This document shows positions 1 through 64,000 of a DNA stretch of 64,000 bases, piece after piece. Each line of letters opens with the position of its first letter. Positions within the stretch are counted from its first letter, which is position 1. Location of the stretch: NCBI GenBank assembly GCA_029582155.1, contig CM055911.1, forward strand, positions 25,431,152-25,495,151, given 5' to 3'. The notes beneath the pieces are model-generated. The model was not told the DNA's origin. It saw only the letters and a program-made list of their open reading frames with translations, and made no database searches. The DNA comes from Panopea generosa (Eukaryota > Mollusca > Bivalvia > Adapedonta > Hiatellidae). The translations under genes and the position numbers were made by a program.

Positions 1-75
1 CCCACGTGATACCACCAGGATTCGAACCTTCAACATCTTGCTTTCGAGGCGGACGCCTTAACGAAGACAACATAT
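1..75 (-). mobile_element. tRNA-derived SINE fragment, cut by window edge
   Basis: Read on the minus strand, the segment holds a pol III B-box-like GGTTCGAATCCTGG and the A-box-side GTCCGCCTCGAAAGC of a tRNA head. The same head type, better preserved, recurs at 44515-44785 and 62960-63227. The rest of the element lies left of the window. Confidence 0.6.
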
Positions 76-89
76 ATCTAATACGTCAC

Positions 90-400
90 CATTACAGTCC
101 CTTTAATTGAAGGTCTCACTACACAGTTAAATTTTGTTCTCAGTTCTTTGTTCTATATAAAATAAGGTACATCTAGAATTTCAACGATAAAAAGAAATTC
201 CAGCTTATGATTTTGAAGACAGTGCAGTGATACCCCTATTTTTCAAATGCTCATTCATCTGCTAAAATCCTTTAAAATTCGCCCAGTGGTGTTTTATTGC
301 AGTATATAATATGTCAGCATTTTCTATAAGTACTTTCAGCAAGTAATCACAACCACCATGAATAATTTTGAAAATATTTCAAACCAAACTACATATGACT
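90..400. repeat. Diverged direct repeat, partner at 5240-5620
   Basis: Several blocks occur in the same order here and at 5240-5620: an ATTTTGTTC...TTTGTTC block, ATAAGGT, AGTGCAGTG, a CTCAT...ATCTG block, AATATAT...ATG, and a run ending near TTTTGAAAA. Identity is moderate, so the duplication is old. The two copies bracket the EF-hand gene at 1240-4012. No exon was recognised in either copy. Confidence 0.5.
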
Positions 401-639
401 TTTTATAAGTGCAAGATTCATGTTACCGTAGCTTAAAAGGGGCGCAACTGTGTAGTGATCCGTTAAAGATAACCATGAGAGCTGTCCAGCGTCAGCAGTA
501 AACTCTAATTGTTTTTTTTGTGGTTTTGTTTTGTTTTGTTTTTTGTATTTTCTCAACTCTAACGAAACCATCATTACATAATCCACTTTTTTATTTTTTA
601 TTTTTATTTGATGTGTTTCAAATCGATTGTGAAACTTTT

Positions 640-813
640 TTTTTACAATTTAGACAAATTACGCTCGAAGTATTTCTGGGTGAACCAGTACTTCAGAATA
701 TTCGGATAAAATGTCCGGCTCAATGACACTACACATATATCCGTGGCTGAGGATCGAACCCACGGCCCTCGGTCTTGGATCTGATGTTTTCCACTGGGCC
801 ACGCGCTCCACAC
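640..813 (-). mobile_element. tRNA-derived SINE, minus strand
   Basis: The tRNA-like head is at 738-813, with the B-box region reading GGATCGAACCCACGG on the plus strand. The body at 640-735 matches the body of the element at 3579-3773 in motif order (AATTAGACAAAT, CCAGT, GGATAAA, CTCAA). A short open frame at 520-726 is this SINE body and not a gene. Confidence 0.65.
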
Positions 814-1239
814 TTATTATCTAGATAACACACATAAGTTTAGACTCTGTCCCACTAGCGGAGCCTTTTCCAACCGGGACCAGTTAACAGCGATTATATT
901 TTATTGTAAGCTTTATTGTAATTTACTATTAAAATTACCGAAAATTTACGTCCCCGCTGCCGTCCTCTGATTAAAATTCTGAATATTAAACTATATGTCC
1001 TTGCATTTAAATAACGTCGGCATATTTTTGAAAAGTGTTAACATAAATAACTAGCCAACACCTAAGCTGTCGAAAGCATTTATTACAGTTATTAAATGGA
1101 GCACATCGGCTCTATTAAAAAGCAAGAATATCTTCCCAAATTGGAAATGATGGGTAATTGTATTTTTACCGTAAATCGGATTTACACAAATACTTTAAAC
1201 CGAAGTTTATCTTGAAAGTGTCGAATTGTCTCTTTTCAG

Positions 1240-1337
1240 GTCGGTACGCAGATTTGCGGAGTACACTATTTGCAAAAATAAAGAATACACAGATTGTCTA
1301 TACAAAGATATAACATACAAACTGTGCTCTCCGGATA
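1240..1337 (+). CDS. EF-hand gene, internal exon with three cysteines
   Basis: The acceptor is TGTCTCTTTTCAG ending at 1239 and the donor is GTAAGT at 1338. The exon is 98 nt, entering at phase 2 and leaving at phase 1. It encodes residues 1-32 with cysteines at 11, 19 and 29 and a basic start (SVRRF). Without splicing the frame runs on to a TAG at 1406-1408; that read-through product has a fourth cysteine, but the strong donor makes it less likely. Confidence 0.68.
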
Positions 1338-4012
1338 GTAAGTTCAATTTTTGTCGTCAATTTCGTATGATCTACGGTGTTCCGTTAAGGTCATCGCGCA
1401 AAAAATAGTTTCAATATAGAAAACACTCAACAACGGAAGAGTCGAAACTGCAAAGCAACAATGATAACGACGATGGTTTAAGGTCGAGCTTTTGTTTCCA
1501 TCGTTGTTTCAGTCTATTACCATCGTTGTTCCAAATTTTATCCATTGAATCGTTTGCCCAACATTTCAATATATTGTTTCGTACTTTCGACTTTTATCAT
1601 CATTTTCCACCTGTTTTATCCCCGTTGTTTTCGCTATCACTTTCACTATCATTTTCACTTAGATTTTGATTTTGATTGTCATTATCATTATCTTGTTCAC
1701 TTCAACTTCCATTGTCATTATTAATATGTTTCAACTTCACTTCAACGTTCACTTTCATTTTCATTTTCATTATTATTATCATTATCCTTATCCCGTCATC
1801 TTTTTCACTTTCTCTCTCATTGTCTCTTTTATTATCACTTTCACTATATCATTAACAGTCTTTTTCACTTCCATTATCACTATATTTCCGTCCTCCATCA
1901 ATTAACTTTTAAAGTTGTGTACACCATAGGATCGGATCTTCACTATACTTATATCTACACAGTAGTTGTGTAACCATACTATCTCGTAAAAGTTATTGAA
2001 CTGAACAAATCGGATGTTTAATATCAGAGTTATGACCCTTGAATCGGTAAACTATGCATTGTTTGAACTTGTGTGCACTCTTAACAATTGCATTTTCCAT
2101 TGGATTGTCACTAAACTGGCACAGTTTTTATATTCATAATAAGCAAGGACATTATTGAACTGGACACATATACTGATCTCAGATTCATCGCTTTTGATTC
2201 ATCAAGCATTGCACTCACTTTCTGATCTTTTGTTCCCTCTGGCATTCGCAATTTTCAGTGAATCTTCACCAATTTTACACAGTATTACTTAATATAAAAG
2301 AATCTTGGATTTTATTGTGAATGGGTTTGACTGACTGATACATTTATATGTTTAGACCCTTGCATTACCAAAAATTACAATTATTTGACGATTTTGAGGC
2401 AAGCATGGCCCTCTTGTTTTAAATTATTGTTATACTTAATTTATCAATTTGTTTATTTATCTACAGAGAACTTCACCGACAAATTAGTGAAACAACTGTG
2501 TAAAACCAAGGGAGACATGTTGGTCCTTTGGGTGTCAACCCTATATGATATAAACGGTAAGTATGAATGTTATTTTATTACACGTGTGCCAGGTGTATAG
2601 ACGGCTTTGTTATGAGATTAACAGTTGTTACCATTACTAAAGCCATATTATTAAATCACTTAAAAAATCAGTTTCGCTTGACTTGCCCCCTTTTCCTTAT
2701 ATACATCAATTTCAATCCAATAGTTCCATTTCGTATCTGAAAAATGTAATTCTTCAGGGGCGAATCCAGGGTTTCAGTTCAGAAGGGGCCGTGACTAAGG
2801 GCGCAATCCAAAATCTGAACGGGCACACGTGTTTTTTCCCCGTAGAAATGTAGTGAATTTTAATAGAATATGGTAATTTACAGTGTGTATGTGGGGGGGC
2901 GTAAGCAGGGTTTTTTGAGAGTATATCCGCCAATGAACTACATGTATCTACCCTTAAATGGTCAAATGGTTAATAATATTTGTCAGAATGTAAGATTATT
3001 GTTATTGTATGGTGTTCAGCACCGCTTTCAACAAAGTTTCAGTCATATTGCGACGGTGTCTACTTGAGACAGTATTGTGAGCGCTGTCCTAGAACTCTCC
3101 TCTAAATGCTGAGCGTCAAGCGAGGAAGCTTTATGTATCATCTTTAAAGTCTTTGGTGTTACCCGGTCCGGGACCGAACTCACGATCTTCAGCATGCGAG
3201 GCGGTTGCTCTACCGCTAGGCGACGCTGAGGTGTAAATGTAAGGAAACGTTTTATTCTACGCACGTTTCATCCAAAGGTATATTTTTGTATTTGTCTTTT
3301 AGTGGTACATAAGAAATTAAACTGATGGAGGTAAGGTTGCTATTTGCTTTTCGTCTTTCGATATTCGATATAACGTAGCTTTTCAATATTGTAGGTGGAC
3401 TTATAAAGGTTTGGGCTATCTTGTTTCAAAGTTTTAAATTGAATACCGAAAGTCGAAAGGCGAATAGCAAACTTACAATAGGTATATCACAAAATTTGGC
3501 AATTGTGTTCTGTAATCTGGACGATTCTTTTTAAGTATGTACATCTATTACGTATAATATTTAAACTTGTTTATTTTACCACGGTTGTGCAACAAGTTCT
3601 TACCAATTAGACAAATCATCAACCTTGATGCCTTGCTTTGTAGAACCAGTGCTAAACATATGTGGATAAAGTGTCTTGCTCAAGGACAACACACACAGCC
3701 GTGGTGGAGGATCAAACCCACTAACCTCCGACCACGGGTCCGATGCTCTACCACTAGACCACGTGCTCCACACGTCTATCAAGTATAGGCGTTTACGAAT
3801 CCTTAAAAAACTGCAGATTCGCAAATATTTTAAATCTGTCTGTCCGTCCGTTTGTATGTCTGTTCGGAAGACAAAATACTATATTTATATTTCCTACTAT
3901 TTTGTGTTTTTCAGAAGACGGGCAACTTTCAGTAGATGAAGAAAACTGCGTCGGATTTCTCAACGAGTGCAGCCAGAACCGGAAACACAAACATAACTTC
4001 TGTAAACCGTAA
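1240..4012 (+). CDS. Small cysteine-rich EF-hand protein, probably secreted (3' three exons)
   Basis: Three exons join in frame: 1240-1337, 2467-2556 and 3915-4012, totalling 286 nt, or 94 residues plus TAA after one nucleotide that completes an upstream codon. Introns run 1338-2466 and 2557-3914; both start GTAAGT, end CAG after pyrimidine-rich tracts, and are phase 1. The spliced product has a canonical 12-residue EF-hand loop at residues 60-71, DINEDGQLSVDE. Acidic or polar ligands sit at loop positions 1, 3, 5 and 9, Gly at 6, Leu at 8 and Glu at 12, and helix-like flanks lie on both sides. The glutamate at loop position 4 exists only after splicing, which supports the gene model. Seven cysteines (residues 11, 19, 29, 44, 74, 81, 92) suggest an extracellular, disulphide-bonded protein. 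The first exon, presumably a signal peptide, was not found and probably lies left of the window; the upstream intron is phase 2. A role in calcium binding is inferred from the loop. I do not recognise a named family. Confidence 0.72.
1610..1905. repeat. Pyrimidine-rich low-complexity tract in intron
   Basis: The stretch consists of loosely repeated TTTCACTT, TTTCATT and ATTATCATT words. It gives a 79-codon open frame made of repeated codons, with no protein features. It lies in the first visible intron of the EF-hand gene. Confidence 0.6.
2467..2556 (+). CDS. EF-hand gene, internal exon: helix E and start of loop
   Basis: The acceptor is TTATTTATCTACAG ending at 2466 and the donor is GTAAGT at 2557. 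The exon is 90 nt, phase 1 at both ends, so it could be skipped or duplicated without changing frame. It encodes residues 33-62, with one cysteine (44), the hydrophobic helix MLVLWVSTLY and the loop start DIN. Confidence 0.7.
2754..2990. mobile_element. Possible hAT-type transposon end or relic
   Basis: The segment starts CAGGGGCGAATCCAGG, which resembles the terminal inverted repeats of many hAT-family elements. A matching right end could not be found, and the right border is a guess. It lies in the second intron of the EF-hand gene. Confidence 0.3.
3005..3231 (-). mobile_element. tRNA-derived SINE, minus strand
   Basis: The tail (GTTCAGCACCGCTTTCAACA, ATATTGCGACGG) comes first on the plus strand and the tRNA head (GGACCGAACTC, GCGAGGCGGTTGCTCTACC) last. 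It belongs to the same family as 6375-6519, 14306-14620, 17677-17950 and 33001-33293. It sits in an intron of the EF-hand gene, antisense to it. The middle of the body is shortened compared with 14306-14620. Confidence 0.75.
3332..3475. mobile_element. Short terminal-inverted-repeat element (MITE-like), 144 bp
   Basis: The left arm begins TAAGGTTGCTATTTGC. The reverse complement of the right arm begins TAAGTTTGCTATTCGC, and the pairing continues for about 38 bases through CTTTCGA(T/C)(A/T)TT. No coding capacity. It lies between the EF-hand gene's second and third visible exons. Confidence 0.6.
3579..3773 (-). mobile_element. tRNA-derived SINE, minus strand
   Basis: The tRNA-like head is near 3700-3773 (GGATCAAACCCAC, GATGCTCTACCACTAGACCAC). 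The body contains AAGTGTCTTGCTCAAGGACA, the kind of conserved central motif seen in metazoan SINE superfamilies. It is the same family as 640-813. Its right end is about 140 bp from the terminal EF-hand exon. Confidence 0.7.
3915..4012 (+). CDS. EF-hand gene, terminal exon with stop codon
   Basis: The acceptor TTTTGTGTTTTTCAG ends at 3914 and TAA is at 4010-4012. Joined to the previous exon, it completes the loop (EDGQLSVDE) and continues with three cysteines in the pattern C-x6-C-x10-C near a His/Lys-rich stretch, ending CKP. The other two frames of this exon are closed early or lack the loop. Confidence 0.7.
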
Positions 4013-4316
4013 CAACCGGTATAGTAGCAGAAATATAGACTTACTAGTGTCGTCCCTAAGGTGGATACACACTTATTTATTGTTGTTTAGAGGACCATAT
4101 TGTTAGTTTGTAAAAAAATATCGACTGTTATACCCTATTTAAGGAACGCTCGACAATGTTGAAGTCATGTTTTACTCATGCTAATGCTTTCAGTATTCAT
4201 TCAATCTTAAAAATACTCAACGATCGTAAAGTCACCTGGAGTTAATACTCAACGTTTACAATACCGCTATCTGACACATCAAAAGAATTAGAAATGTAGT
4301 TTTTTATATGATCATA

Positions 4317-4476
4317 GTCGGTTGCGGTGGTAAAGTGGTTAGAGTGTTAGCCACAGGCGCCAGAGGTTGCGATTTCGATCATTTGCTCGATCCGATACCT
4401 CTCACAAAAACAACACTCAGTCCGGATATTATCCAGAAAGCTAACTCAAGGGCAGTTCATATACGTTAAGCTTTCA
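4317..4476 (+). mobile_element. tRNA-derived SINE, plus strand
   Basis: The head GTTGCGGTGGTAAAGTGGTT resembles a tRNA A-box region. It is followed by CGATACCTCTCACAAAA and AACACTCAGT. The same family is found in reverse at 45165-45319 and 63611-63767. It lies downstream of the EF-hand stop codon. Confidence 0.6.
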
Positions 4477-4851
4477 TTGCAATTGAGCTGAAATTGGTTA
4501 GTATGAATTAATATGATTAAAGTGTATTAAAATTACAAATTAATGATCCCTTTGAATTGCTTTTTCTACCCTACCCGTGAAAACTGATAAAAAACGTATT
4601 TGATAGTGTTTGTTACAGCTGACTACACATAACTGTGCACATTTGGATGAAGCTACAGGAGGGATGCCCGTATTTAAACAAAAATTAAGATAAATGTCTG
4701 CATACATTGGAAGTTTATCCAAATTCCTGATTTCTCACAAATCAGGTCTGTTGTACTCCAACGAAAAAGCCGGGAAATCCATGCCTGTCCAACAATTCAT
4801 AGCACTTTATGACAGAAGACCATCATTGGTTTTTATTCTTTAACTATAGTA

Positions 4852-4857
4852 AATAAA
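4852..4857 (+). promoter_or_regulatory. Candidate polyadenylation hexamer for the EF-hand gene
   Basis: AATAAA lies about 840 bp after the TAA at 4012. In such AT-rich DNA the hexamer is weak evidence by itself. I saw no earlier perfect hexamer downstream of the stop. Confidence 0.25.
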
Positions 4858-5239
4858 TTAGAGTGTGCAGACTTGCCAATCACTGAAGGACCAAAAGGAA
4901 AGAGATGAAGCTTATATTTTATTGTTTGTCAACCTCTGCGCTATCAAAATATGATGCGAAAAGAAGAGGTCATGTAGGGGTCATGTAGGGGTCATGTACA
5001 CTGTTGACAACGTGAAAGTAGACTTCCAAAATCATGTATTCATAACAGTTTCCAAGCAAAATGTTTTTCTGAATTCGCAATTCAAACATGACAATGCTTT
5101 CATAAGGTTAAAACTTCACCAATAATATCAGTCAAATAAAAAAATGAGCATTAAAATAAGGGAACTTCTTTTTTAATAAGAAGAAACAAGGATTATTTAT
5201 AACTGCCATTACACGGACACATGTCAAGTTTCCAATGAT

Positions 5240-5620
5240 GCTATGTCCTAAGGTGTCACTACACTTTAATTTTGTTCTTTGTTCTTATTATATGAAATAA
5301 GGTCTAAATAAAGTAATAAAATTAACGCATAGATTTGTTTTCACAAGTATTTTTTTTCATAGCAGGAATGTATCCGCACTTAAAAATGCACAATAACTGG
5401 TTTGTTGAAAAGCTTGTTTCTTTTAAAGAAAGTGCAGTGTCACCATTTTTTAAAAAAAGAAGTCCTCAAATACTCATGAACACATCTGTTAAAATTCTAT
5501 AAAAGTCACTTTTGTGTCTTAATGCAATATATTCTATGCCAGATTTTGCTCTGCTCATCTGCAGCAAGAAATCTCAACCCTTATGAACCATTTTGAAAAA
5601 TTTTCAAACGTAATTACATG
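5240..5620. repeat. Diverged direct repeat, partner at 90-400
   Basis: See the entry at 90-400. The partner spacing of about 5.15 kb equals the distance spanned by the EF-hand gene region, as expected if a gene-sized unit was once tandemly duplicated. No second set of EF-hand exons was found to the right of this copy. Confidence 0.5.
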
Positions 5621-5651
5621 TTACATTAAGAATGTTTGGTGAATACCACCC

Positions 5652-5913
5652 CTGGACTTAAATTCATGGAACTTTTGAGTCTAAAATCTCGAAACTCAAA
5701 CTCAAAATTGACGATTTTTAAATTATTATAGCAAATGTTTAGTTATCAAATATATTTTTTAGATTTTTTCCCGATGATGTCACATTGCAATTGACTCTTT
5801 CTGAAAGAAAATGTTGTTAGTTCTTGTCTTGTAAAGTTGTACTAATGCAAATTTCAAAATTTCAGATTTTTGAGTCCGAGTCTGATTTTTAGACTCAAAA
5901 GAATTTAAGTCCT
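5652..5913. mobile_element. Terminal-inverted-repeat element (MITE-like), about 262 bp
   Basis: The left arm starts CTGGACTTAAATTC and contains TTTTGAGTCTAAAA. The right arm reversed starts CAGGACTTAAATTC and also contains TTTTGAGTCTAAAA, followed in both by ACTC-rich sequence. Imperfect arms of roughly 50-60 bases surround an AT-rich centre with no coding capacity. Confidence 0.6.
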
Positions 5914-6374
5914 GTGTCTGTTTACAATCTAATATGTGGGCTCCTTCAGTGATTTCATATCTGTTCGTGTAGATGTATAATGTTTAGATAAAAGTTTAAA
6001 GGGAGTGTATCAGGAACACATTTTATAATGTGTAAACCTATATGGCGGATCAAATTGAATACTTTATAAAATATGTTACAATTTTAAGAGGGAAATCTGT
6101 TATAGACTAACCAACATGTAGGCACGTTGCCCAATATTTTTATTTTGGCATGTTTCGGAAATACGGGGTTACTGAGTATATAGGCATCATAATATTGAAG
6201 AAAAAAATGTATCAGTTAGCCATTTTAAAAATTTCGAAAAATAATGATAGACTCCCTATAAAGATATGCGACAAGTTTGGATTTTTCTATTACATGTTTG
6301 TTTGAATATTTTTCAGAAAGATCACTAAGTGAATGCCTTTTGTCTCTTTAAATAAACATTTGTATTATTGTATT
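5914..6374. other. AT-rich intergenic DNA, nothing recognised
   Basis: I see no splice-bounded exon, repeat or tRNA-like box in this stretch on either strand. Confidence 0.4.
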
Positions 6375-6519
6375 GTATGTTATGGTGTTTAGCGTCGCTT
6401 TCAACAATATTTCAGCTATATCGCGACGGTGTCTATTTGAGACAGTATTTTGAGCACTGCCACACTGGAGTATCATGCCGCTGACACATGATATGGTACC
6501 CCACCCAGTCACATTATAG
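6375..6519 (-). mobile_element. SINE tail fragment, minus strand
   Basis: TTATGGTGTTTAGCGTCGCT, ATATCGCGACGGTGTC and CCCACCCAGTCACATTATA match the 3' half of the SINE at 14306-14620 in reverse. The tRNA head is absent; the fragment ends where the CCTAGG minisatellite begins. Confidence 0.65.
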
Positions 6520-7098
6520 GTACCCTCCCCTAGGTAGTATGTACCCCTTCTAGGTAGTATGTACCCTCCCTAGGTATTATGTACCTCCTCCTATATATTA
6601 TGTACCCACCCCTTCTAGGTAGTAGGTACCCTCTCCTATTTAGTACGTTTCCCCTCCTAGGAAGTATGTACCCTCCCTAGATAGTATGTACCTCCTCCTA
6701 TGTAGTATGTACACACCCCTTCTAGGTAATATGTACACCTTCTAGGTAGTACGTACACCTCTACGGGTTAATATGTACCCCGTCTTATATATAATGTTTT
6801 GCATCCTAGGTAGTAAGCACCCTTTCCTAGATAGTATGTACCTTCTCCTTGGTAGTACATACCCCTTCTAAGTTGTACATTCAACCCCCTAGGTAATACG
6901 TACTCCCTCCTAGGTAAAAGGTACCCTTTCCTAGTTAATATGTACCCCCTCTTAGGTAGTACGTACCCCCTCCTAGGTAGTATGTACCCCCTCCTAGGCA
7001 GTAGGTACCCTCTCCTAGGCAGTATGTACCTCCACTTTGATAATATGTACCCACCCCTTCGTATCCCTTCAATGGTAGTAGGTAGGTGTACGTACCTA
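6520..7098. repeat. Minisatellite, units of about 18-21 bp, CCTAGGTAGTATGTACC
   Basis: The core CCTAGGTAGTATGTACCCC repeats with small length changes. Each unit carries the palindromes CCTAGG and, often, GTAC. The 124-codon frame on the minus strand is only the repeat translated (RRGYxLP). The related array at 22939-26098 precedes the second copy of the segment. Confidence 0.85.
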
Positions 7099-7109
7099 CC
7101 CCCCACATA

Positions 7110-7401
7110 TGATTGATTGATTGGTTGAATATTTAGCGTCATTTTTATGCCATCGAGGGCTAACAGACAGTCAGTTAACCTAACCTCTGTTTCCTGGGAT
7201 TAACCAGTACTCGAACACCCCATCTCCGCTAGTAACTGATAACTTTCCCACTTGTATCAGTGGTGAGAGACGAATGATAATGAGACACAATGTCGTATAC
7301 CAATCATCACGGAGACTGTTGCCGGGCGGGGGATTCGAACTCGCGATCCCTGGAATGATTTGATAGTCAGACGTAACCGACTGAGCTAATCGGGCACGAC
7401 G
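7110..7401 (-). mobile_element. tRNA-derived SINE with GATT-repeat tail, minus strand
   Basis: The head, reversed, reads GCCCGATTAGCTCAGTCGGT, then a B box around CGAACTCGCGATCCC. The tail ends in (GATT)n. The same family occurs at 26112-26398, 43517-43794 and 61286-61567. The head borders a run of 25 C at 7402-7426. Confidence 0.8.
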
Positions 7402-7426
7402 CCCCCCCCCCCCCCCCCCCCCCCCC
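7402..7426. repeat. Poly-C run, 25 bases
   Basis: An uninterrupted C run touches the SINE head. The A2 counterpart at 26401-26420 is short and interrupted, so the run has expanded or contracted since duplication, or its length is uncertain in the assembly. Confidence 0.8.
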
Positions 7427-7690
7427 GTCCTCATATGAAGTTTATTATGTATATACTCGCGAATATACCTGTAGGTAAGTAGGTATTTGTCGAGGCAGAT
7501 ACTAAAATAATACCCACAATGACAGGGAAAAGTGAAAAAAACGGAAAGCAACGAAATACATCAAAAATACACTGGGATACTAGTATCTCTCTTTAAGGCA
7601 TTGATATTTGGGATTTGATACGCAAGCAGTATCTTCGAATACGCATATAGTGAATACATGACTACTTGCCATAGAAGACCAGATAATTAA
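7427..7690. other. Non-coding DNA shared by A1 and A2, no gene seen
   Basis: This is near-identical to 26421-26695. It contains no exon-like segment with both splice signals that I can support. Confidence 0.35.
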
Positions 7691-9430
7691 AAAATAAACA
7701 AGAAATATTACTGGTAAGTGTCATATGCCCTCCAAATTGTCTATGAAAATAACGGTATATTTTATAATAGGTAGCGATTAAAATGTATCCATAAATATCA
7801 AAATTAATGGACTGACGTTTCAGTCCAGTGATGCAATTTCATGTTGATGGTTTTTTTACATTAAAGTGTGACCTTGACCTTGACATCTGATGTAAAGTTT
7901 TTGGTATTTCTACAGGTAAATGCAGGTGACACATCATCATGGCATGCTGATCACTTGTGTCAAGCTATTTTGAAATCCAACCATGTAAGACAAAGTTACA
8001 GACCAGACATATCAAATACCAAATAAATTGATAGTGTGACCTAAACCTTTGAGGTAAGTTTCTGGGTCTTACACACGACACGTTGTCATCATTCGGACCT
8101 CCTCAGGCACTGCTCGCACTTTTTGCGCTTTTTTTGTCCTTCCGCTGCATGTTCGATTCGGAGAATTGAGCGAAGTGTTCCGAATGACGTTGTCATGTCA
8201 TGTCGATCAATCAATCAATTGAACCAAGTGTTTTTAAAATCCATTCATCTATGATAAAGTTACAAACCGGACTTGAAATCTCAAACAAACACAAAGTGTG
8301 ACATTGACTTTTGAGGTACGGTCTGGGTCTTACGTGCGACACGTCGTCTGGTCATCTTGATCAATTGAGCCAAGATAAAGACAAAGTTACAGACCAGACT
8401 CGAAATATCAAACAAATTGTTACCTTGACCTATGAGGAAAGGTTCTGGGTCTTACACCCGACACTTCATCACGTTATGTTGATAAACTGAGTAAGCGTTT
8501 TTAAAATACATCCGTGGATGACAAAGGTAATGACCAAACACGAAATTTTACAGAGACTCAAAAACTCAAAGTGTGACCTTGACATTGGAGGTATGATTGT
8601 GGGTCTTAAGCGCAACATGTCGTCATGCCATGCTGATGAATTGAGCAAAGTTTATTTTAATTTATCGTAGGTGACGAAGTTACCTGCCAGACATGAAATC
8701 TCAAACATATTGAAAGTGTTGTCAAACAAAATCAAAGTGTGGCCTTGACATTTGAATTGGGAGTGTTGGTGTTACACGCGACACGTTCGTCATGTTATTT
8801 TTATCTGTTGTAGCGAGTATCTATAAAATTCATTTATGCATGACAAAGTTACAGGTCGAACACGAAATCTCCCACAGACTCAAAGTTTTGTCAAACAAAC
8901 TCAAAGTGTGAATTTGACCTTTGAGGTATGGATGTGGGTCTTATGTGCAACACATCGTCATGTCATCCTGATAAATTGAGCCACGATGTTTCAACTTTCA
9001 TACATAGGTGACCCAGTTACACACCGGACACAAAATTTTAAAGTGACTGAAAGTGTTGTCAAACAAACAAAGTTAAAATATGGCCTTGAGCTTTGAAGTG
9101 GGAGTCTGGGTTTAAGCGCTACACGTTGTCATGTTATGTTGATCATTTGTAGTAAGTATTCATATAATCAATCTATACATGACAAAGGTACAGGACGGAC
9201 ACGACATTTCACACAGACTCAAAGTGTTGTTAAACAAACTCAAAGTTTGACCTTGACATTTGAGGTACGGGTGTGGGTTTTACGCGCCACATGTCGTCAT
9301 ATCATGCTGATGAATTGAGCTAAATTTATACTTAGGTAACAAAGTTACAGACCGGACACGAAGTCTCAGACTGAAAGTGTCATCAATTAAAGTTAAAGTG
9401 TGACCTTGACCTTTGAAGTAGGAGTCTGGA
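7690..9430. repeat. Diverged tandem repeat of about 110-260 bp units rich in TGACCTTGA
   Basis: About ten successive units share AAAGTGTGACCTTGACCTTT, GGTCTTACGCGCGACAC, CATGTCATGCTGATGAATTG and AAAGTTACAGACCGGACACG. Unit starts lie near 7865, 8033, 8296, 8410, 8574, 8741, 8907, 9074, 9248 and 9398. The same repeat is present at 26700-28440 and, more diverged, at 47270-47938. Short open frames inside it are not conserved as proteins. Confidence 0.75.
8090..8186. mobile_element. 97-bp insertion with 10-bp flanking direct repeat
   Basis: ACGTTGTCAT at 8080-8089 is repeated at 8187-8196, bracketing a segment that interrupts one unit of the surrounding repeat. Its ends are weak inverted repeats (ATTCGGA and TCCGAAT). 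The counterpart in A2 shows it predates the duplication. The transposon class is unknown. Confidence 0.45.
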
Positions 9431-9689
9431 TGTTACGCGATTTTCGTGACTTGTGTTTCCATGGCAACAGAAACTATATTAAAAATGAAAACTCTGTCAT
9501 ACCAAAAGACATATGCTTCAAAAAGCACTACAACACTTCTAGGTTGACAAGTGTGCAATGTTTTGTGAAGTTACGTCTAACGGTTTTGGAGTTGTGCCCC
9601 TGAAACAGCAAAGTTAGCAATTTTGACTGTTTAATTTCCCATGCAATAGAAACAAATAAAAACTTTCCATAAGCAAAAGACACGTCTAG

Positions 9690-9780
9690 CTCACTAACTT
9701 TATACATATAAAATATATTGTTCAACGGACAATTCACATAGCCGTGGCGGAGAATCGAACCCACGACCAACCCGATCACA
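9690..9780 (-). mobile_element. Degenerate tRNA-derived SINE remnant
   Basis: CCGTGGCGGAGAATCGAACC matches the head region of the SINEs at 640-813 and 3579-3773, but the A-box side is eroded. It is duplicated in A2 near 28710-28780. Confidence 0.4.
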
Positions 9781-10100
9781 AAGGAAAATTCACATTATAA
9801 CTCGTCACCTGGAACTTTATCTCGTTAACCAATGCGCGAAACACAGTGACAATGACACATTTAAACATACAGACAATTACGTGTACTTCCTTATTACGCA
9901 GAGAAAAGTTTGATTCCCCTAAACTTGATAAAGGATGCGTGTCAACAATACCGCAAATCATTCCGAACACTAATACCGAAGATGACGGAATTAACCGAAC
10001 ATGTACGATTGCTTACCGGCAGGACCATGTCCAGAATTAAAAATTTACACGCCAGGTCCGTTCGGAAACAAAGTGCTTGTAGAGATTTCCATTTGTAGAA

Positions 10101-10385
10101 ATGCTAAGATCAGCAACAAGTCAATCAATGTTTAATCATTTTGGTAACTTGTTATTACACACCATCGCATTTCCTAGAGTCAAAGGATTAGTGGAAAACT
10201 TAAACAAAATTTTAATCATCGATGAAACGTGTACGAGCTACAATTTCATAAAACACAAATTTAAGAAAGTAACACAATTTGAGAGCAACAGAGCACTTCG
10301 CGCTACTTTTATGTTCAACACGGAAGATAAAACTAAATTCCTCAATTTGAAAAAAAAAACACATAAAGAAAACAGCAAAAAGTGA
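10101..10385 (+). other. 94-residue open frame of unknown status, kept in both A copies
   Basis: ATG to TGA is intact here and at 29098-29382. About five nucleotide differences are visible between the copies and all change an amino acid. The product is basic, with a Lys-rich end, no signal peptide and no motif I recognise. No splice sites or promoter mark it as coding. It may be a fragment of a mobile element or chance; lack of silent changes argues against purifying selection. Confidence 0.2.
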
Positions 10386-10932
10386 ATGACACACTGAGGA
10401 CACACTCAGAAGATAAAAATTCAAAAACATGCAAATGCATAGAAGGGGAATTAAGATTATGATTAACGTGTGAATTAATGACTTCCGATCAAACTAAAAA
10501 TTACGGACGTGACTTGCGCAGCCGAAAGCAGGAACTAAAACTACCGAGGGGATTTAATGACTGATAACCGGCGGTAACTTTTCCGCTTGAATCAGAGGCG
10601 AGAGACGAATGATAAATAGCCGCAACGTCCTATATTAAGTAGTGGGCACAGTGCGCCTAAAGATAACTTGTGATGTGAATATTAAGTTTATATTCATCTA
10701 AAATATATTTGTATCGAAACCACGTGTCATTACAACTTTTTTTTAAACATTTTCTTTTGTGATGGACACCTGCTTCAGTCAACATGTTATTGTTTTATAA
10801 ATATTTGAATTAATAAGATATTTAATTTCCAATCAGTCTGGGAACACATTTCCCCCGATATTAAAAACGAAGAGTTGTTCTTACTTTAACGTAAAATTGA
10901 TATTCTTAAGACTTATTTCATAATGATATTTC

Positions 10933-11222
10933 TCATATAAATGTAGGGTCCTCCGTGGCCGAGTGGTCTAAGGCGCCGTCTCAAGATCACTTACCTCTCA
11001 CCGCTATGGTCGTAGGTTCGAGTCCCGTTCGCTCCAAAAACTTTATGTGAGAAAGTTTCCAGTTACTTGCGGAAGGACGGTGGTTCTACTCAGTCTGGCT
11101 CAGTCTGACTCAGTCTGAGGTCTTCCTCCACCAGTAAAACTGGATATGCCATATATAACCTGAAATGTGTTGAAAATGGCGTTAAAACCCCATACAAAAA
11201 AAAAAAAAAATCATATAAATGT
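10933..11222 (+). mobile_element. Intact tRNA-headed SINE with 12-bp target-site duplication
   Basis: The element proper is 10945-11210. TCATATAAATGT occurs at 10933-10944 and again at 11211-11222. The head GTGGCCGAGTGGTCTAAGGC resembles a Leu/Ser-type tRNA, with B box GGTTCGAGTCCC. The body has tandem CAGTCTGACT, and the tail is poly-A. A2 has a single uninterrupted target near 29930, so the insertion happened after the A duplication. Fragments of the family are at 14227-14690 (broken), 16795-16912 and 21468-21700. Confidence 0.9.
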
Positions 11223-11520
11223 TTGCGTCTCTAGTCATGGACAAGCATATGGGGAAAAAGTCTCAATTTGATTGCAAAATAAACATAATGGAGTCACGGC
11301 TACTTTTATTATGTTGAACTGATGTTTTCTTGTCGGTAGCAATATAATTATGATTAATTCTAATCTGAAATCACTGAAGTTAAGTACTATTTGATGTTAG
11401 CTGTACAGATGTTATTTCGCTGTTGGTCTAATCGGAACTATTCAGGTTTTATCCTACTACTTTATTGGATTATCTGCTGTATACTGCACTTATTTCACAA
11501 CATTTGAATATAAGTTTCTT

Positions 11521-11582
11521 ATAATGATAATGATGTAATGATGTAATGATAATGATGTAATGATGATGATGTAATGATGATA

Positions 11583-11617
<35 letters not shown>

Positions 11618-11622
11618 AATGT
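11521..11622. repeat. ATG/AATG microsatellite
   Basis: Runs of ATGATG are mixed with ATGTAATG. The counterpart at 30233-30331 differs in repeat number and interruption pattern. Confidence 0.85.
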
Positions 11623-12679
11623 TAATAATAAATGTATATTATGGTTTATAGCACATTTAGTGGCTATATCAAACAGTTTTTTTGGGGGAAAGGAGCTAAA
11701 CGTAAAAACTAAACATTGTGATACTTATTCATCCCGTAAAAGTAAGGTCACGGTCACCCATGATAATGTTGTATGGTTTTTGGTAAAGTGCTATCATACC
11801 ACAGCTGTAGTTTAAATGTGGTGACTCTGGGTCAATTATTGAGAATCGGAGCTTTAACGTAAATAAACTAAACATTGTGTAAGTTGTTTATTTTGTTTGA
11901 TTTTTTATGCGTTAATTTTTGGCCATCGAGGATTAACAGACGATCAGTTAAAGGTCACACAAAATCATGTTGCACTGACGCCAAGACGGGCGGACGAACC
12001 AACTGACCACCAGAATAGTTCATTAAGCGTTTGGTCTAAAAAATGCCATGTGTCCCTTTAAGGCACGCTGTACAACGCTGCTGACGTAAACGGATATAAA
12101 TTGAATTGAATAATATATTTGTTTTACATTCTTGGAAATGTGCGTAGAATCAGAATCACATATTTGCGTTATACATTATTAATCAAATTATACAACTACC
12201 ATTGATTTGCCATTTACATTTGTATGTGATTTTCAGGCGCCTGTCATTCGTGTGGGAAAAGGATGGTGAATTATATTTTGCTTGCTGACGTCTGCAGTGA
12301 CAGCATATCATTAGTAAAGCAGGGTTCGCAAGGTGTAATGTAGCATCCAAAATATTTTTGAGCATTAAGCAACGTTGGCAAATTTCCAAAACTATTTAAA
12401 GGTCTAATATTGCTTCTTAACATGGCAATGATTTCAAACTATTCAAAATACACCAAAAATGACTTTCAAAATAAGGAAACTACATTTATATATATATATA
12501 TTTATATATATATAAAATAATGGTTATTATGGCTATTATGACAGGTATATCCCATGGTAACCCCACGGAAGCAGATCCTGTTTCCCATGTGTGGTTTACA
12601 TGTACGCCCACAAAAAAAAGATACGACATTACATGTTGCTATAAAATGAGATTATAAATGTTGGATAAACGTCATTAGC
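11623..12679. other. Non-coding DNA upstream of the A1 signal-peptide exon
   Basis: No exon was recognised. A fragment near 11900-11960 (CCATCGAGGATTAACAGACG) matches the tail region of the SINE at 7110-7401. An AT repeat at 12488-12520 and a TATAAAA at about 12642, some 38 bases before the ATG at 12680, are possible core promoter elements conserved in A2. The latter would leave a very short leader. Confidence 0.35.
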
Positions 12680-12838
12680 ATGTTTGTGATCATGGCTAAT
12701 TCATATACTCGGATGTGTATTATTGTCGTCTCAATGACGATAGTGGCTGTTGGAACATTGACAAACGCTCAGGGATTTTATATAAAAGGAAGTAGCAAAT
12801 GGGTACCGAGGTACAGACCATACAAGGGCATAAGGCAA
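12680..12838 (+). CDS. Putative first exon of a small secreted peptide, copy A1
   Basis: The ATG opens a hydrophobic leader (MCIIVVSMTIVAVGT) with a plausible signal cleavage after LTNA, followed by a short basic aromatic segment (GFYIKGSSKW, then RYRPY). A second Met at codon 5 could also start. Two donors are possible: CAA|GTGATA after 12838 (phase 0), or a GC-type donor AG|GCAAGT after 12834 (phase 2). The open frame continues only about 14 codons further. The A2 copy at 31373 differs by five substitutions, all amino-acid changing, and B exons at 42007 and 59949 share a K-x-(V/I)-P...YRP motif. The downstream exon is uncertain. Function unknown; a secreted peptide is inferred. Confidence 0.5.
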
Positions 12839-13604
12839 GTGATAGTTTCTGTTTCAAGAACTTGTGCATTAATTTTTATATAAGTCCTTGTCCACATAAA
12901 GACAGTTTGTACCATCCGTTTGTTGTTGTTTTATATAAGTTCATTGTATGATGGTGTTACCGGTTTTCGATCAATTAAGAATCGCCGTTAAATATCTCAA
13001 TGCAAACCGGATGTTGTAACTAAATGCTTGTATATAACCTTTAAAACACTATCAAAAAATTATTTTCTACCAAAAAGATAACAAATATATGCTCATTGCC
13101 TTCACATTCACGTTAGATCACGGTAACCCCTAGTGCGACATATTGCACATCTCTAAGTGGCCTTTTGACATTTTTTTATTTTTGCTTCCCACCAGACAGC
13201 AGATCAGTTATCCAAATAATTAAAAGGCTGTCCATCCACGCCTTTTTATATCAAGTTAGGTAACCCCAATATACGTCCAACAAAATAGCAACACCTAAAT
13301 TCGTGGACACGACAATGGCATGAAACTGAAAAAGTTCAAGTAAGTGAAAGCAGATAAAACTGCGCTTTCCTTTCACATGAAAAAAATATTCTCAACGAGT
13401 TTATCCCCTTCCATATCAATATCAATTCACTGAACAGCATGTGTTTGTTTTTTTTTTAAAAAATACCATAGTACCAAGTAAAACACTGATTTAAAAAGAT
13501 ATAGTTTTTTTTTTATTTTATACTTCATTAATACATCTTTATATATCCATCTCTTCTTACCCATTTCTTATAAGAAACCTTTTCAACTGTTTACTCATTT
13601 TTAG

Positions 13605-13679
13605 ATTACATTGAACATGTGGTTCTGTGCTATTTTTAAAAGAAGAAGATCACTCATCCGGAACCTCTATAATTTCTGA
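13605..13679 (+). CDS. Possible terminal exon of the A1 secreted peptide
   Basis: A good acceptor (pyrimidine-rich tract, then CATTTTTAG ending at 13604) is followed by 24 codons and TGA. The frame fits the phase-0 donor at 12838. The product is very basic (IFKRRR) with one cysteine. A 24-codon open frame is easily met by chance, and the preservation in A2 (32301-32375, one change) is no better than that of the flanks. Confidence 0.25.
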   Translation: MTLNMWFCAIFKRRRSLIRNLYNF

Positions 13680-14226
13680 CATGCACAAGCCAAATATTCT
13701 GATAACTTTTGACCATGACCTGTATTGCATCAGTTTTCAGCAGACGTGTTTGAAATCAATATTTGTAAACAAACTTAGCGTTTTTCGAGGTTTTATGTAA
13801 ACTGAAAACTTGAATAGACATAGTAAGAAACACATTTTTTTCAGGTCTGTATCATAAAATGACTTTCTTACTTGTATCGGAAGCATCATTTTTTTATGTT
13901 TTTTTATTACATTCAATGACCACGTGAATATTGCCAATTGAGCAGGACGTTGAAACACGCGTGCGCGATATTCGTAATTCTGGGAAGTGATCGATTTTAG
14001 GTGATGGTCGAAAACAGGTAACGGCACTATATTTAGAGTTTGAAGTTGGTCAATAGACAAGATATAGTTTATTAAAAGGAAACACGGTATCTTGATGTAT
14101 TTCAACACGTTTTTCTGATTTTGTTTCATCTGCTAACATTGAACTACTTCAGAGTGTTGTTTAAATGTGCGTCACGCCATTTCAATACATGGAATGTAAT
14201 ATGTCATTGTGGCATATCTAGATTGT
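13680..14226. other. Non-coding DNA, no gene supported
   Basis: A 130-codon minus-strand frame at 13737-14129 is broken in A2, where only shorter frames remain. It has no recognisable domain, so I do not call it. Confidence 0.4.
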
Positions 14227-14690
14227 ATTGGTGGAGGAAGACCTCAGAGTAATCCGAGTAGAACCGCCAGTGTTCAAAAATTATTTGAAAAACTTACTCA
14301 TGTAAGCCTGCGGCGTGGTCTAATGGTAGAGCGTCCGCCTCGCATGCAGAAGGTCGCGGGTTCAATCCCCGGCCGGATCACACCAAAGACTTTAAAAATC
14401 GTACTAGAAGCTTCCTCGCTTGACGCTCAGAATTTAGAGGAGAGTTCTAGGTCTGGTCGGCCAGGTGTCAGTATAATGTGACTGGGTGGGGTATCATACC
14501 ATGTGTCTGCGGCATGATACTCCAGTGTGACAACCCTTAGAATACTGTCTCAAGTAGACACCGTCGCGATATGACTGAAATATTGTTGAAAGCGACGCTA
14601 AACACCATACAACTACAACTATTCATAAAAGTTTTTGAACGATCATGGGTTCGAATCAACTACCATAGCGGTGAGGGGTAAGTGGTCCAT
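14227..14690 (-). mobile_element. SINE (10945-type) interrupted by a second SINE
   Basis: The tail half lies at 14227-14300 (TGGTGGAGGAAGACCTCAGA) and the head half at 14625-14690 (CATAAAAGTTTTTG, GGTTCGAATC, CATAGCGGTGAGGGGTAAGT), both on the minus strand and in the order expected of one element. The SINE at 14306-14620 separates them. Confidence 0.7.
14306..14620 (+). mobile_element. tRNA-derived SINE nested in an older SINE
   Basis: The head GCGGCGTGGTCTAATGGTAG, B box GGTTCAATCCC and a tail ending CTAAACACCATACAACTACA are complete. The 90-codon frame across the head is a chance frame. In A2 the element is 33001-33293 and its target-site duplication ACTCATAAAAG is still perfect. Confidence 0.8.
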
Positions 14691-15146
14691 TAGACAGACA
14701 ACCTTAATCTAGACGTTTTATACCGTATCTATTGGGAAACGGACATAATGGGATGATTTCTTATCTTCCGCATATGTGTTTATAAATGATTAAATTCGTG
14801 TTTTTTTCTGTTTCTTTATGCATGTGTAAAGAATGTCGAATCACGCACAAATCAAATAAAGCAAAGTAAACGCATAAGAATACATCACCTCTGTCCTGGT
14901 TGACATCAAATTCTCGAGATCTAATATACAATTATATTGTAACGACTATTGTTTCCATTATCAGATTAACTCTGTAACATTAGTTGGTTTATTGTAAAAT
15001 GACGATTTAATATTTTGCGGTGAAAACATTAAACACCCGCCTTTTATCTCTTGATTTAGACAAATAAAAAATAAATAATTCCAGGAAATACCTATACAAT
15101 GTAGACGCTGACGTCAGGTTTAGTTTTTTGTCTACACGATTGTTTT
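14691..15146. other. Non-coding DNA shared by A1 and A2
   Basis: No exon, tRNA-like box or inverted repeat was recognised. The counterpart lies at about 33360-33822. Confidence 0.35.
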
Positions 15147-15296
15147 TAAAAAATGTGTCCATATTTACAAAGGTCATATAAATCCACGCTCATTGATGGA
15201 GAATCCGAATTTGGAACGTTTAAACGACTTTTACGTGCAAGTTTTGTGTATTTACATTCTCACGTATGAGGTGTCGTTTTACTATTTAACCTCAAT

Positions 15297-15412
15297 AAGT
15301 GATATCACTCATTTGAATAGGTGATATCACTCATTCAAATAAGTGATATCACTTATTCAAATAAGTGATATCACTTATTCAAATTCAAATAAGTGATATC
15401 AATTATTTGAAT
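15297..15412. repeat. Tandem palindromes AATAAGTGATATCACTTATT
   Basis: Four to five units of about 20-24 bp, each nearly a perfect palindrome centred on GATATC. Together they could fold into hairpins or be a dimeric-protein binding array. The outer units are imperfect. Confidence 0.85.
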
Positions 15413-16399
15413 TCTTTCTGAGGAAAAGTTTGGCGCGTAATTGTGTTATGGGAAGTATTAATTAAAGCCAGTTAACAATTGTCAGATGACCTTGACCTCC
15501 TGGAATAACTTATTTAAAGACCAACCTTAGGTACAAAAGAGAGGTAATGATGGTGGAGTATTGTTCATATTAAAATAATTTAGTCTTAAAAAATTTGTCA
15601 TGTATTATGGTCTTGATATAACTGATAGTTCCTGAAAATTTCAAAATGAAACATGAATCAATTGGATATTTAATGTATTTAATTTAAAGTCTGTGACGGT
15701 TAAATTTGAATTTTGAAGGAGTGGCACATCATCATTTTTCATGAGTTGTCATGTAATCATTATTTTCAAACAAAGAGGCATGCACTCCAGTTTGTCTATG
15801 TAAAGAAAGCAGATGCAAACTACAAATTATGCAATGATTAATTTGTCTAATAGAATAGTTTTGTTTTATCATCCATACTTGTTTAGCAATAAACAAAATA
15901 TAACCTGGATGTCTTCATTTAATAAGTTTACTTAGTGTAATTTTCTTTTAAAATTCTGTATTTAAAATTAATAACAGTATCTGCATATTTATATTGTGCG
16001 CAGGAATGTAGCTGATTCAAAAAGGACATGTGCAATATAGTTATCATAATAAATATAAAAATAATATTGACACCAGCAATGTCCTAAGTAAAGTACCCTT
16101 CGATGATTTGCAAGACATCCCTAACTAAACCGATGACACATTCAAGTCGGCATTATCTCTCTTACAATTCTCACAACATGTTCATCAGTACCTGATCTCT
16201 TCATCATACTTGCTTTCTAAGCTGAATAGCTTTTATCCCTCCATGTATTACGTCGTTCTAACACTGCCCAAAACGTAATGGATCTTATGTAATTTCTGTT
16301 TTTCAAGTGTGACCTTGACATTTATCTAGCCGTGATAGTTTTATTATTGTCACACAAGATGAAAAAAGCATTCGTTTTGTTACAAAAATCACTATCACA

Positions 16400-16511
16400 G
16401 TTGGATTTGTCATCAGTTTCAACATCAACATCCTCATTTGGATTTGTCATCAGTTTCAACATCAACATCCTCATTTGGATTTGTCATCAGTTTCAACATC
16501 AACATCCTCAT
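16400..16511. repeat. Three tandem copies of a 36-37-bp unit
   Basis: GGATTTGTCATCAGTTTCAA followed by CATCAACATCCTCAT occurs three times in a row without visible differences. The overlapping open frames here are translations of the repeat. Confidence 0.85.
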
Positions 16512-16794
16512 TTATAACACGTACATCCAACTGACCATTAGTTATATCAGTATAATTAAATTCATGTTGATTATTCACATTCATATCAACATTTCTATCA
16601 TTCTGCTCATCAACGTGTTGATTTTCATTGTGTATTTACTTCAATAAAATCCAAGTTTGAATAACTTAAAAGGCTTCAGTTGCTAGTATTTGATCATCCG
16701 TCACTTAAAGTGACAAACTAATCTTTAGTTCACTTTCTTTAATATGATAAGTGGATAGTACTTACTTCCGAAATTTAATGACTCACATGGGTGA

Positions 16795-16912
16795 AAAAAC
16801 TTTATGTGAAAAAATTTCCTATTACTTGCGGAAGGAAGGTGATTCTACTCAGTCTGACTCAGTCTGAGGTCTTCCTCCACCAGTAAAACTGGATATGCCG
16901 TGTAACTGGACA
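16795..16912 (+). mobile_element. SINE 3' fragment (10945 family)
   Basis: It carries CTTTATGTGA...AATTTCC, TTACTTGCGGAAGGA, ACTCAGTCTGACTCAGTCTG and ACCAGTAAAACTGGATATGC. The tRNA head is missing, so it is a truncated insertion. Confidence 0.75.
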
Positions 16913-17185
16913 TCTGGTAAGGTTTAATACTTATTATAAAAAGGTATATTTTTTTAAACACCAGAATACATTAATTACCAAGCAGTGGTAGATAGCTGTG
17001 GCTTGGTTAGTCATCTACTCTGCTTACAACTAGCCGTGCTAGTTCCATTTTTACACACATTCCTGCTGTCTGTCAAAGATACACACACCCTCGCTGAAGT
17101 ATCAAGTTCACCCGATCCTATGGATCAGAAAATGGGTGTTTAACATACAAAATATTGCGTGTTTGCGCCGTTTCAAAAAAGTTAT

Positions 17186-17650
17186 TTGAGCTTGAGCAAT
17201 CTTTTAATCCATAAATGTCAAAACCATGCAACATTTACTTTCTTGTTAGATTGACCTTGACCTTCATATATGAATAACTCACACCTCACGTTCTGTTCTC
17301 ACATTAAGTTTCGTTTCTAAAAAAATGTGACCTTGAGTAACCAAAATGATTCATAGCAGCGTTATGAATAGTACTCTCAAATCACTGCATAATTATTCAG
17401 ATGCCCTTGACCTTTACGAGTAATTAACTTTTTGTTTACTTTTAATTATTTCGTTTACCTCCGTTTCTCAGAAAATGTTTCGCCTATAGTTAGTTACCGA
17501 ATGAGGTCCACAGTTGTGTTATGCATAGTGCTACTCAAATTATGACACATTTTTTTCACATACCCTTGACCTCTACAAATAATTAACTTGGTTTACAAAA
17601 TCGTGTACATAGACGTAGAACTACCAGACTTCTTTATAGTCTCACTTTGT
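17186..17650. other. Non-coding DNA with scattered TGACCTTGA words, A1 only
   Basis: It resembles a strongly eroded version of the 7690-9430 repeat (GACCTTGACCTTCA near 17252 and similar). No gene was seen. Confidence 0.35.
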
Positions 17651-17676
17651 GTTGTTGTTGTTGTTGTTGTTGTTGT
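17651..17676. repeat. GTT microsatellite
   Basis: About nine GTT units directly precede the tail of the minus-strand SINE at 17677. Confidence 0.8.
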
Positions 17677-17950
17677 GTGGTGTTAAGCGTCGCTTTAAAC
17701 AATTTTTCAGTCATATCGCGATGGTGTCTACTTGAGACAGTATTCTAAGCGCTGTCACATTGGAGTATCATTAGACACATAGTATGATACCCCACCCAGT
17801 CACATTATACTGACACCGGGTCGACCAGACCTGGAACTCTCCTATAAATACTGAGCATCAAGCGAGGAAGCTTCTAGTACCATTTTAAAGTCTTTGGTTT
17901 GACCCGGCGCATGCGAGGTGGACGCTCTACCACTAGACCACGCCGCGGTC
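17677..17950 (-). mobile_element. tRNA-derived SINE, minus strand, head internally deleted
   Basis: The tail (GTGTTAAGCGTCGCTTTAAA) and body match 14306-14620 in reverse. The head keeps the A-box side (GACGCTCTACCACTAGACCA) but lacks the segment with the B box: GACCCGGCGCATGCGAGG joins what should be about 28 bases apart. It is probably transcriptionally dead. Confidence 0.7.
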
Positions 17951-18373
17951 TTCTCACTTTGTGACGAAGCGACATTTACTTCTGTGGAATTCGTAGGCGG
18001 GCCTTCGGGCGGGCGTACGGACGGACGGGCGGACAAACGGACGGACGGATGTTCTGGTGGAAGTGATGTTGTGGGGTGCGGTTCTTTACGTTATAAACAT
18101 TTTTTTTTCATCAAACAAAACAAAACAAAAAATATTTTCTTCTTAACCCTAATGTCACAAACCTTGAGATCCAATCCTAATGACACTTAAAATAAATGAA
18201 AAAAGGTGCAAAAAAAAAGTAAAAGAAAAATGTGTAAAAATGGAGTTAACCCCACAATGCCATTCTGTACGCATTTCGCACTTGTGGGGTACACATTTTC
18301 ACCCCACAAGTACCAAAAAACCCACAATGCCATTCTGTACTGGCAACGCAATCCATAACTGCCGCTCCAGACG

Positions 18374-18506
<133 letters not shown>

Positions 18507-18664
18507 TATTCATTTGAGAGATGGATAGACTGAGCCAGAAAGACCAAGAGAGAAAAGTATGCGATTTTAGCTTTCAAAACTTTTGTTTATTTATAAATAT
18601 TCCTTTTTGTAACACCACTTAAGAATATAGACTCTCTCAACCAAAATAAGAAGAAAAAAGAAAA

Positions 18665-18750
18665 AAAATGCCAGCTAGAAGATTCGAACCTGAGTATCAC
18701 GCGGGTCAAGCGAACGCTCAACCGCGGCCGCCAACAAAGCCAATACTCTA
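18665..18750 (-). mobile_element. tRNA-like SINE head, minus strand
   Basis: GATTCGAACCTGAGTATC and AGCGAACGCTCAACC correspond to B- and A-box sides of a tRNA head. The A2 counterpart is at about 34517-34600. The body is unclear. Confidence 0.5.
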
Positions 18751-19009
18751 TGTCATTTTTATACATGTAAGGACATGTTAAAAGAAGTTGGCGCAAGTGA
18801 AGCGAATCAAATACAGTAAATATCAAATTATAACGAGCAGTATAGCGTCCGTGCATTGCAAAACTTGGCATTATTTATTATGTAACCTATGTTTAGAAAT
18901 AGTAGTGCTAGCGATATGTTCAGGTGTCTTCGTTATTTTAAGCGATAACTGTATCGTGAAAATATTTCTACTAACTAAACCTATCAATCAATTCAACCCA
19001 GACCCAATG

Positions 19010-19067
19010 ACCCAGAGAGATAGTAACATAGAGATAGAAACAGAGAGACGGACAAAGGCACTGGCAC

Positions 19068-19108
<41 letters not shown>

Positions 19109-19315
19109 TACATAGAGAGGGACATATAGAAAGACATAGAGAGAGACATAGAGAGAAAGACATAGAGAAAGAGACATAGAGAAAGACATAGAGAGAGACA
19201 TAGAGTAAAAGACATAAAGAGGGATATAGAGAAAAAGACATAGAGAGAGACATAGAGAGAAAGACACAAAGAGAAAGAAAAAGATAAAGATATAGAGAGA
19301 AAGAAAAAAAGAGAG

Positions 19316-19354
<39 letters not shown>

Positions 19355-19588
19355 TAGAGAGACAAAAGAGAGACATAAAGAGAAAGACATAGAGAGGGAC
19401 ATATAGAAAAAGACATAGGGAGAGAGACATAGAGAGAAAGACAACGAGATAGAAACATAGAGAAAGACATAGAGAGAGAGAGAGAGAGACATAGAGTAAA
19501 AGACATAGAAAGGGACATAGATAAAAAGACATAGAGAGAGACATAGAGAGAAAGACACAGAGAGAAAGACATAGAGAGAGAAATATAT

Positions 19589-19663
<75 letters not shown>

Positions 19664-19672
19664 TACATAGGG
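19010..19672. repeat. GA-rich tract with GACATAGAGA units
   Basis: Mixtures of (GA)n and GACATAGAGAGA give long minus-strand frames of Ser/Leu/Cys (up to 257 codons) with no protein character. The equivalent A2 tract is 34824-35430. A run of 16 G follows at 19677-19692. Confidence 0.9.
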
Positions 19673-19891
19673 TGGTGGGGGGGGGGGGGGGGCAAAATGT
19701 GAAGGGCAGACAAAGAGATGATTTTGTAATCGAGCTAAAACCAATTAGCATACACCAAATCAGCTAACTGATAACATGTAACGATAGCGTCACCGTTATA
19801 ACGAACTGCATGTTTTTATATTAATACATTGTACATAATGTTTATGCGTTGTACATATTTATCGCATTACTTTTGTTTGCACTGAATTATC

Positions 19892-20044
19892 ATGGGTCCA
19901 ATAAACATAGAGATAAACGGAGCTGTCACAGGATCATTGATTGTGGTTTTAGGAATACTGTATGGCATAGTACAATTGTGTTACGTACGGTTTGAATACA
20001 TTTGTGTTATCGGATCTCACCGAATGCACTGTGTCGAGCGCTGA
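19892..20044 (+). CDS. Short hydrophobic ORF of 50 residues (EINGA type), status uncertain
   Basis: ATG to TGA. Residues 7-11 read EINGA, followed by a membrane- or signal-like stretch (SLIVVLGILYGIVQL) and three cysteines (residues 30, 38 and 47). The A2 copy keeps the frame over the same length but its ATG is ATA. A second locus at 46879-47010 has EINGA then LLVIVFGYLRG in the matching frame, suggesting relatedness at protein level. No clear splice donor or acceptor was found, so whether it is a whole small protein, an exon or chance is open. Confidence 0.3.
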   Translation: MGPINIEINGAVTGSLIVVLGILYGIVQLCYVRFEYICVIGSHRMHCVER

Positions 20045-21467
20045 CCTGATGATGCAGTTTCAACAAGCTGTGACGGAGTACAGGGCGCTCCGATTTTTAA
20101 GCTTGTCTCAAAACATGAGCTTTCGAATGACAGAGAACTGGACATAGAGCAGGTTCGATCCAAGGTTCAACTCAATGGCCCTTCAAAAGAGATATTTCAC
20201 ACTGGTTCTAGCCAGGGAACGGACAGCCTGAAATTCATTAGTATTTAGCAATATTCAACGGTTGACGCCGTCGATGACAACGATGGTGTAGACTGATGAC
20301 AAATATGAAACATATAGAACAAAAATTATTTGTAATCATTTTCTAACGTACACAAAAACAGTGCGTTCTCTGCATAAAATGACGGAATGAGTGAATGGAG
20401 TTTTACGGCGTACCAACGCATTGTAGGTTATTCGACGCCAACAGGAAGGAAGATTCCAGGCTCACTCTACATGTAAAAACACCAACAAATGAATAATTTT
20501 TATGCAGAATGAACCTAGAACATTGATAGCTGCGGAACTGCAGAGTTTCAGCAAATTCTATTGTATTAATCAAATTGTCGCTTCTTACGTCATGCATGAG
20601 CCACAGTGATCCTATTCTTGTCATCACCCATATGGCTCACTGAAATCGCACTGAGGTTAGTGATTTAACCACAATAGCGAACATGACAAAAGTTATAAAA
20701 TGAACACGAGGAGGATTCCTACCCGTCTGCAGAGATCGAAGTAATTCTATCCTTAGGAGGAACCACACGGGTTCTATGCATACAAAGGATCACTCAAATG
20801 TCAAAACAGCTGCATATTTTATAAACAGACTGCTTTAGTGTGTTATATGGAAAACATATTAAGACAGACTGTCATTTTAATGAATATTCCCAAATTATCA
20901 TTTTTGATATTTGGCAATTGGTCAGGGTATCTCAGTTGTTTACGCACCTGATTTCGAATCCCCACCGAGAAAAATTTCTGTGATGAATAGTTATGAACCT
21001 TTATTTACGGTCTTGCGTATTCCAACTCTGAACATGTGGGAAAGTAGTCAGATTTGAAGAGATAGTTGTTGTACTGTTATATCGCCTAGAGGATTAGTAT
21101 ATGCACTAAAAGTCTATATGTCACTGAGATACTGTTGCTAAATGCAAGCAATCACAATAGTTCTGTTGACAATTTGTCTACATGATGCAAATATGAAAAT
21201 TTACCGTACGCTAACATGTCAATCAAGTTGAAAAGGGACATAACTCGTGTTAATAATTGAAATGCATCGAATTTCGCAGAGCTATGTAACAAAATGTCAA
21301 ATTCAAATTTATATTTCATCATTATTAAATGATATAGATATAAAACAGTCCATTGAAATATTAGTTTTATCAATACTAATATCATTTTTACATTTTTAAA
21401 AACCATATTGACCTCACTAGTTTGAAATGAATTATAATTTATTATGCATGTCAATATTTTTTTTGAA
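20045..21467. other. Non-coding DNA; possible SINE head near 20937
   Basis: Up to 20492 it is duplicated in A2 (to 36231). Beyond that it is unique in the window. A tRNA-like stretch at 20937-20985 (GGTATCTCAGTTG, TTTCGAATCCCCACC) may be a SINE head. The short minus-strand frames at 20403-20627 and 21152-21454 have no recognisable features. Confidence 0.35.
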
Positions 21468-21700
21468 TGGGTTTAACATTCGCATTTTCAACATATTTCA
21501 GGTTATATATGGCATATTCAGATTTAATGGTTGAGGAAGACCTCAGACTGAATCTGAGTATAACCATGGCTCTTCCGGGAGAATCTGTCAAACTTGCTCA
21601 CATAAAATTTCTGACAAAGAGGGACTCGAACCTACGACTTCAGCGGTGAGAGGTTAGTGATCTTGAGACGTTGCTTCAGGCCACTCGGCCACGGAAAACC
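21468..21700 (-). mobile_element. Near-complete SINE (10945 family), minus strand
   Basis: Poly-T at about 21454-21461 (the poly-A tail reversed) is followed by the tail, body and head ending GGCCACTCGGCCACGG. The B box reads GGACTCGAACCTACG on the plus strand. Confidence 0.8.
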
Positions 21701-21753
21701 TATAATTTGGACGTTTAATACGATTTCAAAATGTCGGGTGTACCTTTAATACA

Positions 21754-22362
21754 AACAAGAGCTGTCAGAAGACAACAAAGCTCGCCTCTGGGTGTCTGAG
21801 TCCAAAAAGGGCTATAAGTGTGTCAAAAATGCAACCCAGAGTTACGGTTCTTGTCTTTGTGTGTTCCCTTGATGATGGATCTCATCCAATGAGTGGTTGC
21901 ATAGATATCTTACGTGATAAAAAACTTTAACCTAAAAAATTAAGTCGAAAAAGGGCCATAACTGTGCCAAAATGCAATCCAGAGTTATGGTTCTTGTCTG
22001 TGTGCGTTCCATTGATGATGGTGAACACACATGTGAAGGAACATTGACATCCAATGAGTGGTTGCATAGATATGTGAAACATGTACGCAACTAAACGCAA
22101 AGTTGAACCTGGGTGTATAAGTCCAAAAAGATTCATAACTGTGCAAAAATGCTATACAGAGTTATGGTTCTTGTCTCTGTGTGTTCCATTAATGATGGTA
22201 AACACACATGCAAAGTTTCATTGACATCCAATGAGTGGTTGCATAGATATGTGAAACTTGTACGCAAACGTTTAACCTGGGTGTCTACAGCCGACGACGA
22301 CGACGACGCCTACGAGCCGGGGTCATGACAAAAGCTCTCCTTGGACTTCGTCCCGGCGAGCT
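21754..22362. mobile_element. Non-autonomous element with three internal tandem copies
   Basis: The ends are short inverted repeats (ACAAGAGCTGTCA at left; TGACAAAAGCTCTCC at right). The interior repeats a unit with GTCCAAAAAG, ATAACTGTGC, AGAGTTATGGTTCTTGTCT, GATGATGG and CAATGAGTGGTTGCATAG about three times, ending in (GAC)n. There is no coding capacity. The transposon superfamily is not determined. Confidence 0.55.
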
Positions 22363-22373
22363 AATAAAAAGTG

Positions 22374-22438
22374 TCGTGATAATATCTGCATTGAGCCAGG
22401 CAGATGGTAGTAATATAGTGATAATGTCTGCCTTGAGC
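22374..22438. repeat. Start of a 42-bp satellite array, cut by gap
   Basis: About one and a half units matching the array at 36231-38565 run into the N gap. The array in this position is therefore of unknown length. Confidence 0.85.
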
Positions 22439-22938
22439 NNNNNNNNNNNNNNNNNNNNNNNNNNNNNNNNNNNNNNNNNNNNNNNNNNNNNNNNNNNNNN
22501 NNNNNNNNNNNNNNNNNNNNNNNNNNNNNNNNNNNNNNNNNNNNNNNNNNNNNNNNNNNNNNNNNNNNNNNNNNNNNNNNNNNNNNNNNNNNNNNNNNNN
22601 NNNNNNNNNNNNNNNNNNNNNNNNNNNNNNNNNNNNNNNNNNNNNNNNNNNNNNNNNNNNNNNNNNNNNNNNNNNNNNNNNNNNNNNNNNNNNNNNNNNN
22701 NNNNNNNNNNNNNNNNNNNNNNNNNNNNNNNNNNNNNNNNNNNNNNNNNNNNNNNNNNNNNNNNNNNNNNNNNNNNNNNNNNNNNNNNNNNNNNNNNNNN
22801 NNNNNNNNNNNNNNNNNNNNNNNNNNNNNNNNNNNNNNNNNNNNNNNNNNNNNNNNNNNNNNNNNNNNNNNNNNNNNNNNNNNNNNNNNNNNNNNNNNNN
22901 NNNNNNNNNNNNNNNNNNNNNNNNNNNNNNNNNNNNNN
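22439..22938. other. Assembly gap of exactly 500 N
   Basis: The round length suggests a placeholder. Left flank is the 42-bp satellite and right flank is the CCTAGG minisatellite, so the missing DNA probably contains satellite and possibly more. Confidence 0.98.
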
Positions 22939-24835
22939 ACCTCCAAGTAAGGATGTTCCTCCTCCTAGGTAGGATGAACCCACATACTAGGTAGGAAGAC
23001 ACCAATCAAATGTAGGATAAACCCCCTCCTACGTAGGAAGTACACCCATCCTAGGAAGGAGGTTCCACCTCCTAGGTAGGTTGAATACCCATCCTAGGAA
23101 GGATTAACCTACATCATAGGTAGGATGAACCGCCATCCTGAGTAGCATGTTTCTCCCATCCTAGGTAGGATGTACCCCATCGTAGAAATGAAGACACCCA
23201 TCCTAGGTTGGATGTTCCCCCTCCTAGGTCGGATGTTCCCCACTCCTATGTAGGATGAACCCCCATCCTAGGTAAGATGTTCCCCTCCTAGGTAAGATGT
23301 TCACCTATCCTAGGTAAGATGAACCCACTAATAGGTAGGATGCACACCCATCCTAGGTAGGATGAACCAACTAATAGGTAGGATGCACACCCATCCTAGG
23401 TAGGATGTAATCCCCCACCCCCTAGGTAAGATGTACCCCCTCCTAGTTTGAATGAACCCCCATTCTAGGTAGGATGTACCCTCTCCTAGGTAGGTTGAAC
23501 CTCCCTCCTAGGTAGGATCAACCACAATCCTAGGTAGTATGTATCCCATCCTAGGTAGCATGTTTCCAATTCTAGTTAGAATGTTTCCCCCATCCTATGT
23601 AGGATGTACCACCTCCAAGTAAGGATGTTCCTCCTCCTAGGTAGGATGAACCCACATACTAGGTAGGAAGACACCGATCAAAGGTAGGATGAACGCCATC
23701 CTACGTAGGATGTACACCCATCCTAGGAAGGATGTTCCCCCTCCTACGTAGGTTGAATCCCCATCCTAGGAAGGATTAACGTCCATCATATGTAAGATGA
23801 ACCGCCATCCTGAGTAGCATGTTTCTCCCATCCTATGTAGGATGTACCCCATCCTAGGAACGATGTTCCACCTCCTAGGTAGGTTGAATCCCCATCCTAG
23901 GAAGGATAGACCTCAATCATAGGTAGGATGAACCGCCATCCTGAGTAGCATGTTCTTCCCATCCTATGTAGGATGTACCCCATCCTAGGTAGGATGAACC
24001 CCCATCCTAGATATGAAGACACCCCTCCTTGGTCGGATGTTCCCCCTCCTATGTAGGATGAACCCCCATCTTAGGTAGGATGTACCCACTAATAGGTAGG
24101 ATGCACACCCATCCTAGGTAGGATATAACCCCCCCCCAGATAAGATGTACCCCCTCCTAGTTTAAATGAACACCCATCCTAGGTAGGATGTACCCTCACC
24201 TAGGTAGGTTGAACCTCCTTCCTAGGTAGGATGAACCACAATCCTAGATAGGATGTACACTCCTAGGTAGTATGAACCTCAATTCTAGGTAGGTTGGGCA
24301 CCCATCCTAGGTAGGATGTTCCCTTTCAAAGGTAGGAAACACTTCCATCCTAGGTAGGATGAACCCCCATCATAGGTATTATGAACCCCCATCCTAGGTA
24401 GGATGTTTCTCCCATCCTAGGAAGGATGTATCCCCTCATAGGAAGGATGTTCCCCGTCCTGAGTAGGATAAACCCACATACTAGGTAAGATGTACACCCA
24501 TCATAGTTAGGATATTCCCACTCCTACGTAGGAAATACATCCATCCCATGTAGGATGTACACCCATCCTAGGTAGGATGTACCCCTCCGAGGTAGGATGA
24601 ATCCACATCCTATGTAGGATGTATATCCATCCTAGGTAGGATGTAACGCCTTCCTATATAGATTGTACAACCCCTCCAAGATAGAATGTAAACCCCTATC
24701 CTAGGTTGGATGTACCCTTTTCTAGTTAGGATGTACCCCAATTCTAGTGAGGGTGCAACCCAATCCTAGGTAGGATGTACCCCCTCCTTTGTAGGATGTA
24801 CATCCCTCCAAAGTAAGATGTACCGTTGGATGTTG
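22939..24835. repeat. Minisatellite, about 21-bp units CCTAGGTAGGATGAACCCC
   Basis: It uses the GGAT variant of the unit seen at 6520-7098 (GGTAGGATG instead of GGTAGTATG). Blocks of several hundred bases recur inside it, for example around 23115 and 23810 (ACCGCCATCCTGAGTAGCAT), showing multi-unit duplication. Confidence 0.85.
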
Positions 24836-26098
24836 ACCCTCATCTAATATTGACCATATCCTGGGTAGAACGTACCCACTCCTAGGTAGAACGTACGTAC
24901 ACCATCTATGTAGTAGTTACCAACTCCTAAGTAGTAAGTATCCTCTCCTTGGTAGTATGTTCCCACTCTTAGGTAGTACGTACCCTCCCCTAGGTTATAT
25001 GTACCCCTTCTATGTAGTACATATCCCCTCCTAGGTAGTAGGTAACCTCTCCTAGGTAGTACGTACACCTTCTATGGAGTAGGTACACCAACTCCTAGGT
25101 AATAGGTACCCTCTCTTTGATAGTATGTACCCACTCCTGGGTAGTATGTACCCCTTCTAGGTAGTATGTACCCCTCCTCGGTAGTACGTACCTCGTCCTA
25201 GGTAGTACGTACCCTCTCTTAGGTAGTACGTACCCCTTTTAGGTTGTACGTACCCTCTTTTAGGTAGTATGTACCCACTCCTAGGTAGTATGTACCCCTT
25301 CTAGGTAGTACATATCCCCTCCTAGGTAGTAGGTAACCTCTTCTAGGTAGTATGTACCCATTCCTAGGTAGGATGTACCTCTCCTAGGTAGTACGTACCC
25401 CTTTTAGGTTGTACGTACCCTCTTCTAGGTAGTATGTACCCACTCCTAGGTAGTATGTACCCCTTCTAGGTAGTACATATCCCCTCCTAGGTAGTAGGTA
25501 ACCTCTTCTAGGTAGTATGTACCCACTCCTAGTTAGTATGTACCCCTTCTAGGTAGTACGTACCCTCTCCTAGGTTTTATGTACCCCTTCTAGGTAGTAC
25601 ATATCCCCTCCTAGGTAGTAGGTAACCTCTTCTAGGTAGTTGGTACCCACTCCTAGGTAGTATGTACCCCTTCTAGGTAGGATCACTTCTCCTAGGTAGT
25701 ACGTACCCCTTTTAGGTTGTACGTACCCTCATCCTAGGTTATATGTACCCCTTCTAGGTAGTACATTTCCCCTCCTAGGTAGTAGGTAACCTCTTCTAGG
25801 TAGTTGGTACCCACTCCTAGGTAGTATGTACCCCTTCTAGGTAGGATCACTTCTCCTAGGTAGTACGTACCCCTTTTAGGTTGTACGTACCCTCTCCTAG
25901 GTAGTATGTACCTCCTCCTAGGTAGTATGCACCCTACCCTTTTAGGTAGTATGTACCCCTCCTAGGTAGTACGTACCCCTCCAACTTAGTATATACACCA
26001 AGTAGGTACCCTCTCCTAGGCTGTATGTACCTTTTCCTTGAAAATATGTACCCACCCCTTCGTATCCCTTCAATGGTAGTAGGTAGGTGTATGTACCT
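24836..26098. repeat. Minisatellite, CCTAGGTAGTATGTACCC variant
   Basis: This is the same unit type as 6520-7098 and is directly joined to the GGAT variant on its left. Multi-unit blocks repeat (TAGTACATATCCCCTCCTAG recurs several times). It forms the left edge of segment A2. Confidence 0.85.
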
Positions 26099-26111
26099 AC
26101 CCCCTTATATG

Positions 26112-26398
26112 ATTGATTGATTGGTTGAATATTAAGCGTCACTTTTATGCCATCGAGGGCTAATAGACGGTCAGTTAACCTAACCTCTGTTTACTGGGAT
26201 TAACCAGCACTTGAATACACCCCATCTCCGCAAGTAACTGATAACTTTCCCACTTGAATCAGTGGTGAGAGACGAATGATAATGAGACACAATGTCGTAT
26301 ACAAATCATCACGGAGACTGTTGCCGGGCGGGGGATTCGAACTCACGATCCCTGGAGTGATAGTCAGACGCGTAATCGACTGAGCTAATCGGGCACGA
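26112..26398 (-). mobile_element. tRNA-derived SINE, A2 copy of 7110-7401
   Basis: Same orientation, body and (GATT) tail as in A1, with a few substitutions and small indels. The C-rich tract next to the head is interrupted here. Confidence 0.8.
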
Positions 26399-26699
26399 AA
26401 CCCCCCTCCCCACCCCCAACCCGTTCTCATATTAAGTAGGTTAGTATGTACATACTCGTGAATATACCTGTAGGTAAGTAGATATTTGTCGAGGCAGATA
26501 CTAAACTAATACCCGCAATGACAGGGAAAAGTGAAAAACGGAAAGCAACGAAATACATCAAAAATACACTGGGATACTAGTATCTCTATTTAAGGCATTG
26601 GTATTTGGGTTTTGATACGCAAGCAGTATCTTCGAATACGAATATAGTGAATACATGACTACTTGCCATAGAAGACCACAAAATTAAAAAATAAACAAG

Positions 26700-28440
26700 A
26701 AATATCACTGGTAAGTGTCATATGCCCTCCAAATTGTCTATGAAAATTACGGTATATTTTATAATAGGTAGCGATTGAAATGTATCAATAAATATCAAGA
26801 TTAATGGACTGACGTTTCAGTCCACACATGCAATTTCATGTTGATGTTTTTTTTTACATTAAAGTGTGACCTTGACCTTGACACCTGATGTAAAGGTCTT
26901 GGTATTTCTACAGGTAAATGCAGGTGGCACATCATCATGGCATGTTGATCACTTGTGTCAAGCTATTTTGAAATCCATCCATGTAAGACAAAGTTACAGA
27001 CCAGACATATCAAATACCGAATAAATTGATAGTGTGACCTAAACCTTTGAGGTAAGTTTCTGGGTCTTACACATGACACGTTGTCATCATTCGGACCTCC
27101 TCAGGCACTGCTCGCACTTTTTGCGCTTTTTTTTTTGTCCTTCCGCTGCATGTTCGATTCGGAGAATTGAGCGAAGTGTTCCGAATGACGTTGTCATGTC
27201 ATGTTGATCAATCAATCAATTGGACCAAGTGTTTTTAAAATCCATTCATCTATGATAAAATTACAAACCAGACTTGAACTCTCAAACAAACACAAAGTGT
27301 GACATTGACCTTTGAGGTACGGTCTGGGTCTTACGTGCGACACGTCGTCATGTCATCTTGATCAATTGAGCCAAGATAAAGACAAAGTTAGACCAAACTC
27401 GAAATATCAAACAAATTGTTACCTTGACCTATGAGGAAAGGTTCTGGGTCCTACACCCGACACTTCATCACGTTATGTTGATAAATTGAATAATCGTTTT
27501 TATACATCCGTGTATGACAAAGGTAATGACCAAACACGAAATTTCACAGAGACTCAAAAACTCAAAGTGTGACCTTGACATTGGAGGTATGATTGTGGGT
27601 CTTAAGCGCAACATGTCGTCATGCCATGCTGATGAATTGAGCAAAGTTTATTTTAATTTATCGTAGGTGACGAAGTTGCCTGCCAGACATGAAATCTCAA
27701 ACATATTGAAAGTGTTGTCAAACAAAATTAAAGTGTGGCCTTGACATTTGAATTGTGAGTCTTGGTGTTACGCGCGACACGTTCGTCATGTTATTTTTAT
27801 CTGTTGTAGCGAGTATCTATAAAATCCATTTATGCATGACAAAGTTACAGGTCGAACACGAAATCTCCCACAGACTCAAAGTTTTGTCAAACAAACTCAA
27901 AGTGTGAATTTCACCTTTGAGGTATGGATGTGGGTCTTATGTGCAACACATCGTCATGCCATCCTGATAAATTGAGCCACGATTTTTCAACTTTCATACA
28001 TAGGTGACCCAGTTACACACCGGACACAAAATTTTAAACAGACTGAAAGTGTTGTCAAACAAACAAAGTTAAAATATGGCCTTGAGCTTTGAAGTTGGAG
28101 TCTAGGTGTTAAGCGCTACACGTTGTCATGTTATGTTGATCATTTATAGTAAGTATTCATATAATCGATCTATACATGACAAAGGTACAGGACGGACACG
28201 ACATTTCACACAGACTCAAAGTGTTGTTAAACAAACTCAAAGTGTGACCTTGACATTTGAGGTACTGGTGTGGGTCTTACGCGCGACATGTCGTCATATC
28301 ATACACATGAATTGAGCTAAACTTATACGTAGGTAACAAAGTTAGAGACCGGACACGAAGTCTCAGACTGAAAGTGTCATCAATTAAAGTTAAAGTGTGA
28401 CCTTGACCTTTGAAGTAGGAGTCTTGATGTTACGCGATTT
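26700..28440. repeat. TGACCTTGA-rich diverged tandem repeat, A2 copy
   Basis: Unit order matches 7690-9430, including the 97-bp insertion flanked by ACGTTGTCAT (about 27073-27180). The differences from A1 are few and scattered. Confidence 0.75.
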
Positions 28441-29097
28441 TCGTGACTTGTGTTTCCATGGCAACAGAAACTATATTAAAAATGAAAAATCTGTCATACC
28501 AAAAGACATATGCTTCAAAAAGCACTACAACACTTCTAGGTTGACAAGTGTGCAATGTTTTGTGAAGTAACGTCTAACGATTTTGGAGTTGTGCCCCTGA
28601 AACAGCAAAGTTAGCAATTTTGGCTGTTTAATTTCCCATGCAATAGAAACAAATAAAAACTTTCCATAAGCAAAAGACACGTCTAGCTCACTAACTTTAT
28701 ACATATAAAATATATTGTTCAACGGACAATTCACATAGTCGTGGCGGAGAATCGAACCCACGACCAACCCGATCGCAAAGGAAAATTCACATTATAACTC
28801 GTCACCTGGAACTTTATCTCGTTAACCAATGTGCGAAACACAGTGACAATGGCACATTTTAACATACAGACAATAACGTGTACTTCCTTATTACGCAGAG
28901 AAAAGTTTGATTCCCCTAAACTTGATAAAGGATGCGTGTCAACAATACCGCAAATCATTCCGAACACTAATACCGAAGATGACGGAATTAACCGAACATG
29001 TACGATTGCTTACCGGCGGGATCATGTCCAGAATTAAAAATTTACAGGACAGGTCTGTTTGGAAACAAAGTGCTTGTAGAGATTTCCATTTGTAGAA

Positions 29098-29382
29098 ATG
29101 CTAAGATCAGCAACAAGTCAATCAATGTTTAATCATTTTGGTAACTTGTTATTACACACCATCGCATTTCCTAGAGTCAAAGGATTAGTGGAAAACTTAA
29201 ACAAAATTATAATCGTCGATGAAACGTGTACGAGCTACAATTTCATAAAACACAAATTAAAGAAAGTAACACAATTTGAGAGCAACAGAGCACTTCGCGC
29301 TACTTTTATGTTCAACATGGAAGATAAAACTAAATTCCTCAATTTGAAAAAAAAAACACATAAAGAAAACAGCAAAAACTGA
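29098..29382 (+). other. 94-residue open frame, A2 copy of 10101-10385
   Basis: Frame and length are conserved. Differences from A1 change Leu/Ile, Ile/Val, Phe/Leu, Thr/Met and Lys/Asn, with no silent change noticed. No domain recognised; coding status doubtful. Confidence 0.2.
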
Positions 29383-30232
29383 ATGACACACTGAGGACAC
29401 ACTCAGAAGATGAAAATTCAAAAACATGCAAATGCATAGAAGGGGAATAAAGATTATGATGAACGTGTGAATTAATGACTTCCGATCAAACTAAAAATTC
29501 CGGACGTGACGTGCGCAGCCGAAAGCAGGAACTAAAACCACCGAGGGGATTTAATGACTGATAACCGGCGGTAACTTTTCCGCTTGAATCAGAGGCGAGA
29601 AACGAATGATAAAAAGCCGCAACGTCCTGTATTAAGTAGTGGGCACAGTGCACCTAAAGATAACTTGTGATGTGAATATTAAGTTTATATTCATCTAAAA
29701 TATATTTGTATCGAAACCACGTGTCATTACAACTTTGTTTAAACATTTTCTTTTGTGATGGACACGTGCTTCAGTTAACATGTTATTTCTTATAAATATT
29801 TGAATTAATAAGATATTTGATTTCAAATAAGTCTGGGAACACATTTCCCACGATATCAAAAACGAAGAGTTGTTCTTACTTTAACGTAAAATTGATATTC
29901 TTAAGATTTATTTCATAATGAAATTTTCATATAAATGCTTGCGTCTCTTGTCATGGACAAGCATATGGGAAAACAGTCTCAATTTGATTACAAAATAAAC
30001 ATAATGGAGCCTCGGCTTCTTTTATATGTTGAACCGATGTTTTCTTGTTGATAGCAATCTATGATTAATTCTAATCCGAAATCACTAAAGTTAAGTACTG
30101 TTTGATATTAGCTGGACAGATGTTATTTCGCTGTTGGTCTAATCGGAACTATTCAGGTTTTATCCTACTACTTTATTGGATTATCTGCTGTATACTGCAC
30201 TTATTTCACAACATTTGAATATAAGTTTCTTA

Positions 30233-30331
30233 TAATGATAATGATGTAATGATGTAATGATGATGATGTAATGATGATAATGATGATAATGATAATGATG
30301 ATGATGATGATGATGATGATGATAATAATAA
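30233..30331. repeat. ATG/AATG microsatellite, A2 copy
   Basis: This is the counterpart of 11521-11622 with a different mix of ATG, AATG and ATAATG units. Confidence 0.85.
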
Positions 30332-31372
30332 TAAATGTATATTATGGTTTATAGCACATTTAGTGACTATATCAAACAGATTTTTTGGGGAAACGGAGCT
30401 TAACGTAAAAACTAAACATTGTGATACTTATTCATCCCGTAGAAGTAAGGTCACGATCACCCATGATAATGTTGTATGGTTTTTGGTAAAGTGCTATCAT
30501 ACCACAGCTGTAATTTAAATGTGGTGACTCTGGGTCAGTTATTGAGAATCGGAGCTTTAACGCAAATAAACTAAACATTGTGTAAGTTGTTTATTTTGTT
30601 TGATTTTGTATGCGTTAATTTTATGCCATCGAGGATTAACAGACGATCAGTTAAAGGTCACACAAAATCATGTTGCACTGACGCCAAGAAGGGCGGACGA
30701 ACGAACTGACCACCAGAATAGTTCATTTAAGCGTTTGGTCTAAAAAATGCCATGTGTCCCTTTAAGGCACGCTGTACAACGCTGCTGACGTAAACGGATA
30801 TAAATTGAATTGAATAATATATTTTTTTCTTTCTTGGAAATGTGCGTAGAATCAAAATCGCATATTTGCGTTATACATTATTAATCAAATTATACAACTA
30901 CCATTGATTTGCCATTTACATTTGTATGTGATTTTCAGGCGCCTGTCATTCGTGTGGGAAAAGGATGGTAAATTTATATTTTGCTTGCTGACGTCTGCAG
31001 TGACAGCATATCATTAGTAAAGCAGGGTTCACAAGGTGTAATGTAGCATCCAAAATATTTTTGAGCATTAAGCAACATTGGCAAATTTCCAAAACTATTT
31101 AAAGGCCTAATTTTACTTCTTAACATGGCCATGATTTCAAACTGTTCAAAATCCACCAAAAATGACTTTCAAAATAAGGAAACTACATTTATATATATAT
31201 TTATATATATATAAAATAATGGTTATTATGGTTATTATGACAGGTATATCCCTTGGTAGCCCCATGGAAGCAGATCCTGTTTCCCATGTGGTTTACATGT
31301 ACGCCCACAAAAATAGATACATTACATGGTGCTATAAAATGAAATTATAAATGTTGGATTAACGTCATTAGC
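30332..31372. other. Non-coding DNA upstream of the A2 signal-peptide exon
   Basis: It is near-identical to 11623-12679, including the AT repeat and the TATAAAA about 38 bases before the ATG. No exon was seen. Confidence 0.35.
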
Positions 31373-31531
31373 ATGTTTGTGATCATGGCTAATTCATATA
31401 CTCGGATGTGTATTATTGTCGTCTCATTGACGATAGTGGCTGTTGGAACATTTATAAACGCTCAGGGATTTTATATAGAAGGAAGTAGCAAATGGATACC
31501 GAGGTACAGACCATACAAGGGCATAAGGCAA
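31373..31531 (+). CDS. Putative first exon of a small secreted peptide, copy A2
   Basis: Same layout as 12680-12838: hydrophobic leader (CIIVVSLTIVAVGTF), likely cleavage after INA, then GFYIEGSSKW and RYRPY. The donor is CAA|GTAATT after 31531 (phase 0) or the GC-type AG|GCAAGT after 31527 (phase 2). Changes from A1 are Met/Leu, Leu/Phe, Thr/Ile, Lys/Glu and Val/Ile, with no silent differences, which could reflect relaxed constraint or diversifying selection. Confidence 0.5.
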
Positions 31532-32111
31532 GTAATTTCTGTTTCAAGAACTTGTGCATGAATCTTTATATAATTCCTTGTCCACATAAAGAAAGTTTGT
31601 ACCATCCGTTTGTTGTTGTTTTATATAAGTTCATTGTACGATGGTGTTACCGGTTTTCGATCAATTAAGAATCGCCGTTAAATATTTCAATGCAAACCGG
31701 ATGTTGAAACTAAATGATTGTATATAACTTTTAAAAAACTATCAAATAATTATTTTCTACCAAAAAGATTCACATTCACGTTAGATCACCTAGTGCGACA
31801 TATTGCACGTCTCTAAGTGGCCTTTTGACATTTTTTTATTTTTGCGTCTGCCGAGACAGCAGATCAGATATCCAAATAATTAAAAAGCTGTCCATCTACG
31901 CCTTATCATATCAGGTGAGGTAACCCCAATATACGTCCAACAAAATAGCAACACCTAAATTCGTGGACACGACAATGGCATGAAACTGAAAAAGTTCAAA
32001 TAAGTGAAAGCAGACAAAACTGCGCTTTCCTTTCACATGAAAAAAATATTCTCAACGAGTTTATCCCCTTCCATATCAATATCAATTCACTGAACAGTAT
32101 GAGTTTTTTTT

Positions 32112-32138
32112 GGGGGGTGGGGGGGGGGGGGGGGGGTG
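32112..32138. repeat. Poly-G rich insertion, A2 only
   Basis: A G-rich run, interrupted by two T, with about 20 following bases is absent from A1, where poly-T meets the following AAAATACCATAG directly. Confidence 0.7.
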
Positions 32139-32300
32139 GTTCTAATTTTATTTTTTTTAAAAATACCATAGTACCAAATAAAACACTGATTTAAAAAGAT
32201 ATATTTTTTTATTTTATACTTTATTAATACATCTTTATATATTCACCTCTTCTTACACATTTCTTATAAGAAACCTTTTCAACTGTTTACTCATTTTTAG

Positions 32301-32375
32301 ATTACATTTAACATGTGGTTCTGTGCTATTTTTAAAAGAAGAAGATCACTCATCCGGAACCTCTATAATTTCTGA
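32301..32375 (+). CDS. Possible terminal exon of the A2 secreted peptide
   Basis: Counterpart of 13605-13679: acceptor CATTTTTAG, 24 codons, TGA. One difference from A1 (Leu to Phe). Support is as weak as for the A1 copy. Confidence 0.25.
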   Translation: MTFNMWFCAIFKRRRSLIRNLYNF

Positions 32376-33000
32376 CATGCACAAGCTTAATATTCTGATA
32401 ACTTTTGACCATGACCTGTATTGCATCAGTTTTCAGCAGACGTGTTTGAAATCGATATTTGTAAACAAACTTAGCATTTTTCGAGGTTTTATGTAAACTG
32501 AAAACTTGAATGGACATAGTGAGAAACACATTTTTTCAAGTCTGTATCATAAAATGACTTTCTTGCTTGTATCGGAAGCATTATTTTTTATGTTTTTTCA
32601 TTACATTCAATGACCACGTGACTATTGCCAATTGTGCAGGATGTTGAAATACGCGTGCGCGATATTCGCAATATTGGGAAGTGATCGATTTTAAGTGATG
32701 GTCGAAAACAGGTAACGGCACTATATTTAGAGTTTGAAGTTGGCCAATAGACAAGATAAAGTTTATTAAAAGGAAACACGGTATCTTGATGTATTTCAAC
32801 ACTTTTTTCTAATATAGTTTCATCTGCTAACATTGAACTACTTCAGAGTGTTGTTTGAATGGGCGTCACCCCATTTCAAAACATGGAATGTAATATGTCA
32901 TTGTGGCATACCTAGATTGTATTGGTGAAGAAAGACATCAGTGTAATCCGAGTAGAACCGCCAGTGTTCGAAAATTATTTGGCAAACTTACTCATAAAAG

Positions 33001-33293
33001 CCCGCGGCGTGGCCTAGTAGTAGAGCGTCCGCCTCGCAATCACAAGGTCGTGGGTTCAATCCCCGGCCGGGTCATACCAAAGACTTTAAAAATGGTACTA
33101 GAAGCTTCTTCGCTTGACGAACAGCATTTAGAGGAGAGTTCTAGGTCTGGTCGGCCCGGTGTCAGTATAATGTGACTGGGTGAGGTATGGTACTCCAGTG
33201 TGACAGCGCTTAGAATACAGTCTCAAGTAGACACCGTTGCGATATGACTGAAAAATTGTTAAAAGCGACACTAAACACCATACAACTACAACT
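33001..33293 (+). mobile_element. tRNA-derived SINE with perfect 11-bp target-site duplication
   Basis: ACTCATAAAAG at 32990-33000 is repeated at 33294-33304. Flanking pieces belong to an older minus-strand SINE of the 10945 type, so this is a nested insertion. It is shared with A1 (14306-14620) and therefore older than the A duplication. Confidence 0.9.
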
Positions 33294-34098
33294 ACTCATA
33301 AAAGTTTTTGGACGATCATGGGTTCGAATCAACTACCATAGCGGCGAGGGGTAAGTGGTCCATTAGACAGACAACCTTAATCTAGACGTTTAATACCGTA
33401 TATATTTGGAAACGGACATAATGGGAAGATTTCCTATCTTCCGCATATGTGTTTATTATAGGATTAAATTCGTTTTTTTCTGTTTTTAATGCATGTGTAA
33501 AGAATGTCGAATCACACACAAATCAAATTAAGCAAAGTAAACGCGTAAGAATACATCACCTCTGTCCTGGTTGACATCGAATTCTCCAGATGTAATATAC
33601 AATAATATCGTAACTGCTATTGTTTCCATTATCAGATGAACTCTGTAACATTAGTTTGTTTATTGTAAAATGACGATTGAATATTTTGCGGTGAAAAAAT
33701 TAAACACCCGCCTTTTATCTCTTGATTTAGACAAATAAAAAATCAATAATTCCAGGAAATACCCACACAGTGTAGACGCTGACGTCATGGTTTAGTTTTT
33801 TGTCTACACGATTGTTTCACACCCTCGCTGAAATATCAAAATCACCAGATCCTATGGATCAGAAAGTGGTTGTTTAACATACAAAATAGTGAGTGTTTGC
33901 GCTGTTTCAAAAAAGTGATTTGGCCTCTAAACCACTGTTATTGGTATTCTAAATATTCAATGCAGATAACAAATATTTCCCGGTAAAACTAGTGTACGAA
34001 AATCTTGCATTGTCAAGTATGATTTGTACCCAGTATCCGATATATCCCAATAGCGGCGACATTACAGACACTCTAATTTTCGGATTGTTTTTTACAAA
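33294..34098. other. Non-coding DNA, including the A2 junction that skips the A1-only block
   Basis: The junction near 33822 joins sequences 1.94 kb apart in A1. From 33920 to 34098 the sequence has no A1 counterpart in this window. No gene was seen. Confidence 0.4.
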
Positions 34099-34359
<261 letters not shown>

Positions 34360-34516
34360 TATTTATTTGAGAGATGGATAGACTGAGACAGAAAGACTAT
34401 GAGAGATAGTATGCGATTTTAGCTTTCAAAACTTTTGTTTATTATAAATATTCCTTTTTGTAACACCCATTAAGAGTATAGACTCTCTAAACCGAAATAA
34501 GAAGAAAAAGTAAAAA

Positions 34517-34600
34517 ATAAATGGCAGCTAGAAGATACGAACCTGGGTATCCAGCGTGTCAAGCGAACGCTCTACCACGGCCGCCACCAAACCCAATACT
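34517..34600 (-). mobile_element. tRNA-like SINE head, A2 copy
   Basis: Counterpart of 18665-18750, with boxes around GATACGAACCTGGGTATC and GCGAACGCTCTACC. Confidence 0.45.
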
Positions 34601-34823
34601 GTATAATGAGTTTTGAAAGGACATGTTAACAAAAATCGGCGCAAGTGAAGCGAATCAAATACAGTAACTATCAAAACTTGGCATTATTTATTATGTAACC
34701 TTTGTTTAGAAATAGTAGTGCTATCGTGCGCGATATGTTCAGGTGTCTTCGTTATTTTAGGCGATAATTGTATCGAGAAAATATTTCTACTTACTGAACC
34801 TATCAATCAATTCATCCAATGAC

Positions 34824-34960
34824 CCAGAGAGATACAAACAGAGAGATACAAACAGAGAGATAGAGAGATAGAATCAGAGAGATAGAAACAGAGAGATAGA
34901 AACAGAGAGATAGTAACAAAGACACAGGCACAGACACAGGCACAGACAAAGAGACATGGG

Positions 34961-35003
<43 letters not shown>

Positions 35004-35112
35004 TAAAAGACATAAAGAAGGACATACAGAAAAAGACATAGAGAGAGACATAGGGAGAAAGACAGAGAGAAATACGTAGAGAAAGATACAGAGAGAACAA
35101 CAGAGTGAAAGA

Positions 35113-35166
<54 letters not shown>

Positions 35167-35430
35167 GTTAAAGAGACAAAAGAGAGACATAGAGAGAAGG
35201 ACATATAGAAAAAGACATAGAGAGACATAGAGAGAAAAACATAGAGAGAGGGACATATAGAAAAAGACATAAAGAGACATAGAGAGAGGGACATGAAGAA
35301 AAAGACATAGAGAGAGACATAGAGAGAAAGACACAGATTGAAAGACATAGAGAAAGATATAGATAAAAAAGACAGTGAGAAAGAAAGAAAGACAAAGATT
35401 GAGAGAGAAAAAAAGGAGAGAGACAGAGAG
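34824..35430. repeat. GA-rich tract, A2 copy
   Basis: Counterpart of 19010-19672 with different unit composition. Long minus-strand Ser/Leu frames are artefacts of the repeat. Confidence 0.9.
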
Positions 35431-35595
35431 CCAATCGAGCTAAAACCAGTTAGCATACACCAAATCAGCTGACTGTTAACGTATTACGATAGCGTCACCG
35501 TTATAATCAACTGCATGTTTTTATAATAATACATTATACATATGTTAATGCGTTGCACACATGTATCGCATAACTTTTGTTTGCACTGAATTACC

Positions 35596-35748
35596 ATAGG
35601 TCCAATAAACATAGAGATAGACGGAGCTGTCACAGGGTCATTGATTGTGGTTTTAGAAATAATGTATGTCATAGTACAATTGTGTTACGTACGGTTTGAA
35701 TACATTCGTGTTATCGGATCTCACCGAATGCACTGTGTCGAGCGCTGA
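35596..35748 (+). pseudogene. EINGA-type ORF with lost start codon, A2 copy
   Basis: The 51-codon frame of 19892-20044 is open to the same TGA, but the ATG is ATA. Changes include Asn/Asp in the EINGA motif, Gly/Glu and Cys/Arg. If the A1 ORF is a real start exon, this copy is dead; if it is an internal exon, the start loss is irrelevant. Confidence 0.25.
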
Positions 35749-36231
35749 CCTGATGATGCAGTTTCAACAAGCTGTGACGGAGTACAGGGCGCTCCGTTTT
35801 TTAAGGTTGTCTAAAGACATGAGCTTTCGAATGACAGAGAACTGGACATAGAGCAGGTTCGATCCAAGGTTTAACTCAATGGCCCTTAAAAAGATATAAT
35901 TCACACTGGTTCTAGCCAGGGAACGGACCGCCTTATATTCATTAGTATTTAGCAATATTGAACGGTTGACGCCGTCGATGACAACGATGGTGTAGACTGA
36001 TGACAAATATGTAACATATAGAACAAAAATTATTTGTAATCATTTTCTAACGTACTCAAAAACAGTGCGTTCTCTGCATAAAATGAAAGGAATGAATGAG
36101 TGAATGGAGTTTTACGGCGTAACAACGCATTGTAGGTTATTCGACGCCAACAGGAAGGAAGATTCCAGACTCACTCTACATGTAAATACAACAAATTACC
36201 ATACAGATTAAAATAATACACCAACAAATGA
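35749..36231. other. Right end of A2, no gene seen
   Basis: It matches 20045-20492 plus a 28-bp A2-only insert. An 80-codon minus-strand frame at 35764-36006 has no recognisable features. Confidence 0.35.
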
Positions 36232-38565
36232 GCCTGGCAGATAATGGTAATATAGTGATAATGTCTGCCTTGAGACTGGCAGATGGTGGTAATATAGCGA
36301 TAATGTCTGCCTTGAGACTGGCAGATGGTAGTAATATAGTGATAATGTCTGCATTGAGCCTGGCAGATGGTGGTAATATAGTGATAATGTCTGCCTTGAG
36401 ACTGGCAGATGGTAGTAATATAGTGATAATGTCTGCATTGAGCCTGGCAGATGGTGGTAATATAGTGATACTGTCTGCCTTGAGACTGGCAGATGGTGGT
36501 AATATAGTGATAATGTCTGCCTTGAGCCTGGCAGATGGTGGTAATATAGCGATAATATCTGCATTGAGTCTTGCAGATGGTAGTACTATAGTAATAATGT
36601 CTGTCTTGAGCCAAGCAGATGGTGGTAATATAATGATAATTTCTGCTTTGAGCCTGGCAGATAGTAGTAATATAGTAATAATGTCTGTCTTGAGCCTGGC
36701 AGATGGTGGTAATATAGTTATAATGTCTGCCTTGAGCCTGGTAGAAAGTGGTAATATAGTGATTATGTCTGCCTTGATCCTGGAAGATGGTGGTAATATA
36801 ATGATAATGTCTGCATTGAACCTGGCAGATAGTGGTAATATAGTGATTATGTATGCCTTGAGCATGGCAGATGGTTGTATTATATTGATAATGTCTGCAT
36901 TGAACCTGGCAGATGGTGGTAATACGTGTATAGTGATAATGTCTGCATTGAGCCTGGCAGATGGTAGTAATGTAGTAATAATGTCTTCCTTGAGCTTGGC
37001 AGATGGTAGTGATATAGTGATAATATCTGCATTGAACCTGGCAGATGGTGGTTATATAATGATAATGTCTGCCTTGAGCCTGGCAGATGGTGGTAATATA
37101 ATGATAATGCCTCCAAATTAGCCTGGCAGATGGTAGTAATATAGTAATAATGTCTGTCTTGAGACTGGCAGATGGTGGTAATATAATGATAATGTCTACC
37201 TTTAGCTTGGCAGGTGGTGGTAATTTAATGATAATGTCTGCCTTGAGCCTGGCAGATGATAGTTATATAGTGATAATGTATGTCTTGAGCCTGGCAGATG
37301 GTTGTATCATAGTGATTCTCTCTGCATTGAGCCTTGTAGAAGATGGTAATGTAGTGACATTGTCTGCCTTGAGCCTGGTAGATGGAAGTATTATATTGAT
37401 AATGTCTGCATTGAGCCTGGTAGAAAGTGGTAATATAGTGATAATGTCTGCCTTGAGCCTGACAGATGGTGGTAATATAGTGATAATGTATGCCTTGAGC
37501 CTGGCAGATGGTTGTATTATATTGATAATGTTTGCATTGAGCCTGGCAGATGGAAGTTATATAATGATAATGTCTGTTTTGAGCCTTGCAGATGGTTGTA
37601 TCATAGTGATAATGTCTTCCTAGAGCCTGAGCCTGGCAGATGGTGGTAATTTCGTGATAATGTCTGCCTTGAACCTGACAGACGGTGGTAATAAAGTGAT
37701 AATGTCTGCATTGATCCTGGCAGATGGTGGTAATATAGTGAAATTTTTTGCCTTGAGCCTGGCAGATGGTAGTAATAAAGTGATAATGTCTGCATTGAAC
37801 CTGGCAGATGGTGGTAATATAGTGATAATGTCTGCCTTGAACCTGGTAGATGGTGGTTATATAGTGATAATGTCTGCCTTGAGCCTGGCAGATGGTAGAA
37901 ATATAGTGACAATGTCTTCCTTGAGCCTGGCAGATGGTGGTAATATAGTGATAATATCTGTCTAGAGCCTTGCAGATGGTAGTAATAAAGTTATAAAGTC
38001 TGTCTTGAGCCTTGTTGATGATGGTAATGTAGTTATAATGTCTGCTTTGAGTCTGGCATATTGTAGTAGTATAATGATTTTGTCTGACTTGAGGATGGTA
38101 TATGGTAGTTATATATTGAAAAAGTCTGCCTTGAACCTGGTTGATGATAACAATATAGTGACAATGTCTGCCTTGAGCCTTGCAGATGGTGGAAATATCT
38201 TAATAATGTCTGCATTGAGCCTGGTTGATGGTGGTAATATAGTGATAATATCTGCATTGAGCCTGACAGATTGTGGTAATATAGTGACACTATCTGGCTT
38301 GAGCCTGGCAGATGATGGTTATGTAGTGACACTGTCTGCCTTGAGCCTTGCAGATGGTGGTTAATATAGTCAGAATGTCTGCCTATATTCAGGCAGTTGT
38401 TGTAATATATTAATAAAGTCTGCTTTGAGCCGAACAGATGTCTGTTAAATATAGTGATAATGTCTGTCTTGAGCCTAATATAGTGATAATGTATGTCTTG
38501 ATCCTGGTAGATGGTGGTTAATATAGTGATAATGTCTGCCTTGAACCTGAAAATGGTGGTCATAT
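36231..38565. repeat. 42-bp satellite array, about 56 units
   Basis: Unit GAGCCTGGCAGATGGTGGTA followed by ATATAGTGATAATGTCTGCC and TT. Because 42 is a multiple of three, frames stay open on both strands for hundreds of codons (LADGGNIVIMSALS on plus; ADIITILPPSARLK and SLYYHHLPGSRQTL on minus). Stops and frame changes are scattered, so it is not a protein gene. Units differ by about 5-20%. Confidence 0.92.
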
Positions 38566-41485
38566 AACAGTTATACCGTTAGCACGATATTCAACATGGC
38601 TGTGTACCTTTAATACAACTATAAATAGCTATACCGTTAACAAGATATTCAACATAACAAGTGTACCTTTAAAACAACTGAAAACAGTTATAGCGTTAAC
38701 AAAATATAAAATGGTGGGTTTACCTTTAATACATCTTTAAATAGTTATACCCTTAACAAAATATACAACATGGCGGGTGTACCTTTAATACATCTGAAAA
38801 CAGTTATACCCTTAACAAGATATATAACATGGCGGGTGTACCTTTAATACAACTGAAAACAGTTATACCCTTAACAAGATATACAACATGGCGGATGTTC
38901 CTTTAATACAACTGTAAACAGTTATACTGTTAATACGATACTCTATATGGCGGGTGTACCTTTAATTCAACAGAAAACAGTAATACCGTTAACAAGATAT
39001 ACAACATGACGGGTGTACCTTTGATACAACTGAAAACAGTAATATTGTTAACAAGATATACATCATGGCGGGTGTACCTTTAATACAACTGTAAACAGTT
39101 ATACCGTTAAAACGATATTCAACACGGCGGTTGTACCTTTAATACAACTGTAAACAGTTATACTGTTAACAAGATATTCAACACAGCGAGTGTACCTTTA
39201 ATACAACTATAAACAGTCATACCGTTAACACGATATTCAACACAGCAAGTGTACCTTTAATACAACTGTTAACAGTAATACCATTAACAAGATATTCAAC
39301 ACGGCGGGTGTACCTTTAAAACAACAGTAAACAGTTATACCGTTAACAAGATATTCAACACGGCGTGTGTACCTTTAATACAACTATAAACAGTTAGACC
39401 GTTAACAAAATATTCAACACGGCGGGTGTACCTTTAATACAACTGTAAACAGTTAAACTGTTAACAAAATATTCAACACGGCTGGTGTACCTTTAATACA
39501 ACTGAAAACAGCTATACCATTAACACGATATTCAACACGGCGGGTGTACCTTTAATACAACTGTAAACAGCTAATCAGTTAACAAGATATTCAACACGGC
39601 GGGTGTACCTTTAATACAACTGTAAACAGTTATACCGTTAAAACGATATTCAACACGGCGGTTGTACCTTTAATACAACTGTAAACAGTAATACCATTAA
39701 CAAGATATTCAACACGGCGGGTGTACCTTTAATACAACAGTAAACAGTTATACCGTTAACAAGATATTCAACACGGCGTGTGTACCTTTAATACAACTAT
39801 AAACAGTTAGACCGTTAACAAAATATTCAACACGGCGGGTGTACCTTTAATACAACTGTAAACAGTTATACTGTTAACAAAATATTCAACACGGCTGGTG
39901 TACCTTTAATACAACTGAAAACAGCTATACCATTAACACGATATTCAACACGGCGGGTGTACCTTTAATACAACTGTAAACAGCTAATCAGTTAACAAGA
40001 TATTCAACACGGCGGGTGTACCTTTAATACAACTGTAAACAGTCATACCGTAAACAAGATGTTCAACACGGCGGGTGTACCTTTAATACAACTGAAAACA
40101 GCTATACCGTTAACACGATATTCAACACGGCGGGTGTACCTTTAATACAACTGTAAACACCTAAACCGTTAACAAGATATTCAACACGACGGGTATACCT
40201 TTAGTACAACTGTAAACAGTTATACCGTTAAAACGATATTCAACACGGCGGTTGTCCCTTAAATACAACTGTAAACAGTTATACCGATAACAAGATATTC
40301 AACACAGCGAGTGTACCTTTAATACAACTCTAAACAGTCATACCGTTAACACGATATTCAACACAGCGAGTGTACCTTTAATACAACTGTAAACAGTTAT
40401 ACCGTTAACACGATATTCAACACGGAGGGTGTACCTTTAATACAACTGTAAACAGCTCTACCGTTAACACGATATTCAACACAGCGGGCGTACCTTTAAT
40501 ACAACTGTTAACAGTTATACCGTTAACAAAATATTCAACATGGCGGGTATACCTTTAATACAACTGAAAACTGTTATACCGTTAACATGATATTCAACAC
40601 GGCGGGCGTACCTTTAATACAACTGTTAACAGTTATACCGTTAACAAAATATTCAACACGGCCGGTGTACCTTTAATACAACTGAAAACAGCTATACCGT
40701 TAACACGATATTCAACACGGCGGGCGTACCTTTAATACAACTGAAAACAGTCATACCGTTAACATGATATTCAATACGGCGGATGTACCTTTAATACAAC
40801 TGTAAACAGTTATACCGTTAACAAGATATTCAACACAGCGAGTGTACCTTTAATACAACTGTAAACAGTCATATCGTTAACATGATATTCAACATGGCGG
40901 ATGTACATTTAATACAACTGTAAACAGTTATACCGTTAAAATGATATTCAACACAGTGGGTGTACCTTTAATACAACTGTAAAGAGCTATACCGTTAACA
41001 AGATATTCAACACAGCGAGTGTACCTTTAATACAACTGTAAACAGTTATACCGTTAACACGATATTCAACACGGCGGTTGTACCTTTAATACAACTGTAA
41101 ACAGTTATACCATTAACAAGATATTCAACACAGCGAGTGTACCTTTAATACAACTCTAAACAGTCATACCGTTAACACGATATTCAACACAGGGAGTGTA
41201 CCTTTAATACAACTGTAAACAGTTAGACCGTTAACAAGATATTCAACACAGCGGGCGTACCTTTAATACTATTGTAAACAGTTATACCGTTAACAAAATA
41301 TTGAACATGGCGTGTGTACCTTTAATACAACTGTAAACAGTTAGACCGTTAATAAAATATTCAACACGGCGGGTGTACCTTTAATATAACTGTAAACAGT
41401 CATACCGTTAACACGATATTCAACACAGCGGGTGTACCTTTAATACATCTGTAAACAGTCATACCGTTAACAATATATCCAACAT
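38566..41485. repeat. 59-bp satellite array, about 49 units
   Basis: Unit CAGTTATACCGTTAACAAGA then TATTCAACACGGCGGGTGTA then CCTTTAATACAACTGTAAA. Local higher-order repeats exist, e.g. a 413-bp (7-unit) spacing between the CGGCGTGTGTACC variants at 39361 and 39774. Most units contain GTTAAC and TTAATAC. The array ends in CCAACATGAAAC..GAATAATT, as does the second array. Confidence 0.92.
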
Positions 41486-42006
41486 GAAACAGAATAATTT
41501 AACAAACGCTTTAGTCAAAAGCCAATGATAATTTCATCAATGAGGCCTGCCATCACTTTTATCAATTATTAACAGAAGATTCATTGCAAACGGAAACCCG
41601 TTTTACCAATGAATTAATTATAGTTTCCAGTGTTAAGCAACTTTAACATGTAATACTTTGAAAACGTATTTAAGCATGTATCGAACGGCAGGCTTTTTGT
41701 TTCGTGACGTAGACCGCGTTCCTATTACATGAACAGTATGTCATAATAAAAGTTGAAATGTAGAAAACGGGTGTGCCACTAACACAATTAAATGCTTTTA
41801 AATTGATTTCAGTATGATATTGCTCTGTGCCGACATTTATCCTAGTTTGTTCGGAATTCTAAAATTTCACTTCTGTAAATAATGTGAGTTTTTTTAAATA
41901 TAAAAAAAACCACACTGAATCACGTAGAGAGATAACACAAGTTTTACCCAGAATCTGTATTGTACGCGGAGACTGCAAAAGGACTGCACATACAATTGAG
42001 TGAATT
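41486..42006. promoter_or_regulatory. Presumed 5' flank of the B1 signal-peptide exon
   Basis: It is conserved with 59443-59948. No convincing TATA box was found at a normal distance. The last 120 bases before the ATG are almost unchanged between copies. A promoter role is inferred from position only. Confidence 0.25.
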
Positions 42007-42180
42007 ATGGATTATTTAAAGTTCCGGTTTTATATTGTTGGAATGAGTGTAGTGGTTTTGGAAGGCGTGATAAAAGGGTACCCAATTGGTGAATACTATT
42101 TCATGAACAGTAAAACAATTCCCTGGAGATATCGCCCTTTGACAATATCGTTGCTCCGAAAAGATACACAAAAAGAGCAA
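42007..42180 (+). CDS. Putative first exon of a small secreted peptide, copy B1
   Basis: ATG, a hydrophobic leader (FYIVGMSVVVLEGVI), then GEYYFMNSKTIPW and RYRP and a basic polar tail (LLRKDTQKEQ). Donor choices are CAA|GTATTT after 42180 (phase 0) or TTTTG|GTTTGT after 42188 (phase 2). Read-through stops at 42228. Compared with B2 there are four silent and four replacement changes and one in-frame 6-base indel, so frame is kept through an indel. The K-x-(V/I)-P..YRP portion resembles the A exons. The next exon was not identified. Confidence 0.5.
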
Positions 42181-42228
42181 GTATTTTGGTTTGTTTTAAA
42201 CTGTTTATATAATACACATAGAATGTAA

Positions 42229-42867
42229 AACATTATTTTAAAACTTAGATAAATCTTAAATTTAATTATTATATACAGAAACATAGAAAAGATTGAATCA
42301 CTGATCTATAGATATATATTATGTGGCTCATTTCACTCCATACATCTCACAATGTGTATTGTTCTGTATACAGAGACGTGTGTAATATTTGGAGAATATA
42401 ACTCAAAATAAATTATTTTGTTTTTAACTTTTTATTTCACAATTTTATATATAGAGAGGTAATAAATTGAGATGTTGTTTGGTCGAAATCAGTTTTCTAA
42501 CATCTTGCACGCATATTTCACCAGCATCCTTCCAGCATATCATGTATAGACAATAGCACTTCATCAGTTCTTATCACAGCATGCTGTCAACGCTTTCATT
42601 CCCTGGACACTGTCCAGTGCTGACCAACTGACTCCCAAACACATTAATATTGTACAACTGACACGTCTTTTACACCATAGTACAAAAGTAATATGTATTG
42701 TCAATATACAACACATGTACTTCTGGAACACTGAACACATTGTCAAAGGTTTTAAAAGTGTCGTGTTTCCATAGAAAGTCCTCTGTTGGTCAAAATATGC
42801 AGGACAAAAATCATGGGGTTGACCTGATTGCTTTTTTTGACAATTTCGATTGTTTTATGACAAATCT
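42229..42867. other. Non-coding DNA between the B1 exon and the LINE relic
   Basis: Conserved with 60165-60800. No terminal exon could be supported. Confidence 0.35.
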
Positions 42868-43470
42868 TCATTTTTGAAAATTCTGTCCATTTGTTGCAAT
42901 ATGCCAGTACGCATGTTTAAACTGCAATATATTCATTCGATGCCACCCAAACTTGGCGGAACTCATGAATAGTTCCCAAGGTTCTAATATTCCCATAGAA
43001 ATATTGAACTTTTTCAGCATTTTCAATTTGACGATTGAATTCATGAGATCAGAAGAACAATTTCCCCAAATTAAACAACAGTAGTCAAAATGTGTCACGA
43101 CGTACATGTAAGCATTTAAGTTTAGGTTGCATACATGAATTGATAATACGGTTTAATTTTGTTTGAAATAAAAAACAGCAGTGAATTGCACTTTTTTATT
43201 GCATTTTCTACTTGTAAAGTCCATTACAAGTGTTTATCTATGGTAATTCGTAAGAGTTTTTCATTTTCAGACATTTGTATTGGAAGTCATTCGCTAGTAT
43301 AATTGGTGGTTCCTGCAATATGTTAGCTAATGCTTGTTTTGAAGCAATGAGCATGACTTTAGGTTTTGTCATATTTAAAACCATATTGTTCTGTTGACAG
43401 CACGTTTCAAAGCCATCTATATCAGCATTTAGATGTCTGGATATATCTTCGAATGGTTTTGTTTGCTGTA
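42868..43470 (-). pseudogene. Non-LTR retrotransposon reverse-transcriptase relic
   Basis: The minus strand from about 43107 encodes YVVTHFDYCCLIWGNC and following residues, a common signature of the region after the catalytic core in LINE reverse transcriptases (H-x-D-Y-C...W-G). Further upstream on that strand, CCQQNNMVLNMTKPKVMLIA resembles the preceding LN..KTK.M segment. A frameshift and stops separate the pieces (about 43110-43260), so it is dead. The catalytic (Y/F)xDD motif is not present in the fragment. Confidence 0.7.
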
Positions 43471-43503
43471 TTTAATTTCTTTGTATATCCCGAAAGTGCT
43501 TTC

Positions 43504-43807
43504 TTATGACAAAGGGCCGGGTCCAGTTAGCTCAGTCGGTAACGCGTCTGACTATCACTCCAGAGGTCGTGAGTTCGAATCCCCGCCCGGCAACAGTCTC
43601 CGTGGTGATTGATATACGAAAATGCGTCTTACCGCTGATTCAAGTGAAAAACTTATCAGTTTCTTGCGGAGATGGGATGTGCTCGAGTACTGGTTAACCT
43701 TTCAGGATCCCAGGAAACATTGGTTAAGTTAACTGATTGTTTGTGAGCCCTCGATGGCATAAAAATGACACTAAATACTCAATCAATCAATCAATTATGA
43801 CAAAGGG
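43504..43807 (+). mobile_element. Complete tRNA-headed SINE with 13-bp target-site duplication
   Basis: The element is 43517-43794. TTATGACAAAGGG occurs at 43504-43516 and 43795-43807. The head has GTTAGCTCAGTCGGTAACGC and GAGTTCGAATCCCC; its acceptor-stem halves still pair (GCCGGG with CCCGGC). The tail is (TCAA)n. It is the best-preserved member of the family also seen reversed at 7110 and 26112. Confidence 0.92.
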
Positions 43808-44329
43808 AACAGAAATACATAAAAGTGTAAATATACGGCCCAAGCCATATTCTATAAAGTTAGTTTTTGTAAGAAAAACAAATATGTGGGTGGGCTCAAT
43901 TAAATCAATCTTCATTTTCCATTTTATTTTTTTTTAAATTGTTTCATTAAATAAATGCAAATATAAAGTAAAAAATATCAACAGGGGTGAGCCAGTACGC
44001 GCTTTTTCGCAACCGTGAATCAATTGTGCGCTTTCTGCTCCCCGTGTATAGTGTCCATATAACTGTTCCAGTATTATTAATACAATATGGTCCATCTTTG
44101 GTATAATATCGTAGATTGCTTAGTCATGAAATTCTGGCAACACACTTATGGCGTGGTATATTGTATTTTGCTGCATTGACATAAATGTAGATTAAAATCA
44201 AATATGAGATACAATAATTTTGAACAGCTACTCTCTCCTGCAATCCAGCGTATTTGCATCGCAATTTGACGCACATCAACATGTGTTTATCAACAATGCA
44301 AACACTATCCAAATATAACGTAAACACTG
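43808..44329. other. Non-coding DNA, no gene seen
   Basis: Matches 61581-62128 in B2, which has a poly-C rich insertion near 61811-61850. A 73-codon minus-strand frame at 44124-44345 has no supportable features. Confidence 0.35.
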
Positions 44330-44487
44330 CGATTTGGGAACACAATCCAAACCCAATTCATATACAATGTTACCGCTGAGATTTGAGAACACAATCCAAT
44401 ATAATTAAACACAACGATTTGAGAACACAATTCAAACACAATTCAAATACAATTAAACACTACGATTTGAGAACACAATTTAAATAC
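44330..44487. repeat. 48-bp minisatellite, short allele in B1
   Basis: Units built from GATTTGAGAACACAATTCAA, ACACAATTCAAATACAATTA and AACACTAC. About three to four units here against about nine to ten in B2 (62130-62575). Confidence 0.8.
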
Positions 44488-44513
44488 AGTCAGTCAGTCA
44501 GTCAGTCTGTCAG
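44487..44513. repeat. CAGT microsatellite, short in B1
   Basis: Six or so CAGT units join the minisatellite to the SINE tail. In B2 the tract is about 298 bp. Confidence 0.85.
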
Positions 44514-44514
44514 T

Positions 44515-44785
44515 AAAGTAAAGTGTTTGTTTATTACATGGCACCCCTATTGCAAGGGCCAGCCACACTGGGTTTATGAGACACCTTTATGTTGTACACA
44601 GTTACTTCCCGAAAACTATCATTGTCAGGTTTCAGGTTATTAGACGTTTGGTACCCTTCAATTTAACTAGCTGCTGGGTGAGCAACCGGCCACGTCATAT
44701 AAAATCCAAATGCTCCCACCGGGATTCAAACTTTCGACTTCCCGCTTCCGAGGCGGACACCTAAACCACTAGGCCATGGAAGACG
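44515..44785 (-). mobile_element. tRNA-derived SINE, minus strand
   Basis: The tail GTGTTTGTTTATTACATGGC comes first; the head at the right reads, on the plus strand, GGGATTCAAACTTTCGACTT then GAGGCGGACACCTAAACCAC. The same element is at 62960-63227 in B2, and a fragment of the same head type is at 1-75. Confidence 0.75.
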
Positions 44786-45164
44786 TTTATTATACGTTTG
44801 CTTTTCCGCTAGTAATTTTTTTTATATATATTTTAGAAACCATATGCCATTTTGATGTGCTCGCATATGAAATATGTTTTATTGTATTTACAATGGTTTT
44901 AGGACTCAGATATTTTTAATTTTTAACCTGTTAAAGCAAAAAAATAAAAATATTTGTTTATGAGCTCATGGATGTAAAGTTGCCGTGTGTGCTCCTTAAG
45001 GTATTTCACTATAATGAATATCAATGTACTGTGACTCGTGCTTGTGAAACTTTTATTTTTATAATTGTAAATGCAGTTTGTTTGGTGCTTATCATAATGT
45101 TTTAGGAATCGTATACTTCTGAGTATTTAGTTTATATAATTTATTTTAGCTCGATTGCGATGAA
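44786..45164. other. AT-rich DNA, nothing recognised
   Basis: Conserved with 63228-63610 in B2. No exon or repeat was recognised. Confidence 0.35.
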
Positions 45165-45319
45165 AGATCAGAGCTTATATGAACAGTTCTCGAGTCCGCT
45201 TCCTGGGTTGAACCAGTACTGAGTGTCGTTTTATGAGAGGCATCGGGTCGCGCTGGGGATCGAACCCGCAACCTTTGGCGTGGGCGGCCAACACTCTTTC
45301 CATTAGACAACCGCCCCGC
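45165..45319 (-). mobile_element. tRNA-derived SINE, minus strand
   Basis: Body CCAGTACTGAGTGTCGTTTT and head GGGATCGAACCCGCAACC...CATTAGACAACCGCC on the plus strand. B2 copy 63611-63767; a plus-strand relative is at 4317-4476. Confidence 0.7.
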
Positions 45320-45349
45320 ATTTTGAGTATTTCGTATGCTCGTTTACTG

Positions 45350-45582
45350 TACTGAACAGAACAGCTAACCTGCCACCTGACATTTTAAGAACCTGATATT
45401 TTTTGTATTTTCCCAAAAGGTATTAACGCAATTTTCTTGAAATATGGACTTGAATAAGAACAGTTCGCCTATACAAAAAAATACTTATAATTCGTTTACA
45501 CTTTTTAATTATTTAAACTACTCAATATATCAACAAAGATATTAGAAATACAAAAGTGGCGGGTTAGCTGTTCCGTTCAGTA
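45350..45582. mobile_element. TA-flanked MITE with about 28-bp inverted repeats
   Basis: The left end is CTGAACAGAACAGCTAACC; the right end reversed is CTGAACGGAACAGCTAACC. The arms extend to about 28 bp, and TA lies directly outside both ends (45350-45351 and 45581-45582), as expected for a Tc1/mariner-type target. The element is 45352-45580 (229 bp) with no coding capacity. The left part recurs in B2 from 63800. Confidence 0.8.
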
Positions 45583-46878
45583 TATATTGATTGTACAATC
45601 TGCTGTGTTTTATTATGTGTATGATCTTTTAGAAACTGTATTCTGTAAACGTTTAAACATTATTGACATTAGGTCGAGTGATCGATACTGGGAATGCAAT
45701 ACAAATTAGATCACATCTTAGCTAAATAAAACAAACTCAAACTAAGGTTTTAGACACTGAACTATGAAGCTGACGTTATTCGATAATATAATATGAAAAT
45801 GTTTATTGAGTTTAAAAGATAAATCAGAAGTAGTTGGTTTAGAAACAGAAGAAAGGCTCAAAAGTAGGCCTAAATAAAACTGGACGTCGATGGCAACAAC
45901 AACAAGGCCAACAAAAAATAATAAAAACAATATATTTCCCATCGATTTGGGAAATAAAATGACGAAACTAACTAAATATATTTGTTTTCATTGTTATCAT
46001 TTCATAGCTAGTTTTATAAGCAAAATGTGAGCACCAAAATAGATGAAAATGTATCTACAAGTACCCAAAACATCTCAACTTTAATATATCTACTCAAGAT
46101 GTAATTAGCCAATTTATATTGATGAAAAATAATTGCATTTAAAAAGAACAAAAGACACAACTAATGTATACATTGAGCCAAATTTCTACTTGGTCACAAA
46201 CATATTGTTTAAATTTCTAAAAAAATGGGAAAAGGAAACATAGCAACTAGAAGTAGATCGTGTACAAATGCCCATTGCTATAATTGTATGAAAAATTTAT
46301 AACCTAAATAAAATAATAAATGGAACAAATTATATCACTGTAAAGAGCATCACTCTCAGTATTAAAAATCACATTTTTTACATTGACTTTAATAGGATAA
46401 AACCATACTATCAAGCTATTCCAGTCTCTTGTAACACAATAAGGAATCACACGAAAAAAAGAAGGGTGTGTCCCTGCGGCTCAGTGTTCTCATGACTGGA
46501 TATGTTTCGTCATTGATTTTCTAACATTCATCTTTAAAACGATTTTCTGTCAAAAAATGCGTTTTCTATAGAATTTGAAAGATAATTTCAATTGATTGTG
46601 ACTTCCGACTTTGAATTAACAAACTTTAATCCTATATAACTTCATGGTTGTATGTTTGATTTTCATAAAATGTTCATGATGTTTTCCTCATTAAATGCAG
46701 TGTTCACAATGATAAAATGTTTATTTATCACAATTTCCAGGAAGGATATTCTAAGAAATTCAGGCGACCAATTAGAAAATAGGTTAAGTGTATAAATGTT
46801 ATTATTGGTACAGATCTTGAAATTGTTCTGAAATAGTAAATTATGGAAATTTGATCTAGAGAAAATATCCAAAATGAG
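45583..46878. other. AT-rich DNA, no gene supported
   Basis: Minus-strand frames at 45742-45942 and 46663-46872 are short and featureless. The stretch is unique in the window because B2 is cut before reaching it. Confidence 0.4.
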
Positions 46879-47010
46879 ATGTTTTACGAATACATGGCCT
46901 GGTCAGCATACGCCTACAAGAAAACCGTATATTACGAGATAAACGGAGCTGGAAACACGCTTCTTGTCATTGTTTTCGGATATTTAAGGGGATATCATTT
47001 TTACTATTGA
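46879..47010 (+). CDS. Short hydrophobic ORF of 43 residues (EINGA type), status uncertain
   Basis: ATG to TGA. It shares EINGA, then a hydrophobic run with L-V-x-x-x-G-x-L-x-G spacing, with the ORF at 19892-20044. At DNA level 16 bases around GAGATAAACGGAGCTG are identical, in the same frame. It is rich in Tyr. No splice donor was found. It may be a related exon, a whole small protein or a shared repeat fragment. Confidence 0.25.
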   Translation: MFYEYMAWSAYAYKKTVYYEINGAGNTLLVIVFGYLRGYHFYY

Positions 47011-47269
47011 CTAAATATGTTTCATAATAATGGAAGATAAAAACAAAAACTCACATCTCTTTCCAATTGTGCTAAAATCATGAGTATCTAAAATTAAATA
47101 TAATACTTTTATGATAGTATGACTGTTTTAGAACATTACTTTATACGATATCAATTAGCACTTAATTCTGTGATATCAAACTCAAATATGCAAATTGCAG
47201 TTTCAGGCTTCGACTTTAGACATATGTATCTATTATTTTATAAAGATAGTACAACATTCGCAAAATGTA

Positions 47270-47938
47270 TAAAGAAATGTCACAGGTAAGTGTCACATGC
47301 TCCCTAACTGGTTTGTGAAAATAACAATATTTTATAATAGGTAGCGATTTAAATGTATTCATGAATATCAAGAATAATGGACTGACGTTTCTGACTAGCC
47401 ACGCAATTTCATTTTTGTTCATGAAAGTGTGACCTTAATCTTTGTGTAACCTTGACCTTGACATCTGATATAAAGGTTTGGATTTTCTACAGGTAAATGC
47501 AGGTGACACATCATCGTGACATGTTAATCACATGTGTCAAGTTATTTTAAAATCCCTCCACATACGACAAATTACAGACCAGACATGAAATATCAAACTT
47601 AATGTGTGAACTTGACCTTTGAGGTAAGGTTTTGGGTATTATACGTGATACGTCGCCATGTCCTGTTAATCAATTGACCAATTGAGCCTGGTGTTTTTGA
47701 AATCCATACATGTATGGAAAAGTTACAGACCGGTACGGGTATGAATCATACGTGCGACACGTCGTCATGTCATCTTGATAAAATAAGCCAATTTAAAGAC
47801 AAAGTTACAAACCGACAAGAAATATCAAACACATTGAAAATGTTACCTTGACGTTTGAGGAAAGGTTCGGTCTGGGTCTAACATGCGACACTTCATCATG
47901 CCATGTTTATCAACTTTGTCAAGCGATTTTGAAATTCA
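47270..47938. repeat. Third, diverged copy of the left part of segment A, cut by gap
   Basis: It matches 7691-about 8490: GGTAAGTGTCACATGC, TTTATAATAGGTAGCGATT, AATGGACTGACGTTTC, GACCTTGACATCTGAT and the following TGACC repeats occur in order. Identity is clearly lower than between A1 and A2. The copy runs into the second N gap in the middle of a unit. Confidence 0.7.
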
Positions 47939-48438
47939 NNNNNNNNNNNNNNNNNNNNNNNNNNNNNNNNNNNNNNNNNNNNNNNNNNNNNNNNNNNNNN
48001 NNNNNNNNNNNNNNNNNNNNNNNNNNNNNNNNNNNNNNNNNNNNNNNNNNNNNNNNNNNNNNNNNNNNNNNNNNNNNNNNNNNNNNNNNNNNNNNNNNNN
48101 NNNNNNNNNNNNNNNNNNNNNNNNNNNNNNNNNNNNNNNNNNNNNNNNNNNNNNNNNNNNNNNNNNNNNNNNNNNNNNNNNNNNNNNNNNNNNNNNNNNN
48201 NNNNNNNNNNNNNNNNNNNNNNNNNNNNNNNNNNNNNNNNNNNNNNNNNNNNNNNNNNNNNNNNNNNNNNNNNNNNNNNNNNNNNNNNNNNNNNNNNNNN
48301 NNNNNNNNNNNNNNNNNNNNNNNNNNNNNNNNNNNNNNNNNNNNNNNNNNNNNNNNNNNNNNNNNNNNNNNNNNNNNNNNNNNNNNNNNNNNNNNNNNNN
48401 NNNNNNNNNNNNNNNNNNNNNNNNNNNNNNNNNNNNNN
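47939..48438. other. Assembly gap of exactly 500 N
   Basis: The left flank is the A-type repeat and the right flank is the 42-bp satellite. In A1/A2, about 9-12 kb separate these two landmarks, so the real gap may be far longer than 500 bases. Confidence 0.98.
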
Positions 48439-51400
48439 GGAAGTTATAATATAGTGATAATGTCTACATTGAGTCTGACATATGGTGGTAATATAGTGAT
48501 ATTCTCTGCCTTGAGCCTGGCAGATTGTGGTAATATAGTGATAATGTCTGTCTTGAGCCTAGCAAATGGTGGTAATATAGTGGTAATGTCTGCCTTGAGC
48601 CTGGCAGATGGCGATAATAGAGTGGTTATGTCTGCCTTGAGACTGGCAGATGGTGGTAATATAGAGATAATGTCTGACTTGAGCCTGGTAGATGGTGGTA
48701 AAATAGTGATAATGTCTGCCTTGAGCCTGACAGATGGTGGTAATATAGTGATAATGATTGTCTTGAGCCTGAAAATGGTGGCAATAAAGTGATAATGTCT
48801 GCATTGATCCTGGCAAGTGGTGGTAAAATAGTGAATATGTATGCCTTGAAGCTGACAGATGGTGATAATATAGTGATAATGTCTGCCTTGAGCCTTGCAG
48901 ATGGTAGTAATATAGTGATTATGTCTGCCTTGAGGTTGGCGAATAGTGGTAATATAGTGATAATGTCTGCCTTCGGTCTGGCAAGTGGTGGCAATAAAGT
49001 GATAATGTCTGCATTGAGCCTGGCAGATGATGGTAATATAGTGATAATGTTTGTCTTGAGCCTGGCAAATGGTGGTAAGATAGTGATAAAGTCTGCCTTG
49101 AGCCTGGCAGATGGTGATAATATAGAGATGAAGTCTTCCTTGAACCTGACAGATGGTGGTAACATAGTGATACTGTTTGCCATGAGCCTGTCAGAAGTTG
49201 GTAATATAGTGATAGTTTCTTCATTGAGCCTGGCAGATGGTAGTAATATAGTGATAATACCAGTATTGAGCCTGGCAGATGGTGGTAATACAGTGATAAT
49301 ATCTGCCATGAGCCTGGCAGATGGTAGTATTATAGTGATAATGTATGTCTTGAGCCTGGCAGATGGTAGTAATAAAGTAATGATATCTGTCTTGAGCCTT
49401 GCATATGGTGGTAATATAGTGATAATGTCTGCCTTGAGTCTGGCAGATGGTATTAATAAAGTGATAATGTCTGCCTTGAGCCTGGCAGAGGGTTGTATTA
49501 TATTGATAATGTCTGCCTTGTGCCTGGCAGATGGTATTAATGAATTGATATTATCTGCATTGAACCTGGCAGATGGTAGTAATATAGTGATAATGTCTGC
49601 CTTGTGTCTGGCAGATGGTATTAATAAAGTGATAATGTCTGCCTTGAGCTTGGCAGATGGTTGTATTGTATTGATAATGTCTGCCATGAGCCTGGCAGAT
49701 GGTATTAATAAAGTGATAATGTCTGCCTTGAGCCTGGCAGATGGTAGTTATATAGTGATAATGTCTGCCTTGAGCCTTGTAGATGGTTGTATCTTAGTGA
49801 TAACGACTGCTTAGAGCCTGGAAGATAGTGGTATTATATTGATAATGCCTTCTTTGAGCCTTGAAGATGGTTGTATCATAGTGACAATGTCTGCCTTGAG
49901 CCTGGCAGATGGTGGTTAATATAGTGATAATGTCTGCATTCAGCCTGGCAGACGGTAGTAATATAGTGGTTATGTTTGCCTTCAGCCTGGTTTATGGTGG
50001 TAATATAGTAAAAATGTCTGCATTGAGCCTGGCAGATGGTGGTAATATAGAGGTAAAATTTGCTTTCAGCCTGGTTTAAGTTGGTAATTTAATGATAATG
50101 TCTGCATTGAGCCTGGCAGATGGAAGAAATATAGTGATGATGTCTGCCTAGAGTCTGGCATATGGTGGTAATATAGTGATAATGTTTGCATACAGTCTGT
50201 CAGATGGAAGTAATATAGTAATACTGTCTGCCTAGGGCCTGGCAGATGGTGGTAATATAGTAATAATGTCTGCCTTGAGGATGGCAAATGGTGTAAAATA
50301 GTGATAATATCTGCATTGAGCCTGGCAGATGGTGATAATATAGTGATAATGTCTGCCTTTAGCCTGTCAGATGGTCGTAGTATAGTGATAATGTCTGCCT
50401 TGAGCCTTGCAGATGGTTGTTTTATATTGAAAATGTCTGCCTTGAGCCTGGCAGATGATGGTAATACAGTGATAATGTCTGTCTGGAGCCTAACAGATGG
50501 TGGTAATATAGTGATAATGTTTTTTTCTTGAACTTGGCCAATGGTTGTACTATAGGGATAATGTCTGCATTGAGCCAGGCAGATGGTGGTAATTTTATTG
50601 ATAATGTCTTTCATGAGCCTGGCAGATGGTTGTGTTATATCGATAATGTCTGCATTGAGCCTGGCAGATGGTGGTTATATAGTGATACTGTCTGCTTTGA
50701 GCCTGGCAAATGGTGGTAATATAGTGATACTGTCTGCTTTGAGCCTGGCAGATGGTTATATTATATTAATAATGTGTGCCTTGAGCCTGGCAGATAATGG
50801 TTATGTAGTGATAATGTCTGCCTTGAGCCTGACAGATGGTAGTAATATAATGATAATATCTGCATTGAGCCTGGCAGATGGTAGTAATATAGTGATAATG
50901 TCTGCCTTGAGCCTGGCAGATGGTGATGTAGTGATAATATCTGCCTTGAGCCTGGCAGATGGTAGTAAAATAGTGATAATGTCTTCCTTGAGCCAGGTTG
51001 ATGATGGTAATGTAGAGATAATGATTGTGGCAATATATTGATAGTATCTGCATTGAGCCATGTAGATGGTAGTAATATAGTAATAATGTCTGTCTTGAGC
51101 ATGGCTGATATTGGTAATATAGCGATAATGTCTGCATTGAGCCTGGCAGATTGTTGTTCTATATTGATAATGTCTGCCTAGAGCCTGGCAGATAGTAATA
51201 ATTTAGTAATAATGTCTGCATTGAGCCTGGCAGATGGTGGTTATATAGTAATAATATCTGCATTGAGCCTGGCAGATGGTGGTAATATAGGAATAATGTC
51301 TTCCTTGCATCAGACAGATGATGGTAATATAGTGATAATGTCTGCATTTAGCCTGGCAGATTGTTGTACTATATTGATAATGTCTGCCTAGAGCCTGGCA

Positions 51401-54227
51401 GATAGTATTACTTTAGTAATAATGTCTGCATTGAGCCTGGCAGATGGTGGTTATATAGTTATAATATCTGCATTGAGCCTGTCAGATGGTGGTTATATAG
51501 TAAAAATGTCTGCATTGAGCCTAGCAGATGATAGTAATATAGTGACAATGTCTGCCTAAAGCCTAGTAGATGGTAGTAATATAGTGATAATGTCTGCCTT
51601 GAGCCAGGCAGATGGTGTTAATAAAGTGATAATGTATGCCTTGAGCCTGGCAAATGGAGGTAATATAGTGATACTGTTTGCCTTGAGCCTGGCAGATGGT
51701 GATAATATAGTGATAATGGCTGCCTTGAGCCTGGTAAATGGTTGTATTATATTAATACTGTCTGCCTTGAGCCTGGCAGATGGTGGTAATATAGTGATAA
51801 AGTCTGCCTTGAGCCTTGCAGATAGTTGTATCATAGTGATAATGTCTGCCTAGAGCCTGGCAGATGGTGGTAATATAATGAAAATGTCTGCCTTGAGCCT
51901 GGCAGATGGTGATACTATAGTGATAATGTCTGCAATGAGCCTGGCAGATGGTTGTATTATATTGATACTGTCTGCATTGAGCCTGGCAGATGGTGGTAAT
52001 ATAGTGATAATGTCTGCCTTGAGCCTTGCAGATAGTTGTATCATAGTGATAATGTCTGCCTAGAGCCTGGCAGATGGTGGTAATATAATGATAATATCTG
52101 TCTTGAACCTGGCAGATGGTGGTAATATTTTAATAATGTCTGCAATGAGCCTGGCAGATGGTTGTATTATATTGATACTGTCTGCATTGAGCTTGGCAGA
52201 TGGTGGTAATATAGTGATAATGTCTGCCTTGAGCCTTGCAGATAGTTGTATCATAGTGATAATGTCTGCCTAGAGCCTGGCAGATGGTGGTAATATAATG
52301 ATAATATCTGTCTTGAACCTGGCAGATGGTGGTAATATTTTAATAATGTTTGCATAGAGCCTGGCAGATGGTAGTAATATACTGATTATATCTGCCTTGA
52401 GCCTGGTAGATAATAGTAATATAATGATAATGTCTGCATTAAGCATGGCATATGGTAGTTATATAGTGATAATGTCTGCCTTGAGCCAGGCAGATGGTGC
52501 TAATATAGTGATAATGTATGCCTTGAGCCTGGCAAATGGTGGTTATATAGTGATACTGTTTGCCTTGAGCCTGGCAGATGGTGATAATATAGTGATAATT
52601 GCTGCCTTGAGCCTGGTAGATGGTTGTATTATATTAATACTGTCTGCCTTGAGCCTGGTAGATGGTGGCAATATAGTGATAATGTCTGCCTTGAGCCTTA
52701 CAGATGGTATTAATATAATGATGATATCTGCCTTGAGCCGGACAGATGTAGTAATATAGTTATAAAATCCGTCTTTAGCCTGGTAGATGATGGTAATATA
52801 GTAATAATATCTGCCTTGAGCCTGGCAGACGGTTGTTATATAGTGATAATGTCTGCCTTGAGCCTTACAGATTATATTAATATAATGATGATATCTGCCT
52901 TGAGCCGGACATATGTAGTAATATAGTGATGAAATCCGTCTTGAACCTGGTAGATGATGGTAATATAGTGATAATTTCTTCTTTTAGCCTGGCATATGAT
53001 AGTAATATAGTGATAATATCTGCATTGAGCCTGGTTGATAATAATAATATAGTGGTAATACCTGCCTTGAGCTTTGTTGATGATGATAATATAGTGATAA
53101 TGTCTGCTTCGAGCCTAACTGATGGTAATAATATAGTGATAATATCTGGCTTGAGCCTGGTTGATAAGAGTAACATAGTGACACTGTCTGCCTTGAGCCT
53201 GGCAGATGGTAGTAGTATAGTGATACTATCTGCCTTGAGCCTTGTAGACTATGGTAATGTAGTGATAATGTCTGCCTTGAGCTTGGCAGATGGTTGTAAT
53301 ATAGCGATTAAATCTCCCTTGAGCCTGGTTGATGATAGTAATTAAACGATAATGTCTGCCTTGAGCCAGGCAGATAATGGTTATGTAGGATATTGTCTGC
53401 CTTGCCTGACAGATGGTAGTTATATAGTAATAATATGTTCCTTGAGCCTGGTTGATATTAATAATATAATAATAGTGTCTGCATTGAGCCTTCCAGATGA
53501 TGGTAATATAGTGATAATGTCCGTCTTGAGCCAGGCAGATGGTAGTTATATAGTGATTATATCTGCCTTGAGCCTGACAGATGGGAGTAATAAAGTGATA
53601 AAGTCTGTCTTGAGCCTTGTTAATGAATGTAATATAATGATTTTGTCTGCATTGAGCGTGGCAGATGGTAGTTATATATGGAAAAAGTCTGCCTTGAACA
53701 TGGTTGATGATAGCAATATAGTGATACTGTCTGCCTTGAGCCTGGCATATGGTGGTAATATCGTGATAAAGTCTGCATTGAGCCTGACAGATTGTTGTAA
53801 TATAGTGATAATGTCTGCCTTGAGCCTGGCAGATGGTAGTAATATAGTGATAATATCTACCTTGAGCCTTGCAGATTTTGGTAATATAGTGATAATATCT
53901 GCCTTGAGCCTGACAGATTGTGGTAATATAGTGACATTATCTGGCTTTGAGCATAGCAGATGATGGTTATGTAGTGACTCTGTTTGCCTTGAGCCTGGCA
54001 GATTGTGGAAATGTTGTGACTCTGTCTGCCTTGGACCTGGCAGATGGTGGTTAATATATTCATAATGTTTGCCTAGAGACAGGCAGATGGTGGTAATATA
54101 TTGATAAAGTCTGCCTGGAGCCGGACAGATGTCGTATAAATATAGTGATAATATATGTCTTGAACATGGTAGATTGTGGTTAGTATAGTGATAATGTCTG
54201 CATTGAACCTGGGAATGGTGATTATAT
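48439..54227. repeat. 42-bp satellite array, about 138 units
   Basis: Same unit as 36231-38565. A clear higher-order repeat of five units (210 bp) runs through 51.1-52.3 kb: AATGTCTGCCTAGAGCC recurs at 51841, 52051 and 52261, each with the same unit order around it. The open frames (up to 353 codons) are interrupted at the same unit in each higher-order repeat by TAG. Confidence 0.92.
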
Positions 54228-54606
54228 ACCAGTTATACCGTTACCACGATATTCAACCTGGCTGATGTAACTTTAATACACATGAGAACAGTTATACCGT
54301 TCACAAGATATCCAACATGGCAGTGTACATTTAATACAACTATAAATAGTTATACTTTTAACAAGATATTCAACATAGCAAGTGTACCTTTAATACAATT
54401 AAAAACAGTTATAGCGTTAACAAGATATAAAATGGCGGGTGTACCTTTAATACATCTGTAAACAGTTATACCCTAAACCATATATACAACATGGCGGGTG
54501 TACCTTTAATACAACTGAAAACAGTTATAGCCTTAACAAGATATACAACATGGCGGGTGTATTTTAATACAACTGTAAACAGTTATACCATTAACAAGAT
54601 ATTCAA

Positions 54607-57600
54607 CACGGCGGATGTACCTTTAATACAACTGAAAACAGTTATACCCTTAACAAGATATACAACATGGCGGGTGTACCTTTAATACAACTGAAAACAG
54701 TAATACCGTTAACACGATATTTAACACGGCGGGTGTATTTTAATACAACTGTAAACAGTTATATACCGTAGAACCGATATTCAACATGGCGGGTGTACTT
54801 TTATTGCAACTTTAAGAAGTTATACACTTAACACGATATTCAAAACGGCAGGTGTACCTTTAATACAACTGTAAACAATTATACCGTTAACAAGATATTC
54901 AACACGGCAGGTGTACCTTTAATACAACTAAAAACAGTTATACCGTTAACAAGATATAAAATGGCGGGTGTACCTTTAATACATCTGTAAACAGTTATAC
55001 CCTTAACCATATATACAACATGGCGGGTGTACCTTTAAAACAACTGAAAACAGTTATAGCCGTAACAAGATATACAACATGGCGGGTGTCCCTTTAATAC
55101 AACTGAAAACAGTAATACCGTTAACAAGATATATAACATGGTAGGTGTACCTTTGATAAAACTGAAAACAGTTATACCCCTAACAAGATATACAACACTT
55201 CGGGTGTACATTTAATACAACTGTAAACAGTTATATATACCGTAGAATTGATCTTCAACATGGCGGGTGTACTTTTATTACAACTGTAAACAGTTATACA
55301 GTTAACACGATATTCAACACGGCAGGTGTACCTTTAATACAACTGTAAACAGTTATACCGTTAACAAGATATTCAACACGGCGGTGTACCTTTATTACAA
55401 ATGTAAGCAGTTATACCGTTAACAAGATATTCAACACGGCGGGTGTAACTTTAATACAACTGTAAAGAGTTCTACCGTTAACAAGATATTCAACACGGCG
55501 GGTGTACCTTTGATACAACTGTAAACAGTTCTACCGTTAATACGATATTCAACACAGTGGGTGTACTTTTAATACAACTGTAAACAGTTATACCGTTAAC
55601 ACGATATACAACACGGTGGGTGTACCTTTAATACAACTGAAAACAGTATACCGTTAAAACGATATTCAACACAGCGGGTGTACCTTTTAAACAACTGTAA
55701 ACAGTATACCGTTAACAAGATATTCAACACGGCGGATGTACCTTTAATACAACAGAAAACAGTTATACCCTTAACAAGATATACAACATGGCGGGTGTAC
55801 CTTTAATACAACTGAAAACAGTAATACCGTTAACACGATATTTAACACGGCGGGTGTATTTTAATACAACTGTAAACAGTTATATACCGTAAAACCGATA
55901 TTCAACATGGCGGGTGTACTTTTATTGCAACTTTAAAAAGTTATACACTTAACACGATATTCAAAACGGCAGGTGTACCTTTAATACAACTGTAAACAAT
56001 TATACCGTTAACAAGATATTCAACACGGCAGGTGTACCTTTAATACAACTAAAAACAGTTATACCGTTAATAAGATATAAAATGGCGGGTGTACCTTTAA
56101 TACATCTGTAAACAGTTATACCCTTAACCATATATACAACATGGCGGGTGTACCTTTAAAACAACTGAAAACAGTTATAGCCGTAACAAGATATACAGCA
56201 TGGCGGGTGTCCCTTTAATACAACTGAAAACAGTAATACCGTTAACAAGATATATAACATGGTAGGTGTACCTTTGATAAAACTGAAAACAGTTATACCC
56301 TTAACAAGATATACAACACTTCGGGTGTACATTTAATACAACTGTAAACAGTTATATATACCGTAGAATTGATCTTCAACATGGCGGGTGTACTTTTATT
56401 ACAACTGTAAACAGTTATACAGTTAACACGATATTCAACACGGCAGGTGTACCTTTAATACAACTGTAAACAGTTATACCGTTAACAAGATATTCAACAC
56501 GGCGGTGTACCTTTATTACAAATGTAAGCAGTTATACCGTTAACAAGATATTCAACACGGCGGGTGTAACTTTAATACAACTGTAAAGAGTTCTACCGTT
56601 AACAAGATATTCAACACGGCGGGTGTACCTTTGATACAACTGTAAACAGTTCTACCGTTAATACGATATTCAACACAGTGGGTGTACTTTTAATACAACT
56701 GTAAACAGTTATACCGTTAACACGATATACAACACGGTGGGTGTACCTTTAATACAACTGAAAACAGTATACCGTTAAAACGATATTCAACACAGCGGGT
56801 GTACCTTTTAAACAACTGTAAACAGTATACCGTTAACAAGATATTCAACACGGCGGATGTACCTTTAATACAACTGAAAACAGTTATACCCTTAACAAGA
56901 TATACAACATGGCGGGTGTACCTTTAATACAACTGAAAACAGTAATACCGTTAACACGATATTTAACACGGCGGGTGTATTTTAATACAACTGTAAACAG
57001 TTATATACCGTAAAACCGATATTCAACATGGCGGGTGTACTTTTATTGCAACTTTAAAAAGTTATACACTTAACACGATATTCAAAACGGCAGGTGTACC
57101 TTTAATACAACTGTAAACAATTATACCGTTAACAAGATATTCAACACGGCAGGTGTACCTTTAATACAACTAAAAACAGTTATACCGTTAATAAGATATA
57201 AAATGGCGGGTGTACCTTTAATACATCTGTAAACAGTTATACCCTTAACCATATATACAACATGGCGGGTGTACCTTTAAAACAACTGAAAACAGTTATA
57301 GCCGTAACAAGATATACAGCATGGCGGGTGTCCCTTTAATACAACTGAAAACAGTAATACCGTTAACAAGATATATAACATGGTAGGTGTACCTTTGATA
57401 AAACTGAAAACAGTTATACCCTTAACAAGATATACAACACTTCGGGTGTACATTTAATACAACTGTAAACAGTTATATATACCGTAGAATTGATCTTCAA
57501 CATGGCGGGTGTACTTTTATTACAACTGTAAACAGTTATACAGTTAACACGATATTCAACACGGCAGGTGTACCTTTAATACAACTGTAAACAGTTATAC

Positions 57601-59091
57601 CGTTAACAAGATATTCAACACGGCGGGTGTACCTTTATTACAAATGTAAGCAGTTATACCGTTAACAAGATATTCAACACGGCGGGTGTAACTTTAATAC
57701 AACTGTAAAGAGTTCTACCGTTAACAAGATATTCAACACGGCGGGTGTACCTTTGATACAACTGTAAACAGTTCTACCGTTAATACGATATTCAACACAG
57801 TGGGTGTACTTTTAATACAACTGTAAACAGTTATACCGTTAACACGATATACAACACGGTGGGTGTACCTTTAATACAACTGAAAACAGTATACCGTTAA
57901 AACGATATTCAACACAGCGGGTGTACCTTTTAAACAACTGTAAACAGTATACCGTTAACAAGATATTCAACACGGCGGATGTACCTTTAATACAACTGAA
58001 AACAGTTATACCCTTAACAAGATATACAACATGGCGGGTGTACCTTTAATACAACTGAAAACAGTAATACCGTTAACACGATATTTAACACGGCGGGTGT
58101 ATTTTAATACAACTGTAAACAGTTATATACCGTAAAACCGATATTCAACATGGCGGGTGTACTTTTATTGCAACTTTAAAAAGTTATACACTTAACACGA
58201 TATTCAAAACGGCAGGTGTACCTTTAATACAACTGTAAACAATTATACCGTTAACAAGATATTCAACACGGCAGGTGTACCTTTAATACAACTAAAAACA
58301 GTTATACCGTTAATAAGATATAAAATGGCGGGTGTACCTTTAATACATCTGTAAACAGTTATACCCTTAACCATATATACAACATGGCGGGTGTACCTTT
58401 AAAACAACTGAAAACAGTTATAGCCGTAACAAGATATACAGCATGGCGGGTGTCCCTTTAATACAACTGAAAACAGTAATACCGTTAACAAGATATATAA
58501 CATGGTAGGTGTACCTTTGATAAAACTGAAAACAGTTATACCCTTAACAAGATATACAACACTTCGGGTGTACATTTAATACAACTGTAAACAGTTATAT
58601 ATACCGTAGAATTGATCTTCAACATGGCGGGTGTACTTTTATTACAACTGTAAACAGTTATACAGTTAACACGATATTCAACACGGCAGGTGTACCTTTA
58701 ATACAACTGTAAACAGTTATACCGTTAACAAGATATTCAACACGGCGGGTGTACCTTTATTACAAATGTAAGCAGTTATACCGTTAACAAGATATTCAAC
58801 ACGGCGGGTGTAACTTTAATACAACTGTAAAGAGTTCTACCGTTAACAAGATATTCAACACGGCGGGTGTACCTTTGATACAACTGTAAACAGTTCTACC
58901 GTTAATACGATATTCAACACAGTGGGTGTACTTTTAATACAACTGTAAACAGTTATACCGTTAACACGATATACAACACGGTGGGTGTACCTTTAATACA
59001 ACTGAAAACAGTATACCGTTAAAACGATATTCAACACAGCGGGTGTACCTTTTAAACAACTGTAAACAGTATACCGTTAACAAGATATTCA
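54607..59091. repeat. Higher-order repeat, 1121 bp (19 x 59), four copies
   Basis: The landmark CACGGCGGATGTACC occurs at 54607, 55728, 56849 and 57971, at spacings of 1121, 1121 and 1122. Copies are nearly identical. Copies 2-4 share variants that copy 1 lacks (GTTAATAAGATATAAAATGG against GTTAACAAG..., TATACAGCATGG against TATACAACATGG), so they arose from one another after the first split. The extra base in the third period is a GGCGG to GGCGGG change. Confidence 0.93.
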
Positions 59092-59400
59092 ACACGGCGG
59101 GTGTACCTTTAGTAAAACTGTAAACAGTATACCGTTAACAAGATATTCAACACGGCGGGTTAACATTTAGTACAACTGTAAACAGTTATACCGAACAAGA
59201 TATTCAAAACAGCGGGTGTACCTTTAATACAACTCTAAACAGTATACCGTTAACAAGATATTCAACACGGCGGGTGTACCTTTAGTACAACTGTAAACAG
59301 TATACCGTTAACAAGATATTCAACACGGCAGGTTTACATTTAGTACAACTGTAAACAGTTATACCGAACAAGATATTTAAAACAGCGGGTGTACCTTTAA
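59092..59400. repeat. Short duplicated block at the array's right end
   Basis: A three-unit block with TTTAGTA(C/A)AACTG and TTATACCGAACAAGATATT is present twice, about 180 bp apart. The second-to-last unit type lacks GTTA (CCGAACAAG). Confidence 0.75.
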
Positions 59401-59948
59401 TACAACTGTAAACAGTCATACCGTTAACACGATGTCCAACATGAAACTGAATAATTAAACAAACGCTTTAGTCAAAAGTCAATGATAAGTTCTTCAATGA
59501 AACCTGCCATCACTTTTATCAATAATTAACAGAACGGACTCCCGTTTTACCAGTGAATTAATTATTGTTTACGGTTTTACGATACAAATGTTACGTAACT
59601 TTAACATGTGATACTTTGATTACGTGTTTAAGCATGTATTGAACGGCAGGCTTTTTGTTTCATGACGTCGACCGCGTTTCCTATAACATGAACAGTCTGT
59701 CATAATAAAAGTTGAAATGTCGAAAACGGGTGTTTAAATGCTTTTAAATTGATTTCAGTATGATATTTCCCTGTGCCGGCATTTATCCCAGTTTGTTCTG
59801 AATTCTAAAAATTCACTCCTGTAAATAATGTGATTTTTTTAAATAAAAAAAATACACTGAATCACGTAGAGCGATAACATAAGTTTTAACCGGAATCTGT
59901 ATCGTACGCGGAGACTGCAAAATGATTGCACATACAATTGAGTGAATT

Positions 59949-60116
59949 ATGGATTATTTAAAGTTTTATATTGTTGGTATGAGTGTTGTGGTTTTGGCAG
60001 GCGTGATAAAAGGGTACCCAATTGGTGAATACTATTTTATGAACAATAAAACAATTCCATGGAGTTATCGCCCTTGGACAATATCGTTGCTCCGAAAAGA
60101 TACACAAAAAGAGCAA
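59949..60116 (+). CDS. Putative first exon of a small secreted peptide, copy B2
   Basis: Two codons shorter than B1 near the start (MDYLKFYIV). Leader YIVGMSVVVLAGVI, then GEYYFMNNKTIPW, SYRPW and the same basic tail. Here the leader residue that is Glu in B1 is Ala, giving a more typical uninterrupted signal core. Donor options are after 60116 (phase 0) or 60124 (phase 2). Next exon not found. Confidence 0.52.
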
Positions 60117-60164
60117 GTATTTTGGTTTGTTTTAAACTATTTATATAATACACATAGAATGTAA

Positions 60165-60819
60165 AACATTATTTTAATACTTAGATAAATCTCAAATTTA
60201 CATAATATATACAGAGACATATAAACGATTGATTCACTGATCTATAGATATATATTATGTGGCTCATTTCACTCCATACATCTCACAATGTGTATTGTTC
60301 TATATACAGAGACGTGTGTAATATTTGGAGAATATAACTCAAAATATATTTTTTTTAACTATTTTTTTCACAATTTTATATATAAAGAGGTAATAATTTT
60401 AGATGTTGTTCGGTCGAAAACAGTTTTTCTACTTGCACGCAGATTCACCAGCATCCTTCCAGTATATCATGTATAGACAATAGCAATTCTTCAATTCTTA
60501 TCACAGCATGCTGTCAACGCTTTCTTTCCCTTGGACACTGTTCAGAGCTGACCAACTGACTTCCAAACACATAAATATTGTACAACTGACACGTCTTTTA
60601 CATAAATTATACAAGTGCCATAGTACAAAAGTAATATGTTTTGTCAATATACAACACATGTACTTCTGGAACACTAAACACATTGCTAGAGGTTTTAAAA
60701 GTGTCGTGTTTCCATAGAAAGTCCTCTGTTGGTCAAAATATGCAGGACAAAAATCATAGGGTTGACCGGATTGCTTTTTTTACAATTTCGATGGTTTTAT
60801 GACAAATAAAAATTCTGTC
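60165..60819. other. Non-coding DNA, B2 counterpart of 42229-42867
   Basis: No exon could be supported. Small open frames at 60288-60476 and 60508-60717 have no features and are not preserved in B1. Confidence 0.35.
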
Positions 60820-61230
60820 CATATGTTGCAGTATGCCAGTACGCTTCTTTAAACTGCTATATCTTCATCCAATGCCACCCAAACTTGGCGGAACTCATGA
60901 AAAGTTCCCAAAGTTCTTATATGCTCTTAGAAATATGGCACATGGTTTAATTTTGTTTGATATAAAAAACAGCAGTGAATTGCACTATTTTATTGCATTT
61001 TCTACTTGTAAAGTCCATGACAAGTGTTTATCTATGGTAATTCGTCAGAGTTTTTCATTTTCAGACATTTGTATTGGAACGTCATATAATTGGTGGTTCC
61101 TGCAATATGTTAGCTAATGCTTGTTTTGAAGCAATGAGCATGACTTTAGGTTTTGTCATATTTAAAACCATATTGTTCTGTTGACATCACGTTTCAAAGC
61201 CATCTATATCAGCATTTAGATGTCTGGATA
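60820..61230 (-). pseudogene. LINE reverse-transcriptase relic, B2 copy with internal deletion
   Basis: It matches 42868-43470, but the part encoding HFDYCCLIWG is deleted (join near 60940). The upstream part with the NMTKPKVMLIA-like segment is kept. Confidence 0.6.
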
Positions 61231-61272
61231 TATCTTCCAATGGTTTTGCTTGTATATCCCGAAAGTGCTTTC

Positions 61273-61580
61273 TTATGACAAAGGGCCGGGTACAGTTAGC
61301 TCAGTCGGTAACGCGTCTGACCATCACTCCAGAGGTCGTAAGTTCGAATCCCCGCCCGGCAACAGTCTCCGTGGTGATTGATATACGAAAATGCGTCTTA
61401 CCGCTGATTCAAGTGAGAAACTTCTCAGTTTCTTGCAGAGATTTGGTGTGCTCGAGTACTGGTTAACCTTTCAGGATCCAAGGAAACAGTGGTTAAGTTA
61501 ACTGATTGTTTGTGAACCTTCGATTGTATAAAAATGACGCTAAATACTCAATTAATCAATCAATCAATTATGACAAAGGG
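61273..61580 (+). mobile_element. tRNA-headed SINE with 13-bp target-site duplication, B2 copy
   Basis: TTATGACAAAGGG at 61273-61285 and 61568-61580 flanks the element (61286-61567). It is shared with B1, so the insertion predates the B duplication. Confidence 0.9.
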
Positions 61581-61810
61581 AACAGAAATACATCAAAGTG
61601 TAAATATTCTGCCTAAGCCATATTCTATAAATTTAGTTTTTGTAAGAAAAACAAATATATGGGTGGGCTGAATTAAATCAATCTTCACTTTGCATTTTAT
61701 TTGTTTAAAATTGTTTCATTTAATAAATGAAAATATAAAGTAAAAAAAATCCACGGGGGTGAGCCAATTCGCGCGTTTTCGCAACCGTGAAACAATTGTG
61801 CTCTTTCTGC

Positions 61811-61850
61811 ACCCCCCCCCCCCCCCCACCACCGCCCCGCCCCCGTGTAT
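61811..61850. repeat. C-rich insertion, B2 only
   Basis: A C run followed by ACCACCGCCCCGCCCCCGTG is present where B1 has only CTCCCCGTG near 44040. Confidence 0.7.
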
Positions 61851-62129
61851 AGTGTCCATTATGAATGTTCCAGTATTATTAATACAGTATGGTCCATCTA
61901 TGGTATAATATCGCAGATTGCTTACTCACCAAATTCTGGCAACACACTTATGGCGTGGTATTTTGCTGCATTGACATACATGTAGATTAAAATCAAATAT
62001 GAGATACAATAATTTTGAACAGCTACTCTCTCCTGCAATCATGCATATTTGCATCGCAATTTGACGCACATCAACATGTGTTTATCAACAATTTAAACTC
62101 AATCCAAATATAACGTAAACACTGCGATT

Positions 62130-62575
62130 TGGGAACACAATCCAAACCCAATTCATATACACTGTTACCGCTGATATTTGAGAACACAATCCAAATATAA
62201 TTAAACACCACGATTTGAGAACACAATTCAAACACAATTCAAATACAATTAAACACTACTGTTTGAGAACACAATTCAAACACAATTCAAATACAATTAA
62301 ACACTACGATTTGGGAACACAATCCAAACCCAATCCAAATACAATGCTACCGCTGATATTTGAGAACACAATCCAAATATAATTAAACACCACGATTTGA
62401 GAACACAATTCAAACACAATTCAAATACAATTAAACACTACGATTTGAGAACACAATTCAAACACAATTCAAATACAATTAAACACTACGATTTGGGAAC
62501 ACAATCCAAACCCAATCCAAATACAATTAAACACTACGATTTGAGAACACAATTCAAATACAAGGTTAACACAAA
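62130..62575. repeat. 48-bp minisatellite, expanded in B2
   Basis: Same unit as 44330-44487, with roughly three times as many copies and a two-type alternation (GATTTGAGAACAC and GATTTGGGAACAC units). Confidence 0.82.
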
Positions 62576-62662
62576 GATTTGATGCCTCATAAATTGTTGA
62601 TTACGAGAAAAAAAAGTAACAAACCGACACATATGCTTGTCAACCATACGACAGTTTTTAAT

Positions 62663-62960
62663 AAAAAGTGAGTGAGTGAGTGAGTCAGTCAGTGAGAGAG
62701 TCAGTCAGTCAGTCAGTCAGTGAGTCAGTCAGTGAGTCAGTCAGTGAGTCAGTCAGTGAGTCAGTGAGTCAGTCAGTCAGTCAGTCAGTCAATCAGTCAG
62801 TCAGTCAGTCAGTCAGTCAGTCAGTCAGTCAGTCAGTCAGTCAGTCAGTCAGTCAGTCAGTCAGTGAGTCAGTGAGTCAGTCAGTGAGTCAGTGAGTCAG
62901 TCAGTCAGTCAGTCAATCAGTCAGTCAGTCAGTCAGTCAGTCAGTCAGTCAGTCAGTCAG
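62663..62960. repeat. AGTC/AGTG microsatellite, about 298 bp
   Basis: CAGT units with interspersed GAGT variants. The 71-codon Ser-Gln-Ser-Val frame is the repeat. The B1 counterpart is only 27 bp. Confidence 0.9.
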
Positions 62961-63227
62961 TAAAGTGTTTGTTTATTATATGGCACCCCTATTGCAAGGG
63001 CCAGCCACACTGGGTTTATGAGACACCTTTATGTTGTACACAGTTACTTCCCGAAAATTATCATTGCCAGGTGTCAGGTTATTAGACTCATGGTACCCTT
63101 CAATTAAACTAGCTGCTGGGTGAGCAACCGGCCACGTCATATAAAATCCAAATGCTCCCACCGGGATTCAAACTTTCGACTTCCCGCTTCCGAGGCGGAC
63201 ACCTAAACCACTAGGCCATGGAAGACG
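62960..63227 (-). mobile_element. tRNA-derived SINE, B2 copy of 44515-44785
   Basis: Same orientation and boundaries; the AGTC tract abuts its tail side. Confidence 0.75.
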
Positions 63228-63610
63228 TTTATTATACGTTTGCTTTTCCGCTTGTCAATTTTTTTTATATATTTTAGAAACCATATGCCATTTTGATGTG
63301 CTCGCATATGAAATATGTTTTATTGTATTTACAATGGTTTTAGGACTCAGATATTTTTAATTTTTAACCTGTTAAAGCAAAAAAATAAAAATATTTGTTT
63401 ATGAGCTCATGGATGTAAAGGTGCCGTGTGTGCTCCTTAAGGTATTTCACTATAAAGCATATCAATGTACTGTGACTTGTGCTTGTGAAACTTTCATTTT
63501 TATAATTGTAAATCAAGTCTGTTTGGTGCTTATCATAATATTTTAGGAATCATATACTTCTTATTTTGAGTATTTAGTTAATACTAATTTATTTTAGCTC
63601 GATTGCGATG
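63228..63610. other. AT-rich DNA, nothing recognised
   Basis: B2 counterpart of 44786-45164. No exon or repeat was recognised. Confidence 0.35.
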
Positions 63611-63767
63611 AAAGCTCAGAGCTTATATGAACCGTTCTCGAGTCCGCTTCCTGGGTAGAACCAGTACTGAGTGTCGTTTTATGAGAGGCATCGGGTCGCG
63701 CTGGGGATCGAACCCGTAACCTCTGGCGTGGGCGGCCAACAATATATCCATTAGACAACCGCCCCGC
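63611..63767 (-). mobile_element. tRNA-derived SINE, B2 copy of 45165-45319
   Basis: Body CCAGTACTGAGTGTCGTTTT and head GGGATCGAACCCGTAACC are preserved. Confidence 0.7.
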
Positions 63768-63797
63768 ATTTTGAGTATTTCGTATGCTCGTTTACTA

Positions 63798-64000
63798 TAC
63801 TTAACAGAACAGCTAACCTGCCACCTGACATTTTAAGAACCTGATATTTTTTTTGTATTTTCTCAAAAGGTATTAACGCAATTTTCTTGAAATTTGGACT
63901 TGATAAGAACAGTTCGCCTATACAAAAAAAAAATACTTATAATGTCGTATACACTTTTTAATTATTTAAACTACTCAATATATTGACAAATATATTAGAA
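63798..64000. mobile_element. TA-flanked MITE, left part, cut by window end
   Basis: B2 copy of 45350-45582. TA at 63798-63799 precedes CTTAACAGAACAGCTAACC; the right inverted repeat lies beyond 64000. Confidence 0.7.

Follow-up and report, generated by a model that had tools for sequence, protein, structure and literature searches.

A probably secreted protein family with a single, intron-split EF-hand loop on one chromosome of the bivalve Panopea generosa

The window analysed here is a stretch of 64,000 nucleotides from Panopea generosa (contig CM055911.1, hereafter C18; C18:25431152-25495151). Near its start lies a small gene on the forward strand, which a sequence-only reading had assembled from three exons. 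The exon coordinates, borders, phases, the product of 94 residues, its seven cysteines and its stop were all recovered as that reading had given them. The gene is copy E of a tandem array (copies A to H) described below. Its features are listed by window position.

1240..1337, + strand: exon a, 98 nt; acceptor CTCTTTTCAG, donor GTAAGT; phase 2 in, phase 1 out; encodes SVRRFAEYTICKNKEYTDCLYKDITYKLCSPD
1286..1297, + strand: codons YTDC, source of the seventh cysteine; common only to E and H, with A, B, C, D, F and G 9 nt shorter
1338..2466, + strand: intron 1, phase 1, 1129 nt
2467..2556, + strand: exon b, 90 nt, in phase 1 at both ends; encodes NFTDKLVKQLCKTKGDMLVLWVSTLYDIN and the first base of loop codon 4
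2469..2477, + strand: NFT N-glycosylation sequon, found in 8 of 8 array copies
2547..2556, + strand: EF-hand loop, first part (D1, I2, N3 and the first base of codon 4)
2557..3914, + strand: intron 2, phase 1, 1358 nt; splits the EF-hand loop between positions 3 and 4
3915..4012, + strand: exon c, 98 nt including the TAA stop at 4010-4012; encodes EDGQLSVDEENCVGFLNECSQNRKHKHNFCKP followed by the stop
3915..3940, + strand: EF-hand loop, second part (remainder of codon 4 to E12)
4852..4857, + strand: AATAAA, the first past the stop; candidate polyadenylation signal

The splice borders read CTCTTTTCAG/GTAAGT, ATCTACAG/GTAAGT and GTTTTTCAG, so that both introns are of the GTAAGT...CAG form and both lie in phase 1. 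Joined exons a to c of the window copy yield 94 residues with seven cysteines, the loop DINEDGQLSVDE and a TAA stop. EF-hand loops follow a pattern of 12 residues, with ligands at positions 1, 3, 5 and 12, a glycine at position 6 and a hydrophobic residue at position 8, and DINEDGQLSVDE agrees with this 12-residue pattern. The proposal that an EF-hand-type loop is completed across the splice junction is borne out by DINEDGQLSVDE in the window and by a split loop in 17 of the 18 copies now known. The tRNA and Rfam scans of the window gave no matches. A Thr-rich 33-bp minisatellite upstream was considered as a mucin-like exon and rejected, since several of its frames are open and the frame shifts within single copies.

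For a control of the junction, every GTRAGT donor in the window was combined with every YAG acceptor lying 60 to 5000 nt downstream; pairs touching N were counted and left unscored. This gave 3,474 pairs on the plus strand and 1,464 on the minus strand, 4,938 in total, and a strict EF-hand loop arises across the junction in exactly one of them, namely the claimed junction. The reversed window yields none among 4,217 pairs. The earlier statement that such a split loop is hard to obtain by chance agrees with these counts (1/4,938 versus 0/4,217).

The 94 residues were searched against the animal's own genome (1.47 Gb, 39 contigs). Seven further copies were found, giving eight tandem copies, A to H, at 25.12-25.56 Mb of the same contig. 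Exons a to c, GT-AG borders, phase-1 introns and an EF-hand loop over the second junction are present in all eight. Exon a measures 98 nt in E and H and 89 nt in the other six, while exon b measures 90 nt throughout; length differences within the exons of the array are two internal ones, of 9 and 15 nt. Alignment of window positions 1-5200 with the array produced 22 pieces of 68-98.5% identity, 17 of them above 88%. Since the introns and flanks are alike too, the array consists of recent tandem copies, and likeness among them is by itself no proof of function. In a tree of 15 copies (F, H and Q left out), the six array members form one clade.

A second, older layer of the family became visible with copy A as query. 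A weak match at C18:18.44 Mb (E 5.9) is a diverged gene, I, with the same exon plan: exon a has 98 nt, exon b has 90 nt, the phase-1 donor lies past the third loop residue, and exon c completes the loop DINDDDHISYLE. Array copy D and gene I share 37% identity over 73 amino acids, with a BLASTP E-value of 4e-16 in this single comparison. Searches with gene I and then with a second older gene converged on one set of ten loci, named I to R, all of which lie on C18, at 15.6, 18.3-18.5, 24.3, 27.3 and 52.7 Mb. The chromosome thus carries at least 18 related copies, eight in the array and ten older ones. The best E-values of the weak matches on other contigs were 0.685 for query I, 1.22 for the second older gene, 0.879 for the 94-residue query and 6.97 for copy A, and a search of viral contigs gave no relative.

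Exon a has 98 nt in all ten older loci. Exon b spans 90-105 nt in the nine older loci recovered by exon scan; that of copy Q is a by-eye reading with a GTTAGT donor. The exon scan gave the split loops DINDDDHISYLE, DIDDNNRVSYFE, DSNGDGFISYSE, DADGDGYISYYE, DIDGNGFISYFE, DIDGDGSISYFE and DIDGDGYISYFE, and two more, DIDGDGYISYSE and DVNGDGFISYFE, were obtained by joining exon c to a separately read exon b. Split loops were therefore recovered in nine of ten older loci and in 17 of 18 copies overall. The ending [IV]SYxE is common to nine older loci. At locus J, no exon c with this ending was found, and the sole loop candidate there lacks it.

In an acceptor control at eight older loci, the loop is completed by 8 of 57 usable acceptors, the doubtful one of J included, against a background of 1 of 94 when the sequence is reversed or reverse-complemented. 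The ending [IV]SYxE follows 7 of the 57 acceptors and none of the 94 controls. Together with this control, the diverged loci are the strongest evidence that the splice sites first called are real. The claim of a real spliced gene is well supported by the exon plan, which is kept in 8 of 8 array copies and in the diverged loci, and by the junction control.

The gene has at least one further exon upstream and probably four exons in all, exons a to c in the window being the final three. The sequence-only reading had expected a signal-peptide exon ending in phase 2. This expectation is supported by signal-peptide-like exons in relatives, namely in six of six older members read upstream and in five of eight array copies, one of which is broken; the window copy itself is unreadable at this point. 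No signal exon was found within window positions 1-1239, and judged from copies C and D, the position of this exon 0 would fall in DNA read as N. Runs of N occur in the sequence examined ahead of copies E, F and H. Signal-peptide-like exons with a phase-2 end occur in I, K, L, M, N and O, which are all the diverged members read upstream. In the array, a homologous exon 0 was found by pattern in D, C and A (broken) and by genome search in B and G. An in-frame N-terminal signal peptide, the mark of a secreted protein, is accordingly predicted in I, K, L, M, N and O and in B, C, D and G; these calls were made by hydropathy and reading frame only. The signal exon of copy N was seen only after the hydropathy threshold had been lowered, and K, M and O had rival signal-like frames, among which the choice fell on those near exon a, in phase and with a motif common to the members.

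This motif stands right behind the signal part and reads G[FYH][IV][VI] in K, N, O and L, GYVL in I, and is looser in M. Exon 0 ends at the donor GTAAGT in K, N and O, GTAAAT in L, GTACGT in M and GTAGGT in I. In five array copies, the place of this donor is taken by GCAAGT in the right phase, which would fit a GC-AG intron; the junction of exon 0 and exon a in the array was judged by homology with the GT donors of the relatives. A further exon lying between exon 0 and exon a was looked for, with no convincing candidate. RXXR occurs upstream of exon a in I, K, N and O and is absent from L, M and D. A TATA-like box was noticed by eye ahead of the ATG in array copies. The proposed extracellular nature of the product is supported by the signal-peptide-like phase-2 exons of the relatives and by the NFT sequon in every array copy.

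Within the protein, D1 and E12 of the loop are kept in 17 of 17 recovered loops and G6 in 15 of 17, the exceptions being I and K; copy A has I at loop position 9. The PROSITE EF-hand pattern has a hydrophobic residue at position 13, where the recovered members carry E, K or R. The Pfam EF-hand models (EF-hand_1, _5, _6 and _7) gave no match in the six of eight array copies scanned (A to F), nor in I or K; among the older members, the scans covered I, K, L, M, N and O. Sub-threshold matches were obtained for L, M, N and O, with E-values of 0.0009 to 0.01 and best scores of 20.0 versus a cut-off of 30 bits for L and 18.4 versus 25.4 for M, and the curated cut-offs were reached by none of the scanned copies. 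In a comparison of the family profile with the PDB, each of the best 60 of 214 matches is an EF-hand protein or complex, and the alignment falls on the loop, with E-values of 0.01 or worse. The family is therefore EF-hand by the letters of its loop and not by curated membership. No partner EF-hand is visible, no SPARC domain model was among the matches in the Pfam scans, and an NCBIfam search gave nothing of use.

When nine of the 18 copies are aligned, 12 columns are invariant, including three cysteines, a WV pair and D1 and E12 of the loop, and the least alike region is the part encoded by exon 0. Copy R, which lies outside this alignment, is without the second cysteine. The seven cysteines had been regarded as a design of the molecule, a view that did not survive comparison, as counts across the family range from two to seven and seven occur only in E and H. 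In exons a to c of the array, A, C, D and F have six, and B and G have five owing to an early stop; most older members have three, and R shows two in the portion read. The seventh cysteine belongs to a 9-nt in-frame difference seen only in E and H. A reading of these 9 nt as pure novelty was rejected: exon a has 98 nt in the older members too, so that the longer exon of E and H equals the family length. The C-terminal tail is longer in the array and holds up to three extra cysteines, while the recovered older members end about 8 residues past the loop and L about 20.

The state of the array was assessed with a codon model. For the seven copies without A, with exon 0 included in the four that have an intact one, omega is 0.42 (p = 0.011 versus 1). 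With exons a to c only, p is 0.026 without A and 0.011 for C, D, E, F and H, and with all eight copies omega is not different from 1 (p = 0.29). Copies C and D differ by 9 synonymous and 5 nonsynonymous changes, the strongest of 28 dN/dS pairs, and having been picked from these 28 it is not to stand alone. Comparison of dN with intron divergence gives 0.022 versus 0.057 for C-D, 0.053 versus 0.063 for B-D and 0.023 versus 0.021 for D-E; dN in the array is not consistently under intron divergence. Among short indels in the introns, those with a length not divisible by 3 make up 16 of 18 in B-E, 11 of 12 in C-F and 6 of 7 in D-H, and 6 of 10 in D-F, 2 of 3 in E-H and 1 of 2 in B-G. Copy A is odd in that its exons differ from those of C at 39 of 270 sites, more than its introns do (139 of 1,880; Fisher p 0.0002).

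These data bear on the possibility that the copy in the window, perhaps together with most of the array at 25 Mb, is a decaying duplicate and that only the older members work. Exon 0 of copy A is broken by an insertion that looks SINE-like by eye, and a retroelement-like frame lies inside intron 1 of the same copy; an early TGA in B and G takes off the last cysteine, E and H have odd cysteine numbers, omega is not below 1 once A is included, and exon 0 of the window copy is unreadable. However, all eight copies have intact splice sites and zero frameshifts in exons a to c despite the many short intron indels, omega is below 1 without A (p = 0.011), exons a to c are intact in C, D and F, and exon 0 is intact in C and D. 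Decay is a serious but unlikely account of the window copy. Far less credible still is an origin from chance splice-like sites that yield a spurious EF-hand motif. Only the missing Pfam EF-hand match speaks for it, whereas a single one of 4,938 pairs forms the loop and the architecture is kept in the other 17 loci; owing to the diverged paralogs, we regard this account as already refuted.

The reading preferred here, and on balance a probable one, is that the window encodes a small secreted protein with a single, split EF-hand loop at its C-terminus, one of eight recent tandem copies in a family spread along one chromosome. Gene structure, family, signal-peptide-like exons of the relatives and conserved ligand positions of the loop can be read from the DNA; we infer secretion, cleavage of the pro-region, helices, disulphides, calcium binding, dimer formation and any role. 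Exon 0, encoding signal peptide and pro-region, is seen in relatives and unreadable in the window copy, and would precede exons a to c. The product would run from the signal peptide through a short pro-region (with RXXR in some relatives) and a cysteine-bearing segment to one C-terminal EF-hand loop, whose coding sequence is interrupted by a phase-1 intron past loop position 3. The loop may bind extracellular calcium as a structural staple that locks two flanking helices. A staple seems likelier than a switch, since a protein secreted into calcium-rich fluid would always hold the ion. To our knowledge, EF-hands nearly always work in pairs, and an odd cysteine count beside a single loop suggests the pairing of two molecules; disulphides, and perhaps dimer formation, may replace the usual second EF-hand.

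A more specific version of this reading is put forward tentatively. It describes a family of secreted prepropeptides on one chromosome, in which the lone split EF-hand forms the core of a disulphide-bonded, perhaps dimeric, ligand or matrix protein, with cysteine numbers drifting between 2 or 3, 5, 6 and 7. No Pfam model of its own was matched by the prepropeptide family. The recent, lesion-bearing and cysteine-changing array may point to a fast-changing role, for example in defence, mucus or reproduction.

Because an intron interrupts the EF-hand loop in 17 of 17 recovered members, motif scans run exon by exon or in six frames can fail to detect the family. When the whole genome was scanned with EF-hand_1, with 150 of 611 candidates scored, 136 matches were listed; a single one lies on this contig, and the family loci have none. 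Annotation resting on exon-level matches may overlook such peptides. The family also provides a set of related genes in which to ask how one EF-hand could function extracellularly and how cysteine frameworks arise. No description of such a family was found in the open-access literature searched.

Calcineurin B, NCS-1 and calmodulin are cytosolic proteins with several EF-hands. The letters ahead of and within their loops align with the family profile, whereas the match is confined to the loop region, with E-values of 0.01 or worse. SPARC, as described for abalone in the part of the source consulted, is a glycoprotein that is secreted and binds calcium, and it contains an EF-hand and many cysteines (PMC10817941). 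By this description, it resembles the window family, itself probably secreted, in its EF-hand and its cysteines, but has a Kazal-type domain and 13-14 conserved cysteines (PMC10817941), whereas the Pfam matches of the window family include no SPARC model.

Two functional alternatives come from molluscs. A signalling precursor similar to that of pleurin, i.e., a secreted protein with bioactive peptides and an EF-hand region, is improbable here. For Helix lucorum, the title of the report on the pleurin precursor gene (Bogdanov et al. 1998) names an EF-hand motif region, as cited in PMC8398477 and PMC7749107, and the same excerpts record pleurins from Aplysia, oyster and slug. The likeness, drawn from this description and not from sequence, is a secreted neuropeptide precursor with an EF-hand region in a snail gene, and the common plan would be a signal peptide, a pro-region with RXXR in I, K, N and O, and an EF-hand part. 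In contrast to pleurin, the window family has no PRXamide peptides with amidation sites in its pro-regions (0 of 7): neither an amidation site (GK or GR) nor PRXG occurs in any of the seven pro-regions checked, and the part encoded by exon 0 is the least alike in the alignment. Somewhat less remote, yet still doubtful, is a calcium-handling component of shell matrix, mucus or haemolymph. Extracellular EF-hand proteins are recorded for the pearl oyster shell (PMC3120837, PMC6337334, PMC7810044, in the portions consulted) and are tied to its formation (PMC3120837, PMC7810044). The presence of just one loop per molecule in the window family argues against such a role. In those portions, EFCBP of Pinctada fucata (Huang et al. 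2007) is called extracellular in the title and has two EF-hands, and some PFMG1-like EF-hand proteins have signal peptides (PMC3120837, PMC7810044). Compared by description, these are, like the window family, bivalve EF-hand proteins, EFCBP being described as extracellular. Unlike EFCBP with its two EF-hands, the window family combines one loop with an RXXR pro-region in some members, and the copies recovered all lie on one contig.

The duplicated unit of the gene array includes a 33-bp minisatellite, one frame of which is threonine-rich. It was located in the following stretches:

L009, L033, L036, and L038 with L032: 33-bp minisatellite, some kb upstream of several copies

Within the window, which holds copy E, the 94-residue product used as a tblastn query detected no second gene copy in the 64 kb. 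Four pairs of like tandem-repeat arrays suggest that the window contains large internal duplications:

8562-9320 and 27558-28297: pair 1
36229-38566 and 48447-54228: pair 2
38566-41484 and 54230-59441: pair 3
44301-44486 and 62088-62582: pair 4

Insertions are present in copy A (C18:25121238-25126700), the same copy whose divergence from copy C is approximately twofold higher in exons than in introns. Its intron 1 harbours an open frame:

L036:5820-6350: putative endonuclease open frame, inside intron 1 of copy A

This frame, presumably a LINE-like endonuclease, is open in the reading frame in which exon a ends and starts with DIETNPGP, which we take to be a 2A-like motif. A longer frame lies near copy H, and no Pfam match over the cut-off was obtained for it in the Pfam scan (best E 0.021):

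L035:3-1772, minus strand: 590-aa open frame, upstream of copy H

Among the matches listed in the whole-genome scan, many EF-hand_1 matches are clustered on contig C4 (5.6-92.7 Mb), and these clusters are possibly calmodulin-like arrays.
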